From NCBI GenBank assembly GCA_001887945.1, contig LDOQ01000311.1, positions 17,638-81,637 of the forward strand: a stretch of DNA of 64,000 nt, written 5' to 3'. The notes under the pieces are model-generated. The model searched no databases. It was not told the DNA's origin and was given only the letters and a program-made list of their open reading frames with translations. Positions within the stretch are counted from its first letter, which is position 1. Every line of letters starts with the position of its first letter. A program made the position numbers and the translations under genes. Shown in pieces: positions 1-64,000 of this stretch. The DNA is from Spraguea lophii. Taxonomy: Eukaryota; Microsporidia; Spragueidae.

Positions 1-204
1 ACAAAAAATAGACGTTTAGAAAGAAATATAAGAAAAATAAAAAATAAAGAATATGAAGAATTAGACACACCGAATAAAGAATTGGAAATAACAAATAAAA
101 ATAAACCAAAAAGAAAGAAAGCCAAAAGAAGTAAAATAAAAGAAATAAAAATTAAAATAAATAGAGGAATATATTCGATTAAAGAATATATTAACAGACA
201 ATAG
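1..204 (+). CDS. 3' end of a Lys-rich protein, 5' partial
   Basis: An open frame enters from the left edge in frame 1 and runs 67 codons to a TAG at 202-204. The visible tail is strongly basic (runs such as KNKPKRKKAKRSKIKEIKIK) and shows no catalytic motif. Such tails are common on nucleolar or ribosome-biogenesis proteins, but that is only a compositional hint. I do not recognise the protein. Confidence 0.55.
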   Translation, partial: TKNRRLERNIRKIKNKEYEELDTPNKELEITNKNKPKRKKAKRSKIKEIKIKINRGIYSIKEYINRQ

Positions 205-702
205 AATAATAATTATATGAGTAATAAGCACAATAATAATAATATTTATTATACGAGTAATTATATGAATAATAGTAATAACAGTATTAATATGAATAAC
301 CGTTGATTATCCTTCATCATAGTAAAATAAAACGAATATAGAAGTAGTCAAGTAAATATTAATAATATCAGATTTGTACAAGGAAATATAAATACGAATA
401 AATTTAAATAAAAAATGAGTTACTTAAAACGGAATCTTTCTTTTATATCGTTTATCAGAAATTCTAAAGGTAATAATAGTAATAAATTATACTATTATCA
501 TATCATCATCATATGTACTTATTATTATATTACATGCTTATATCATCCACACTTATAATCCCTTTATCGCATACATTTATTATTATCATATTCTTATCAA
601 ATTAATAACATATTTTTTTAATTTACTTTAATTAATATTTTTTTCCTTTCGCTTTTTTTTATTTTTACCTCCCCTATAAATACTATTTTCCTCCATATCC
701 AT
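205..702. other. AT-rich intergenic region
   Basis: About 500 bases of AT-rich DNA with short Asn-codon-like AAT/ATA tracts (about 215-300) and no supported ORF. A C-rich patch (cctcccc, about 668-675) lies about 28 bases upstream of the NC2-beta start codon. Confidence 0.6.
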
Positions 703-1119
703 ATGAATGATGATGGCCATGAAGAAGATCTTAAGCTTCCTAAAGCAACTGTAGACAAAATAATTATGGATTCTGCTGATAGACGTGTTGTCAGTAGAGA
801 TGCTAAAGCGTTAATAATGGAATTGGCATTAGAATTTATTCATTTGATAACAGCAGAAGCTAATATTGCGTGTGAGAAAAGTAAGAGAAAAACCATAACA
901 TACGAACATATACTTACTGCTTTAATAAATTATGATTATGGTGAATATGTTGATAAGTGTACAGATGTTTATAATGAGTATAACAATATATCTAAGAAAA
1001 TGCCTTCTAAGCAGGATAAATTTAAAGATTCGGGATTATCGATGGAGGAATTGCATGAAAAACAATTAAAATTGTTTGAAGATGCGAGAAAGAAGTTGGA
1101 GGATGATGATGAGAAATAA
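703..1119 (+). CDS. NCB2: Negative cofactor 2 beta (Dr1), histone-fold TBP regulator
   Basis: The 138-residue protein matches the NC2-beta/Dr1 family, which pairs with NC2-alpha (Drap1) through histone folds and binds TBP on promoter DNA in the nucleus. Residues about 11-85 form a histone fold of the HAP3/NF-YB type: LPKATVDKI, then RRVVSRDAKALIMELALEFI, then SEAN-like TAEANIACEKSKRKTIT and an HILTAL helix. The C-terminal EELHEKQLKLFEDARKK matches the family tail (EELLRQQQELFAKAR in animals), which separates NC2-beta from NF-YB. Length is slightly below the usual 145-175. The start is the first ATG; no tight CCC motif precedes it. Confidence 0.9.
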   Translation: MNDDGHEEDLKLPKATVDKIIMDSADRRVVSRDAKALIMELALEFIHLITAEANIACEKSKRKTITYEHILTALINYDYGEYVDKCTDVYNEYNNISKKMPSKQDKFKDSGLSMEELHEKQLKLFEDARKKLEDDDEK

Positions 1120-1568
1120 TAATAAAGAATAAGTTTAAAAAAACAAAATATAATATTATACGATGTATTTATTTTATAGCAGAATGTTTATGTTCTAATA
1201 TATTTTTTAATAATTTTATATATTTATTTTATATTCAATATTGCTGGTATTTTACTTTATATTTTATACTTTTAATTGGATTATTAAATTTCAATAGTAA
1301 ATTTTACTATTAAAAATTAGTTGAAAATTGAGTCTAAAAGAAGAAATAATTGCATATATTGAATATAAAATTATTAAAAAAAAATTTTTATAATTTTAAA
1401 AAATGATAAGTGAATTGTATTTAAATTAATATAAATGATAAATATTAATGAGTATAAATAAAATATTACTTAAATAAAATAATACTTATAACATTTATAA
1501 TAAAAATATATTTTATTTCTTTATACTTTCTTTATTATGTATTACTTATATATTTCATAGATATTTTA
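1120..1568. other. AT-rich intergenic region
   Basis: About 450 bases of AT-rich sequence with no ORF, tRNA-like fold or SINE similarity that I can see. Confidence 0.6.
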
Positions 1569-1571
1569 ATG

Positions 1572-1574
1572 CCC
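1572..1574 (+). promoter_or_regulatory. CCC start-proximal motif deciding the MED4-like start
   Basis: The sequence reads ATG CCC ATG. Many genes here have CCC within about 10 bases before the true ATG, so the second ATG (1575) is the better start and the ATG at 1569 probably belongs to the leader. Confidence 0.5.
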
Positions 1575-2126
1575 ATGAGTACAAACTACCTTTCAAACTT
1601 TATAACAACACTTAAATCTTATATGAATAACAAAACATCTGTATCATCTTTATTAGAATCACAAGAACATTTATTTATTTATAAATACTATGGTAATGAA
1701 TTAGAAACAGAACTTAGAAATGAAATCTATCGTATTACAAGTAAAATAAACACAGAATTATTATATCTGAATAAATTAATAAAAGAATATGAAGAAATAG
1801 ATACAGAGATAGAATTAAATAATAATATAGATACAGAGATAGATGGTAATATAAAAGGTAATATAAAAGATAGTATAGTGAATAACAACAATATGAATAG
1901 GAATAATAATAAAAACAATACAGAGAATAACAATAACAATATTATAGATAATGAGATAATAGAATATGCTATACGACTAGGTAATACATCTATTGGAAAA
2001 CATATAGGATATTTAGCAAGATTACCTGCATATCCTACAAAAGAGATGGTTATGGAGGAAATGGAAGAAGAGAGTGAGGAAGAAAATGAAAACGAAGAAG
2101 AAGAAATTGTTAGCTTTGATTTTTAA
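1575..2126 (+). CDS. Mediator subunit 4-like protein
   Basis: The protein has 183 residues from the ATG that directly follows CCC. It begins with an alpha-helical/coiled N-terminal half (SLLESQEHLF..., LRNEIYRITSKINTELLYLN), continues through an Asn/Ile-rich linker (about residues 75-120), and has a conserved-looking segment NEIIEYAIRLGNTSIGK followed by RLPAYPTKEMV. MED4 has the same order: coiled coil, then an LIxYAHRIS motif, then a PYPT/PWP-type motif. MED4 belongs to the middle module of Mediator in the nucleus. The tail is very acidic (Glu-rich) and ends SFDF. The assignment rests on two short motifs, so it is tentative. Confidence 0.5.
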   Translation: MSTNYLSNFITTLKSYMNNKTSVSSLLESQEHLFIYKYYGNELETELRNEIYRITSKINTELLYLNKLIKEYEEIDTEIELNNNIDTEIDGNIKGNIKDSIVNNNNMNRNNNKNNTENNNNNIIDNEIIEYAIRLGNTSIGKHIGYLARLPAYPTKEMVMEEMEEESEEENENEEEEIVSFDF

Positions 2127-2745
2127 ATATTTTTATATTCATTTTATTTTAAATAAATATTTATTTTATAATTATTATTTTATTTATTGTATAATCATTA
2201 TTCTCATAAACTTAATTTAATTATAATATTTAGATTACAAATAAATATAAAATTAATATATTAAAGTAATAATATTATTGATAAAATATTATTTTTTATT
2301 TTCCATCGGAGGGAAGAAAACCTCTCACTCATTTAATATTAGATATGGATAATCTATATTTTCTTATATTCATTTATTTAATTAATTATATTTTCTTATT
2401 TTACTTTATTTCTTTTTGAAGTTGTATAAATGTTTTAAAAATAATAATTTGGGGATATGATGATCATTCGACGGGTATTGGAATAATCAATTAGAATAGA
2501 AAATTTATTAAAAAATATATGATTAGATTTAATGTATATTTATGATGGAATTATTAGTAGAATATTAAATTTGCTTAAAGATCTACAGATGTGTAATGAT
2601 AAAAAGTTTCTATAAAAAAATATAAAGTGATTCAAATGAATAATATATTTTTATTAAAAAAATAATTTTATTTATATTCTTTAGAATATTTTATATTTTT
2701 TAATGTAAAACCTCGTGCACCTGTCAAAATCATAAATATAATTTA
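2127..2745. other. Intergenic region before a SINE
   Basis: About 620 bases without a supported ORF. A short GC-containing patch (2305-2330, ccatcggagggaag) stands out, but I see no RNA fold or promoter I can name. Confidence 0.5.
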
Positions 2746-2758
2746 TAATAAAAAAAGA

Positions 2759-3250
2759 TTTTTTTTTTACGAATGAAATTTTATTTATCAAAGCTTCCTG
2801 GCCGGTTGCGGCCTACCATGGTCTGTGACCTTCGGTTCCTCGAGCGACATTAAACTTGTACTAACTGGTTTCGCTACAGATATGCATTAATCTCATCTTA
2901 CCTTATACTCCAGAGTGTTAGGATTTTGCGTATGGTGCGCGTCGCCGCCCCCACTTCCAGCTCTTAAGGAATTCCCAGCCTCTTTCGTTGCATAGTATTG
3001 GCCGAGTCACAAATCAATACAGGGATTGCAACTACATCAGCTAAACACTACTTTAATCTAGTAGCGGGGCCGTCATACAAGGCACAGCTATGCTGCGCTA
3101 TCGAAACCTCACCCACTCAACAACCTTTTTCTCTCTTCTCCGTTTATTATTATTCTTTTTTTGTTTTGAAAATTTTTCTGGATGAGGGATTCGAACCCGC
3201 CAGGCTTGGGGTTTGGTTACCACCCCACGACCACTGGGCCAGGCGGGACT
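2759..3250 (-). mobile_element. tRNA-headed SINE, full-length young copy (copy 1)
   Basis: The element lies on the minus strand, with its tRNA-like head at the right (reverse complement reads ggcccagtggtcgtgggg, box A-like, and ggttcgaatccctcatcc, box B) and its 3' end at the left, finishing in an A-run (T-run 2759-2769). It is flanked by a perfect 13-bp target-site duplication, taataaaaaaaga, at 2746-2758 and 3251-3263. Its GC content is far above its surroundings. It stops about 40 bases before the Ect1 start codon. Confidence 0.85.
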
Positions 3251-3292
3251 TAATAAAAAAAGAGATAAATAAATATTTCATCACCCTTAAGA

Positions 3293-4222
3293 ATGGTGAA
3301 TGTATGGGCAGATGGTTGTTATGATGTATTTCATTATGGACATGCAAGAGGTTTAAAACAAGCGAGAGAAATGGGTGATAAGGTTATAATAGGTGTTCAT
3401 ACCAATAAAGATATTGAAGAGAATAAATCCTTACCTGTGCTTTTTGATAATGAAAGGGTAGAATGTGTTAAAGCATGTAGATGGGTGGATGAAGTAGTAT
3501 TAGGATCACCATTTGTAACAAATATTGATATTGTTAAAAAATATGGTTGTGATATTATTATGCATGGAAATGATCCTATTTCTGATGTTTCGGGGGAAGA
3601 TTGTTATGCATATGCTAAAAAAATGAATATGTTTAGAGAATTTGATAGAACGCCTACTACATCAACAACAAATATTATAGGAAGAATGTTACTTAGGAAA
3701 AATAAAATATATCATGTGGATAGTAAAAGATTGGAAGAATATGAAAAGGAGTTGGCATTACCAAAAAAGGAAAGAAATGGTAAAATAGGATATATTTTTG
3801 GTACATTTGATCTTTATCATGCAGGCCATGCAGCAATACTTAAAGAGGCAAAAAATAGATGTGATTATCTTATTTTAGGATTATTTACAGATAAAAAAGT
3901 TAAGGAGGTAGAAAATATATATCCATTATTAAATTATAAAGAAAGAAAATTAACATTACTTTCTAATAGATACATAGATGAGATAATAGAAGCGCCAGCA
4001 GAATTAAATATACAATTCATAGAAGAAAATAAAATAGAAAAAATATATAAAGGAAAGATACTTAATAAGAATTATAAAGATGAATTATATTTAATAGAAA
4101 AAAATAAAATAGAAGAAATAGAAACAGAATATAGTTATCTTACAGCAGAAGTCATAGCAAAGAGAGTGTGTGATAATTATACGTTGTATGAAGAGAGACA
4201 GAGAAAGAGAGGAGCAAAATAA
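3293..4222 (+). CDS. ECT1: Ethanolamine-phosphate cytidylyltransferase
   Basis: Ect1 makes CDP-ethanolamine from CTP and phosphoethanolamine, the regulated step of the Kennedy route to phosphatidylethanolamine. The 309-residue protein has two cytidylyltransferase folds: the first with WADGCYDVFHYGHARG (HYGH at 14-17) and the RTPTTSTT motif near 119-126; the second with GTFDLYHAGHAAIL (HAGH at 176-179). The double domain separates Ect1 from the single-domain choline enzyme. In the second domain the usual RTxGISTT is degenerate (YSYLTAEVIAKRV), as is common in this family, where the first domain does most catalysis. Length is slightly short (about 320-390 is usual). CCC at about 3283-3286 precedes the ATG. 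A SINE ends just upstream. Confidence 0.95.
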   Translation: MVNVWADGCYDVFHYGHARGLKQAREMGDKVIIGVHTNKDIEENKSLPVLFDNERVECVKACRWVDEVVLGSPFVTNIDIVKKYGCDIIMHGNDPISDVSGEDCYAYAKKMNMFREFDRTPTTSTTNIIGRMLLRKNKIYHVDSKRLEEYEKELALPKKERNGKIGYIFGTFDLYHAGHAAILKEAKNRCDYLILGLFTDKKVKEVENIYPLLNYKERKLTLLSNRYIDEIIEAPAELNIQFIEENKIEKIYKGKILNKNYKDELYLIEKNKIEEIETEYSYLTAEVIAKRVCDNYTLYEERQRKRGAK

Positions 4223-4488
4223 ATATTATTTTGTTATTTTATTATCTGTTTTTGTGTTTAGATAATAGCGGTAAAAAATAGATTAGTAGTTGTACTGAAA
4301 AAATACTAATAAAGCATTAGCAGTAGATTATATAATATCAATAAATTCGATTATTACTATATTATTATTGTGACCTTACCTAACCCTTTCCTTTTATAAT
4401 ATCATTCTATCGATCTTAATATATTATATTATCTAATGTAATACCATTCTATTATAAATAATAAATATTTATTTATTATCCCTTTTTT

Positions 4489-5802
4489 ATGCATAATAAT
4501 TTTAATCCCAATACTTTTGAAAATTCTTTTGTACATGATTTCTATACCAAACATTCTAATGAATTTAATAAATCAAGAATAAACGCATGGTCTTTCATCC
4601 CATCATTTTTTAAAAAATATTATAAAAAAAATATGATAATATTAGATAATGGATGTGGTAATGGTAGAAATATAATAAAAAATAATACAATAGCAATGGA
4701 TATATCAAAAGAGTTATTACATAAATGTAAAGAAATAAAAGTATTAAAAGTTAAAAATAGTGATATAAATGATAGTAATATAAAGAGAAATATAAATGAT
4801 AATATTAATACTAATGATAATATAAAGAATAATAATAATCATGATAATATAACTAATATAAAGAATAACACTAATATAAATAGTAATATAACTAATATAA
4901 AGAATAACACTAATATAAATAGTAATATAACTAATATAAAGAATAACACTAATATAAATAGTAATATAACTAATATAAAGAATAACACTAATATAAATAG
5001 TAATATAACTAATATAAAGAATAACACTAATATAAATAGTAATATAACTAATATAAAGAATAACACTAATATAAATAGTAATATAACTAATATAAAGAAT
5101 AACACTAATATAAATAGTAATATAACTAATATAAAGAATAACACTAATATAAATAGTAATATAACTAATATTAATACTAATATAAAGAGAAATATAAATA
5201 TTAATACTAATGATAATATAAAGAGTAATATAAAGGATAACAATGTTAAAACAATAAACGAATTAAAGACTAAAATACCTATAGATCTTATTCTATGTAA
5301 TGGAATATCTACATATTTTAAATATAATACATTTGATATTATATTATCTATATCTGTTATACACCATCTATCAACAGAAGAAAGAAGAATAGAATATCTT
5401 AAAGAATGTAAGAGAATATTAAAAGATAAAGGATATATGCTAATATATGTATGGAATATAAAAATAAAATATAAAAGTAAATTCAGAAGTTTAAAAGAAT
5501 ATAACACTAAAGATAAAGAGATAAGAGATATTAATAATTTAAATTGTAATATAGATAATAACAATATTACTAATAATGGTAATAATGATAATAACACTAC
5601 TAACAATACAATAACAAATAATGATAATAATATTTTTAATGATAATGATTTTATAGCTATTTGGAATAAGAAAGAAGAAATGAAGAGATATTATCATTTA
5701 TTTTCTATGGAAGAAATAGAAGAATTATGTATAAGTGTAGGATTAAAAATATTAGAGAAAGGATATGATAAAGAGAGTATATATTTAGTTCTTACTAAAT
5801 AA
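4489..5802 (+). CDS. TRM9: tRNA wobble-uridine methyltransferase Trm9-like, with 13-residue repeats
   Basis: This is an AdoMet-dependent methyltransferase that, by family, methylates carboxymethyl-uridine at tRNA position 34 together with Trm112. The N-terminal FENSFVHDFYTKHSNEF and SRINAWSFIPSF blocks match Trm9 (HVHxVYxxIAxHFSxTRYKPW). The SAM-binding motif I is LDNGCGNGRN (52-61), and ISVIHHLSTEERRIEYL (about 287-303) plus LKDKGYMLIYVWN are Trm9 signatures. The family is usually about 280 residues; here an Asn/Ile/Lys/Thr insertion (about 84-258) separates motif I from the rest and contains eight perfect copies of a 39-bp unit. A second Asn-rich insertion lies near 345-385. CCC (about 4480) sits just before the ATG. 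Confidence 0.88.
   Translation: MHNNFNPNTFENSFVHDFYTKHSNEFNKSRINAWSFIPSFFKKYYKKNMIILDNGCGNGRNIIKNNTIAMDISKELLHKCKEIKVLKVKNSDINDSNIKRNINDNINTNDNIKNNNNHDNITNIKNNTNINSNITNIKNNTNINSNITNIKNNTNINSNITNIKNNTNINSNITNIKNNTNINSNITNIKNNTNINSNITNIKNNTNINSNITNIKNNTNINSNITNINTNIKRNININTNDNIKSNIKDNNVKTINELKTKIPIDLILCNGISTYFKYNTFDIILSISVIHHLSTEERRIEYLKECKRILKDKGYMLIYVWNIKIKYKSKFRSLKEYNTKDKEIRDINNLNCNIDNNNITNNGNNDNNTTNNTITNNDNNIFNDNDFIAIWNKKEEMKRYYHLFSMEEIEELCISVGLKILEKGYDKESIYLVLTK
4849..5160 (+). repeat. 39-bp minisatellite, eight perfect tandem copies, in frame inside TRM9
   Basis: Exactly 312 bases = 8 x 39, each unit encoding ITNIKNNTNINSN. A partial ninth unit follows at 5161. The unit is a multiple of three, so copy-number change would not break the frame. 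Confidence 0.95.
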
Positions 5803-6055
5803 TTACATTATCCTTAACATTTAATTGTTAATAATATTTTTATATCTTATTTTATGTGTTTATTATATTTTTTAATTATGATTTATCTTTGTTGGTTCTT
5901 TATCTTATTATTTCATATTCTTATTTATCTTATTTATTCTATTTATTTTAGATTCTCATTAATTCTCTATCTTATTTATTTTATATTCCTTATTAATTTC
6001 TATACATTATTCTATTTATTTTATATTCTTTACATTAACTCTTTATCTTATTATT

Positions 6056-8074
6056 TTATTTATCTTCACTATCTCTTTCAAAAATATCAGAGTGTGGTAT
6101 ATCTTTAAGTATCATCTGACTGATATATCTGCATAGGGTTTCTGTATAACAATCATCTAGAAATGTTACTATTTCTTTGTCATTGTATTTAAATTTTTCT
6201 CTTCTTAATTCTTTAAATAGGAAATCATTTTCTATTACTATCCATTCATCTGTATCTAGTACGCATAGGATATTTAGAAGTTTAGTGCGGTGGGCGATGT
6301 AAAGATCGTAATTCTCAACTTCTTTTTTTGTTTTTACTGTGTTTTTAATATATTTTCTTGTGCATGATAGACCTAGGAACAGTTGTAGGATAAATGAGTG
6401 GTTGAGACGATATGATGGGGTACTGTTATTTTTATAGGAGAACATTGTTTTGCATTCTGAGAGTAGGTTGGGAATAAATGGTGTATTTTCTAGTATTTTT
6501 ATGAGATAGGAATAATCCTGGATGTATACGAGTATGTGGGCGATAAAATTATATGATGCGTTGACGATGAAATAATCATCTGAAAGGAAGAAAATGTTGA
6601 TAAGAAATTTATAGTAGTTATTAGTGAATATCATATTAAGAAGGTTAGTACTGTAAGTCAATGTGGTCATTATTATGTAAAGGATGAATTTACTCTTTGG
6701 TGTATCGAGTTCTGTTAGTGATTCTTGTGGTATTTTTTCTAATGGAGTAAAATAATCTTCATAAAGTGTTTGGAAGTCTGGTGATGTATTTTCTTTTAAG
6801 ATTTGACTATAGGATTTAAATACAGGATCTCCTATACGACTTTTTCTTAATTTCATTAATTTATCCCTCTCCTCTCTAAAATTTTTATATCTTTCTTTTC
6901 GATTTTCTTTCTCTATCGCTTTTTCTTTTCTTAAATCTATTTTATATTGTTCATATTTTTTCCGACTTCTTTGATTGTCTTCTTCAGTGTAATAAATTAT
7001 TATGCTATCATCAGAAATTCTTTCAAATAATTTATCTGATAGTTTTAATTTAGCGCTATCCGATTTATTTATTAAAGTGATTATACTTCTAAAAAGTCTT
7101 TTGGTATAAAAATAATATTTCTCTTCTAAAAGCATATCAAATATCAATGGTATTGCTTCCAATAAAATATTTCTAGAAACATTATCTTTAACCTTTTTCT
7201 CTGGTGCTGTAATATACGAAGCAAATAATAATAAGATTTTTATAGTATTTTTCACTCTATTTCTGTATTTAGAACTATCTTCATTTAATTCTAAATAAAT
7301 CTGTGAATTTGATGTCTGTCTTTCCATCTGACTCTCTAATTCACTTTTCCTTTTCATCTTCGTCTTTCCCTTAACCATCACCGTAGAATCTGTATCCGTA
7401 TCTGTATTATCATCAGAATCATCAGAAATCCCATCAAATTCAAACTCCTCATCAGAAATCTCAGTAAGAGTATTATTCAATATTCTAGATACATCATTAT
7501 TTTCTCTATTTCTTAAACATAAACAACATAACCTTTCAAAAAATTTACTTCTATCCAACACATACATAAACCTCAGAAAATTTTCATCACGCATGGTCAG
7601 CATATAAATTAAAGCATCCAAGACTACAGGATAATATATTTTATCCAATATAACATCCATAATTGATATATTCAACGCACTAGAAACTGAACAAGGATAC
7701 TTTCTTACCCAATGTCTTATTACTATATAAAAATGTTTAGAAAACAGTTGTTTATCCTTAGCTTCTTCAAATTTATCCAATTGATAAAATAATAATCTAC
7801 AATTCTTCAGTACCAACATATCAAATTCATGATTTTTACTTAAAAAATATTCTGTGATAATAGGTGTTAAATAACGTATATGAAACAATTCAAAAAATAA
7901 TTTATATTGAGTACAGAAATAATTAGTACTTGATCTTATTCTTTGATTGAATTTATCATATTCAGCTATAAGTCTGCGACTGAAAGCTTTATGTTCAGGC
8001 GGTACATCATCTTCAAAAGCTTCATTAACAAAAGATAGCATTAAGAATGTAAGGGCATAATAATTTGTTTGCAT
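6056..8074 (-). CDS. Large helical protein, possible SAPS-domain (SIT4/PP6-associated) regulator
   Basis: The 672-residue protein starts at ATG 8074 (upstream TTG ignored). CCC motifs precede both this ATG and the one at 8041, so the exact start is open. It is alpha-helical with no catalytic motif. The stretch FSKHFYIVIRHWVRKYP, then ILDKIYYPVVLDALIYMLT and FFERLCCLCL, has the order seen in SAPS proteins (YFSKV...KP, LLKHIGTSAIMDLLLRLL, then LIPRLL). SAPS proteins bind and direct the PP6/Sit4 phosphatase. The middle holds an acidic Asp/Ser/Thr tract (about 210-230) and a charged Lys/Arg/Glu coiled segment (about 385-420). This is a pattern-level suggestion; a generic ARM/HEAT protein is the alternative. 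Confidence 0.45.
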   Translation of the reverse strand: MQTNYYALTFLMLSFVNEAFEDDVPPEHKAFSRRLIAEYDKFNQRIRSSTNYFCTQYKLFFELFHIRYLTPIITEYFLSKNHEFDMLVLKNCRLLFYQLDKFEEAKDKQLFSKHFYIVIRHWVRKYPCSVSSALNISIMDVILDKIYYPVVLDALIYMLTMRDENFLRFMYVLDRSKFFERLCCLCLRNRENNDVSRILNNTLTEISDEEFEFDGISDDSDDNTDTDTDSTVMVKGKTKMKRKSELESQMERQTSNSQIYLELNEDSSKYRNRVKNTIKILLLFASYITAPEKKVKDNVSRNILLEAIPLIFDMLLEEKYYFYTKRLFRSIITLINKSDSAKLKLSDKLFERISDDSIIIYYTEEDNQRSRKKYEQYKIDLRKEKAIEKENRKERYKNFREERDKLMKLRKSRIGDPVFKSYSQILKENTSPDFQTLYEDYFTPLEKIPQESLTELDTPKSKFILYIIMTTLTYSTNLLNMIFTNNYYKFLINIFFLSDDYFIVNASYNFIAHILVYIQDYSYLIKILENTPFIPNLLSECKTMFSYKNNSTPSYRLNHSFILQLFLGLSCTRKYIKNTVKTKKEVENYDLYIAHRTKLLNILCVLDTDEWIVIENDFLFKELRREKFKYNDKEIVTFLDDCYTETLCRYISQMILKDIPHSDIFERDSEDK

Positions 8075-9492
8075 AAACAATAGAGGGAAAGATATAATGT
8101 GATAAGAAAGAATAATATAAAAAAGATATTAAGTGATAATAATAAAAGAATGTATATTAATTTATACAAAAGAATGATATAAGGTTGAATGAAAAATAAT
8201 ATAAAAAAGATATAGATATGTAATAGAAGAAAAATAATATAGAATCTTGAATATGTACGTAAGTATTCTAAAAATCTATTTGAAGGATTTATTAAAATAT
8301 ATTTATCCACTTTTTTTTCTGCAAAAAGATCTCCTCTTTGATGTAATATTTTACATATTTTTTTTACAAGAATTAGTTAGATTTTGAAAGAAAATTTCCG
8401 GAAAAGATAAAATTAAATCTAATATTTAATTTGTCGATTTCCTTTTTAATCAAAGATCTTTTTTGATTCTATTTATTCTTTCGGATTTTAATACAATTTA
8501 TATACAACACAGAATATAAAATAATAATATAAAGGAATATAAAAAAAACAAAGAAGAAAGCAATATAGGGTTTTAATAATATAGGTTTTTAATAAATTAT
8601 TTTAATAGAAGATGAGAAACCTGTAGAATTAATATGAAACGAACGTTTATTATTACATGTAAAAAACAATTAATATTATAACCAACTAAATAAATGTTAA
8701 TTATTACTGTGTTTAATCGCGTATCAATCTCAACACCTATTTTTTCTTTTTTGTGATGACAAATAACTATATTGCAAAGATATTAATTGGTTAATAAATG
8801 ATATTTGAAGCAAATTGTGATTAAAGAAAGAAATAAATAAAAGTTATGATATTTAACAAAGATGAAAGAGATAGACGGATAACTATTAGTAAATTTCCCG
8901 AGCTTTTAGGTCTTCCTCAAATAATAACACAATAATTATATTAGTATTTTTATATAATAAAATATAAAATAATTGTAAAATGCTTATAAATATTATTTTT
9001 ATTATAATTAAAAGGAGTATTATACAGAACCGGTATTGACAAACAATAAGATTCGAATAAAAGTTGATATTCCTATTAAAATCACTTTATTTATCAAACA
9101 TAACAAACCATATATTTTCATATACAATAAAGAAGAAAACAATATAAAGATTGTTGAGATTGAAATTACGTGCTTAAACAATCTTAAACGAGTGAAAGCT
9201 TAAAAGTAAGGAAAATATGATTTATTAATATATATAAATTGAAATCTGTTTACAAAGCAAATACGGAAGTAATATTATTTATACTAATATAATATAATTA
9301 TGATTAAGTTTAAGAGGGGAACAATCGCATACATTCAATTGACTGTAACTTTAAAAGAAAAAGAAATATTTTAATTATCTATTCCTCTTAATCTAATAAT
9401 GAAAATAATAAAAAATATAAATAAAATATTTATCTTTGTTTAATAAACATCCTTATACAACAATTAAAATATAATTATAAAATATTTATTAT
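8075..9492. other. 1.4-kb gene-free AT-rich region
   Basis: No supported ORF. 9010-9260 has faint SINE-like strings (aagattcgaataaaag resembling a box B; taaggaaaatatgatttattaatatat resembling a 3' SINE block), so it may be an extremely decayed copy, but the similarity is too weak to call. Confidence 0.4.
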
Positions 9493-11445
9493 TTAATTAT
9501 AACCTTTACATTCTTTATAATTATTTCTTATTTCTTCTATTATTTCCTTTCCTTCTTTCTTCTCTTTTAATTTATTTGCTATATCAGAAAATATTCTATC
9601 TGTCAACGGTATGCTTCTTTTAAAATAATAATAACTTTTATCATATTCTTCTAATTTGTATAATATAATTCCTAGATTCTTACGTATATTTTTATCTATG
9701 GTAGATAGTTTTTGAAATATAATTTTACTTTTATTAGGATCTTTGGTTGATAGAAGTATTCCTATCATATTGGCTGCGTAGAAACAATAATTTTCTTTTT
9801 TAAGAACGTTAATAAAAATAGAGAGTGATCTTTTTAGATCTTTTAGTTCAAAGTAAATCGTTCCTTTAAGTATAAGTGCAAATAAATTGGTTTCTCTCTT
9901 TATTTCTTTAAGTGCTTCTTCGTATTTCTTTTCTTTGTATAAAATATATCCTATGATGTTTTTATCTGTGATATTTTTTATTTTTTTATTTGTTATACAA
10001 TAATTTAGAAGATAAAAATTATCTTCATGTGATAATTCTTCTAAGATTTGATGGTTTTCTTCTATTTTTGCTTTATTATATTTTAAAGCCAATGTAATTG
10101 ATTTTTCTTCTTCTGTATATTCTTTTTTAATTTTGGAATATAATTCCATTGCATTGGTAATATGAATCTTAATTTCATCATTGATATTATCGTTTGACTC
10201 AAGAATGATAGATTGTTCATACGGCGAGGTTATTTTTCTTATTCTATCTAAAAAATAAGCTTTGTTATTTTCTACAACATAATCCAAGACCAAATCATTA
10301 TTTTTAAGTTTCTTATATTTTTTGTATGCTTCTATAGGATTAATACTCTCATTTAGTATTACATCAACAACAGCTTTAAAGTTTCCTGACAGCTTATTCG
10401 TATCTACATTAGAAATATTATTGTTTTTAATTTGAAGATAAGAATAAAATTCATGTAATTCATCTATATCTTTTAAACCATCAAATTCTTCAGATTGAAT
10501 ACGACTCATAGAATATTTTGCATAAATATTATAAGATTTTTTATAATGCTTCAAAGCCTCGTCTTTATTGTTTTTTAAATGGTATAATTTCCCTAAAAAA
10601 TATTCTCTATCTTCCTCTTCTCTCAAAAGCTTTATAATATGTTCTGCATCTTCATAATCATTTCTATCGATATAAAAATTAATCATTGTTACTTTAAAAT
10701 CATCATTATGCTTAAAATCATCAGGTAATTCACTCAGCTCTATTGCATCTCCTTTAACCATACTCTCTATCTCAGAGATTGTATATTTTTTATCATTTTC
10801 CAAATAATATTTTATTATACCATTTCTATATCTATGACTTAATCGTATTAAATAAAACAATGCATTTTTATTACCAATATATTCTTCTTCCAACATTTTC
10901 ACTGCATCTTTTATATCACCATGATAAAATCTATCTAAACCTTTCAATAAAATATTATCACCATTATAATTATTATTATACAATAAATTTATTAAACTCA
11001 ATCCTAAAACAGCCAACGGATATGTCTGCCCAGAAAATAAAAACTTACTAATATCATATTTATGTGTTCGTAAGAAAAAATATCCTTTACAAATATTAAG
11101 AATAGGTTGATTTTCTTTTGAAGTATTTTCCAATTTCTGAAACAATTTATTACATTGATTATAATATGAATGATCTTTGAAATATAATTCTATATACAAA
11201 GACAAAAGTATTAAATTCAATTTTTCTACTTCTTCTGGTATTAAGACATTTTTTTCTATTGCAAGATTTAATATTTGTATAGCATTTGCATGTAAATGGT
11301 GTTGATGATATAAAACAGCTAGACGGTGTTGATCTGAAAGTATTACATCCTGTGTAGAAAGAAAATCTAAAAGTTCTTCAAAACCATTGTCTAAAGGCAA
11401 TTCTTCTAATTCGAAAGAATCTGTTTTTGTATGAATTACAATCAT
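9493..11445 (-). CDS. CTR9: TPR protein, Ctr9-like Paf1-complex subunit
   Basis: The 650-residue protein begins VIHTKTDSFELEELPLDN..., closely like the Ctr9 N-terminus (IPIxDTDEVIELDLDQLP...). The rest is a TPR superhelix: LAVLYHQHHLHANAIQILNL, then CKGYFFLRTHKYDISKFLF, then YFLGKLYHLKNNKDEALKHY, and YKLEEYDKSYYYFKRS near the end. Ctr9 is the scaffold of the Paf1 complex on elongating RNA polymerase II. Microsporidian length is well below the usual 900-1,100 residues; the acidic C-terminal tail of other Ctr9 proteins is absent. CCC (GGG at 11447-11449) is next to the ATG. Another TPR protein remains possible. Confidence 0.65.
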   Translation of the reverse strand: MIVIHTKTDSFELEELPLDNGFEELLDFLSTQDVILSDQHRLAVLYHQHHLHANAIQILNLAIEKNVLIPEEVEKLNLILLSLYIELYFKDHSYYNQCNKLFQKLENTSKENQPILNICKGYFFLRTHKYDISKFLFSGQTYPLAVLGLSLINLLYNNNYNGDNILLKGLDRFYHGDIKDAVKMLEEEYIGNKNALFYLIRLSHRYRNGIIKYYLENDKKYTISEIESMVKGDAIELSELPDDFKHNDDFKVTMINFYIDRNDYEDAEHIIKLLREEEDREYFLGKLYHLKNNKDEALKHYKKSYNIYAKYSMSRIQSEEFDGLKDIDELHEFYSYLQIKNNNISNVDTNKLSGNFKAVVDVILNESINPIEAYKKYKKLKNNDLVLDYVVENNKAYFLDRIRKITSPYEQSIILESNDNINDEIKIHITNAMELYSKIKKEYTEEEKSITLALKYNKAKIEENHQILEELSHEDNFYLLNYCITNKKIKNITDKNIIGYILYKEKKYEEALKEIKRETNLFALILKGTIYFELKDLKRSLSIFINVLKKENYCFYAANMIGILLSTKDPNKSKIIFQKLSTIDKNIRKNLGIILYKLEEYDKSYYYFKRSIPLTDRIFSDIANKLKEKKEGKEIIEEIRNNYKECKGYN

Positions 11446-11664
11446 AGGGCATAAAAATTATAAAAAATATAAATAGAAAGTTTGTAATGAGAGTAAATTA
11501 CAAAATCATATTATTTCAATATTTAACAAATTAATTAATGTAAAGAAAGATTAAGAATAAGTAATAATTAAAATAATGATAATAAAATAATAAAAATTAT
11601 AATAAAAATAAGTAGTAATTAATAAAAATAATTTTAATAACAATTAGGAAATTGAAAGTCTTCC

Positions 11665-12090
11665 CTGAATTTAATGGTTGCTTGATATAACCAAATCATA
11701 AGGTTAATAAGTTCAAGTTTACCACGCTCAGAAAGATTATCAAAACAAAAAAAAAATAAAAAGAACATAGATAAGTATAAGAAATTTCAATGTGTAACTT
11801 AACAATGTTTTCTATATCAAATTCATCGTCAAATTAAAGTGGTACTCAGTTAGTGTAATTTTTATACCTGAATCAATTAATGATTCGGTAAATATCATAT
11901 CAAGATAAGAATCTCAATAAGAATGTTATAATAAAATATATAATATATTAACATCTTAGAATATAAAGCAAGATGGGATTAATGTATATATATAACAAAC
12001 CCAGTTAATACAAATTATCATTGTTTTAAAAAAACACGTAATTTCATATTATGATAAGGATATATCTTACTAAAGAATTTCATTTAATTA
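11665..12090 (+). mobile_element. tRNA-headed SINE, old decayed copy (copy 2)
   Basis: The head survives as taatggttgcttgatataacc...aagttcaagtttaccacgctcag, followed by blocks matching the SINE body (ttaaagtggtactcagttag; gggattaatgtatatat; acccagttaatacaaat). Most G and C positions of young copies are A or T here. The end is approximate. Confidence 0.7.
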
Positions 12091-12143
12091 AACTAAAAAC
12101 AATAAAAAATATTTATAATTTAAAACCATTATATTATTTTTAT

Positions 12144-12404
12144 TTATAAATCATGTATTAAATTATCTAAAAATGCATATCCTTCCTCTATATAGCTTGC
12201 TGCATTTTTTATCTCATTTTCCATATTTTCTTCTTGATTATTATTTTTATATTCATCTATTATCTGTTCTATACGATGTTTGCATAACAACAATTCTTCT
12301 ACCAATATTTTAGCATCATCTACAGAAGATTGTGTTAATCCTATAATATTATAATATAGATATAATAAATGATTTATTTCATTTTGAAGTAATGATATAT
12401 CCAT
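12144..12404 (-). CDS. Small helical protein, possibly MED21-like
   Basis: An 86-residue, wholly helical acidic protein. The N-terminus ISLLQNEINHLLYLYYNIIGLTQ resembles the MED21 opening (LTQLQDxVNxLAxxFCNAIGVLQ) and the C-terminus has the MED21-like heptad tail (ENEIKNAASYIEEGYAFLDNL). MED21 is a small coiled-coil subunit of the Mediator middle module, which would pair with the MED4-like gene at 1575. TCCTT precedes the ATG, a weaker form of the CCC motif. It is too short for certainty; another small coiled-coil subunit (MED11, a kinetochore protein) is possible. Confidence 0.4.
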   Translation of the reverse strand: MDISLLQNEINHLLYLYYNIIGLTQSSVDDAKILVEELLLCKHRIEQIIDEYKNNNQEENMENEIKNAASYIEEGYAFLDNLIHDL

Positions 12405-13665
12405 AAGGATGATATATAAAAATAAATTAAATAAAATAAAATAGAAAGATGTATGAATTGTTTTTTCAAATATATTATGATATTTTATAAATTATATTTA
12501 TATTATTAAAAGAAGTTGTATTGTTGTGTTTTTTATATTTATATTATTAAACGAAATTATATTGTAAAATTTTTTTAAATTGTTTTGTTATTATTTAAAG
12601 AAATAAATATATTTCTATTATTAGAATTATATATCAAATATTTAAATTTTATATTTGTATCGATTAATTTAATTGTTGTAATAATACTTTGTAATTGATT
12701 ATGCTGTGTCTCAAGAATTATTTTTATTTTTTTTCTAAAATTTATAGCTTGTTTATAAAGATTATTGTTGAAATAAAATTCATTAGAAATTAAGTTTATA
12801 ACATAGTCTATCACATATTTTATTTCAATTATAATCTTTATTAAATTATGAGATAATAATTTTATTTTTTATAATAATTTATTCAGAGGTGAACAATTGT
12901 TATAAAAAATTAAAATGAACTGAAAATAGAGTTTAACTATTAAATTTTTTGTAATATTTTTATTTCTTTTCGTTTTCTTAGAAAATTTTCATATAAATTA
13001 AATAACTAAACACATTTTTAAGTGTACCCATTTATTCTATTTTTGAATCAATCTTGATTTCTATCGACTTTCAGGTTAAGAAATAACTTTATCACAATCT
13101 TTCAATGTTTGTTAATAAATTTTTAATTTATTTTTAAAACGATATTTCACATAATTCTTTTAAATTATATCGTGTTTAAACCTGATTTTGAACAAAACAT
13201 ATTTTATTTTGTATTCTTAACTTAAAGTGTTTGAATAAAATCTAAATAATAAATAAAAATATTTTATAAAAAGCAAATTTTCTATATTTTTGTATTATAA
13301 TCATAATTCAGTTTTCTCAGTGTATATTTACCCTCAGTAATACGACAATAATATTTCTAATACTCTTATAATATTATTTTATGATAATTTATATTGTTAA
13401 TAATCTTTTATAATATTCTTATATATTATTGTATTACATTATTTATATTACCAATATCATTTAAAGTTTTTTATATTTTGTTATTATCATTTCTCCTAAA
13501 TCGAAATAAAACTAGTTTATATATTATTTTAATGGTATATAAAGGATTATAATAACTTTAACTATTATTATATTATAAAATATAAATATTTTATTATTTA
13601 GTTTATATATATGCTGTATCATTTGATATAAAAATAACATAAATAATATTGTTATTTGTATAACA
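12405..13665. other. 1.26-kb AT-rich region, no firm gene
   Basis: A 79-codon frame at 12575-12814 (minus) has no ATG start and no recognisable domain. The rest is AT-rich with homopolymer tracts. I see no RNA gene. Confidence 0.5.
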
Positions 13666-15162
13666 ATGATGAGTTTCTTCTTGTTTTTTAGCTTACTTAT
13701 AATATTCTTTAAAACTACAAGAAATATTGAAGAGAATATGGAAAATAGAAGAATAATGATGGTTAATAGTTTATTAGACGATATAATAAACAATAATAAT
13801 TATTGTAAACTTATTGAATATATAAATGATAATAATAGTTGTTTTAAACTTATCAATTATATAAATGGTATAAAAAACAATTATCAAATATGTAATAGAG
13901 GTTATGGTAATAGATATTATGATAATATATATAAAAATTATAAAGATAAAGATAATTTATACAAAGGAAAGGATAATATGTATAAAGGAAAGGATTATCA
14001 CATATATAATATGTATAAGCATGATAATGTGTATAATAAAAATAGTATAGCGGATATGTTATCAAATGATAGAACAGGTAAAATATCGGATAACAAATTA
14101 TGTGTTAATCTTTTATTTGGAAATGGAAAGGAGGTAGAAGAATATAATCGTTATTTGAAAAATGATAACAATAAAAATATAATATATTTTGTAAAATATA
14201 AATATGGTATAGAAAAGATGAACAATGGAAAAATAAATGTATTAAAAGCTAAACGTACAAATCCTAGATTATGTAATATAAACAATAAAAAAATAAAGTC
14301 TGAATATGATAACAAAAGGATTGGAGTTAATAACAAATCATATGAATTATTTGAAGATAAGAAAAAAATAAAAAATAGTGGTACAAAAGAAATTAAAAAG
14401 ATAAAAACATATGAGTATAATATAAAAAATATTAGAAATATAGATTTATTATATAATAAGAGTGTAGTAATAATGTTGAAATATAAAAGATACATTTATA
14501 ATATCTATTCTATAGTAAACAGTTATATAATAAAGATTATGAATTACATTCCTGATATCGTTAAAAGATTAAATTTGAAAGATAGAATTGTATGGGATAA
14601 ATTCAGAAACGAATTGGTAATAATTAAAAAATCTAAAATAATGAATAATATAGAATTTATTAGAAAATTGAATAATAAGGTAAATAATGTAATTAAAAGC
14701 AAAATAGTGAATACTCAAGAAATACTAAAAGAATATAAAAAAATAAAACAGAAAATAAAATCAGCACAAAAGGAAGATAAAAATATGAAAAAATTATTTG
14801 AAAAAATAAAAACCAAAGATAAGTCCAAGATAAAAAATATTTCGTATTTTAATGTAAAAGACCTAATATTTCATAAATCGGTTGAAAATGATTGTATAGT
14901 TTCACGTGTGTATAATAAATCTGTAAGTAATACATCATTGTATCATTGTTATATAAATATGATGGTGTTTGGTAAAAAGACTCATAGTTTTAAGAATTCT
15001 AATTATTATGTTCGATCTATTCCTGTTATTACTTGTCCTAATCTGAAAAATACGTATCAGCTCAGAATGGTGTGTATTTGTAGACCTGAACAAAATAAAA
15101 GAATGTTCAAGTATCTAGAAGATGTATTTCTATTAGAAAATAGGAATGGTTGGATATTATAA
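13666..15162 (+). CDS. Secreted or membrane-anchored Lys/Asn-rich protein, unknown
   Basis: The 498-residue protein begins with a strong hydrophobic signal or anchor (SFFLFFSLLIIFF, residues 3-15) followed by a basic segment. The middle is rich in Lys, Asn, Ile and Tyr, with short repeats around DNLYKGKDNMYKGKDY (about 98-115). The last 100 residues are more ordered and contain most of the cysteines (DCIVSRVYNKS, YHCYINMMVFGKK, VITCPNLKNTYQLRMVCICR). I do not recognise a family. No CCC precedes the ATG, and ATG 13669 is equally possible. Export to the spore surface or host is a guess based only on the leader. Confidence 0.65.
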   Translation: MMSFFLFFSLLIIFFKTTRNIEENMENRRIMMVNSLLDDIINNNNYCKLIEYINDNNSCFKLINYINGIKNNYQICNRGYGNRYYDNIYKNYKDKDNLYKGKDNMYKGKDYHIYNMYKHDNVYNKNSIADMLSNDRTGKISDNKLCVNLLFGNGKEVEEYNRYLKNDNNKNIIYFVKYKYGIEKMNNGKINVLKAKRTNPRLCNINNKKIKSEYDNKRIGVNNKSYELFEDKKKIKNSGTKEIKKIKTYEYNIKNIRNIDLLYNKSVVIMLKYKRYIYNIYSIVNSYIIKIMNYIPDIVKRLNLKDRIVWDKFRNELVIIKKSKIMNNIEFIRKLNNKVNNVIKSKIVNTQEILKEYKKIKQKIKSAQKEDKNMKKLFEKIKTKDKSKIKNISYFNVKDLIFHKSVENDCIVSRVYNKSVSNTSLYHCYINMMVFGKKTHSFKNSNYYVRSIPVITCPNLKNTYQLRMVCICRPEQNKRMFKYLEDVFLLENRNGWIL

Positions 15163-15234
15163 TTCATTTAAGCGTTTAAATAAAAGTTGAAGTAAAATAT
15201 TTTTAAATTTTTTTTATAAATTTTTTTTGCCCTT

Positions 15235-15729
15235 ATGTCTCAAAGCCAATCTGAAATGCAAGTAGCTGAAGTGATAAAGAAAGTATGTGGAAGTGTAATA
15301 AAAGATAGTTTACAATCTGCTTTAAAAACACTAAGAATTAAATTGATCAGTGATAGTGATGGAAGCAACATTATGGTGATAACACTCCCTCTTCCTCTTT
15401 TGGACGCTATCCAACAATATTTCAGTGAAATACAAAATAAATTACAGAAGCAATTTTCTGAGTTCCAAATCTTCTTTATCAGGGAAGCAGTATACAACCC
15501 AAACAATACATTGAACAAGAAATTACAGGAAAATTGGTTAAAAGATTTATGTTTCCCTTCTGTGGTTAATCAAAGAATGACAGTAGTGAAGGAAGGAGGA
15601 AATATTAAGGAAGAAAAGGTATTTGTTGAGAGAAAATCAGAATTTACTGAGGAGGAATTTTATTCTATGAAATTGGTATTTAAAGAATTGACAGGAAGAG
15701 ATGTTGAGTATGGATTAAGATATTATTAA
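15235..15729 (+). CDS. RPS7: Ribosomal protein eS7
   Basis: A small-subunit ribosomal protein of the eukaryotic S7 family. The 164 residues contain the family blocks IMVITLPLPLLDAIQQ (IIIFVPVPQLKSFQ in animals), LQKQFSEFQIFFI, then LKDLCFPSVVNQRMTV (ILEDLVFPSEIVGKRIRV) and the C-terminal MKLVFKELTGRDVEYGL (VYKKLTGKDVNFEF). The basic loop before the LEDLVFPS motif is shortened, giving a length below the usual 190. CCC at 15230-15232 sits just before the ATG. Rpn11 follows 55 bases downstream on the same strand. Confidence 0.93.
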   Translation: MSQSQSEMQVAEVIKKVCGSVIKDSLQSALKTLRIKLISDSDGSNIMVITLPLPLLDAIQQYFSEIQNKLQKQFSEFQIFFIREAVYNPNNTLNKKLQENWLKDLCFPSVVNQRMTVVKEGGNIKEEKVFVERKSEFTEEEFYSMKLVFKELTGRDVEYGLRYY

Positions 15730-15784
15730 ACTTCTCTTAGATTGATTTTTAATTTATTTTGTTTATAAAAAATTTTTACCCTTT

Positions 15785-16666
15785 ATGCTAGATTTCCAAA
15801 GCTTTGAGATTCCAAGCAATCTCCCAGATAGCTCAGAAACCGTGCAAATTAGTTCTCTTGCACTTCTTAAAATGTTGATACACGCAAAATCAGGAATACC
15901 ATTGGAAGTGATGGGATTGATCCAAGGAGAGTTTATAGATGAATATACCATAAAGATAGTAGATGTGTTTGCTATGCCACAAGCTGCTTCAGGTATAGCA
16001 GTAGAAGCAATGGATCACGTGTTTCAAATTCAAATGACCGAGCTTTTAGAACAAACTGGAAGAACTGAGAATGTAATAGGGTGGTACCACTCACATCCAG
16101 GATTTGGTTGTTGGCTCAGTAATGTTGATATGTCGACACAAAGTGAATTTGAAAAAATGAGTAAAAGAGCCATAGCAGTGGTTATTGATCCAGTACAGTC
16201 TGTTAAAGGTAGAGTGGTTATAGAAGCGTTCAGATTAACTGGTAATGCTTTTTCTCTTATGGGATCAGAGCCTAGACAAATTACATCCAATATAGGATTT
16301 TATCCTAAATCTACACTTGTTGCATTACTCCATGGTCTCCAGAGACAATATTATAATTTTCATATAACATACAAGAACACAGAGTTAGAAAAAAGAATGT
16401 TATGTAATCTTAATAAAAAAAGCTGGATAGACTATCTTACAGTTAAAGAACCTGATAATGGAGATATTGAAGAATTGTTATCTCTTACACAAAATTATAT
16501 TCAAATGGTAGAAAGGGAAAAGGATCTAACTGATGAAGAACTAAAGGTTTACAGGGTTGGAAAGGTTGATTATAGAAAACATATTTTAGAGCATACAGAA
16601 AAAATAGCTGAAGAGAATACAATATACAATATGTTATTATCTTTACATTCTTTTATACTTGAATAA
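15785..16666 (+). CDS. RPN11: 26S proteasome regulatory subunit Rpn11 (JAMM deubiquitinase)
   Basis: Rpn11 is the zinc metalloprotease in the proteasome lid that removes ubiquitin chains from substrates being unfolded. The JAMM/MPN+ site is intact: Glu41 (PLEVMGLIQGEF), then His102-x-His104, Ser112 and Asp115 in YHSHPGFGCWLSNVD, the Rpn11-specific form with the GCWLS loop. The C-terminal helices (NYIQMVEREKDLTDEELKVY, VGKVDYRKHILE) match the lid-contact region. The length of 293 is close to the usual 305-310. CCC at 15779-15781 precedes the ATG. Confidence 0.97.
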   Translation: MLDFQSFEIPSNLPDSSETVQISSLALLKMLIHAKSGIPLEVMGLIQGEFIDEYTIKIVDVFAMPQAASGIAVEAMDHVFQIQMTELLEQTGRTENVIGWYHSHPGFGCWLSNVDMSTQSEFEKMSKRAIAVVIDPVQSVKGRVVIEAFRLTGNAFSLMGSEPRQITSNIGFYPKSTLVALLHGLQRQYYNFHITYKNTELEKRMLCNLNKKSWIDYLTVKEPDNGDIEELLSLTQNYIQMVEREKDLTDEELKVYRVGKVDYRKHILEHTEKIAEENTIYNMLLSLHSFILE

Positions 16667-16751
16667 ATATTCTTCTATGAAATAATTACCTTTTCAAAAG
16701 TATTTTTTGTAATTTTAAAAATAAATATTTGTTTATATCAATCAACCCCAA

Positions 16752-18041
16752 ATGAACAAAACAAATGTATACTTAGTTCCTGATCTCTCTGTAAAGGATA
16801 TAATAGAATATTTTAGTGAGTTTAACATACAGATAAAGCCTTCTGAGATATCCAAACCAACCTCACCTACTGTATCAAGAATATACAATGCTATACTTGA
16901 ACTTTATCAAGGACGTTCTACTGAAGATATTATGATACAAAAAAATAGAACAGAGGAATCTTTGTTTAATTTCGTGTTATGTAAGAGAATGAATTATTTT
17001 CTTAACAACCTTGGTATAAATACATTTTCATTCAAAGATATAGCATTTCCAGATTCCAAAAGATTTATATCATTTTTAAGTGTAGTTATAAATTTTAGTA
17101 TATACAGAGATTCTAAACAAAATGTATATGAAAGTATTTTACAAAGAAATGTAGAAAGAGAGAGTATGAATAAAAATTTAGATAATGAAATAAAACAAAA
17201 AGAAAATACATTACAAGAGAAAAGAATGCACAGCAATCAAAAACTTGAAGAAGTAGACGATTTTAAAAAGAAGATAGAAGCATCAGAAGAAGATCTTAAA
17301 GAAAAATATAAAAACTTTAGAAAACGAGAAAGAGAATATGAAAAACTAAGAAATACAAAAAAGGAAATAGATGACAGATGTTGTTCTCTCAAATTAATGA
17401 ATTATTCCTTAAAAACCGATATTACCAAACTCAGAACACAGATAGTCACAGATCCAGATAAATTAATTTCTCTGTTAGAAGAAATGAAACAATACGTGCA
17501 TAAAGAAAAAGAAGAAATAAAACTTATTAAAGAAGAAATACGAAAATACAACGAAGAAAAAATCAAACTCCAAAAAGAAATGGAAGAAATAAAATCTAAA
17601 ATCAAGATAGCATCAGAATATTCCGAAGAGATGAAAAAAGATGAAAACTTACAAGCAGAAATATCACAGTTAGATTCACTAATCAAACAACAAGAATCCA
17701 CGGAAATTTCATTAAAAAAATCCACTGAAACCGTCCAAAGACAGATATCCCACTTAGAAACTAAATTTTACAGATTAAAAGAAAACGATAATTTTATAAA
17801 GGATGAAATTACAACTCACCTAGATTCTCTTAAATTAGAATATGATAGTAAATCTACAGAAAGAGAAAAATTGAATACAGCAATAGAAAGTAATATGAAG
17901 AAACTTAGAGAAATAGAATTTACTAAACTCAATTTAAGAAATGAATATGATAGTTTTATTTTAAATATAAGAAAAATGAATAATAAAATAAAAGAAGAAA
18001 CATATAAAAAATATAATGATTATTATATAGCAGATGAATAA
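16752..18041 (+). CDS. NUF2: Kinetochore protein Nuf2
   Basis: Nuf2 pairs with Ndc80 to bind microtubules at the kinetochore. Residues about 5-125 form the calponin-homology head with Nuf2 signatures: VPDLSVKDIIEYFSEFNIQI, then KPTSPTVSRIYNAILE and FSFKDIAFPDSKRFISFLSVVINFSIYRD (LRDLxxPxxKRTRRxLSAxINFxRFRE in fungi). Residues about 130-425 are one long Lys/Glu-rich coiled coil. Total length 429 agrees with the family (440-465). CCCC at 16746-16749 lies before the ATG. Confidence 0.92.
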   Translation: MNKTNVYLVPDLSVKDIIEYFSEFNIQIKPSEISKPTSPTVSRIYNAILELYQGRSTEDIMIQKNRTEESLFNFVLCKRMNYFLNNLGINTFSFKDIAFPDSKRFISFLSVVINFSIYRDSKQNVYESILQRNVERESMNKNLDNEIKQKENTLQEKRMHSNQKLEEVDDFKKKIEASEEDLKEKYKNFRKREREYEKLRNTKKEIDDRCCSLKLMNYSLKTDITKLRTQIVTDPDKLISLLEEMKQYVHKEKEEIKLIKEEIRKYNEEKIKLQKEMEEIKSKIKIASEYSEEMKKDENLQAEISQLDSLIKQQESTEISLKKSTETVQRQISHLETKFYRLKENDNFIKDEITTHLDSLKLEYDSKSTEREKLNTAIESNMKKLREIEFTKLNLRNEYDSFILNIRKMNNKIKEETYKKYNDYYIADE

Positions 18042-18452
18042 AATAATATTGATTAATAAAATGTTATATATCTGAATATTTATTTATATTTTGATATATC
18101 TATATTTACCAATGGTTAATATATTTTAATATTTTATTATCTACGTTTAATATTCTATTATTTATATTTAATATTCATAAGCAACAAATTAAACAATAAT
18201 ACAATTATTATTTTATCTTTACGGTTCTTTTTTAGTAATAACATTTAATTTTAATCTAATTCATCAAATGAGTAGCTTACTTTATCCTTTAGAATGTTTG
18301 GATAAATAATTGTTCTTGTAATAAAATTAATATATTTTTACTGTAAGTATTATTAAATACAAAGAATATTCTTTTTTTAAACAAATATAATATATTTTAC
18401 TATTTTCTAATATTCTGCTCAATGAAATTAATAAGAAATATTCTTATAAAAT
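18042..18452. other. Intergenic between converging genes
   Basis: About 410 AT-rich bases between the 3' ends of Nuf2 and the CTLH/CRA gene. Nothing recognisable. Confidence 0.6.
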
Positions 18453-19265
18453 TTAAAATTTAAAATTATCTATTTTATATTTACTTCCCAATTCTTTTTC
18501 TAATAATTTTACTTCTCTTATTATTCTTTCTAATTCTGATACATTACATATATTTTCATTTCCTATTTCATTTATATATGATTCTTTTTCTCTTATGAGA
18601 TTATTTATACGTTCTGATAATATCTTCCTTTCATTTTCTATATCAACTTTCTTTTTAAAAACACAACACATTATCAATTCTGAGAGATGTTCAAGTATAA
18701 AATTACCATCAATATTTTTATATTTAAGATTATTATTCATATTTTTATTATCGCATTTATTATTCATATTTTTACTATCGCATTTATTATTGATCAATAT
18801 TTTTATTTTTTCATTAATGAATGTTAAAGCTTCTGTATATTTATTTTTTGAAATTAATTCTTTTACCTGATGAGCACGTAAATAATACAAAATAATATTT
18901 ATATTTATTATTTTAAAATTATTTCTATTTTCTGTCTCATATACCATGTATGTTGGATATTTGTTGGTATCAAATGTATGATTATCTGTTTTATTCAATA
19001 ATTCTATATTTTTATCATTCATTAAAGTAATACATTTATCTATTTCTCCTTTTAAAATATTTATTCTTATCTCATTCATAATTTCTAGATTATAATCTAT
19101 TCCAGGTTCTATGTTGTCTACCTCCTTTGAAAATGATACGTATAAATCTTTAAGACTGTTATTATAAAATAAACATTTTATTATATCGTTTGCTTTTTCT
19201 AATTCTTTTTTATTAGGTTTGTTGTCTTTTATTAAAATATATTCATCTGAATCTATTCTTTTCAT
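18453..19265 (-). CDS. CTLH/CRA-domain protein, Gid8-like
   Basis: The 270-residue helical protein contains the CTLH pattern (IMNEIRINILKGEIDKCITLM, then LRAHQVKELISKNKYTEALTF), followed by a CRA-like region (FILEHLSELIMCCVFKKK). This arrangement occurs in Gid8/Twa1 and RanBPM proteins of the CTLH (GID) ubiquitin ligase. The LisH helix would be DIIKCLFYNNSLKDLYVSFSKE (about 27-48). A low-complexity insertion NNKCDSKNMNNKCDNKNMNNN (about 157-177) is made of a short imperfect duplication. CCC (GGG at about 19274) lies nine bases before the ATG. Gid8 versus another CTLH subunit cannot be settled by eye. Confidence 0.6.
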   Translation of the reverse strand: MKRIDSDEYILIKDNKPNKKELEKANDIIKCLFYNNSLKDLYVSFSKEVDNIEPGIDYNLEIMNEIRINILKGEIDKCITLMNDKNIELLNKTDNHTFDTNKYPTYMVYETENRNNFKIININIILYYLRAHQVKELISKNKYTEALTFINEKIKILINNKCDSKNMNNKCDNKNMNNNLKYKNIDGNFILEHLSELIMCCVFKKKVDIENERKILSERINNLIREKESYINEIGNENICNVSELERIIREVKLLEKELGSKYKIDNFKF

Positions 19266-20133
19266 TTTAAAGGGTCAATTTTAAACAACAATTTTTAATT
19301 AAATTATAGAATTATTATAAATTAAATTTTCATTTTAAAATAAATTAAATAATAATAATATATTATCTTAATTATGTTTTTTAAAGGACGATGAGTAAAT
19401 ATCGTGTATTTAAAAAATAATTTTATTCTTCATTGAAAAACAAGAGAAAAAGATTTATCTATTAATTATATTGTGTGTATTAAAATTATTTCTTTTCACA
19501 ATCTAAATTCTATTAAAATTATTTTGTTATATATTTTAAAAGTGATAAACAAATACGAATCAACCAATTCTATATAATAAACTTTTAAAAAACTTGATTT
19601 CTAAATTTTAATTTCTTTATTAACTAAGAATCAATCAATAAATTATATTCACATATTTAATAAATTCTAAGTTACGTTACTACATTATTAAATATAATAA
19701 CAAGTAAATGCTATATTAGAAAAAATATCGATTTATAATCACATATAATTTTTATTATTTCAGATATATTTCTATAAATATTTTATATTACATCAATCTA
19801 AAAATTATTTTACAGTAAAATTCAGTATGATAAATTCTATTACTATTGTTTAATATTTATATATATCTTTTAATTCTTATAAACATTTATCTAACAACAA
19901 AAATTATTTTTTAATAAAAAAAAGTTTTATTAATTATAATATATAAATATTCCTAGACAAAGAAGATAATGTATTTTTATTATGTTATAAAAAATATAAA
20001 ATCATTAATTTAATATAATAAAACTAATTAATATAATAAAATTAATTAATACAATAAAACTAATTACTATGAAAATTTCTGATTTTGATCATAAAAAATT
20101 TTTTTCATAAAATATATTTTCTAAATCGACCTT
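19266..20133. other. Gene-free AT-rich region
   Basis: About 870 bases of AT-rich DNA without an ORF. It ends with a short repeated unit of the type aattaatataataaaa (20020-20065). Confidence 0.5.
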
Positions 20134-20325
20134 ATGAATTATGAATCCATTATCAAGATTTTTTTATATACAAACATTATTTTAGGATTTTTAATATTTA
20201 TGTATATATTAAACATATTTTTAAATAAATATAAATCTGAATCACAGAAACCTAAGAAAAGAAATATAAGAAATACAAATTATGATTTCTCTAGTTTAAA
20301 TGACACTTCAATACTTAATATGTGA
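20134..20325 (+). CDS. Small single-pass membrane protein, unknown
   Basis: A 63-residue ORF with an ATG just after ACCTT. Residues about 7-30 (IKIFLYTNIILGFLIFMYIL) form one membrane span, followed by a basic tail. The region coding for the tail is imperfectly repeated just downstream (20335-20430) out of any long frame, so the locus may be a truncated copy of a longer decayed gene. I recognise no family. Confidence 0.4.
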   Translation: MNYESIIKIFLYTNIILGFLIFMYILNIFLNKYKSESQKPKKRNIRNTNYDFSSLNDTSILNM

Positions 20326-21180
20326 TGTATATATATCAAACATATTTTTAAATAAACGTAAATCTAAGTAACAAGAATTTAAAAAAGACAAATTATAATT
20401 TTTATGGTATAAACGATAATTTAAAATCCAATATGCTGGTATGTAATAACAAATGTACATTTGCATTTATTTATAATGATGATGGGTAATATGTTTTAAG
20501 CGAACAAGAAAGAAATATAATTGTTTTCCAATCTACCACAAATTTTTGTTATCATGACCTTGATATTTTAACAAAAAAATAAATATAATTATTTGAAATC
20601 AATAAAAACGAGGAAAAAAATAAAGATTAAAATTTATTTTTTTAATATAATTTTATTTATATACATTCAGTTCACAAATGAAGAAGTTAATGGATTATAT
20701 TGAGGTGCTTGTTATATAAAATGAAGTATTAAATATTTATAAACTGATATATCCTTAATAATAAATGTATAACTTTTATTAATTCTTTTTTAAAGGTATT
20801 AAATAATAATAATTTTGATTTGAAAGACTTTGTTAATTTCAAAAACAATGTTTTGAATAAGATAAAAACAATTAAAATTATTTTTTTCTATCAGTGTAAA
20901 AATTTAAAACATGATAATATAAATAATTTCGTTAATTTAATAGAAAACTCTCTTTATATATATTTATATAAATTAATAAAGGATATAATTTAATTATATC
21001 ATAATAAATTAGAATCAAATAAAAAAATAAATAATATTCTTATAAAACCATAAATACAACCATCCTTCGAAAGATTATACCAATAATATTAATAATTTAA
21101 TATATTTTCAATACTTAATATAATATTTTACAAATATTCAACTTAAGAAATATTTATGAGCCAATCGAAGTATTATTATG
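20326..21180 (+). pseudogene. Possible decayed coding region
   Basis: No intact ORF. 20335-20430 repeats the tail of the preceding small ORF. 20430-20580 reads as protein-like pieces across stops (MLVCNNKCTFAFIYNDDG, then SEQERNIIVFQSTTNF). It may be a remnant of a gene that once included 20134-20325. The origin is unknown. Confidence 0.25.
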
Positions 21181-21475
21181 GTACGTTTAAAGCTTAAAGA
21201 AATATTTTTGTTTAATTAAAAAAATAATGAAATCTTGATTTATTTATTTTTTAGACAATTAAAAAATGTAAGTTTAAATAAAAGGATTTTACAGCTAATT
21301 CATAATATTATTTTTTTTAACATAGAAAAATAAGATACATTATTATAACATAATTATTTTATATTTTCCTTATATTTCTATTCAACTCACAATTCTCGCA
21401 AAGCTTTTCTGGGAAATATTATTTTTATAAATACAATTTTTTTTAAAAAATTAAAATACCGAACAATAAATATAA

Positions 21476-21930
21476 CTCGCTCAGCCCAGTGGTCGTGGGG
21501 TGGTAACCAAATTCCAAGCCTGGCGAGTTCGAATCCTCATCCGAAAAATTTTCAAAAAAACATAATAATAAAAGGTTGTTGAGTGGGTGAAGGGTTCAAT
21601 AGTGTAATATTGGATATGTTTTGTATGACAGCCTATTACTCAATTAAAAAATAATGTTTAGCTGGTGTAATTGCAATCACTGTATTGATTTGAGACCCAA
21701 CCAATACTATGCTAAGAAGGAGGTCAGAATTCAGTTCAGGATAACAGAATGATGTTTTTACCGTATGTAAAATCCTAACGTTCTGGAATATAGGTAATAT
21801 GAGATCAATGTATAATATATAATGAAACCAATTAATACAAATTTAAATATGCTTTAAAACCCCAAGGTCATAGACTACGGTAAACTAAAACCTGTCAGAA
21901 AATTTCCATAAATAAAAGTTTCATTTAAAA
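21476..21930 (+). mobile_element. tRNA-headed SINE, moderately decayed (copy 3)
   Basis: The head tcagcccagtggtcgtgggg...gagttcgaatcctcatcc is well preserved. The body (gctggtgtaattgcaatcac; cctaacgttctggaatatag) is partly AT-drifted, and the end is ataaataaaagtttcattt plus A-run. It lies just 3' of the Ccr4 gene. Confidence 0.8.
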
Positions 21931-21980
21931 AATAAATAAACAATCTTTATTACAATAAAATTTAAAATATTTTTTAGAAT

Positions 21981-23672
21981 TTATTTTTTAATATTAAACT
22001 TAATACCTATGATTATATGATCACTTGGATAATGTAAATTAGGAAACCCTATAACATTTCCTGCATACTCTTCATCCACACCACTCAACAAAGATCTTAC
22101 TTCCATTTCTTTCTCATGAAATATATAATCTAAAACACCTTTATGTTCTGGTGTAAATGAAGTAAAATCTATTTCATAATCTTTATAACTGTCCATCAAT
22201 TTTATATTATTTTTAAAATCATATAACGCAGAATAATCATATCCTAAAAATTCTTTTTTTATTTCTATTTTTTTATTTATTATCAAATTATATACAGCAG
22301 AATTTCTTTCTGAGTTAAAATCTCCACATAAAATGACATATCCATTGTATTTACTCTTAATCTTCTCAATCTCTTCTAATAACAGAATCGTTTGTATTAA
22401 TTTTATATCAGGAGAACGAGGATCCCAATATAAATGTGTATTCACTACAATTAATCTAAATACACCATCTTTACCATTACCATTTCTTACCCTCTCTAGC
22501 ACTGTAACTAATGCTATATTATCTCTATTGATATTTCTGTTTATTATATCATCATTGTTCTTAAATCTATTATCAGTCATTATTATTTTATTGAATTCTA
22601 TATACTGGTTATACACTAATCTATATTTTTGTTTCTTCCAGAATGTAGCACATCCATCTACTTTTAATCTTTCATTTTCATTCATTCCTATACTTCTATT
22701 CTTCGGATAAAATAAAGAATCATAATTAAGCTTAGTTTCTAAAGTATCTCTAAATTTCTCCATAAAAGAATATGTTTCCATTTCTTGTAATGCAAGAATA
22801 TCCAGATTATAAAATAATAAATCATTTAACACCATTTCTGATCTATTATCCCAATGTAATATCCAAGATGGTACATACCCATATATAGATTTTCCTTCTT
22901 TTTCTTTTTTTGTATAATGAGGACATAAGATATTATAAGAACCTACACTCAAAACATCCCCAGATTCACTATTACATACATCAATCCATGCTCTATCAAT
23001 AGGTTCTTTATAATTAGTGTTATTTTCCCTACAAAACTTAATAATCCCCAATCCATTCTTTTCCAATCTTATTTTACAAAAAGGTTCTACCAAAGGATTT
23101 CCATCCAATTCAAATTGCACCAAATTATACAAAGTTCCCAATTCTACTGGCACTGAAGAAATAAAATTATTATTCAAAATCAAATATCTCAAAGAAAGTA
23201 ATTTAGAAATTGAAGATGGAATAATTTTCAACCGATTATTAGAAACATTCAACACTCTTAACTCCTTAAGATTGCATATTTCCTCAGAAATACTCGTAAT
23301 CTGATTATTCTCCAAATACAACTCCTTCAAAAAACGCATATAATACAAAGAAGAAGAAATAGAACGCAAACCCTGGTTAGAAAGATTCAAACCATAATAC
23401 CCATTAGAACAACTATCACATACATCATTATAAATAGCACCTGGGCACGAAAATACAGATACACTAGAATTATTATTTTTACCTATCTCAGAATGCACAG
23501 TAGAAGCAGCTATAGACGTATTAGAACCACCATCATGATTATCACTTACACTTAACTTATTATACTTAGGAGCAAGAGATAAATTAGATAAATTATTATT
23601 TACATTATAATTGCATGTACAGTATCCAGATTTATTAAACTTTGGTTTTTTCTTTATATCAGAAAGTAACAT
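21981..23672 (-). CDS. CCR4: Ccr4 mRNA deadenylase
   Basis: Ccr4 is the Ccr4-Not nuclease that shortens poly(A) tails. The N-terminal 90 residues are Ser/Asn-rich. Residues about 95-200 are leucine-rich repeats (LKELYLENNQITSI, LRVLNVSNNRLKII, LRYLILNNNFISSV), which in yeast bind Caf1. Residues about 240-563 are an endonuclease/exonuclease/phosphatase domain with VGSYNILCPHYTKKE, then LDILALQEMETYSF (catalytic Glu), VVNTHLYWDP, LCGDFNSE and HYPSDHIIIG. The combination of LRR and EEP domains is diagnostic. Length 563 is shorter than yeast (837) because the N-terminal extension is reduced. CCCC (GGGG at 23675-23678) precedes the ATG. Confidence 0.97.
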   Translation of the reverse strand: MLLSDIKKKPKFNKSGYCTCNYNVNNNLSNLSLAPKYNKLSVSDNHDGGSNTSIAASTVHSEIGKNNNSSVSVFSCPGAIYNDVCDSCSNGYYGLNLSNQGLRSISSSLYYMRFLKELYLENNQITSISEEICNLKELRVLNVSNNRLKIIPSSISKLLSLRYLILNNNFISSVPVELGTLYNLVQFELDGNPLVEPFCKIRLEKNGLGIIKFCRENNTNYKEPIDRAWIDVCNSESGDVLSVGSYNILCPHYTKKEKEGKSIYGYVPSWILHWDNRSEMVLNDLLFYNLDILALQEMETYSFMEKFRDTLETKLNYDSLFYPKNRSIGMNENERLKVDGCATFWKKQKYRLVYNQYIEFNKIIMTDNRFKNNDDIINRNINRDNIALVTVLERVRNGNGKDGVFRLIVVNTHLYWDPRSPDIKLIQTILLLEEIEKIKSKYNGYVILCGDFNSERNSAVYNLIINKKIEIKKEFLGYDYSALYDFKNNIKLMDSYKDYEIDFTSFTPEHKGVLDYIFHEKEMEVRSLLSGVDEEYAGNVIGFPNLHYPSDHIIIGIKFNIKK

Positions 23673-23782
23673 AAGGGGTAAGATGATTTTTGTTTTATTA
23701 ACAAATATTTGTTACCGCGAAAGAGAAAGAATATTGATAGCATGATATAGGATATAGGATATAATAGAGTGAGAATACTATA

Positions 23783-24004
23783 ATGATAAAAAGAATAAGA
23801 TATATTATATTAATATTAAAAAAATATAATATGATAATAAAAAGAATAGAACAAATAATGATAATAAAATATAATATTGATAATTTATTTTTCTATACTC
23901 TCATTGGTTTTATATTTTTATTAATTATTTATGTTATTAATTTATCTATTACAGATATGAAACAATTATATAAAACAGATTATTTAACCCTTCATGAGTT
24001 TTAA
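23783..24004 (+). CDS. Possible small membrane protein, unconfirmed
   Basis: A 73-residue frame (48 from its internal ATG) with one clear membrane span (LFFYTLIGFIFLLIIYVINL) and a tail SITDMKQLYKTDYLTLHEF. It overlaps the ArfGAP start by 11 bases and has no CCC motif. The span plus DYxxP-like tail faintly recalls the cornichon N-terminus, but the rest of that fold is missing. It may be chance. Confidence 0.22.
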   Translation: MIKRIRYIILILKKYNMIIKRIEQIMIIKYNIDNLFFYTLIGFIFLLIIYVINLSITDMKQLYKTDYLTLHEF

Positions 24005-25133
24005 TAAGAAAATAGAAGATAGTAAAGAAATACATATGAAGATTAATAATAATAAAAATGATAATACAATTGATATGAATATTAATGATGATGATAATAA
24101 AACTAATATGGATAGTAATAACATTAAGAATATTGCTACTACTACTAATACTAATATGGATAGTAATAACATTAAGAATATTGCTATTGCTACTACAACT
24201 AATATGAATGATAATAACATTAAGAATACTACCACTACTAATATGAATACTACCACTACTAGTACAACTAAAACAACTACAACCAATAACAATAATAATA
24301 CTACCACAGTTACTAAAACAGATAATATAAATATTTCTTATAATGCATTAACAAAGAATCTTTCACAACTTTCTTCTAACAAATACTGTATAGATTGTTC
24401 TACTATCAATCCACAATGGGTATGTATATCACATGGTATATTTATATGTTTAGAATGTGCTAGTAACCATAGATCTTTTGGTGTGCAAATAAGTAAGGTT
24501 AGATCTATAAATATGGATACTTTTGATATTAAGAGTTATACTACGTTAGAATTAGGTGGTAATGAGAATATAAAAAAATATTTAAAAGATAATAATATGG
24601 AGAATGTACCAGTGAGGGAGAAATATAGAATGAATGAATTAAAAATTTATAGAGAAGCATTATTAAAGGAAGTAAATAAGAAATTGGGTATAATTGAAGA
24701 GAAGCGTAATATTGTATCTGTAGGAAGTAAGAAAAGAAGTAATGGTTATAATAAGAATAGAATTAATTATGATAATAATAAAGATAATACTATGGATAAG
24801 ATTACTTCTATTATTAAAGAGAATGCTATTCTTATAAAAGATAAATCTATATATTATTCTGAAGTATTACATGAAACAGTTATTAAACCAGTAGGACAGG
24901 TAATAGTGGAGAAGAGTAGGAGTATAATCAATAGAATAAAAAATAATGATGTAGAAGATAGAAATACAGTAAGAGAATGTATACAAGGATATAATAATAG
25001 TTATACTGATAATAACAGTTATAATAGTAACATAACTAATAATACTAACAGTTATAGTAATAATAATAATAACAGTTATAATGATGGTAATATAAATAAG
25101 AAGAAAGATGATAATTGGGATAATTGGGAATAA
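23994..25133 (+). CDS. Arf GTPase-activating protein (Gcs1/ArfGAP1-like)
   Basis: An ArfGAP triggers GTP hydrolysis by Arf and so controls COPI coat release at the Golgi. The zinc finger is intact: Cys-x2-Cys-x16-Cys-x2-Cys in CIDCSTINPQWVCISHG...CLEC, with NHRSFGVQISKVRSINMD carrying the arginine finger. LELGGNENIKKYL follows. The protein ends DDNWDNWE, similar to the Trp-containing coat-binding tails of ArfGAP1. The first 110 residues are an Asn/Thr/Met/Ile low-complexity tract made of short imperfect repeats (MDSNNIKNIATTTNT) that precede the finger, an unusual position since the finger is normally at the extreme N-terminus. CCC (23988-23990) precedes the ATG. Confidence 0.9.
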   Translation: MSFNKKIEDSKEIHMKINNNKNDNTIDMNINDDDNKTNMDSNNIKNIATTTNTNMDSNNIKNIAIATTTNMNDNNIKNTTTTNMNTTTTSTTKTTTTNNNNNTTTVTKTDNINISYNALTKNLSQLSSNKYCIDCSTINPQWVCISHGIFICLECASNHRSFGVQISKVRSINMDTFDIKSYTTLELGGNENIKKYLKDNNMENVPVREKYRMNELKIYREALLKEVNKKLGIIEEKRNIVSVGSKKRSNGYNKNRINYDNNKDNTMDKITSIIKENAILIKDKSIYYSEVLHETVIKPVGQVIVEKSRSIINRIKNNDVEDRNTVRECIQGYNNSYTDNNSYNSNITNNTNSYSNNNNNSYNDGNINKKKDDNWDNWE

Positions 25134-25255
25134 TACAATAAAATAAAATAATTAATATTTTATAAAAAAAGAATAAAATAAAAATTTTTAAAAATTATAT
25201 ATTTTATAGGTTATTATTATTTTTAAAATATTTATTTTATTTTTTATGCCCATAA

Positions 25256-27466
25256 ATGAACGATAATATTAAAAATAATGATATTAAAAAGAATGATATA
25301 AAGAAAGTAAAAAGTAATGATATTAAAAATGATAATAAGACTAAAGAAAATACTAATATCAAAAAGAATGATATAAAGAAAGTGAAAAATAAAGATATAA
25401 ACAATAATAATGATACAAAGAAAGCAAAGAATAATAAGACCAAAGAAAATAATGATATTATTAAAAAAGAAGAAAAAGAGAAAGAAAGAAATATTAAAAA
25501 GAATGATATCAAAAAGAAAGTAAAAAATGATGATATAAACAATAATACTGATACAAAGAAAATGAAGAAAGTAAAGAATAATCAGACTAAAGAAAATAGT
25601 GATATTAAAATTAAAAAGAAGAATACAGATATAAACAATAATAATGATAATACTAATACTGATACAAAGAATACAAAAAAAGTAAAGAATAACGATATAA
25701 ACAATATAAACATTAACAATAAAATAATTAAATGTAAAGAAATATATGCTACAGATAAAAATATAAAAAATATTTTATATATAAAAAATTATAAAGATAA
25801 TAATTATAAGAATATATATATTACCATAGGTAGAAGAGTATTAGATATAAATAATAATAAATATATAAAAATATCATCAGATATAAATAAAATAGAATAT
25901 AAAAATAATATAATAGCAATAGTAGATATTATAGGAAATATAAAAGTATATAAAGATAATAATAGTATAAGATATATAAAAAATAATAAACCTATAGGAT
26001 GTATATCTATAGGTAATAATAATAGTGATAGTGATATAGAGAGTAATAGTAGTATAAAGAGTAATAATAAAGATAACAATGATAACAATAATAATAAAGA
26101 TACAAACAATGACAGTGATAATAATCATAAAGTAATAAACTATTTAGTATATACAATAGACAATAAAGTAATAATAGATAATTATATAGATAACATATCA
26201 TATACACATAAAGATAAAATAATAAGTATAAATACATATAAAAATTATATTATATCATATTCTATAGATAATAGATTAATTGTATATAATAAAGATAATA
26301 GAAAATATATTCAATATAATACTGAGAATATTATAGGTAATGGTATAAAGATAAAAGTTATAGGAGATAATATATATTTTATTAATAAGAATAATATATT
26401 ATATTATAATATTAATGATATTATAAATGATAATAATGATATATCTAATGAGTGTGTGACCATTCCTAACCCTTGTAATAATTATAAATTTAATAATAAT
26501 ATAGATAATATATTTTATAATAATAATATTTATATTTTAAGTAATAATATAATATATATTATGTCTAAAGAATTATATATGATAAGATATATAAGCTTGG
26601 GTATAAGTATAAGAGATATAATAATAGATAATAATATAATATATTTATTAAGTAATAATAGTATATATTCTTATATTGATAATAATGTATTAAATGGTTA
26701 TAATGTAGATGATAATAATATGTTAAATGGGTATAAGGGTGATGTGTTAAAAGATGATGTGTTATATAAATCTAGGTTTTATAGGAAGGAAATGATAGAT
26801 ATAGAAGAAATAGATAATAGTTATAAGAAATATGATATTATAGAAAGATATTTAAATAATTATGAATATAGGAGAGCGTATAAATATTATTTGGATAATA
26901 ATAATACTAATGGGGATGTAATTATAGGTAATAGTGATATATTGATATTTATATTAAAATATGTATATGAGAAAAGGAAGTTAAAACAGATATTAGTGGA
27001 TAGTAGTGTAATTGATAGTATATTTGTGTTATTTAATTATTATTTTAATAGAAATGATAATACTTATGTTCGTAATAATGATAATAAATATAGTAATATA
27101 AATGATGATAGTATAGATGATGAGAATGGTGATGTAGATGATAGCGATAATAAATATAATAATACAAAGAATAACAAATATAGCAATATAAACGACGAAG
27201 ATGATGGTGATAATATCACTGATAATCCTAGTATTGCTATGAATAATAATGTTAATGATATCTTGAATATTAGAAGTGCCGGTGCTAAAGATAATTATTT
27301 ACTTTCTATATTTATTGAAATTTTTATAATATTGTTATCTATGCATAGAGAGATAATAGAGGATAAATATGAAGAAGAAGTTAATTTGTTGAGAGAATTA
27401 ATAGATAGGGAAGTTTCTATGGAAGAGAAATATATTTATTTAGATGGTTATATAAGTAATATATAA
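25256..27466 (+). CDS. WD-type propeller protein, UTP15-like
   Basis: The 736-residue protein opens with about 150 residues of Lys/Asn/Asp repeats (KKNDIKKVKNxDINNN). Residues about 155-490 look like a beta-propeller of short Ile/Tyr/Asn-rich blades (NIIAIVDIIGNIKVYKDNN; NYIISYSIDNRLIVYNKDN). The C-terminal part (YDIIERYLNNYEYRRAYKYYL, then LIFILKYVYEKRKLKQILVDSSVIDSI, then FIILLSMHREII) has the order of the UTP15 C-terminal domain (FxYSKALDxxL, LxFLIKYIxDPRFTxLLVDVAN). UTP15 belongs to the t-UTP part of the SSU processome in pre-18S rRNA maturation. Composition drift makes this tentative. CCC at 25249-25251 fixes the start. Its 3' end is duplicated at 35170-35423. Confidence 0.5.
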   Translation: MNDNIKNNDIKKNDIKKVKSNDIKNDNKTKENTNIKKNDIKKVKNKDINNNNDTKKAKNNKTKENNDIIKKEEKEKERNIKKNDIKKKVKNDDINNNTDTKKMKKVKNNQTKENSDIKIKKKNTDINNNNDNTNTDTKNTKKVKNNDINNININNKIIKCKEIYATDKNIKNILYIKNYKDNNYKNIYITIGRRVLDINNNKYIKISSDINKIEYKNNIIAIVDIIGNIKVYKDNNSIRYIKNNKPIGCISIGNNNSDSDIESNSSIKSNNKDNNDNNNNKDTNNDSDNNHKVINYLVYTIDNKVIIDNYIDNISYTHKDKIISINTYKNYIISYSIDNRLIVYNKDNRKYIQYNTENIIGNGIKIKVIGDNIYFINKNNILYYNINDIINDNNDISNECVTIPNPCNNYKFNNNIDNIFYNNNIYILSNNIIYIMSKELYMIRYISLGISIRDIIIDNNIIYLLSNNSIYSYIDNNVLNGYNVDDNNMLNGYKGDVLKDDVLYKSRFYRKEMIDIEEIDNSYKKYDIIERYLNNYEYRRAYKYYLDNNNTNGDVIIGNSDILIFILKYVYEKRKLKQILVDSSVIDSIFVLFNYYFNRNDNTYVRNNDNKYSNINDDSIDDENGDVDDSDNKYNNTKNNKYSNINDEDDGDNITDNPSIAMNNNVNDILNIRSAGAKDNYLLSIFIEIFIILLSMHREIIEDKYEEEVNLLRELIDREVSMEEKYIYLDGYISNI

Positions 27467-27800
27467 TAAATAATATTAGAATTATTTTATAATTTTTTAT
27501 GTTTTATTGGAAATTAAACTTTTAGATTGTAGGATATACACTTTATGTATTCTGGGTTAAGAGTTAAAATGACTTTTATTTTATATAACAATTTATCTGA
27601 TATATTGATAGGTGATGATCGACGATTAGTTTATACGTGATCGAGTATGATAGATGAAACTGTTTTCGTCTATGTAAATAGATTTTTTAAATGAATTATA
27701 CTATTTTTTAAGACCTTTATAATCTTTATAATCTTAAATTATGCGGTAATAGTTAAACTATACATGTTTATATTAATACGGAATATTCGAACTAAAACAG
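27467..27800. other. Conserved upstream block of 5S rRNA
   Basis: No ORF. The sequence up to the 5S gene is kept in both duplicate units, including gaaactgttttcgtctatgt and tattaatacggaatattcga directly upstream. The latter may be 5S promoter sequence, although duplication alone could explain the identity. Confidence 0.5.
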
Positions 27801-27914
27801 ATACGGCCATATCTACTGAAAATCACCGGATCCCGTCCGATCTCCGAAGTTAAGCTAGTAAGAGCCATGTAAGTATTAAGGTGGGCGACTACTTGAGAAA
27901 GCGTGGTGCTGTAT
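27801..27914 (+). rRNA. 5S ribosomal RNA, copy 1
   Basis: About 114 bases with 5S hallmarks: acggccatatctact, then accggatcccgtccgatct, then gaagttaagc, agagccatgt and a 3' strand gtgctgtat that pairs with atacggc at the 5' end (one G-U). The internal control region is in place and a T-run (27914-27920) follows as the pol III terminator. RNA polymerase III makes it and it joins the large ribosomal subunit. Confidence 0.93.
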
Positions 27915-28299
27915 TTTTTATTTTTTTTAATTATAATAATATTATTTTAAACAATTTACTTTTCTCTGTATCATTATTATAGTAATTAATATTTAGGATT
28001 ATTTTAAACTGTTATAATTAACCAAAAATAATATGTTGTTTAAAGTAAATTCATGATATATTACAATTATTATTTATATAATAATAATATATGTTTTTTA
28101 TCAAACATCTTGTTGTATGATATTTTACTCTATAATATTGTTGGAGTTGAGAGACCGTAAGTGTGTTCCTTTTGAAAATAGTTATTTTTTTGCTAAAAGA
28201 TCGTTTTAACTTTTAAAAAAGTATATAAAAGAGATTTTGATGGTAAAAATTGATGTTATTAATAGGATAGAATTAATTTCATTGATGAGAAAATCATAA
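27915..28299. other. AT-rich block shared with unit 2
   Basis: 27960-28145 is repeated at 37618-37889 in unit 2. It contains the empty target site (gtaat, 27982-27986) of the 1.66-kb element inserted in unit 2. Confidence 0.7.
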
Positions 28300-28830
28300 G
28301 TTTTTTTGTCTATTTGGTGGATTCGGGTATTTTGAAAAAATCGGAAAAATGTTCTAAATGTAAAAATGTATTGAAACTGATGATTGATGAAGACCTAAAC
28401 AAATGGTTGTTGAATTGTACAATTTCAAATGCACAAATACTTCATTTTCTACCCAAAAAAAACATTATTATATGGTTTGAAGACATTTTTATCGAAAATT
28501 TTATTGGTAATTTACGATATTTCAAAAAAAAACAAAAAAAAATTTAAGAGAAAACAGTATTTCTAATATTGCCTATGTAAATGTTACTAATATATTATGG
28601 AATAAAATAAAATATCGACCAAAAAAAGAATAAGAGGGGGAAAATAAACAGCTGAGGTCGATGAAATTTATCTTACAAAAATAAGTAAAATAAAGATAAA
28701 ATAACAAAAAAACAATGGTGTGTTGGAGTAGTATGTAGAGAGGCAGAAAGTGTTTTTTGGAAAATAACTACTAAAAGAAATGTAACAAAACGTAAAAAGC
28801 GAACAACCACTATTCCTAACCCGTGGAAAA
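28300..28830 (+). pseudogene. Merlin (IS1595/ISXO2-like) transposase remnant 1
   Basis: Broken by several stops and shifts. The N-terminal zinc-ribbon trace is LKKSEKCSKCKNVLKLMI. Downstream frames give a DDE-type piece (VDEIYL-like, then CREAESVFWKITTKRN), as in ISXO2-like transposases, where VDE carries the first acidic residue. No terminal repeats were found, so the element limits are unknown. Confidence 0.6.
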
Positions 28831-28976
28831 CGGTTATACTTTATTGATTAGAATGGATTATTTTCGTTATAGCGTAAATAACCTAGGAATTTTGTAAATC
28901 TAAATAACCTTGTAATTCGCACATAAAACATAAAGAATAAATGGGAACAAATGAAATATTTTTTAATAACAAGAGA

Positions 28977-29465
28977 TTTTTTACGAATGAAACTTTTATT
29001 TATCAAAGCTTCCTGGCCGGTTGCGGCCTACCATGGTCTGAGACCTTCGGTTCCTCGAGCGAAATTAAACTTGTACTAACTGGTTTCGCTACAGATATGC
29101 ATTAATCTCATCTTACCTTATGCTCCAGAGTGTTAGGATTTTGCGTCTGGTGCGCGTCGCCGCCCCCACTTCCAGCTCTTAAGGAATTCCCAGCCTCTTT
29201 CGTTGCATAGTATTGGCCGAGTCACTAATCAATACAGGGATTGCAACTACATCAGCTGAACACTACTTTAATCTAGTAGCGGGGCCGTCATACAAGGCAC
29301 AGCTATGCTGCGCTATCGAAACCTCACCCACTCAACAACCTTTTTCTTCTCTTCTCCGTTTATTATTATTCTTTTTTTGTTTTGAAAATTTTTCTGGATG
29401 AGGGATTCGAACCCGCCAGGCTTCGGGTTTGGTTACCACCCCACGACCACTGGGCCGGGCGGGAC
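28977..29465 (-). mobile_element. tRNA-headed SINE, young copy (copy 4)
   Basis: Almost identical to copies 1 and 7. Target-site duplication taataacaagaga (28964-28976) and taataataagaga (29466-29478), 12 of 13 matching. The tRNA-like head is at the right on the minus strand. Confidence 0.85.
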
Positions 29466-29478
29466 TAATAATAAGAGA

Positions 29479-29916
29479 ATTTAATAGAAATAAAAATATA
29501 AAAAATTATATAGAAAATATTTTTATTTATATGAAAAAAATGCTCATTTTCCGCATTATTGGACTTATTAAAGGTTATTTGATGGATTTATTTTCTTTTA
29601 AAACTATTCATATACCTTTTTTGAAAGTTAAAACGACTTTTTACCTATATTTTATCTTCGGAATATTAAAATGTATAACTTTATTAATTTAAAAATATGA
29701 AAATAATTTTATTAATAAAATAATAATAAATAAACTATAAAACAAGTATATTATAATTGATAAAGTATACATTTCATTACTTCAAAAATAATATATTCTG
29801 TAATATTTTTACAGATTGTATCGTATAATAATGTTTCTATCTAAAAAAGTATTATTTATATAATATTCTTTATTTTAATTATTAAAGTCTATTTAATCGT
29901 ATAAAAAAACAATATC
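29479..29916. other. Spacer before the secreted-protein gene
   Basis: No ORF with an acceptable start. From about 29790 the sequence (tattctgtaatatttttacag) matches 38855 onward, so this is the upstream region shared by both paralogues. Confidence 0.6.
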
Positions 29917-30558
29917 ATGTATTTGTTAGTTTTTTTTATTTCGCTGATTTATTCTACTACGAGTCTTGTTGGTTTTACAAAATACATTCTTGATTACGGT
30001 AAACAACTTAAACAGTGTTCTGATCTTACAGATATAGATTTGAATAAAGCCATTTCAAATATGGCAGTAAGACATAAGCATAGATTGAAAATTGCTATGA
30101 AACAATTAAAAGCTCGAGATGAACCTGAGGATAGTTTAACTGTTTTGACAAAAGCATTTGGTGAAGCATGTGAGATGACATTGTTTGGCAATAGGATAAA
30201 AGCTGATAAAAAAGATGGTTTGATTAAATTAATAAAAGATGATTTGGTTTTTGGAGAGATAGAATTTTTAATGGGTATATATAATATTTCATCAATTTTT
30301 AATGCTGATAAGATTATGGGAAAAACACCCAAAGATATGTTTGATGAGTATTGTGAAAATTTGATTTCTTTTATAAACAATGATGCTTGTATTTATCGAA
30401 ACACGATTCAAATGATGGCCAATCATATGAGTGAGATAGATAAATTGTATGATGATCTTATGAACAATTATATAAATCATTTAAATGAGATAAATATGTC
30501 TAAATCTATATTGTATGATATGGGAATAGAAGAGGTGCCGTTGGGGTTGAAAGATTAA
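29917..30558 (+). CDS. Secreted protein, unknown family (intact paralogue)
   Basis: The 213-residue protein has an N-terminal signal peptide (YLLVFFISLIYSTTSL, cleavage likely near 16-20), then a helical soluble region with a few cysteines (CSDL, ACEM, YCEN, ACIYR). I recognise no domain. The best conserved stretch against the paralogue at 38976 is MAVRHKHRxxIAMKQLKARD (about 50-69). It lacks the CCC motif. The gene sits in a duplicated, transposon-rich segment, typical of fast-evolving lineage-specific secreted proteins, so a role at the host interface is plausible but unproven. Confidence 0.7.
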   Translation: MYLLVFFISLIYSTTSLVGFTKYILDYGKQLKQCSDLTDIDLNKAISNMAVRHKHRLKIAMKQLKARDEPEDSLTVLTKAFGEACEMTLFGNRIKADKKDGLIKLIKDDLVFGEIEFLMGIYNISSIFNADKIMGKTPKDMFDEYCENLISFINNDACIYRNTIQMMANHMSEIDKLYDDLMNNYINHLNEINMSKSILYDMGIEEVPLGLKD

Positions 30559-30581
30559 AATGGATATTCTTTTATATTTGA

Positions 30582-31045
30582 GTTTTTTTCATGAAACTTT
30601 TGTTTATTAAAATTTCCTGGCTTGCCGCGACCTATCATGGCCTATGATCTTTGGTTCTCAAAGCACGTTTAACTTCTACTAATTGGCTTAGCTACAGATA
30701 CATATTAATCTTATTTTATCTTATGCTTCAAAACGTTGGGATTTGATGTATAATGCACGTTATTACACATTCTCAGCTTTTTTAGAAATTTCTAGTTTAT
30801 TTCTTAGCATAATATTGACTAGCTATAAATAAATGTACTGATTGCAATTACACTAGTTAAACATATTTTAATCTAATAATGGGCCCGTTATATAAAACAT
30901 AACCAATGTTACGCTATCGAACCCTCATTCATTCAACGATCTTTCTCTTTATTTCTGCTTTTATTTTTTTTTAAAATTCTTCTGGATGATTATCGAACCA
31001 GCTGCTTAGGATTTGGTTACCATCCCAGACCACTGGACCAGGCTA
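30582..31045 (-). mobile_element. tRNA-headed SINE, decayed (copy 5)
   Basis: Same order as young copies on the minus strand (ctggcttgccgcgacctatcatgg at left; accactggaccaggct at right) with many C-to-T and G-to-A type differences. The equivalent copy in unit 2 is at 39641-40102, so this insertion predates the segmental duplication. Confidence 0.8.
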
Positions 31046-31760
31046 GCTCTCAAAAAATTCCAGATCCATATTTTTTTTCATAAAAAACAATTTTTGTTTT
31101 GAAAAGGTTTTGCAAAGTTTAATTATAAAAATTAAATAAAATAAATTTATTGGCGTGTTTGATTTCTTTTTTGAGGTAAGCAAAGTCAACAACCTTGAAA
31201 TTTTTTATAATCATACTGGTATAGAAATCGTTTTCGTTGCAAAGTATACAATAAATCTACATTTTTGCGATATTTTAGAAAATTTTTATCGTTACTCAGA
31301 TATCATTAAACTTTTAAATATTCAAATTAACTCTTTATTTTTAAATAAGTAAATGTATCTTGATGTTCAAATTTAAATTAATAGAAATCTATACGATTTA
31401 TAAAAGGTATATAAATATAATAAGACGATGGTATGCTTTCCAATCAAATAATAATTAAAAAGAAAATTCTTATTTTATTTGTTACAATAAAAATAATCAG
31501 TATTTAGATAAATAAAATAAACCTTAAAAACAGCTATTGTTCAGCTTTCAATATGCACGACCTATAAAATTCCAGGAATATTATTAATTAATGATTGACC
31601 ATCTAAATTAATTAAAACCCGAAAATACCGAAAATTTAAAACAAATTTTATATTGCAATGCGAATATAAGATTATGCTTTTATACTTTGTATATTTCTAT
31701 GTGTAGATTTGGATGTATTATTTTTTACAGTTTCGCATATTTATCCAACCACATAGTATT
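31046..31760. other. Spacer between SINE and decayed LRR gene
   Basis: A 65-codon frame at 31155-31352 has only a GTG start and no known domain. The first 50 bases match unit 2 up to the Merlin insertion at about 40150; the rest is absent from unit 2. Confidence 0.45.
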
Positions 31761-31799
31761 TTATTTATAACCAAGACAATTACATACACGAATTAAATT

Positions 31800-34249
31800 C
31801 ACTCGATACAACCATCTATGTAAATACCAATAATCTTTCTATTGACATAACAATACCAAAAATTATTTACGATTGTATAAAATTAAAAGTTTTCAACTAT
31901 GAAAACAGCTTTTTGAAAACATTATCCGAAGATTTTCGTAACTTATCCAACTAAGAACACTTGGTATTGAATAATAACAAATTTACTGAAATACCAGATG
32001 TTATATTTTCATTGACAAATTTAAAAACATTAGAAATGAATAAAAATAATATAAAAGCCATTCCCACCAATATTAAATACTTGAAAAGTTTAGTATATTA
32101 AAATTATCGAAAAATTTTCTTATATATATACCTTATTATTTAAGTGAACTTCCACAACGTACATTTAGATTTATCATATAATGAATATATGTTTTTAACA
32201 TCGGAAGAAAAACATATTTATTTTTTCTATATTATAAAAAGTTTTAATTTAAAATTTGTATATTTGGACGGCACTCTCTTTAGATTTATACCAAAAAAAT
32301 TTAATTTTTAAAAAATAGAAGAATTTCATGCAAATACAAACAAACTTTCTACCATTCCTCTAAATACTTTAAAAAATTCCATTTGAAAAAAATATTTCTT
32401 GATGGCAATTGTTTCAAAGAAGTGCCAAGGAGTATTTTAATGTTAGATGCAATTGAAACAATTTCTATTAAACAAATTATATTCAAATGGGTTTTATAAT
32501 AAAGAACATAGCATCGTCAAATTTAATATTTTTAGATCAAGTTATAATAGAATTAAGAATTGTTATATGTCATTAGATTCTGTCCCATCTTTAGAAATAT
32601 TAAAGTTAAACGATAATTATACAAAAAATTTTATAGTGAAATCCATAAAAAATTCATCCTAAAAAAGAATTTATCTAAGAAAAACAATTTATCGGTCTTA
32701 GGCAAAAATTTTTTTTGGTTTCAAAAATCTCGAGTTTTTGAATTTATGGGACAATAATATTTATAAGATTGATTATTTAAATACCATAACACATATAGAA
32801 CTTACATTGAAACTGACTTTGTATCATAAAAATGGGATGGCAATCTTTTCTATACACGGCTTTTCAACAAAATCAGTTTATCGTGTCATTAGGCACCAGA
32901 AGATGAAAACAATTTAAATATATTTAAACGGTATAATGAAGCTAAAGTGAAGACTCTAAAACCAAAACATTGTTATCTTTCAAAAATCTCAAATGATATA
33001 GAAAAACTTGTTTCTCTAGAAAATTTATATTTTAGACATAATTACTTAAAAAAAGTATATAATTATTTTAAAGATTTACATTCTTTAAAAATTCTTGACT
33101 TATCTTATAATAACATTGATTTTATTGATCCAGATATTTTAATGTTAGATTCTTTAAATGTTTTAAATCTCGCAAAAAAACAAATTTCAAACATTTCCGA
33201 TATCTATTAAATGGTTTAATCACCACAAGCTTTCGATCGATTGACGGAAGAATGCCATTGTATTTGCTTTTAATGATCCTTGGTTGGGATTGTTGCAATT
33301 ACCTCTTAGATGTTCAAGAACAATATGTATTGATGATAAAGAAAATATTTCAAAGTATATAACTGCTAGTAATATATACAAAAATGATTTTAAAAATTTA
33401 TATCAATGGAATCTTAAAAAACTGCTGAAATAATATCAAATGAACCAAATGTTGAATATTTATCATATACTGAACTTATAGAATTATGGATTTTGTGTCT
33501 AAAGTCACATGTAATAACAGATAATATAAAAGATGCAATCGAAGAATATATTAATGCTTATATTGAATAAATAACAATGCGATACTTATTATTACCGAAT
33601 TTAATCCCAAACAAGATGATATAATACGAACTTATTTAAATGCTGTGTTCACCATTATAAAAGAAAAAGAAGATTCTCAATAAATAAAAAATACATGTAC
33701 AGCTATTTTACAAGAAACGAAATTTTGTTATGATGCCCAATATGAAATGCTCCAACACATATACATTCCATTAAAAACAGAGGATGTTTCTGATATCACA
33801 TATTTTATAAAAGAAATTATTTACAAAATAAAATATAATACTCTTTCAGATATATTTACTTCAAATAGACATGATCAAAGTGTGTATATCTTGATCATTG
33901 GAGAAATAAATTATCAGAAGAATCGGATTTATAAAAAACGAACTTAAATATAATCACCAGCTTAATTTTTATTTAAACGATAACAAATCATATATTCTGT
34001 ATCAATTTTTCTTGTATTTAAGGTAGACGATGTTGTAACCAAGATACTCGAAAAAATTAACAATAATGGTAAATTTATATGTCTTACATCACAATTAATA
34101 ATAAAACATGAACCTGATGAGACTCAATTTAAAAACTATCTAATATTCAATGATATTGATATGTTGGAGGTAGGAAATATTAGAAGAAAAGGAATGATTT
34201 TCATATTGGGAAATATGAAATTTATACATAAAAATGGATCTGGAATATA
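31800..34249 (+). pseudogene. Decayed leucine-rich-repeat protein gene
   Basis: At least ten stops and frame changes, but joined readings give clear LRR units: EHLVLNNNKFTEIPDVIFSL, LKTLEMNKNNIKAIP, VSLENLYFRHNYLKKV, LKILDLSYNNIDFI. A non-LRR C-terminal region follows from about 33230 to 34249, with pieces such as NDPWLGLLQLPLR, then AQYEMLQHIYIPLKTEDVSD and VVTKILEKINNNGKFI. It resembles a family of LRR proteins with a common C-terminal part. Only the last roughly 25 codons remain in unit 2 (41141-41208), the middle being replaced by a Merlin element. Confidence 0.7.
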
Positions 34250-34462
34250 AATAAAGAAATTATAACCATTGAAATTAATTACGTCTTCAGCTAACTTATT
34301 TTCAACAATTATGCGTGGACAAAATAATATTAATATTTTATATAAACGCGTGTACGACAATAATCGTGAAACTTCATTTTAAAAATTGATTTTTAAATAA
34401 TATTTATTTTATTATTTTAAAATAAAGTTTTTGTTTATATATTTCTCATGTTTTTATTATGC

Positions 34463-34907
34463 ACGGGCCCGCTTGGTCCAAAGGTCGTGAGGTGGTAGTC
34501 ACATCTTAAGTTAGCGATTTGAGTCCTTCACCCAGAAGAATTATCAAAAAAATAAATAAATAGGAGTGGAAGGTTGTAAGTAGATGAGGGTTCGATAACT
34601 CAGCATTGGCTGTACCTTATATGGTGATCCGCGACTAGATTAAAGTAATGTTTAACTCCGTAATTCCAATGTCTATATTGATTTGGGCTCGACCAATATT
34701 ATGCAAAGAAAGAGGTTAGGAATTTCGAAAAAATTGTGAGCGTCGCAACGTATACCATGCGTAAAATCATAATGTTCTGAAGCATGAGGTAAGATATGAT
34801 TAACGTATATTTGTAGCGAACCAGTTACTACAAGTTTAATTGTGTTTAAGAGTCAAAGGACAGCAGCCGCCTAGAAAATTTTATAAATAAGAGCTTCATT
34901 AAAAAAA
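34463..34907 (+). mobile_element. tRNA-headed SINE, decayed (copy 6)
   Basis: The head reads gcttggtccaaaggtcgtga...gatttgagtccttcaccc. The body retains tagattaaagtaatgtttaa and gcgaaccagttactacaag. It pairs with copy 9 (41419-41935) in unit 2. Confidence 0.75.
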
Positions 34908-35169
34908 GTCGAATTTAATTACTAAATTGTATTTTGGAAACTTATGCTAAAAAACTATTTTTATTTAATATTTAGTTTCTTAAATATCTTAAAGATGGGA
35001 AGGTCATTCTTTGAAAGATGCTGTTTAATATATCAATCATTTACTTTTCATCAGCCATCTTCTTTTATTGCGTATACAACAATGTTAAATTTTGTTAGCT
35101 CATTTCTATATACTTTATGCAATCGTGAATAAAACAATGTGTACAGCGTTAATTATTCAGTAACATAAA

Positions 35170-35423
35170 ATATCACTGATAATCCTAGTATTCCTATGAA
35201 TAATAATGTTAATAATATTTTGAATATTAGAAGTGGCGATGTTAAAGATAATTATTTATTTTCTATATTTATTGAAATTTTTATAATATTGTTATCTATG
35301 CATAGAGAGATAATAGAGGAGAAATATGAAAAAGAAGTTAATTTGTTGAGAGAATTAATAGATAGGGAAGTTTCTATGGAAGAGAAATATATTTATTTAG
35401 ATGGTTATATAAGTAATATATAA
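35170..35423 (+). pseudogene. Duplicated 3' fragment of the UTP15-like gene
   Basis: About 75 codons matching the last part of 25256-27466 (FIEIFIILLSMHREIIEE; EVSMEEKYIYLDGYISNI) with a handful of substitutions. There is no 5' end or promoter, so this is a gene scrap carried along by the duplication. Confidence 0.85.
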
Positions 35424-35770
35424 TAAATAATATTAGAATTATTTTATAATTTTTTATATTGTATTAGAAATTAAACTTCTACATTGTAGGATACACATTC
35501 TATGTATTCTGGGTTAGGAGTTAAAATGATTCTTATTTTATATAACGATTTATCAATGAAATAAAGTATTGATGACTGATTATTGATGGTTAATTTATAA
35601 AGTGATCGAGTATGATAGATGAAACTGTTTTCGTCTATGTAAATAGATTTTTTAAATAAATTATACTATTTTTTTAAGACCTTTATAATCTTTATAGTAT
35701 TAAATTACTTAATGATGATTAAATTATATATACATGTTTATATTAATACGGAATATTCGAACTAAAACAG

Positions 35771-35884
35771 ATACGGCCATATCTACTGAAAATCACCGGA
35801 TCCCGTCCGATCTCCGAAGTTAAGCCAGTAAGAGCCATGTAAGTATTAAGGTGGGCGACTACTTGAGAAAGCGTGATGCTGTAT
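35771..35884 (+). rRNA. 5S ribosomal RNA, copy 2
   Basis: The same 114-base gene as 27801-27914, with two differences that I can see (taagccagtaag for taagctagtaag, and gcgtgatgct for gcgtggtgct). The acceptor-type terminal stem, internal control region and T-run are intact, so it is probably functional. The change near the 3' end lies close to the terminal stem. Confidence 0.92.
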
Positions 35885-35959
35885 TTTTAATTATTTTTTT
35901 AATTATAATAATATTATTTTAAAACAATTTACTTTTCTCTGTATAATTATTATAATAAT

Positions 35960-37617
35960 TGTCGTGGGCAATTACATTTTTTTAGCCAAAGGATTCTCAA
36001 GAATTGTAAGATTTTAAAATTAATTTATTAGAAGATAACACACTCAAAAAAGATGGGGTTGCCAACCTGCTCAATATTTATATCAAGATGGAGGGAAAAA
36101 AAGAGGGAGTTTTTGACAGTTACAAAAAAGATAATTTTTATTATCTATTTTATAAATATAAAAAATGTTTAATAAACCATACTTAAATCATAGAAACTTT
36201 TTTTGAAAATATAAAAATTATCGTAATTTTTATTCGAAAAAGCTTCTTTAATAAAAAGTAATATTTCTTTTCTTATAATATTGATCAATCTCTTTATTCT
36301 TTTATAACAATCAATATGCCATGGTAAATAAAGGTTCTTTTTAATATATGAATAATGTACTGGATATTTTAATGTAACATTATAAGTTACAAAAAACAAC
36401 ATAAAGATTAGATATTTGAAAATGGATATAAAAAATAATTTTATTAAAGAATAAATATAATAATTTTAATTGTTTAAGATTATAAAAAAATTTAAAATAA
36501 GAATAACAGAAATGTATTTATTGCATTTAACTTTAAAATATCTTAACTTAATCTATCATATCGTGGAGATATATAATTTTATTAGTCATTGGTTATTCAA
36601 ATGAAGATAGGCTGAAAAAATTAATTTTTTAAAATAAAATACCCGCCCGGCCCAGTGGTCGTGGGGTGGTAACCAAACCCCAAGCCTGGCGGGTTCGAAT
36701 CCCTCATCCAGAAAAATTTTCAAAACAAAAAAAGAATAATAATAAACGGAGAAGAGAAGAAAAAGGTTGTTGAGTGGGTGAGGTTTCGATAGCGCAGCAT
36801 AGCTGTGCCTTGTATGACGGCCCCGCTACTAGATTAAAGTAGTGTTCAGCTGATGTAGTTGCAATCCCTGTATTGATTAGTGACTCGGCCAATACTATGC
36901 AACGAAAGAGGCTGGGAATTCCTTAAGAGCTGGAAGTGGGGGCGGCGACGCGCACCAGACGCAAAATCCTAACACTCTGGAGCATAAGGTAAGATGAGAT
37001 TAATGCATATCTGTAGCGAAACCAGTTAGTACAAGTTTAATTTCGCTCGAGGAACCGAAGGTCACAGACCATGGTAGGCCGCAACCGGCCAGGAAGCTTT
37101 GATAAATAAAAGTTTCATTCGTAAAAAAAATTTAAAATAAAAAAAAATATGTAATTTGGTTTTTTTAAAAATATTAAAAATTGGAAAAGAAAACACCAAA
37201 TCCATTGTTTCTTTCTGTAATCTTGAAATATCTTTCTAATTTGTACGGTAAATATATATCTTAATGGGAAAAAATTTATGTAAAAAAACCTACTTAAGAC
37301 ATAATCTGAAAAGAAAATAAAAACACCATTTATTATAAATATATAATGGCTAGCTACATACAGAATATTGGATTATGGGATAATCTCTATAATAGTTTTT
37401 TTTGAAAAAAATTAATTGCCCGCGGGTAAACTTGCAAAAAACAGGGAAAAAAGAAGAAGAAAGAAGAAAAGACCATACATATAACTAATAATTTTTAATT
37501 CTAAAACTTGGACTAGCAAGCCATTGTCTTTTCGCGTGTAGTGGCCAAGTTCAATTAAATAGAAGTCTAATATTTTTCATAGAAAAATATTGTCCTCCTA
37601 TTTAATTGCCCTCGGCA
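35960..37617. mobile_element. 1.66-kb non-autonomous DNA transposon with terminal inverted repeats
   Basis: The ends are tgtcgtgggcaattac (35960-35975) and ttaattgccctcggca (37602-37617), inverted repeats matching at 13 of 16. The target-site duplication is ataat (35955-35959 and 37618-37622). Unit 1 keeps the empty site. A subterminal imperfect hairpin (caattaaatag ... ctatttaattg, about 37552-37607) and an internal TIR-like string (aattgcccgcgggtaaac, about 37411) are present. No transposase is visible; a 77-codon frame at 36169-36402 (minus) is unrecognised. A young SINE is nested in it. Confidence 0.75.
36641..37130 (+). mobile_element. tRNA-headed SINE, young reference copy (copy 7)
   Basis: About 490 bases. 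The tRNA-like head (about 36641-36715) has ggcccagtggtcgtgggg (box A), a possible anticodon-type stem ggggt/acccc, and gggttcgaatccctc (box B). The unique body follows, and the 3' end is gataaataaaagtttcattc plus an A-run. Perfect 12-bp target duplication tttaaaataaaa at 36628-36639 and 37131-37142. By analogy the internal boxes would drive pol III transcription. Confidence 0.88.
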
Positions 37618-38975
37618 ATAATTAATATTTAGGATTATTTTAAATTGTTATAATTAACCAAAAATAATATGTTGTTTAAAGTAGAATTCATGATAGATTA
37701 CAATTATTATTTATATAATAATAACATAAGAGGTATATTTTTGTCCATATAAATAAATTTTCTGTTTAAAAAAATAACATTTACAATTGTATTTCTGTAT
37801 TCTTAATGAGAATACATTAAGAGATAGATAATATTTATGTTTTTTATCAAACATCTTGTTGTATGATATTTTACTCTATAATATTGTTAAATTGGATACT
37901 TTACGTATGCCGTTTAAAAGTAATTAATTTTTTTACTCTTGAAAATATAATATTAAACAATAAATAGAAGTTTAATTAGGTTATTGTAACGTCATTTCTT
38001 TATTCCTCGTAAATGTAGAAAAGTTTAAAAAAAATATAATTTATTGGAATTTAATTATTTTTTAATGACAAACTTTTCATTCTACATTACCTACCTTTTA
38101 TCGTATTTCTGTGTATATTGGTTTCCAGGTCTTTGAAATTTTTATTATGGTCTACAATATAATGTTTTATCTCTATATTTTTGATATTATATCCTTTTCA
38201 TTGTTTGAATATAATATGGGTTTTTATAATACTGATGGTGTTTTTTTACTTCTATCTTTAATTGTTTTTAAAACAGTAATCTACTATTGTTTCTCGCTAC
38301 GAATCCATGTCCCACTTCCATCGGCCCGTACCCTCTGGTATATTTCTTCCTACCAAGTTTTCACTATCTATTTCTATAATTGTATTTTTTATCCTTATTT
38401 TAATAGGATTTTTAAAGTAATAATTATTTAATTTTCTTTCTAATTCAATTATTATCTTCTTCGACGTAGACTTCAACAAAATCGTGTTATTATTTATCCG
38501 ACAACTTGACGATAACAGAGAAATAACCTTTATTATTTCTGCCCAGTTTTTTATTGTTAGAAAAACATTGTCAACAAATAAGCTCTTATTTTTTTACATT
38601 TTTTTCGAGAATATCAGACATTATTTTTCTTATTTTTTATTCCCTTCATATTACCAAGACAAAAAACAATTTTAAACATTTAAAACTCGTTTAATAAAGA
38701 ATTGAATATATTTTCCTCGTTTTCTAATTTGATTATATCCAAAAAAAGACATAAATAAAATACCATAATTTCGAATATTTTTATTTATTTCATTTGTTAA
38801 TTATGGATGCATTCAATTTGGGAAATTTTTATTCGTAATTATATTTTAATAAAATATTCTGTAATATTTTTACAGATTGTACCATACAATAATGTTTTTA
38901 TCAAAAAAGTATTATTTATACAATATTCCTATTTTAATTATTAAAATCCATTTAATTGGATAAAAAAACGACATC
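37618..38975. other. Gene-poor stretch of unit 2
   Basis: 37618-37889 repeats 27986-28145, with an insertion around 37730-37835. 37890-38850 has no counterpart in unit 1. A 60-codon frame on the minus strand (38297-38479, ending VGRNIPEGTGRWKWDMDS) lies next to a GC-richer patch, but I recognise no domain. From 38855 it matches the upstream region of 29917. Confidence 0.5.
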
Positions 38976-39613
38976 ATGTATTTGTTCGTTTTTTTTATTT
39001 CTGTGATCTATTCTACTGCAAATCTTATTGATTATATAAAATACATTCTTGAGTACGGTAACCAGCTTAAACAGTGTTCTGATCTTAAAGGTATAGATTT
39101 GAATAACGCCATTTCAAAGATGGCAGTAAGACATAAGCATAGAATAAGAATTGCTATGAAACAATTAAAAGCTAGAGATGAACCCACGGATAATTTAATT
39201 ATTTTGTTAAAAGCATTTGGTGATGCAAGTGAGATGACAATGCTTGGTATTAGGATAAAACCCGAGAAAAAAGACGAACTGATTGAACTAATAAAAAAAG
39301 ATTTGGTTTTTGAAGATGTGGAATTTTTAATGGGTATATATAATATTTCATCGGTTTTTAATCCTAATAAGATTATGGAAAAAACGCCCAAAAATATATT
39401 TGATGACTATTGTGAAAGTTTGATTGTTTTTATAAATAATGGATCTTATATCTGTGAGAACATGATTAAAGTAATGGATAATTGCGTGAGATAGATGAAG
39501 TGTACGATGGTCTTATGAACAATTATATAAATCATTTAAATGAGATAAATATGTCTAAATCTATATTGTCTGATATGGAAATAAAAGAGGTGCCGTTTGG
39601 ATTGAAAGATTAA
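38976..39613 (+). pseudogene. Secreted protein, unknown family (frameshifted paralogue)
   Basis: The paralogue of 29917-30558. The first 172 codons are intact with the same signal peptide (YLFVFFISVIYSTANL) and the MAVRHKHR block. Near 39480 about four bases are missing relative to unit 1 (aattgcgtgagata versus aatcatatgagtgagata), giving an early TAG at 39492-39494. The remaining 3' part (to 39613) stays recognisable in the shifted frame. It might still yield a protein missing about 40 residues. Confidence 0.7.
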
Positions 39614-39640
39614 AGCGTTTATTCTTTTATATTTAAGTTT

Positions 39641-40102
39641 TTTTATGAAACTTTTGTTTGTTAAAGTTTTCGGGCTGGCCACGGCCTATCATGGCCTATG
39701 TTTTTGGTTCTCAAAGTACGTTTAAACCGTACCACCCGGCTTAGTTACAGATACGTATTATTCTCATTTTATATTATGCCCGGGTCGTTGGGATTTTGCG
39801 CATAATGCACCTTATTACACATTCTCAGTTTTTTAGAAATTTCTAGTTTATTTCTTAACATAACATTGACTAAATCACAAATCAAGACTGCGATTGTAAT
39901 TATGCCAGTCAAATACTATTTACCTGATGGCGGACCGTTATATAAAACATAACCAATGTTACGCTATCGAACACTCGTTCATTCAACGATCTTTCTCTTT
40001 ATTTCTGCCTTTTGTTTTTTTTCGAAAATTATTCTGGATGAGGGACTCAAACCCGCTGGGCTTAAGATTTGGTTACCACCCTAGGGCCATTGGATCAAGT
40101 GA
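39641..40102 (-). mobile_element. tRNA-headed SINE, decayed (copy 8)
   Basis: The unit-2 partner of copy 5. It keeps gggctggccacggcctatcatgg at the left and a worn head (gggccattggatcaagtg) at the right. Confidence 0.75.
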
Positions 40103-40150
40103 GCTTTCAAAAAATTACAGATCCATACTTTTTCCATAAAAAAATAATTT

Positions 40151-41140
40151 GGGAATAATGAATATTAACTACCCCAAAAACAGCCTTAAATCATGAATAT
40201 AACAAAAAAACAGATAGATTTAGAAAATAAGATAAATTACTCGAACAAAATTCTTTCTTTTTTGCGGAATATGGGTGTTCTTAAAGAAAATCACAAATGT
40301 TCGTTATGTAAAAGGTATATGAAAACAATAAAAAGTAAGTATAACGATGGTTTTGTTTTAAGATGTCATAGTAAAAGATGTAATTAAAAAACAATTTCCG
40401 TAAGAATTGGTAGTAAATTTATTGAGTAGGATTAAATTACCTTTAATTTCCATAATTCGAGTAATATATGAATGGTCACAAAAGAGAAGTTTAAAAGACA
40501 TAATGAAAGAGGTGGGAATATCCTATAATGGTTTGAAATCGGTATTATCAGTTTTTGAATCTCATATAAAAAAACCAAAAATAAAAAAATAGGAAATGAA
40601 GATAAGTGGGTTGAAATAGATGAATCAGCTATTTCAAAAAGAAAGTATAATGTTGGAAGACTCAATAAACAAATTTGGGTTATTGGAGGTATTGATAGAA
40701 TAACTAAAAAAATGGTTTTTGATGTAACAATTTCAAGAAATGCAAAATTCTTGAGACATACAATTAAGAAACATGTTAAGGAAGGTTCAATAATAGTAAC
40801 AGATTGTTGGAAAGGATACAAAGACCTTCAAAATTTAAATTATAGGCATTTTAAAATTAACATTCGAGAAACTTTTTAGAGCCAAGAAACAGAGAAACAA
40901 ACACACAAACAATAAAAATAAATTGGTGATGGCTAAAAGAATATATAAAAATAAAAAAACCAAAATCTAAACGAGGCGTTTTGGAAGTGATTTCACAATT
41001 TTTTTTTGTTTGGATTTAAGTCTGTTTTTGTGCAAATTCTGTTCGAGCTAAAATGTTTAAAAGGTCTTAAAAATAATTAAAATGCCTTTTTTATTTAAAA
41101 TTAAGACTGTTTTTTCGGGTAGTTAATATTCATTAATGCC
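40151..41140 (+). mobile_element. Merlin-type DNA transposon, about 990 bp (remnant 2)
   Basis: Terminal inverted repeats: aatgaatattaactacccc... at 40157-40188 against its near-perfect complement at 41102-41134, extending imperfectly to about 40151 and 41140. It contains a broken IS1595/ISXO2-like transposase. I see no target duplication; the flanks join what were separate parts of unit 1, so a deletion accompanied or followed insertion. Confidence 0.8.
40193..41020 (+). pseudogene. Merlin transposase, broken
   Basis: Reads across several stops and shifts. Zinc ribbon (HKCSLCKRYMKTIKSKY, then LRCHSKRCN), helix-turn-helix (RSLKDIMKEVGISYNGLKSV), then the DDE core: WVEIDESAISKRKYNVGR (first Asp), IWVIGGIDRITKKMVF, IIVTDCWKGYKDL (second Asp), and a worn third region near 40890-40930. 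These match ISXO2-like transposases of the Merlin superfamily. Not functional as it stands. Confidence 0.8.
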
Positions 41141-41208
41141 GAAGAAAAAGTATAATTTTCATATTGGGAAATATGGAATTTATACATAAAAATGCATCTG
41201 AAATATAA
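41141..41208 (+). pseudogene. Last codons of the LRR gene (unit 2 remnant)
   Basis: Matches 34184-34249 (tcatattgggaaatatg, then tttatacataaaaatg) and ends at the same stop. It is cut off at its 5' side by the Merlin element. Confidence 0.7.
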
Positions 41209-41418
41209 ATAAAAAGATTATAACCATTGAAATTAATTACGTCTTCAGCTAACTTATTTTCGTCAATTATGCGTGGACAAAATAATATTAATATTTTATA
41301 TAAACGCGTGTACGACAATAATCGTGAAACTTCATTTTAAAAATTGATTTTTAAATAATATTTATTTTATTATTTTAAAATAAAGCTTTTGTTTATATAT
41401 TTCTCCTGTAAATATTAT

Positions 41419-41935
41419 GTCCGGTTTCGCTTGGTCCTGTGATTGCGGGGTGATAGTCACATTTCAAATTTAACGAGTTTGGGTCCTTCACCCAGAAAAA
41501 TTTTCAAAAAATAATAATAATAAATAGAAGCGAAAGGTTATTAAGTCGGTGGGACTCATTGGGGAACATTGGCTGTGCCTGTACAACATTTCACATCTAG
41601 ATTAAAGTAGTGTTTAGCTGGTGCAATTACAATCCACGTATTGATTTGTGACTCTGACAATATTATGCCGAGAAAAAGATAAGAAATCTCTAAAAAACTG
41701 GGAGCTCTGACAATATTATGCCGAGAAAAAGATAAGAAATCTCTAAAAAACTGGGAGAACGGCAACGTGCACCATACGCAAAACTTTAACACTCTGATGC
41801 ATAAGGTGAGATTAGAGTAATGCTTATCTGTAGTGAAACCAACTAGTACAAGATTAGATGTACTTTAGGAATCGAAGGGCATAAACCATGGTAAGCTGCA
41901 AGTAATCAGAAAACTTCTATAAATAAAAAACTCAT
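41419..41935 (+). mobile_element. tRNA-headed SINE, decayed, with internal duplication (copy 9)
   Basis: The unit-2 partner of copy 6. A 53-bp part of the body is perfectly duplicated in tandem (41652-41704 and 41705-41757), absent from copy 6, so the duplication is recent relative to the decay. Confidence 0.8.
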
Positions 41936-42399
41936 AAAAAAGCCAGATTTAGTTAATAAATTGTTTTTGAAAAACATATTTTTATTTAATATTCGATTTC
42001 TTAAATATCTTAAAGATGTGAAGCACATTCTTTGAAAGATGCTGTCTAATATGTCAACCATTTACTTCCTATTAATTACCTTCTTTTATTGCATATACAA
42101 TAATGTTAAATTTTGTTAGTTCATTTCTATATATTTTTGCAATCGTGAATAAAACAATGTGTACGGCGTTAACTAATCGTAATATAAAATATCACTAATA
42201 AGATGATTATTCTAAATCAATTCAATTTCTGTGTCGTACCAAACTGCATCAATAATATAGATTAATGGAATATAATTATATAATAAAGTAACTTTAAATA
42301 AATATAGATTTCTATAAAATAAACTTTCAAGTATTTGATTATACAAAAAATATAAATTATATGTTACTTAAACAGTTTAAAAATCATAAATAAATTTTA

Positions 42400-43164
42400 T
42401 TAAGACAACTTTATCTCCTTGGCTATAAAATTAATTGACATATTCGTTAAATCTTTATCTTCAAACATTTTTATACGTGTATATAATTCTATGTATATAT
42501 TTTTATTATTATATTGATATTCAACTTTATTTATTAATTTTATTTTATCGTTAAAATATCTATTTATAAAATATATCGTACATTTAAGATGATGTTTTAT
42601 TCTTTCTTTATCGATTTTTGTAAGGTGAGTCTCTCTGCTTTCAACATAGTTCATAAAATCTAAAAAATTTTTTAAAAGGTTCCTTGTAATGATCATAATT
42701 TCAAATTTCATGTTTCTTTTTATTTTAGATAACTCATCAAGCAAAAGTTCTATTTTTTCAATATCCTTTTTCAAATACATTAATAAACTATGTAATATCG
42801 ACCTTTTAATTTTTTTATTATAGGTATTCTCATTTTCTATTGAATATATTGTGTGTTTAAGCATATTAAAATTCAATCTTATTGGTTTGATTTCTTTTTC
42901 TATAAAATTATAAGAAATATGGTTAGATAGGAAAGATAGATGAATAGATTTCAATTGATCAACGACAAATGTTAATGAGTTGAATGGATTCATATAATTT
43001 TCTATAATATTATTTTCAGAAGATATATTTTTTGAAATGTTGTATGATAGGTTCTGTAATTCTCGTATTTTATCAATAATATCGTTTGTAACATCTTTTA
43101 TTAATTGTTTCTCATATATGGTAATTGACTGAATTATTATAAGAAATAAATGCAAATGAAACAT
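42400..43164 (-). CDS. Secreted helical protein, unknown
   Basis: The 254-residue protein has a leader FHLHLFLIIIQSITI (residues 2-16) that looks like a signal peptide. The rest is alpha-helical, Lys/Ile/Asn/Glu-rich and almost free of cysteines, with possible coiled-coil segments (LLMYLKKDIEKIELLLDELSKIKRN). I recognise no family. It lies just outside the duplicated segment and has no CCC motif before its ATG. It may belong to the same class of lineage-specific secreted proteins as 29917-30558, but I see no sequence match between them. Confidence 0.65.
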   Translation of the reverse strand: MFHLHLFLIIIQSITIYEKQLIKDVTNDIIDKIRELQNLSYNISKNISSENNIIENYMNPFNSLTFVVDQLKSIHLSFLSNHISYNFIEKEIKPIRLNFNMLKHTIYSIENENTYNKKIKRSILHSLLMYLKKDIEKIELLLDELSKIKRNMKFEIMIITRNLLKNFLDFMNYVESRETHLTKIDKERIKHHLKCTIYFINRYFNDKIKLINKVEYQYNNKNIYIELYTRIKMFEDKDLTNMSINFIAKEIKLS

Positions 43165-43389
43165 GGAATTGATCGATATTTTAAATTTATTATTACAAAT
43201 AAAACTTTGTTTTGATGAGATTATGGATTTTATACAGTAGTTTTCTGAATAATAGGTAAAATTAATAAATATTTATTTGTAAATTATTAATTTTTGGCTG
43301 ATTGTAAAAGAAAAGTTCTGTTAACTAAAAAACTCTTTACCTAAATATCTTGATTAATAGGAGAGATGCATTAAGGGATTTGATTGAGT

Positions 43390-43532
43390 AGCATAAGGTA
43401 GATGAAATTAATGCATATCTGTAACGAAACCAGTTAGTACAAGCTTAGATGTATTTGAGGACCCGAAGGTCACAGACCATGATAGGCCGCAACCGACAGG
43501 GAACTTTGATAAATAAAGGTTTCATTGATAAA
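43390..43532 (+). mobile_element. tRNA-headed SINE, 5'-truncated copy (copy 10)
   Basis: Only the last 140 or so bases (gcatatctgtaacgaaacca to gataaataaaggtttcattg). Flanked by a 17-base direct repeat aagggatttgattgagt (43373-43389) and aaaggatttgattgggt (43533-43549), 15 of 17 matching. Loss of the 5' end with an intact 3' end and target duplication is the mark of reverse-transcription insertion. Confidence 0.85.
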
Positions 43533-43549
43533 AAAGGATTTGATTGGGT

Positions 43550-45036
43550 TGAATATTTTAAAATCTAATCTTTTTTTAATAATTCCCTAGGGTATTTAAA
43601 CACAGAAATAGATTTGACATTTCCTGATTATTCGAAGAACAAATAGAAAAATAATAAAAAGTATCTCTGAAAACTAAATTTTAATTTGCATGACTTATAC
43701 ACCAATATAGGTCGATACAATTGAAATATCTGTTTCTCATATCAATCTAATTTCATTACCAACAGTTAAACAGTTATCAAATAAAACCATTTCGATAAAA
43801 ATATCTTAAGTGATTTTATCTGAAGATAATGAACACTTTGTGATAATATATATTTCTGCTCTTTTTAATATGACTAATAAAATATTGTTATACCTTAGTG
43901 AATGTGAGTTTAATATCCACATAAACAATATATATGGATATGGTCTTGTAAACACAAATGCTATTGTATAGAATGTATATACAATAGCATAAATAAATCT
44001 ATACATGTTATATTCCTTCCTTTAATATCGTGAAGAAGATATAATACATGGTATATATGATACACATAAGTTTTTATTAAAAATCTTATGATACAAATAT
44101 TTTTATAAGAAGTTTGATATTAATAATGGTTAATGGTAGATCATATTTGATAAATAATATTAAGAATTTCCTATTTGGAAAAAAAAGAATAGAATATTTA
44201 TTCTTATTGTCGTATCCCCCGAGTTTTAATTTCATAGAAAAGTATTCAACATTCTGGGAATAAAATAATCAGCAGAAAACCAATATATAAAAATAGACAA
44301 GTTCTGCAAGATTACATTAGTACAGTTTCAGAAAGTTTAATGGAATCTCAATAGTTTTTAGTAGCTTTAATGGAAACGTGTTGAATAAAATGAATATGAT
44401 ATACCATGAAATATTTAATTAATGTTATTAACATAATGTATTTAATTTTTTTAAAATAAACATTTTTTATTAATATATATCAATTTTCGTTCTTTTTATA
44501 ATACTCTTCACCATTATTTCGTCAAAAAATAATAATTCTTCCATTTGTCAATATATTTTGTTTTTTATGGTTGTAAATATCATATATATATTGTTAGATG
44601 TTGCATGGAGAACATACATAATTTAAATGGTTGTTTATTTTGAAAGTAATTATAAAAATTTTCGACTGAAATTTATTCTTTTAAAACCAATAAAAAAATA
44701 AAAAAAAGTTTTTAAATAAAATTAAATACATTTTTTAATATCTTTTTCTAGTGTTTCATAATAACATCCAAAGTTAACTATCTTAAAACCACCATTAATA
44801 TTAATATTCAAGCGATAAATATTTTTTAAAAAAAAGTGATCTAATCGGATTTTTGATTTTAAGTATAAAATATTATTTTAATAATAAAAACAATTTAATA
44901 AAGTATACATTGTATATATAAACATTTTTATCTTATTTTAAATGTGACGAAAATTTTCGATTATTCATAATTATTAAAATATGAATATTAAAGATCATTT
45001 TATAAAAAAAATAAAATCACTTTTAATATTATACCC
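43550..45036. other. 1.5-kb gene-free region upstream of the ABC transporter
   Basis: A 66-codon frame at 43806-44006 (minus) is hydrophobic and has no supporting motif. The rest is AT-rich, without RNA-like or SINE-like sequence. CCC at 45034-45036 abuts the ABC transporter ATG. Confidence 0.5.
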
Positions 45037-46836
45037 ATGGATATTTCATGGCAAAACATCTATATTTTTGTACCAAACAATGGAAAAACAGTAGCAGGAA
45101 AATACGCACATCTTATAAAAGATTGTTCAGGGAAGGCTAGAAAGGGTAAATTAATGGCGATAATGGGTCCAAGTGGGAGTGGAAAAACAACACTTTTAAA
45201 AGCATTAGTTGGAAGGATACCACCAGGATCAAAGACGAATGGGGCCATACTAGGTGATGGAGAGGAAAGAGATCTAAATAGCTGGATAGCAAGAAGTGGA
45301 TATATAGATCAAGATGATAATGTTTTTGAATCTTCCACTGTATATGATACTATATTGTATGCTGCTAAGTTCAGATCACCCGATCAAAAAAACATAGAAG
45401 AAACAATACAAAAGATTTTAAAAGATTTAAAAATAGACAATATAGCATATAATAAAATGGATAGTATTTCTGGCGGAGAGAGAAAAAGAACTATGATTGC
45501 TGTAGAATTGGTATCTAATCCAGATCTTATATTCTTAGATGAACCAACATCTGGTCTTGATAGTTATCTTGTTATTTCTTTTATAAAACTTTTAAAAGAA
45601 TATGCTAGTAAATCGGGAAAGACGATTATTTTTACAATTCACCAACCACCACAAGAAGCATTTCGATCTTTTGATGATCTCCTTTTACTTGCAAGAGGAG
45701 AAACTATTTATTGTGGAGAAGCTAATAAATGTGAAGAATTTTTTAATACTCATGGGTTTACAAAAATTAGAAATTTGCCTTTCTCTGATTTCATACTCGA
45801 ATTGCTTATAAGAGAGAATATAGACAGCAGCCCAATCCAAGCTATGATCAGAGAAAATAATCTTAAATATGCTGGGCATGATTTAAAATATAAAGAGAGA
45901 AAGAATAATGATGCTTCTTTTGATTTTAAATTTAATCTTAATCATATAAAATTATTGGTTAAAAGGAGATTTAGTTTTTTCACTTTTTCGAAAAGAAAAA
46001 TTATCGGATATCTTTATAGAATGGCTGTAACCCCGATGTCTATTATAAATTATTATACTTTTAGAATGCTTAGTAAAGACAAAGAAAGCACATTAGATAA
46101 GGCACTCTTATGTAAATGTTATACATTTAATTATTATATCTTCTTGTGTCTGTTTGTGACTTTGAATTGTTGTTCTTGTATATTTACAATACTTCCGGAG
46201 CGACCTGTAATTAAAAGGGAAATGGGGATGCGTACATATTCTATGCTTTCTTATTATTTATCAATCTGTATATCAGAGCTTTTAGAACTTCTACCATTTA
46301 CAATTTTACATTCTATCGTAGCATGGATACCTCTTTTAAAATATGTTTCGTTTATACATATACTATCTGGTCCTTTGATTAATATTTTGTTCTTACCGTC
46401 ATTTATGATAGTTGGATTTATAGCGAGAAATTATAAAAATGTTTACTATATTGCAATCATCCCCATGCTTCTTTATTTCTACGACTTTACGTTATCTGTA
46501 TTCTGTTTGTCTACATTGCCCAAGATGATGAAATATTTAATAACATTTTTTATAAGTATTGGTATGATTTGGGCTCCCAATTTTATAATGTGTACGTTTA
46601 AAGTCATAACAAAAAATATGATAAAGAATAAATATATCAAATATATACCAAGGAATCAGATATCACAGCTTGATGCTGAGGATGGGATAATATTATCTTA
46701 CAAAATACCATGTATTATATTTATATGTGGTTCAATTTTATTATACGCAGCTTCTATGGTTTTAGGTATTTTTTTACATGGGATTAATATTAGACCACAT
46801 TATAGAATGCGATTGCACGAGGGTAAAAAACTATGA
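45037..46836 (+). CDS. ABCG (White/WBC-type) half-transporter
   Basis: A membrane ATP-driven exporter half that works as a dimer. The nucleotide-binding domain comes first: Walker A GPSGSGKT (44-51), signature SGGERKR (145-151), Walker B LIFLDEPTSGLD (164-175) and H-loop TIHQPP (His202). Residues about 310-590 are the ABC2-type membrane domain with about six spans, including FVTLNCCSCIFTILPERPVIKRE (the conserved ABCG PERxxxxRE region). The NBD-TMD order and length of 599 fit ABCG half-transporters, which microsporidia carry in several copies. The substrate cannot be read from sequence. CCC lies directly before the ATG. Confidence 0.96.
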   Translation: MDISWQNIYIFVPNNGKTVAGKYAHLIKDCSGKARKGKLMAIMGPSGSGKTTLLKALVGRIPPGSKTNGAILGDGEERDLNSWIARSGYIDQDDNVFESSTVYDTILYAAKFRSPDQKNIEETIQKILKDLKIDNIAYNKMDSISGGERKRTMIAVELVSNPDLIFLDEPTSGLDSYLVISFIKLLKEYASKSGKTIIFTIHQPPQEAFRSFDDLLLLARGETIYCGEANKCEEFFNTHGFTKIRNLPFSDFILELLIRENIDSSPIQAMIRENNLKYAGHDLKYKERKNNDASFDFKFNLNHIKLLVKRRFSFFTFSKRKIIGYLYRMAVTPMSIINYYTFRMLSKDKESTLDKALLCKCYTFNYYIFLCLFVTLNCCSCIFTILPERPVIKREMGMRTYSMLSYYLSICISELLELLPFTILHSIVAWIPLLKYVSFIHILSGPLINILFLPSFMIVGFIARNYKNVYYIAIIPMLLYFYDFTLSVFCLSTLPKMMKYLITFFISIGMIWAPNFIMCTFKVITKNMIKNKYIKYIPRNQISQLDAEDGIILSYKIPCIIFICGSILLYAASMVLGIFLHGINIRPHYRMRLHEGKKL

Positions 46837-47004
46837 TTATGTAAACATGGCAAAAGTATATATTTTTACATACACTTGAATAAGAGGGGTTTCGAGAATA
46901 ATATTTCTCTGTGATAACACGAATAATTTTATTAAATTTATACTTTTTAAAATATTTTTTTGCTTTTTTTATTAATAAGACTTTTATTTATATAAATTTT
47001 CTGG

Positions 47005-47977
47005 GTAAAAGAGCTACCGGGATGGGAACAAAAAAGTATATTATTACAAGAGATTGAAAAGTAAAAAAACTTTAATTTAGTTTAAATAAAACTAACAAAT
47101 CCGAAAAGGCACCTTTTTTTCTGAAAATATAAAAACTCATCAATAAAATTCCTGATATTTTTATATTTATTGGTCTCTTTTGATTTTAGGTATTTCCATT
47201 TGTTTTTAATTCTTAAGTATTCATTTCGGACTTATTTGGGTCAACAAAGAATCTTTTGTGATTAACAATCACGTGCTTATGTGTTGACTTTTTTAAAAAC
47301 CATACCCTTTCCAACAACCTGTAATTAAGATTGTTTTTGATCTTACATTCATATATATGGTTTTTTGGAGTTTATCAAAATTTCTCTTTATTATTATTGC
47401 AAATAGTACATCATCATTTTTTTTATATACATCTCACACAACCCAAATTTATTTTGTTATTTTACCCTATTATATTTCCTCTTAACAACAAAAGATTCAT
47501 CTGTTTCAACTATATGATACCTACTTTTAATTCGTTTTTTAAGGAGATTAGATAATCTTTACCATTATATACTTTTTATTTTTTTAACTGTCTCTTTGTT
47601 TAAACCTGTTTCTTTAATTCTTTTTTTTAATCTTGTTTTTTTTAGAAAAGTCATAAATTATTTCTAAAATTTCACCGTAGGTACGCGTAAATCATAAAAA
47701 AAAAATTATTTTAAGTGAATATCGTTTCCTAACCCATACCCTCTTCTTACAATAAAAATAGGACGCTTTAAACATCTCGCCAACATAAGTAATTAGCAAA
47801 TTTTTACATTTATAACATTTTTTATTTTTTAAAATTATACCTTCTTCTCGTAAAAACGTACCAAAAAATGATGTATTTCGGATAGGATGTTTTAAACCAT
47901 CTCTGTTTTTAATTATTATTTTTCCCATAAGACCTTTAATAATATACTTTTTGTTCCCATCCCAGTAACCTTTTTAT
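47005..47977 (-). mobile_element. Merlin-type DNA transposon, about 970 bp (remnant 3), nested in a SINE
   Basis: Terminal inverted repeats of about 40 bp: ctaccgggatgggaac and aaaagtatattatta on the left (about 47005-47047) against ttgttcccatcccagtaacc on the right (about 47935-47977). The target duplication is about 9 bp and worn (attttctgg 46996-47004, ctttcctgt 47978-47986), the length expected for Merlin. Confidence 0.82.
47050..47928 (-). pseudogene. Merlin transposase, broken
   Basis: On the minus strand, a zinc-ribbon start (KNKKCYKCKNLLITYVGE) at 47692-47928, then, through stops and shifts, VETDESFVVKRKYNRVK (first Asp of DDE, near 47480) and a CWKGYGF piece (near 47320) that replaces the TDCWKGY motif. 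It is the same protein family as the transposase at 40193 but much more decayed. Confidence 0.75.
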
Positions 47978-48476
47978 CTTTCCTGTACGACTACGGCCTA
48001 TCGTGGCTCATGATTTTGGGTCTTAAAACACATTTAAACTCGTATTAACCGGGTTTGCGACATATATACATTAATCTCATCTTCCCCTATGCTCCAGAAC
48101 ATTAGGATTTTGCGTATGATGCAATCATCATTCGATAATCTTTAATGAGATTCTAATGTCTTTCCTGTTATAATCATATAGATTCATAACCCAACACAGG
48201 GATTACAATTGTATCAGTTAAATACTATTTTAATCGAGTAATAGTGATACTATACAAAACATACTAATGGCACACTACTAAACCTTCATTCACTCAACAA
48301 TTTTTCTTTTCTTATCGTTCTTCGATTTTTTACTTTTTGAAAGTTCTTCAATGTGAGGGAATCGAATCCGTTAGTCTTAGGATTAGCTTACTTCCTCACG
48401 ACCACTCAATTAAAAATGTTCTTAATTTCTATTATAATATAGTTTTTATACCCCTATAAAATATAATTAATAAATT

Positions 48477-49970
48477 ATGCTTATAACAAACAAAAAAATA
48501 AATAAAAATTATGCATATATTATACATACCAACACAACCACCATAGCATTTGATCTATCATACAACAATATTGATAATAAAACAAATAATAGAGTTAATA
48601 ACACACAGAAAAAGATAGATGATAATAAATTAGTAGAATATAATTTTATTACTAAACCTATAAAGAATATAAAAGATGATATTATAGTTTATATAACAGA
48701 ACCCGTATTCTATCAAATATTTTATAACAATGATAATAATAGATATAACTACAATATAAATGATAAATATAATTATAATATAAATGGTGATAATAATAAT
48801 GTAAGTATAAATGATAATAATACTCCTATACGTATTAATAATAATATTAAAATAAAGAATATAGATAATTATAGAATAATAAGATATAATCAGAATATAA
48901 ATATAAATAATATAAATATTAAATGTATATCATCCAATACATGTGTTGGATGGTGTAACTATATAATAAATTATAATATATATTATATTACATCATTATC
49001 TACACTTAATAGATTAACATTATTTTATGATTATAAAAACAATATAGAGAATACTGCTAATATAAAGAATAACAATATAAATACTGACAATAATACTACA
49101 GATATAAAGAATAATAATACAAGTACTGATACTACTGATAACTATTATATAATAAACTATAAAGCTAATAATTGTAATAAAAGAGAAATATTAGATAATT
49201 TTATTAAGAATGTAATAGAGAGTAAAGAATATAAAATAATATTATTAGAAAATGATATATTTTTCTATGAATTATTTATTCATCTTTATTATATATTATA
49301 CAATAGAAATAAAAATAATAATGGAGATATACAAAATAAAGAGGATAATAGAGAGTTAATAATAATATCAGATAATTATTATACCATTACTAATAATATT
49401 TTAAGCGCAGCAGAATATTTTAGAATTAAAATAAATTATAATGCTATAAAAGATATAAAGGTTTATAGGAGTATAGAAGATATTAAAGATTTTAATAAAA
49501 GTATTATATTTATAAATAAATATAAATATTATAAAGAATATAATATGATTAATAAATATAATAATAATATAATAGAGAGTGTAATATTGGAATGTAATAT
49601 AGATGATATTAAAAGAATGTTTAAAAATGTTATATATCCATATGAAAATGATAGTGATATATTTATAGAATCTAATATTTATAATCATAGAGTATTACAT
49701 AATTATATAAATATAAATGATAATAATAGATCTGATGATAGTATATTAGATGATAGCAATAAAGATTATGATAAAAATATAAATAATAATGTTTTAATCA
49801 GTAATAATAATAATGCTATAGATACAGATTTATATTTGATTAATAATAATTCTTATATTAAGAGGTTATTTGAAAAAGAATATTATATTTTTAATGGTAA
49901 ATATTATTTTATAGAAGATAATATAGAAGTAGAAATAAAGAATGATAAATTTATTATAAATAAATTATAA
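48477..49970 (+). CDS. Degenerate metallo-beta-lactamase/beta-CASP-like protein (possible CPSF100/INTS9-type)
   Basis: The 497-residue protein is very rich in Asn, Ile and Tyr, with two low-complexity insertions (about 85-125 and 185-220). Several pieces follow beta-CASP order: VGWCNYIINYNIYYITSLST (like GSCHWIIExxGxxIVYxSD), then KIILLENDIFFYELFIHLYYIL (GGxVLIPxxxxGRxLELLxxLYxY), then ESVILECNIDDIKRMFKNVIYP (xxxIDxRLNFxQxxxLLKxVxP). No HxHxDH zinc motif is visible, as expected for the inactive partner (CPSF100/Cft2) of mRNA 3'-end processing. The composition bias makes this a hypothesis. CCCC is about 20 bases before the ATG. Confidence 0.35.
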   Translation: MLITNKKINKNYAYIIHTNTTTIAFDLSYNNIDNKTNNRVNNTQKKIDDNKLVEYNFITKPIKNIKDDIIVYITEPVFYQIFYNNDNNRYNYNINDKYNYNINGDNNNVSINDNNTPIRINNNIKIKNIDNYRIIRYNQNININNINIKCISSNTCVGWCNYIINYNIYYITSLSTLNRLTLFYDYKNNIENTANIKNNNINTDNNTTDIKNNNTSTDTTDNYYIINYKANNCNKREILDNFIKNVIESKEYKIILLENDIFFYELFIHLYYILYNRNKNNNGDIQNKEDNRELIIISDNYYTITNNILSAAEYFRIKINYNAIKDIKVYRSIEDIKDFNKSIIFINKYKYYKEYNMINKYNNNIIESVILECNIDDIKRMFKNVIYPYENDSDIFIESNIYNHRVLHNYININDNNRSDDSILDDSNKDYDKNINNNVLISNNNNAIDTDLYLINNNSYIKRLFEKEYYIFNGKYYFIEDNIEVEIKNDKFIINKL

Positions 49971-50289
49971 ATGCTTATTTCTGTTTCTGTCCATGTTATT
50001 TGGAGAGTAATTATTTTATCAGAGGATGATTAAATATATTTCACTCATTTTAAATATTAGAGTTACCTTATTTAATAAACGTAATTGTTTATTTTATAAA
50101 GAATAATAATAGTTAATAGTCATTCAATTATAATCAGTAATTTATTCTATATTTAAGCATTATTCTTCTTTCATGGTCTTAGGTATAATAATTTTATTTT
50201 ATTATTCATTATCTTATAATTTTTACTTATTTTAGATATAATAGTTTTATTTTATCGTTTTATAATTTCTATCATATTTATTTAAGTTT
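49971..50289. other. Intergenic between converging genes
   Basis: About 320 AT-rich bases between two 3' ends. Nothing recognised. Confidence 0.6.
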
Positions 50290-51927
50290 TCATTGAACAG
50301 TTAATTCTGCATCGATAGCTTCTTTTTCATCAATTTCTTTATTTTCATCTGCTCTTTGTATTGCATTATTTATTTCTTCTTCGGTTAATCCACTATTTGG
50401 TATTATCTCCATCTGTTGTTTGGTTTCTGTCGCAAGATCTTTGGCTGTTACTGTGTATATTCCGTTTTGATCTGCTTGGAATTCTACTTCTATTCTTGGG
50501 GTGTTCTTTGGCGCTGGTGGTATATTCTTTAATTTTATCTGGCCTAATAATCTATTATATTTTACTAATGGTCTTTCTCCTTGATATACGTTTATGTCTA
50601 CTGTGGTCTGATTGTCTTCTGATGTTGTGAATGTTTGAGCGTGTTTCGTTGGGAGAGTGGTGTTTCTGGGAATTATTTTGTTGAAAATTCCACCTAATGT
50701 TTCTATTCCGAGAGAAAGTGATGCAACATCAAGTAAAAGGTGAGGAAGGGTTGATTGTAATATACCTGCTTGTATAGCTGCACCTTGTGCTATGGCCTCG
50801 TCTGGGTTGATAGATGTATCGGGTTTACGTTGGAATATTTTTTCTACGGTTTTTCTAACAAGGGGCATACGCGTCATTCCTCCTACTAAAATAACATGTG
50901 TGATGGCAGAAGGGGTAATATTTGCATCCTGTAATGCTTTTTTGCATGGTTCTATTGTTTTATTGATAATTGGTAAAGATATTTTTTCAAATTCTTTTTG
51001 GGTAATAGTAAAATTTAAATGTACCGGTTTATTTTCTTTGAATAATAAATAAGGAATAGTTATTTTTGCTTCAGATGCTGTTGATAACTCCTTTTTTGCC
51101 TTTTCTGCTGCTTCTTTTAATCTTTGCATTACATCATGATTCTTTTTCAAATCAGTAATATCTATTTTATGATGTTTAGATAATTTATCTGTCATGTATT
51201 CTATCATCTGATTGTCTATATCTTCGCCTCCTAGCTGTGTATTACCTGATGTACTTTTTACTTCGAATACACCATCATTTAACTCCAAAATTGAAACATC
51301 AAATGTTCCACCACCTAAATCATACACTGCGACAATTCCATTTTTATCCTTGTCAACACCATATGCCAGTGCTGCAGCTGTTGGTTCATTTATAACACGT
51401 GCAACCTCTATTCCAGCCACTCTTGCAGAATTTTTTGTAGCTTGTCGTTGTGCATCATCAAAATATGCAGGTACTGTAATAACAGCCGAATCCACTTTTC
51501 TCTTAAGAAAAGATTCTGCTGCGGATTTCAATTTACTTATTATTTTCGAACCTATTTCTTCTGGAGATATCATTTTATTATTTATTTTTATACGTATATC
51601 ACCTTTACAGTTTTCAGCTAATGTATACGGTAAAGTAGAAATAAATGGTTTCAATTCTGCATCATTTAATTTCCGCCCTATTAATCGTTTAGCAGCATAA
51701 ACAGTACTAGTAGGTGCTAATAAAATATTATTTCTAGCATTTTCACCAACCAATATATTTTGTTTTTTATCGCCATTTTTATTATTTTCATCTGTAACAT
51801 AACTTACAACTGATGGAGTAGTTCTCAATCCTTCCTGATTAGGTATAATAGTAGGTTTGTTATTTTTTAAAATAGATACACAAGAATTAGTTGTACCAAG
51901 GTCTATACCAACTATGGTTTTTAACAT
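50290..51927 (-). CDS. HSP70: Mitochondrial-type (mitosomal) Hsp70, shortened C-terminus
   Basis: This chaperone of the mitochondrial DnaK/Ssc1 type would drive import and Fe-S assembly in the mitosome. ATPase motifs are complete: GIDLGTTNSCVSI (7-19), RVINEPTAAALAYG, VYDLGGGTFDVSILEL, TSGNTQLGGEDIDN and HVILVGGMTRMP. GEDIDN and the DnaK-like length spacing place it with organellar forms, not cytosolic Hsc70. The beta substrate-binding domain follows, but the protein stops soon after SGLTEEEINNAIQRADEN, so most of the helical lid is absent (545 residues against about 600-650). No presequence is obvious, as in other microsporidia. CCCC lies before the ATG. Confidence 0.94.
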   Translation of the reverse strand: MLKTIVGIDLGTTNSCVSILKNNKPTIIPNQEGLRTTPSVVSYVTDENNKNGDKKQNILVGENARNNILLAPTSTVYAAKRLIGRKLNDAELKPFISTLPYTLAENCKGDIRIKINNKMISPEEIGSKIISKLKSAAESFLKRKVDSAVITVPAYFDDAQRQATKNSARVAGIEVARVINEPTAAALAYGVDKDKNGIVAVYDLGGGTFDVSILELNDGVFEVKSTSGNTQLGGEDIDNQMIEYMTDKLSKHHKIDITDLKKNHDVMQRLKEAAEKAKKELSTASEAKITIPYLLFKENKPVHLNFTITQKEFEKISLPIINKTIEPCKKALQDANITPSAITHVILVGGMTRMPLVRKTVEKIFQRKPDTSINPDEAIAQGAAIQAGILQSTLPHLLLDVASLSLGIETLGGIFNKIIPRNTTLPTKHAQTFTTSEDNQTTVDINVYQGERPLVKYNRLLGQIKLKNIPPAPKNTPRIEVEFQADQNGIYTVTAKDLATETKQQMEIIPNSGLTEEEINNAIQRADENKEIDEKEAIDAELTVQ

Positions 51928-52451
51928 ATTGGGGATAAAAAAAACAGTTTGAAAAAAATCAGATTATTTTTTTTTATATGAAAATAGAAAATGGTTACAA
52001 TAATAAGATATATTAAATAATATACAATAAATAATATGTACACAAAGCAATTAGATATTAACAGTAATAAATACAATAAACTATATTTATATGATGTAAT
52101 TATATATTTTATAAAATAAAAATATAAAGATTAAATAAATAAACAGTGTTTCTCAATAATAAATAATATTTTTATTTATAATCCGTAATAGTTATTATTG
52201 TCGATATAAAAATATAATATGTAAATGTTATTAAATATAGAGATACTTTACTTGACCAAATATATTATACTATAACTTTTATAATCTAAGAACGTATAAT
52301 AATAAATGATATAACTAATAAATATATTATTTATAAATATATGAATGTTTAAATTTTAATTATAGGTGTTATAAAAGAACATAATGTTTTTCTTTAAATA
52401 ATATTTTTTTTATTAAAATAGTAACGAATAAAGATGTTCATTATAAATAAT
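51928..52451. other. AT-rich intergenic region upstream of Hsp70
   Basis: About 520 bases with no ORF. It holds the Hsp70 promoter on the minus strand (CCCC at about 51932-51935). Confidence 0.55.
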
Positions 52452-52918
52452 AAGTTGCTTGGTCTAATGGTCGTAGGATTGTAAGCAAATTCTAAGCTGA
52501 TGGGTTCGAATCCACCACGCAGAAGAATTTCAAAAAAAATAGAAGAGGGAAAAAAAGAAAGATTGTTGAATGGGTAAGAGTTCGATGCCGTAATATTAAC
52601 TGTACTTGTATAACGACCCATTACTAGATTAAAGTAATGATTAGCTAATATAATTGCAATCAAAATGTTAATTTGTTATTTGACCAATAATATGTTAAAA
52701 AAGAGATTAAGAATCTCGAAAAATCAACGAGATGCAGTAATATGCATTATACGTAAAATCCTAACATTTGAGCATATGGTAAAATGAGATTAATGCATAT
52801 GTGTTGTGAAATCAGTTAATAAAAATTTAGATGTATTTTATGAACTAAAAGTTATAAACCACAATAGATTGCAATCGGCTATAAAACTTCTATGAATAAA
52901 AGTTTCATTAAAAAAAAT
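52452..52918 (+). mobile_element. tRNA-headed SINE, decayed (copy 12)
   Basis: The head is ttgcttggtctaatggtcgt...gggttcgaatccaccacgc (box B perfect). The body is AT-drifted; the end is gaataaaagtttcattaaaa. Confidence 0.8.
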
Positions 52919-53322
52919 TATAAGTAACAATATTAATACAGTAATATATTATTAAAATATTATTATTATACCCTTCTATAATTTAATTTTAAATATAAAT
53001 GTTATATAAGTATTTTTATTCATTACTATCACCATTACCATTATTATTTTGATTCTTAATTCAAAAGGATTTTATTTCTATAATATTTATAAAAGAAATA
53101 TCTTTATAAGTAAAAATTCTATATTACGTAGTTATCGAGTTAAAATTGTAAATTTTAATTTATTGTTCTTTAGAATATTAATTTTTATTTTGATAAGAAA
53201 AACAAAAGATTAATCATTGGTATATAATAAATATATCATCATTACATGCTATAAATATTTAAAATATTTTTATATCGTTATAATATTTTTTTAAAAATAA
53301 AAAATAAAATATTTTTAGGGGC
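52919..53322. other. AT-rich intergenic region upstream of PP1
   Basis: About 400 bases with no ORF. A GGGG (53318-53321) sits just before the PP1 ATG in place of the usual CCC. Confidence 0.5.
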
Positions 53323-54231
53323 ATGGATAAACAGAACATTGATGTGGATAAAATTATAGATAAGTTATTATCCAATATGAAGGTGAAAGGAATAAAGCAG
53401 GTTAATTTGTTGGAGGCTGAGATCAATTATTTGATAGAAAATGCACAGGGTATATTTTTGGAACAGCCAACACTTTTAGAGCTTAGGGCTCCTATAAAGA
53501 TATGTGGAGATATTCATGGGCAATATAAAGATTTGTTACAGTTGTTTCAATATGGAGGTTTTCCTCCTAAGAATAATTATTTATTCATGGGTGATTATGT
53601 AGATAGAGGTAAACAGTCATTGGAAACTATATGCCTTTTGTTTGCTTATAAAATAAAATATAAAAATAATTTTTTTATGTTACGAGGTAATCACGAATGT
53701 GCTAGTATAAATAGAATATATGGATTTTATGATGAATGTAAAAGAAGATATGGTGGAAAGTTATGGAAAAAATTTACTGATTGTTTTAACTGTTTACCAA
53801 TAGCTGCTTTGGTTGAAGATAGGATATTATGTATGCATGGTGGAATATCTCCAGAACTGAAGAAAATAGAACAGATTAAAAATATTAGAAGACCTACAGA
53901 TATCCCAGAATCAGGTTTACTTTGTGATTTATTATGGAGTGACCCTGAACCATCTATCAAAGGATGGGGAGAAAATGATAGAGGTGTATCTGTATCATTT
54001 GGTACTGATATTGTAGAAGAATATTTAGAAAAATTAGAAATTGATCTTATATGCAGAGCTCACCAGGTTGTTGAAGAAGGTTATGAGTTTTTTGCAAATA
54101 GAGGATTAGTCACAGTCTTTTCTGCTCCAAATTATTGTGGTGAATTTGATAATGCAGGTGCTATAATGAACGTTGATGAAGATTTAGTTTGTAGTTTTCA
54201 AGTTTTAAAACCAACAGATAAATCCATATAA
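53323..54231 (+). CDS. GLC7: Protein phosphatase 1 catalytic subunit
   Basis: A Ser/Thr phosphatase with two metal ions. Motifs are complete: GDIHG (62-66), GDYVDRG (90-96), RGNHE (121-125), MHGG (171-174), and the PP1-specific [34 protein letters not shown] and [12 protein letters not shown]. The sequences [18 protein letters not shown] and [17 protein letters not shown] separate PP1 from PP2A and PP6. Length 302, with the C-terminal regulatory tail of other PP1 (the Cdk site) nearly absent after KPTDKSI. GGGG, not CCC, lies directly before the ATG. Confidence 0.97.
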
Positions 54232-54370
54232 AGCCTAAACTATAATTTAAAGTGGAAAGTGCTTATTAAAATTTTATCATAAAAATAAATATGTTTAAAA
54301 AGCTAAAGATTTATTATTGTAAAATAATTTTTATTTTAACTTATGATTGAGAAATAGCAGTAGATATCAA

Positions 54371-55594
54371 TCATAGATTAAGTTTCTGGCAAAAGAGATA
54401 TTTTTTTTCTGTTTCATTAATATCTGTATTTTCATCTGCCAACTCCTTTTCTTTAAAATCTCCTTTGTATTTTGCTTTATTAAAAGCTTTTTCTAATTGA
54501 CAGAATGTAGCTGAATATGTCATCGAATCTGATAAATCTGTTGCATCTGAAAATATTCTAGATATTTGGGATTGTGTTAAATTTTCACTGATAGAAGCTA
54601 ACTTATTTATTTCTCGTTTAGATATTAATGCTGTATTGTAAGCTAGAAAGTTCTCAATTAATAATTTTCTTTCATCTTTATCTGGGAGATTAAATTTTAT
54701 TTTTGTGGAAAATCTTCGAAGAAAAGCTGCATCGATTTTATCGACAAAGTTGGTAGCACCAATAACAAATACTTTATCAGAAAGTGCCGTCCTAGCTCCG
54801 TCTAAAGTGCATAAAAATTCAGATTTTACGTTAGCTGAATGTTCTGTACCTTCTTTCGTTCTTTCTCCAAAAAATGAATCTATTTCATCGATAAAAATTA
54901 TTGTGACTTCATAATTACCAGTCTTTGCATTTTCAAATAATTCTCTTATATTTTTTTCTGTCTGACCAACATATTTATCATTTAATGAAGACGGTTGTAT
55001 GCATATTAATCTTACTTTAGGTGAAATACTATAAATTTTCTTCATAATATCCACACTTGAAAGATTTACAATTTTATTTTGTTGCATATACTTTTCAAGA
55101 CGTAAATTTTGATCTAAAAGATATGCCATTTTTTTTACAAAAAGAGTTTTTCCTGTTCCTGGCAATCCGTATAATAAAAAATTCTTTTTAGTTGGAGTTA
55201 ATTTAAAACTCAATAATTTTTTATCGTTTAAATTTATCAATCCAATCATTCTAGATATTCTAGCTACAAACAAATCGAAAACATTTTCTTTTCCAAAAAA
55301 CCCTGTATTTGCATACACAGAAACATCATCCACACTTTTAAAATTTTCTTTTGAATTGATATCACTATTAAAATAAAACACCATTCCAATAATAATAGCT
55401 AGTATAACAATAATTAAAGAAATTTTCTTCCAATTCATCCTCTTCCTTCCATTATACAAATTATTACGTACTAAATATGTAATTAGATCCACCGTAATAT
55501 CTTTTTCCATTCGCATACTACTTTTATTTACAAAATAATACATTTTCTCTTCCTCTGGAGTAACATCATTTTTCTTCTTCTCATAATCTCGCAT
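54371..55594 (-). CDS. Membrane-anchored AAA ATPase, Msp1/ATAD1-like
   Basis: The 407-residue protein starts at ATG 55594 (the frame extends to a TTG at 55603). One membrane span at about 58-75 (ISLIIVILAIIIGMVFYF) is followed by a single AAA domain: Walker A GLPGTGKT (143-150), pore-loop-type KYVGQTEKNIRELF, Walker B IIFIDEID (232-239), sensor-1 VIGATN and arginine fingers FLRRF. An N-terminal anchor plus one AAA domain with a xxVGxxEKxVRxLF block suits Msp1, which pulls misplaced tail-anchored proteins from the outer mitochondrial membrane. The N-terminal cytosolic part is longer than in yeast Msp1. An i-AAA protease is excluded because there is no HExxH. The target membrane is unknown. Confidence 0.6.
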   Translation of the reverse strand: MRDYEKKKNDVTPEEEKMYYFVNKSSMRMEKDITVDLITYLVRNNLYNGRKRMNWKKISLIIVILAIIIGMVFYFNSDINSKENFKSVDDVSVYANTGFFGKENVFDLFVARISRMIGLINLNDKKLLSFKLTPTKKNFLLYGLPGTGKTLFVKKMAYLLDQNLRLEKYMQQNKIVNLSSVDIMKKIYSISPKVRLICIQPSSLNDKYVGQTEKNIRELFENAKTGNYEVTIIFIDEIDSFFGERTKEGTEHSANVKSEFLCTLDGARTALSDKVFVIGATNFVDKIDAAFLRRFSTKIKFNLPDKDERKLLIENFLAYNTALISKREINKLASISENLTQSQISRIFSDATDLSDSMTYSATFCQLEKAFNKAKYKGDFKEKELADENTDINETEKKYLFCQKLNL

Positions 55595-56240
55595 AAATAA
55601 CAAAATATATTTTGTATATATGTTAACTTGATTAATCTATAAAAATCATAATGAAATAATTATTCTAAATATAAAAAATATATTAGAATAATAAATATAT
55701 AAAAATACAAAGAATAAAGTTTATTTATTTAAATAAATATTTTGTATTATTCTCGTTTAGAATATTTTCTAAAAATATAAAATTTATATCATTAAATTAA
55801 AATATAATTCATAAATTTAGAAATATCCAATATATTATTTATTATTTTATTAAAATATATTTATTTTATATTTATAACTTAGGATGTGTTATTAATAAAA
55901 TATATTATATTAAAAGATTTTTGGTAAACAAATTTTTATTCTTTGTAAAAAATAATTCAGATACTTTAAATCGTATAACTGACAGTGTGCTTTAGAAACA
56001 ATTAAAGTTTTATAAATAATAAATATTGAAAAAAAACTATTTAAAATTATTACACATATAAATCGAAGAATAATTAAATATTATTTTTTGAATAAACTAA
56101 AACGACGTTTAAAACTCGCAAAGGACCATGAAAAAAATTTATATATAATTATTCTTTAAAGAATAGTTCATATGGTGTTTCTCGTAATTATAAAAAATTT
56201 TCTCTTATAGTGAAATGAAAAAATAGAATTTTAATAAAAA
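55595..56240. other. Gene-free AT-rich region
   Basis: About 650 AT-rich bases with no supported ORF or repeat. Confidence 0.55.
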
Positions 56241-57308
56241 TTATTGAATTTTATTTGATCTTTTTACTTTTTTTCTTAGGATATCTTTCACTACATTTGT
56301 TACTGGTGTTATTTTTTTAAGTATTTTTTCTTTAGATACTTTAATTTCAGTGGTTTTTACGCTATCGTTTAATTCATCTAAACCTTTTATTATTGTTGGT
56401 TTATGTTTATCTACCAATCCAAGAAATATATATCCTTCCATCATTTCTCCACTATGATATTTTCTTTTGTTCAAAATTGGATCAAAAATTACTTGATGAA
56501 TAAATGTCATTTTTGCTCTAATAAATTCTTTATAATAATTTTCTGGTACTTCTTTTTTTATTTTTAATTCTTCAATAATAGCATTTACATCATTGTGTTT
56601 TTTCATGAGTTTATGAGCTGTTTTTAAGCCTATGCCCGGTACGGATTTTAAATAATCACATCCACTCAAAATACATATATCAAGCATATTATTAATAAAA
56701 TGTTGATCCAAAACCTTTATAAGTTTGGATTTGTCATATTCCATAACATACATTCCATCATATTTATAAAGAATTTTATCACATCCATAAACCACCATAT
56801 CACTATCCTCTGTAAGAATACAATCAATATATTTTATTTTTTGCAAATAAGAAAGTTGTGCATCGGATTCATAAGGTGAAATAATGTACTCTGAATCCAA
56901 ACGCTCTATTAAAGAAGATACTAGATCAGGGGTAATACTGACACATCGTTTCATCAATTCGTTGGCTTCACTTTTCTTTCCTTGAGATAATTTTAATTCT
57001 ATCTCTTCCAAAACTTTATCTTTACGTTCTCTTCTTGAAACATTCGTATGTTCTTTAGAGGGTAGACAATCGCCATCAAAAACAATTATCGGTGTTATAC
57101 CTAAATTTATTAGATTTTCTAATTTTCTTTTAATAATATGAATATGTTTATCGGTGGTCTTTCTATAATAAAGATCTTGTGCAATAATTGGACCAAGCTG
57201 ATGTAACCATGCATGTCCATCAATTCCAATTCTATATCCTTTATATTTTTTTATATTATTTTTTATCAATATAGGTTTTATCAAAGGAAGTAGACCAGTA
57301 ATTCCCAT
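56241..57308 (-). CDS. EXO1: Exonuclease 1 (Rad2/XPG family)
   Basis: Exo1 is a 5'-3' exonuclease and flap nuclease for mismatch repair and end resection. It begins MGITGLLPLIKPI, the Exo1 form (Fen1 begins MGIxGLxKL). Metal ligands are in place: Asp30 (GIDGHAWLH), Asp78 (FDGD), Glu147 and Asp149 (SPYESDAQLSYL), Asp168 and Asp170 (TEDSDMVVYGC), and Asp218 (SGCDYLKSVPGIGLKTAHKL, with the H2TH motif). At 355 residues it is the catalytic core only: the long C-terminal region that binds MutL/MutS partners in yeast (702 aa) is missing, leaving a Lys-rich tail. CCC (GGG at 57310-57312) is directly before the ATG. Confidence 0.9.
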   Translation of the reverse strand: MGITGLLPLIKPILIKNNIKKYKGYRIGIDGHAWLHQLGPIIAQDLYYRKTTDKHIHIIKRKLENLINLGITPIIVFDGDCLPSKEHTNVSRRERKDKVLEEIELKLSQGKKSEANELMKRCVSITPDLVSSLIERLDSEYIISPYESDAQLSYLQKIKYIDCILTEDSDMVVYGCDKILYKYDGMYVMEYDKSKLIKVLDQHFINNMLDICILSGCDYLKSVPGIGLKTAHKLMKKHNDVNAIIEELKIKKEVPENYYKEFIRAKMTFIHQVIFDPILNKRKYHSGEMMEGYIFLGLVDKHKPTIIKGLDELNDSVKTTEIKVSKEKILKKITPVTNVVKDILRKKVKRSNKIQ

Positions 57309-57808
57309 AGGGTATGAAATAAAAATTACCTAGAGAAAAAAAATATAAAAATATAAATCTCGAAATAGAAAGTGTCAATTATTGTAGAAACATTTACAAG
57401 AATAAAAAAATGTTTGTTGATAATAAAATATTAACAAACATATTTTTAATAGAATAATTATTTTAGTCTCGTTGAGATATTTGTAAAATATAAATAATTG
57501 GGCAATGTATAGAAAAATAATTACAATTAAAATTTTATATTTTTTCTAGATAACATAAATTACCATATCTCGCTAATTAATAAGTTCATATAATTACTAA
57601 TATCTAATAAGCATCATTGTTATTTATCGTTATAAACTTCGCTTATAAAAAGAATTAAAAATGATTATAATGAAGAAATGTAGAATAAAAAATAATAAAC
57701 GTGAATAAAATTACATTATAATTAAAAATATTTTTAAAAATAAACATTTTTATTTCTGTTGAAATGTTTTTTATTTAAAAATATTTTTACTAAAAATCTT
57801 ATTTACCC
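57309..57808. other. Divergent promoter region of EXO1 and PNO1
   Basis: 500 AT-rich bases between two divergently transcribed genes, both with CCC next to the ATG (57310-57312 on minus; 57806-57808 on plus). No other motif recognised. Confidence 0.6.
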
Positions 57809-58369
57809 ATGAACGAAAGAGAAATTGCTAGTATTCAAGTACCAATCCCAAAAGTTAATTATTTAAAAAAGAAATGGATGGATATTTATACACCGCTTGT
57901 TTCTATTGCAAATTTAGAAGTAAGAATGAATTTATCTATTCCATCAATAGATCTTCGTTTAGCAATAGACAATGAAAATATTATGTGTTTAGAGAAAGGT
58001 AAAATGTTTATAAATCTTATTTTATTGGGATTTACACCACAAGAGGCTATTTTGGCTCTCAAAGAAGAATGTGCCGTTAATATCAGTTTTACTGTAAAAG
58101 ATATAAAAAAATTAAGTGGGCATAATTTAGAAAGAGCAGTTGGAAGAGTTGTTGGTAGAGAAGGAAAAATAAAAGAACAGATTGAACAATCATCTAGAAC
58201 TAAAATTGTTATTAAAAATGATACTTTTCATATTTTAGGATCTGAAGAGGGTGTTAAATTGGCGAAAGATGGTATATGTAGATTGGTAATGGGTGCAAAT
58301 CCGGGATCTATACAAAATAAAATGAGGAGAATAGCAAAAAAGATGAAAGAAGAGTGTTTTTTGGTATAA
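57809..58369 (+). CDS. PNO1: Pno1/Dim2, KH-domain 40S assembly factor
   Basis: Pno1 (Dim2) binds the 3' end of pre-18S rRNA and works with Nob1 and Dim1 in small-subunit maturation. The 186 residues match along the whole length: VPKVNYLKKKWMDIYTPLV, then IPSIDLRLAIDN, then LEKGKMFINLILLGFTPQEA, and the KH domain at about 110-180, with the GxxG loop in RAVGRVVGREGKIKEQIE and ILGSEEGVKLAKDGICRLVMG, and a C-terminal basic helix (IQNKMRRIAKKMKEE). The N-terminal extension of yeast Dim2 (274 aa) is trimmed. CCC directly precedes the ATG. It would act in the same pathway as the UTP15-like gene at 25256. Confidence 0.96.
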   Translation: MNEREIASIQVPIPKVNYLKKKWMDIYTPLVSIANLEVRMNLSIPSIDLRLAIDNENIMCLEKGKMFINLILLGFTPQEAILALKEECAVNISFTVKDIKKLSGHNLERAVGRVVGREGKIKEQIEQSSRTKIVIKNDTFHILGSEEGVKLAKDGICRLVMGANPGSIQNKMRRIAKKMKEECFLV

Positions 58370-58435
58370 TAAATTTTATTTCTATATTTTTATATGATTT
58401 TACAAAATATTTTTGATTATAATAAAAATTTTTCT

Positions 58436-60109
58436 TTAAGCTGTTTTTTGAAAAAGATCTATATCTATATAAGAATTATTGGTAACTGAATCATTATATT
58501 TCTTACCAAGATAAATTACAACAAATACCCATACCAATACTATTACCGTAGAAAATAAAAAATAAAAAATAGATGCTTCTCTAACATCAGTAGTTGAAAA
58601 AACCATAGTCATTAAAATCGATAACATCGCACCCATTGATTTCCCCAATTTACTACATATCCCATCATAAACACCTTTGAAACGGGATCTACAGTTAGGA
58701 TTAATTTTCATGCTTATAGCTTCTTTACAAATATCAAACGAAGCATATTTTATAATTTTGAATCCAGCTGAAATATATCTTCCTATTATTACTTCGTATT
58801 TAAATGTAAGAAATGCATCATCTGAATTTAAAATGGAATGAATTATTCTATTTGCTTGAACAAACCCATTAAGATATTCTATTCCATTTTTTCCTAAAAT
58901 ACTTGTGTTATATACAGCTAAGATGAATACAAAGGAACACCCGACTCCAACGTATATTGGTGTTATCATTCCTGCTACTATCCAACCAGCAGTACGCACA
59001 ATTTTTGAAAATGGTGTTATAAGTAGAATAATAGAACCGATACCAGTAGTCATTTGGGATCTCCATTGGTTGTTTATAACAAATGATTCATTTTTTCCTA
59101 ATCTTTCAGCTTCTACTCTTAATAAACTTTTATAGGAAGAATCAACCATATTTTGTGATATATTGTAAAATAACACAATTAAACAGATAGATAAAACTAA
59201 CTTGGAAGTAAACATAAGTTTAAAACCTTCATTAAACGAAATCTTTTGCTTACTTTTCTTTTTTTGTGGACCGTCTACAATAAAAATCGGTTTTGATAAA
59301 ACGCTACGATCTAATATCACTGTACAAAAATAAGCTACTAAACATAGACCGGAAAGTATTATAAATAAACAAGAAAACATGACTCTTCCGTTTCTATAAG
59401 AAAATGTGTTTAGAAAATTACTTATATGATAGAGCGAAATAGACGATAATATTAAAGATAGATTTGATATTGTGTATAAAAGAGGTAGAAACCTTAGAAA
59501 TTCATTAATTGGACAAATATCATTTGCAAAAGATAAAAACAAAAGAGATAAAACAAGAGTTCCAAATATTTCTGATGAAATAAATAAAACGGTTGATGTC
59601 CACGAATAAAATGTCAAAAGAAGTGCTAATATCGATTCCGTTCCTTTATATTTCATTTTACCGTCAGCAAATGTATCTTTCAATCCATCAGTATTAATCT
59701 CTACAGGAAAAGGCAGTGGTAAAGAAACCATTGCAAATAAAAAATAAAATACAGCAAATCCAAGCAACATTCTCATCAAAATAGATTTGTTATCTGAATC
59801 TACTAAAGCTTTCTGTATAAGAATAGTACCAAGTATAGCAATTGGTGGAATATAAAATAATTTCAAAAAATGAATAGATGCTGGTATTTGTCTCACAATT
59901 ACAAATGTATCTTTTAAATCTTTCATAATACTAAAAACATATGAAATCAAGCCAAAAACAATTGCCATCATCCAAAATTTTTTATCTTCTACCCGTGCTA
60001 TTTTATATATACCAAATGTATACATAGATCTTCGTTCTGCATCCTCTTCAATTTCTTCTTCCGATGGCAAATTTTCATTATAATTAAATTCATTCATTGA
60101 ATTATCCAT
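58436..60109 (-). CDS. NTT: NTT-type ATP/ADP (nucleotide) translocase, paralogue 1
   Basis: A plasma-membrane nucleotide transporter of the bacterial/plastid TLC family, which microsporidia gained by lateral transfer and use to import host ATP. The 557 residues have about 11-12 membrane spans. Family blocks: MKDLKDTFVIVRQIPASIHF, then LKLFYIPPIAILG, KMKYKGTESILALLLTFYSW, NDICPINEFLRFLPLLY, and ASFDICKEAISMKINPNCRS followed by FKGVYDGICSKLGKSMG. The intergenic gap to the next NTT gene is only 137 bases, and both face the same way. The sequence differs throughout from its neighbour, so the duplication is old. Confidence 0.97.
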   Translation of the reverse strand: MDNSMNEFNYNENLPSEEEIEEDAERRSMYTFGIYKIARVEDKKFWMMAIVFGLISYVFSIMKDLKDTFVIVRQIPASIHFLKLFYIPPIAILGTILIQKALVDSDNKSILMRMLLGFAVFYFLFAMVSLPLPFPVEINTDGLKDTFADGKMKYKGTESILALLLTFYSWTSTVLFISSEIFGTLVLSLLFLSFANDICPINEFLRFLPLLYTISNLSLILSSISLYHISNFLNTFSYRNGRVMFSCLFIILSGLCLVAYFCTVILDRSVLSKPIFIVDGPQKKKSKQKISFNEGFKLMFTSKLVLSICLIVLFYNISQNMVDSSYKSLLRVEAERLGKNESFVINNQWRSQMTTGIGSIILLITPFSKIVRTAGWIVAGMITPIYVGVGCSFVFILAVYNTSILGKNGIEYLNGFVQANRIIHSILNSDDAFLTFKYEVIIGRYISAGFKIIKYASFDICKEAISMKINPNCRSRFKGVYDGICSKLGKSMGAMLSILMTMVFSTTDVREASIFYFLFSTVIVLVWVFVVIYLGKKYNDSVTNNSYIDIDLFQKTA

Positions 60110-60246
60110 ATCTTTTTAAAAAGTTTCGTTTTTTAAAAAAATATGAAACAATCACAAAGAGTAAGAAAAAGCTTTACATTAAATTTTATGATAAAAATAT
60201 CATTTGCGTATAAAATATAATACAAAAAAAAATAAAAATAATCTTT

Positions 60247-61938
60247 TTAAAGATTTAATTTTTTTGGATCTTTTTCACCGATGATATCAATATCAACGAA
60301 TTTATTCTTTGCAACAGAGTCATTGTATTTTCTTCCAAGATAAATAATGGTTATAATCCAAATAACTGCAAAGATCATTGATATTATCAAATAAACGAAA
60401 GATGCTTCACGGACATCTTGGGTATTGAAAAGTATTGTAATAATGAATCCAATAATTGATCCAAGCATTTTACCCATCTTTCCACACATTCCATCATAAA
60501 TACCTTTAAATTGAGATCTATATTGTGGGTCTATTCTCATACTTATTGCTTCCTTACAAATATCAAATGATGCATACTTCATAACTTTATAACCACCAGA
60601 TATAAATATCATTCCCAAAAATTCTTCATTGTCAAATAAAGCATATTTATCTGTAGATTTTTTCATTTTATGCAGGAATGGATGAGCCTGAATAAATGTG
60701 TTAATAAAACCGAACGCATTCTTACCAACTGAACCAGTGTTATAGAGGGCTAAAAAGAATGCAGTGATACCAATAACTGCGATATAAATAGGTGTTATCA
60801 TACCCGAAACAACCCATCCGGTTAATTGGACTATTCTTGAAAATGGTGTAATAAGGAGTGTTATAACACATAGAGCGGTAACTATCTGGGAAATACACTG
60901 GTTTTTCATAATATATGATTCATCCATATTCTTTAAGTTTTTTTGTATTAACATCAAACTTTTATATGAACTGTCAGCCATGTTCTGAGAAAGATTGTAA
61001 AACAAAACTGTTATGCACATAGCAAGAAGGAATTTAGAGCTAAACATTGTTTTGAAACCTTCACCATATGCTACGCTACCTTTCTTTTTCTTCTTAACAG
61101 GATTTTCAATAATAAACATTGGCTTGGATAAAACAACATTGTCCAAAATTGTTATTACTAACCATGTAAGCATACATACTAATGCAAGGATCAAAAATAA
61201 TCCTGAGTAAAGGTATTGCTTGTTTCTAAATGAAAGATTATTGATCAAAGTTTTGAGCACGTATAATGATCCAGCAGAGCAAATCAATGAAACATTTGCA
61301 AATATCAATATAAGAGGCAAAAATCTTAAAAACTGTTTTATAGGGCAGATATCATTCAAAAATGAAAATAATAATAAAGACATAACGAGTGAACCATATA
61401 TTTCTGCTGAAACAAAACATAAAGTCGATGTCCATGAAATAACTGTATATACAGCAGCTACAACAGATTCTGTTCCTTTAAATTTCATTTTTCCATCAGA
61501 AAGCATATCTTTAGTGCTTTGTCCGCTAAAATCAAGATTAACAAATGGTAAAGACAATATGGTAAATAAAATGAAAATGGCAGCGAAGAACATAAGCATT
61601 CTCTTCAAAATTGTTTTGTTATCAGAACTAACAAGCATTTTCTGAACCAATAATGCACCAATAATAGCTACTGGTGGTACATAAAATAACTTCAATATAT
61701 TTATAGAAGCTGGTGTTTGTCTAACAATAACAAAAGCGTCTTTCAATTCTTTCATAATAGAATATACGAAACAGATCAAAAATGAAATAAGACATAAAAA
61801 TAAAATCTTCTTTGTTTCTATTCCTGCTACTTTGATAATACCGAAAGTTTTGTTTGATGTTCTTTGGGCACTTTGTTCTACTTCCATTTCTGTTGGTAAA
61901 TTTGCTTGAAAATTTTCCGTGCTATCGTAATCAGCCAT
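60247..61938 (-). CDS. NTT: NTT-type ATP/ADP (nucleotide) translocase, paralogue 2
   Basis: Same family as 58436-60109: MKELKDAFVIVRQTPASINI, LKLFYVPPVAIIG, KMKFKGTESVVAAVYTVISW, NDICPIKQFLRFLPLILIF, and KEAISMRIDPQYRSQFKGIY followed by DGMCGKMGKMLG. Length 563 with about 12 spans and a hydrophilic N-terminus of about 40 residues. Codon use is less AT-extreme than in the accessory region, consistent with high expression. CCC (GGG at 61940-61942) lies two bases before the ATG. Which nucleotides each paralogue prefers cannot be read from sequence. Confidence 0.97.
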   Translation of the reverse strand: MADYDSTENFQANLPTEMEVEQSAQRTSNKTFGIIKVAGIETKKILFLCLISFLICFVYSIMKELKDAFVIVRQTPASINILKLFYVPPVAIIGALLVQKMLVSSDNKTILKRMLMFFAAIFILFTILSLPFVNLDFSGQSTKDMLSDGKMKFKGTESVVAAVYTVISWTSTLCFVSAEIYGSLVMSLLLFSFLNDICPIKQFLRFLPLILIFANVSLICSAGSLYVLKTLINNLSFRNKQYLYSGLFLILALVCMLTWLVITILDNVVLSKPMFIIENPVKKKKKGSVAYGEGFKTMFSSKFLLAMCITVLFYNLSQNMADSSYKSLMLIQKNLKNMDESYIMKNQCISQIVTALCVITLLITPFSRIVQLTGWVVSGMITPIYIAVIGITAFFLALYNTGSVGKNAFGFINTFIQAHPFLHKMKKSTDKYALFDNEEFLGMIFISGGYKVMKYASFDICKEAISMRIDPQYRSQFKGIYDGMCGKMGKMLGSIIGFIITILFNTQDVREASFVYLIISMIFAVIWIITIIYLGRKYNDSVAKNKFVDIDIIGEKDPKKLNL

Positions 61939-62604
61939 AGGGTATATTTATTTTTTTTCTTATACAGAAAAAAATATTGACTTAAAAAATTGATTTTTTA
62001 AAAGGAGAATTATAATATGTAAAAATTCGAAAAATATCAACTTTATAAACATATATTTACATATTATAATTTCAAATAAAATATTATTTTTGATGTTTTA
62101 TGACGTGTAAATTTTAAAATATAATTTTCTTGAAAAATAAAATTTATTTTTTTATTATTTCAGTTTGAATTTACTGTCAAATATGTTGTTATGATTAAAT
62201 ATCAATCATTTTAGTATTCTAAAATTTCAAAATATCAAAAATGCAATTCAAACAAAAAAGAGATTCTATTTTTACGAAATGATTATTTTTCTAGTTAAAG
62301 AAAAATATTTTTACCCTTGAATGGAACGATAAAAAATTAAAATTATTTTTTTTATTTAATATATTTTATATTTTTATATATTTCAAAAAATATATAATCA
62401 CAACAAATTCTTATATACAAAATAAATATAGAAATATACTATTTCCTAATCAAGTATTATTTAAGATATAAAATAAATATGTAAGTGGTTGTAATAAAAA
62501 ATACTTTTTTTTAATTTATTTAATTAAATACAATGTAGATTTACATTCTGATATGTTATAATTATAAAAAATCAATAGAAAAATAAAATCTTATATATTA
62601 TTAA
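61939..62604. other. AT-rich region upstream of the NTT pair
   Basis: About 670 bases with no ORF. The NTT promoter lies here on the minus strand. Confidence 0.55.
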
Positions 62605-62858
62605 TTATGATTCATGGAATGATCAATATTACGTCAAGAAAGAAATGAGAAATCTATAAGAAATTGAGGGGAAACAGCAAAGTGTATCATGCGTAAAATC
62701 CTAACACTTTGGAGTATAATGTAAGATAAAATTAATGCATATTTGTAATGAAACCAGTTAGTACAAGCTTAAATATACTTTAAGAATCAAAAGACATAAA
62801 TCATTATAGACTGTAGCCGTCTAGAAAACTTCTATAAATAAAAAATTTCATTTAAAAA
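62605..62858 (+). mobile_element. tRNA-headed SINE, 3' part only (copy 13)
   Basis: Body and 3' end (atcctaacactttggagtat; attaatgcatatttgtaatg; aaccagttagtacaagctta). The head is missing or decayed beyond recognition. Confidence 0.75.
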
Positions 62859-63164
62859 AAAATAAAATTGTTAATTGATGATTCTAAAGTCCTGATGAAA
62901 ATAAAGATAAAAATCTGCGGAGAAAAAATTATAAACAGATTACTTTATATTTATATATACTACGAAGAATGAATTACTTATGGAAAAAAATAATGAAATG
63001 AAATAAATATTATCAGAATTCAATAAAAAAACTGAAAATACCAAAAATATTTTTTAGAAAGAAATTAATGTGAGTATTGTTCAACACAAGAATATTTTAT
63101 TAAGCCAACTACAACACGTAATATTATTTACTTCAAATATACGTAATTTACAAGCGTAAGTAGA

Positions 63165-63705
63165 GTTTCGTGGTATAATGATCATAAGGATTAAAAAATA
63201 ATGGTAACAAAATGTTATAATTTATTTGGAATGTATAACATTAGACATATTTTATAAATGAAATTTATTTCTTTAATTCAATAGAAGGAAGAACAGAGCA
63301 ATGATAAAGATTCTTTGCCGAACAACACTCGAAACTCATGATTTGAGATCATTCTAAATTCAAAATAAATACGAGAAAAATAACATAATATTACGTCTTA
63401 TACGCAATCTATTGTGCAAATAAAAGAATGTCTGATCAAATTTATAAAATGACTTTTTACAGGCTTTTGACTCACTAGATGATAGATTATGAAAGACGTC
63501 ATAGTTGACATAAAACAAACATTCGCAGAAAAGTGTATTATACGCGTGGTATTAATATTTGAAGTCTAATGTATGCGAGATTAATAAACCCATCAAATAT
63601 CCAGCAATTACAGGTCAAAATATAATTTAAGAACCAAGAATCTCGAATTACTATAATTTTTAACTAATCAGGAAACTTTCATAAATAAAAGTTCAATTTA
63701 AAAAA
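63165..63705 (+). mobile_element. tRNA-headed SINE, very decayed (copy 14)
   Basis: A worn head-like string (tttcgtggtataatgatcataagg) at the left and a recognisable end (aggaaactttcataaataaaagttcaattt) at the right, with drifted body blocks between. The start is approximate. Confidence 0.5.
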
Positions 63706-63871
63706 AAGGAGTTTTAAAATATAAAAATCTAATTGAATTGAAATTATTCATTTATAAATTTTTATTAAAAGTTCAATTTATAAAATAAATATATCTTCAC
63801 CAAATTATAACTGTTGGAATTATTCTTTAACATTGGATGATTATCCGAACTCATTCTTTTTTTAATAACAT

Positions 63872-64000
63872 TTATTTTAAAATATAATATAAAATAAATA
63901 TTATTAAAAAAATAATACCTATGAATATCATATTCTTTACGTTATCTTCTTTAAAAGCATTTTTAGATTCTTTCTGAAATCTTTTTACTTTATAACTTAA
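63872..64000 (-). CDS. 3' end of a tail-anchored membrane protein, 5' partial
   Basis: An open frame enters from the right edge and ends at TAA (63872-63874) after 42 codons. A basic/charged segment (SYKVKRFQKESKNAFKEDNV) leads into a C-terminal membrane span (NMIFIGIIFLIIFILYYILK) right at the end. That layout fits tail-anchored proteins such as SNAREs. Too little is visible to choose. Confidence 0.5.
   Translation of the reverse strand, partial: LSYKVKRFQKESKNAFKEDNVKNMIFIGIIFLIIFILYYILK

Follow-up and report, generated by a model that had tools for sequence, protein, structure and literature searches.

A SINE family with a LINE-like 3' tail in the reduced genome of the microsporidian Spraguea lophii

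Microsporidia are a textbook case of genome reduction. A repeat found many times over in one 64-kb stretch of the Spraguea lophii genome (the whole stretch analysed, hereafter the window; C18:17638-81637) raises the question of what kind of element it is and which machinery has copied it. The original prediction was of a SINE family, and this is supported by the anatomy of the 478-bp repeat, which is short and dispersed, has a head with box A and box B, ends in an A-tail, lies between target duplications and occurs as both recent and old copies. Here we describe these features within the window and across the assembly (5,273,041 bases in 73 contigs), and identify a LINE of the same genome whose 3' end resembles that of the SINE. 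The ADP/ATP carrier of the host has its closest counterpart, among the 15 proteins listed, in Spraguea lophii (52% identity), so that the host is a microsporidian and not evidently a Nosema or Vairimorpha.

Using window positions 36631-37145 (copy 36641) as the query, a BLAST search of the 64-kb window returned 12 regions matching over at least 146 bp, the query included. Three of these are 98-100% identical to the query, namely the reference copy itself (36641-37130, forward strand), which is flanked by 12-bp target duplications, and two reverse-strand copies at 2761-3247 (98.8% identical, with a 13-bp target duplication) and 28977-29463 (99.6% identical, with an imperfect one). The remaining nine are older, with BLAST identities of 66-76%, except for 86% in a 148-bp piece at 43390. 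Old copies lie on the forward strand at 21465-21940 (22.7% diverged from the young majority), 34468-34900, 41484-41960 and 52468-52930 (28% diverged), with a partial one at 62692-62867, and on the reverse strand at 30567-31043, 39622-40093 and 46973-48406, the last split by an insert of about 0.95 kb with inverted ends. The piece at 43390-43535 (forward strand) is a 5'-truncated copy of which the 3' 148 bp remain, between 11-bp direct repeats GGATTTGATTG that were read by eye. Two further forward-strand traces are a very degenerate copy at 11729-12016, consisting of two short matching pieces of 37 and 54 bp, and a 61-bp remnant of the 3' tail at 63669-63727. About fourteen copies of a single architecture had been proposed. 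All 14 places do match the SINE somewhere, but the uniform architecture does not hold: the copy at 43390 is truncated, that at 62605 partial, that at 11665 in two pieces and that at 63165 tail only, while 46975 and 47978 are one split copy.

Because the copies at 30567 and 39622, and likewise those at 34468 and 41484, are located in duplicated segments, the members of each pair are not independent insertions. Taking such segmentally duplicated old copies once, the BLAST matches amount to approximately 12 distinct insertions in the window. By our own sum over these matches, short remnants included, SINE sequence occupies about 5 kb of the 64 kb. The segmental duplication is itself rearranged (window 27544-35182 and 35501-42201), with pieces that are 75-96% identical apart from the SINEs, and carries a 5S rRNA gene, old SINE copies and a gene (29917 and 38976) whose protein product, judged by eye, begins like a signal peptide. 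When unoccupied twins of the 36641 and 28977 sites were sought in this duplicated block, no clear twin of the flanks was found. The insert in the split copy (47008-47975) has 29-nt inverted arms that are 86% complementary, and is probably a small DNA transposon. Elsewhere in the window, 46 bases separate the young SINE at 2761-3247 from the downstream start codon of a gene at 3293-4222, which by eye looks like a cytidylyltransferase and whose promoter the insertion may influence.

The copy at 36641 illustrates the organisation of the element, which measures 478 bp without its A-tail there and 478-490 bp across its range. Its GTCCCGCC end is preceded by the 5' target-site duplication TTTAAAATAAAA (36628-36639, forward strand, 12 bp), which is identical to the 3' duplication at 37131-37142. 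From its sequence and the box B count, positions 36641-36709 form a head with RNA polymerase III type-2 promoter boxes, comprising a box A-like CGGCCCAGTGG (36648-36658), in which this copy has one mismatch, and the box B GGTTCGAATCC (36692-36702). An A-rich spacer follows (36710-36770) and contains the element's only TTTT run (36717-36720, from element base 77), which could act as a weak early pol III terminator. The GC-rich body (36771-37045) matches none of the LINE pieces compared and no Rfam family at gathering score. It leads into a LINE-derived tail block with a predicted two-hairpin fold (37046-37094), and the element closes with the terminus ATAAATAAAAGTTTCATTCGT and a tail of eight A's (37102-37130), all on the forward strand.

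The majority box A of the other young copies is TGGCCCAGTGG, followed by GGTTCGAATCC at tRNA-like spacing; we take these two to be the consensus of pol III boxes A and B. Allowing one mismatch, box B occurs five times in the window, where 0.18 occurrences are expected, and all five lie inside SINE copies. The head had been called tRNA-like, and its boxes and their spacing agree with this, but tRNA models do not: ARAGORN found no tRNA in the 64-kb window, and for the head Rfam at E≤10 returned no tRNA row. The one match it gave, of 9.7 bits, covers 13 bases in the T-loop of tmRNA, and because tmRNA and tRNA belong to one clan a weaker tRNA match could be hidden. At a relaxed threshold on the head alone, ARAGORN made one opposite-strand call that wraps round the ends and was taken as an artefact. 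Of the 58 tRNA hits in the genome, 40 were compared with the head, which scored best against tRNA-Arg(tcg) (39) and tRNA-Ser(gct) (37), against a maximum of 36 for 300 base shuffles of the head with the same 40 genes. The common stretches are mainly the two promoter boxes. Since the head fails the tRNA models and its likeness lies mainly in the boxes, the parent tRNA that the original prediction hoped to name cannot be given, and "tRNA-related promoter" appears the safer term.

Outside the window the family is abundant. A 45-base head with up to three mismatches occurs at least 100 times over many contigs, and the reversed pattern used as a control does not occur at all; among the matches listed, at least 76, 17, 4 and 3 copies have zero, one, two and three mismatches, respectively. 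The best 40 of 447 first-look genome candidates were scored and are all 97-100% identical, together with six neighbouring pieces at 67-86%. The whole-assembly search that the original prediction called for thus yields at least 100 young heads in a 5.27-Mb genome.

We further evaluated the flanks of the 30 best matches to the query, comparing the 5' flank with the sequence after the A-tail and accepting exact repeats. Target duplications of at least 10 bp were present in 26 of the 30 copies, as exact direct repeats of 12-17 bp. This is in contrast to flank pairs swapped between copies, of which 1.6% have a repeat of at least 10 bp. The four copies that fail the exact rule are L002 (6 bp), L010 (4), L027 (0) and L029 (8); the repeat of L002 is imperfect, that of L027 is visible but beyond the reach of the rule, and those of L010 and L029 are short or imperfect. 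Target duplications of 12-13 bp, perfect in the first and seventh of the predicted copies, had been reported for the young copies in the window, and those two are indeed exact, at 13 and 12 bp. A-tail length varies among the copies. These are retroposed insertions.

The retroposed copies call for a reverse transcriptase acting in trans, and none had been visible in the window. The enzyme is not missing from the genome, and a LINE with a homologous 3' UTR exists elsewhere in it. A search of the contigs with the RVT_1 profile gave nine places. At one of them, the end of contig C72, lies a non-LTR element in which an endonuclease-like region leads into the start of the RT domain; it is cut by the contig end and has part of its endonuclease in a second frame. 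Its RVT_1 score of 18.5 bits falls below the cut-off of 29.6, the fragment having just the start of the domain, and its frame scores 18.5 bits with Exo_endo_phos_2, below the cut-off of 27.4. P0016 and P0018, which were aligned to this frame by tblastn, exceed the PF03372 cut-off, and a decayed LINE copy on C48 exceeds that for RVT_1 (35.3 bits). For the C72 fragment 20 homologues were recovered, all of them carrying an RT domain, an endonuclease domain or both (Pfam), and three of the 20 are named RT proteins (Smittium culicis, Acanthocheilonema viteae and Strigamia maritima). The five best homologues, at 28-39% identity, include the LINE-1-like RT of Smittium culicis and the Acanthocheilonema RT. 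The GC content of the C72 LINE is 44%, and 31% in the first 500 bases taken, compared with 47% for the SINE.

Older or broken copies of the LINE occur on C48, C1 and C21. The start of C21 holds a C-terminal LINE end with a stop codon near base 1786, followed by the 3' UTR and poly(A). On C1 an old copy combines a piece matching the C72 RT (75%) with one matching the C21 end (84%); the two share a strand and are separated by 205 bp. From this we infer a single family for the C72 LINE and the C21 3' end. When the genome was searched with the C21 end, the best 40 of 108 candidates scored contained at least 11 long matches (one of them C21) as well as many young SINEs, which match at query positions 180-234. 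Two of the LINE copies, on C8 and C6, are 5'-truncated and A-tailed, with flanking direct repeats of 12 and 10 bp, respectively, that were identified by eye with no control. No full-length intact LINE is present in the assembly, where the C72 element is cut and in two frames and the 3' ends lie on other contigs.

The other reverse transcriptases were set aside as partners. That on C73 is of LTR type, with a protease domain adjoining the RT (Pfam), and those on C44 and at C48:16630 are of LTR type by eye from their frames; L042, L043 and L040 denote the pol frames at C73, C44 and C48. On C2 the weak RVT_1 matches fall in one asparagine-rich frame of 1239 aa (L047, 1725-5441), by eye possibly a telomerase reverse transcriptase. 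Further RVT_1 matches on C56 and C5 were not taken as partner. Bases 1-1140 of C21 (L053), which hold the C-terminal part of an apparent second LINE, encode a CPFC..H..C zinc finger and finish in an A-run; they were likewise set aside, having no notable match to the SINE.

The link between the two elements is their 3' tail. The C21 3' UTR (1825-1873) aligns with SINE positions 37046-37094 over 49 bp at 86% identity (BLAST E 1.2e-11 against 4 kb), and the Smith-Waterman score of this block is 65, compared with at most 40 in 2000 dinucleotide shuffles, none of which was as good. Ten of 12 LINE 3' ends match the SINE block by BLAST, seven of the ten at 86-93% over 43-49 bp; the best reach 90% over 49 bp and 93% over 43 bp, so that across C21, C63, C8 and others the 49-bp block is 86-90% identical. 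The two ends among the 12 with no SINE match are C27, which has a gap in the block, and the old C1 copy. A LINE sharing the 3' end of the SINE had been proposed as a check, and this homology supplies it. Beyond the block, the SINE terminus consists of TAAATAAA, about a dozen bases and then A's, and TAAATAAA is present in nine of the 12 LINE rows; this likeness to the AT-rich terminus of the LINE is too weak to be significant alone. Between the hairpin block and the terminus the SINE lacks approximately 100 bp that are present in the LINE, and nothing in the LINE pieces compared, which do not extend to the LINE middle, corresponds to the 400 bp or so of SINE head and body.

In both elements the tail block is predicted to fold into the same two adjacent hairpins, with z scores of -1.9 and -2.1, a slight advantage over shuffled sequence. 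The hairpins are unsupported by covariation, with 68 of 200 column shuffles as good, in an alignment of 10 LINE and 10 SINE rows from which SINE 34468 (too short), SINE 48034, LINE C27 and LINE C1 were left out. The LINE copies C8 and C6 are truncated within one base of each other, at the start of the SINE-LINE homology, which is also where the predicted fold of the LINE tail has its 5' foot. The starts of other shortened LINE ends lie at other points, and with n = 2 the coincidence is a hint.

These data lead us to propose, with high confidence, that the repeat is a SINE with a pol III head and a tail from a LINE of the same genome, mobilised in trans by the LINE protein. That the two elements form a SINE/LINE pair is the most likely reading, given the homologous tail and the A-tails and target duplications that both leave. 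According to this model, RNA polymerase III would start at the internal box A/box B head and produce an RNA of about 490 nt, whose end would be the LINE 3' UTR tail, comprising the two-hairpin block, an AATAAA-containing end and poly(A). The endonuclease/reverse-transcriptase protein of the LINE would mistake this RNA for its own by way of the tail, nick a new site and copy the SINE by target-primed reverse transcription, and the insertion would leave an A-tail and a target duplication of 12-17 bp. The copies with their target duplications and A-tails, the promoter boxes, the LINE with its domains and the tail homology are read directly from the sequence; transcription by pol III, tail-based recognition by the LINE protein and present activity of the family are inferred.

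The history of the family can be read from its divergence. The 30 best copies deviate 0.4-1.5% from the column majority, and the nine old copies in the window deviate 22-29%, except for one partial copy at 12%; as the 30 were chosen for closeness, it is the window and the head counts that support the gap between young and old. The coexistence of these two classes agrees with the proposal of recent activity over a long history. The young copies had also been described as GC-rich and almost identical and the old ones as AT-drifted, and in the window GC content is 46-47% in the former against 25-38% in the latter (23.8% for the whole window). Old copies have lost 40% of G/C sites compared with 13% of A/T sites. 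In eight old copies C changes to T at rates of 0.29-0.33 whichever base (A, C, G or T) follows, and RIP-like mutation was rejected as the cause of decay because these rates are independent of sequence context. Of 446 sites, 387 still show the young base in at least half of the old lineages, and 44 are mixed. At the remaining 15, at least 75% of the old lineages have another base; 14 of the 15 are A/T in the old copies and G/C in the young, which parallel decay can explain. The active SINE sequence has therefore hardly changed while the dead copies decayed.

This conservation bears on whether the repeat is instead a family of structured non-coding RNA genes with a host function, the copies being retropseudogenes and not selfish SINEs. 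A near-unchanged active sequence alongside copies drifted by 22-29% implies constraint above that expected of a neutral SINE body, as such a gene would show. On the other side, no Rfam family is reached at gathering score, the LINE-derived tail fits a SINE and not an RNA gene, and the young heads are dispersed in at least 100 near-identical copies; together these make an RNA gene family improbable. The origin of the 3' part in a LINE 3' UTR would also be expected of a truncated, internally deleted LINE, as opposed to a composite SINE. The pol III boxes of the head, and the absence of the roughly 400 bp of head and body from the LINE pieces compared (which exclude the LINE middle), leave this more unlikely still. 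A non-autonomous DNA transposon or MITE scarcely enters into consideration: many DNA transposons are present in microsporidian genomes according to the available text of PMC4202319, and an old SINE copy here probably contains one, but the target duplications vary from 12 to 17 bp, the A-tails vary, the 3' part matches a LINE and the ends of the SINE are, by eye, not inverted repeats. We thus retain the LINE-mobilised SINE.

For this SINE, the frozen GC-rich sequence of about 470 bp allows us to speculate further. One possibility is selection on the entire RNA for its structure; another is that SINE and LINE, both GC-rich, re-enter this AT-rich genome from outside. In addition, the SINE-LINE junction and the 5' ends of the two independently truncated LINE copies all lie within about a base of the 5' foot of the predicted tail fold, so that template switching, or a reverse transcriptase stopping at the fold, would be the origin of the SINE tail. 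Taken together, we regard this reading as doubtful. Neither two DNA patterns nor one LINE protein gave a match in scans of viral contigs.

SINEs with LINE tails are already known, and SINEs have been reported in other fungi; a microsporidian SINE appears to be undescribed in the literature searched. Among the former, the eel element UnaSINE1 is paired with UnaL2. In SINE/LINE pairs with a common 3' tail (PMC3747384), as here, the SINE 3' end is homologous to that of a LINE of the same genome, a tail stem-loop is predicted and mobilisation in trans is assumed. Unlike in the eel, the Spraguea SINE tail lacks about 100 bp of the LINE 3' UTR, SINE and LINE both close with an AATAAA-containing end and poly(A), and the partnership is proposed from sequence. 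In stringent LINEs the protein reads a stem-loop in the tail, according to PMC4176376 and PMC3747384, and the zebrafish elements ZfL2-1 and ZfL2-2 (PMC4176376), which are stringent LINEs, offer a model for this reading here; those closest to our LINE are the five homologues at 28-39% identity given above. AfuSINE2 of Aspergillus fumigatus is a low-copy, tRNA-related fungal SINE of 140-493 bp which likewise has pol III boxes and target duplications, of 4-14 bp (PMC5063351, available text); by comparison, at least 100 young heads of the Spraguea family are present in a genome of 5.3 Mb, and tRNA models do not recognise the head.

Non-LTR retrotransposons have been reported in microsporidia, Spraguea lophii included, and the main texts of the two papers concerned (PMC4202319; PMC13174016), as far as available, describe LINEs and do not mention SINEs. 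The novelty of the family, flagged as needing verification, was supported by a literature search on microsporidia with SINE and repeat terms, which gave no microsporidian SINE among the papers listed. The word SINE has no occurrence in the available main texts of PMC4202319, PMC3749934, PMC12449221, PMC12558613, PMC13174016, PMC10759460 and PMC7313128, whose supplementary repeat tables may differ.

The repeats also mark the limits of the assembly. Three contigs begin at one and the same base of a SINE tail, and a further eight heads are found within the first 400 bases of a contig. Four LINE 3' ends (C63 twice, C11 and C27) are located at a distance of 553-555 bases from the end of a contig. 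The assembly is thus interrupted at SINE and LINE copies, which would account for the absence of a full LINE and makes our counts lower bounds. On another contig, an open frame of 820 aa encodes a Piwi-domain (Argonaute-type) protein (G000:C56:134645-135547); given this gene, RNA interference may act on the SINE and LINE elements.

Together these data indicate that a reduced genome of 5.3 Mb nonetheless sustains a family of non-autonomous retroposons, of which at least 100 near-identical heads occur. In surveys of microsporidian repeats, sequences of this kind may be entered as unclassified. The SINE and its likely LINE partner provide clean insertion markers for strains and species, and the pair offers a small system in which the reading of the 3' tail by the LINE protein can be tested.
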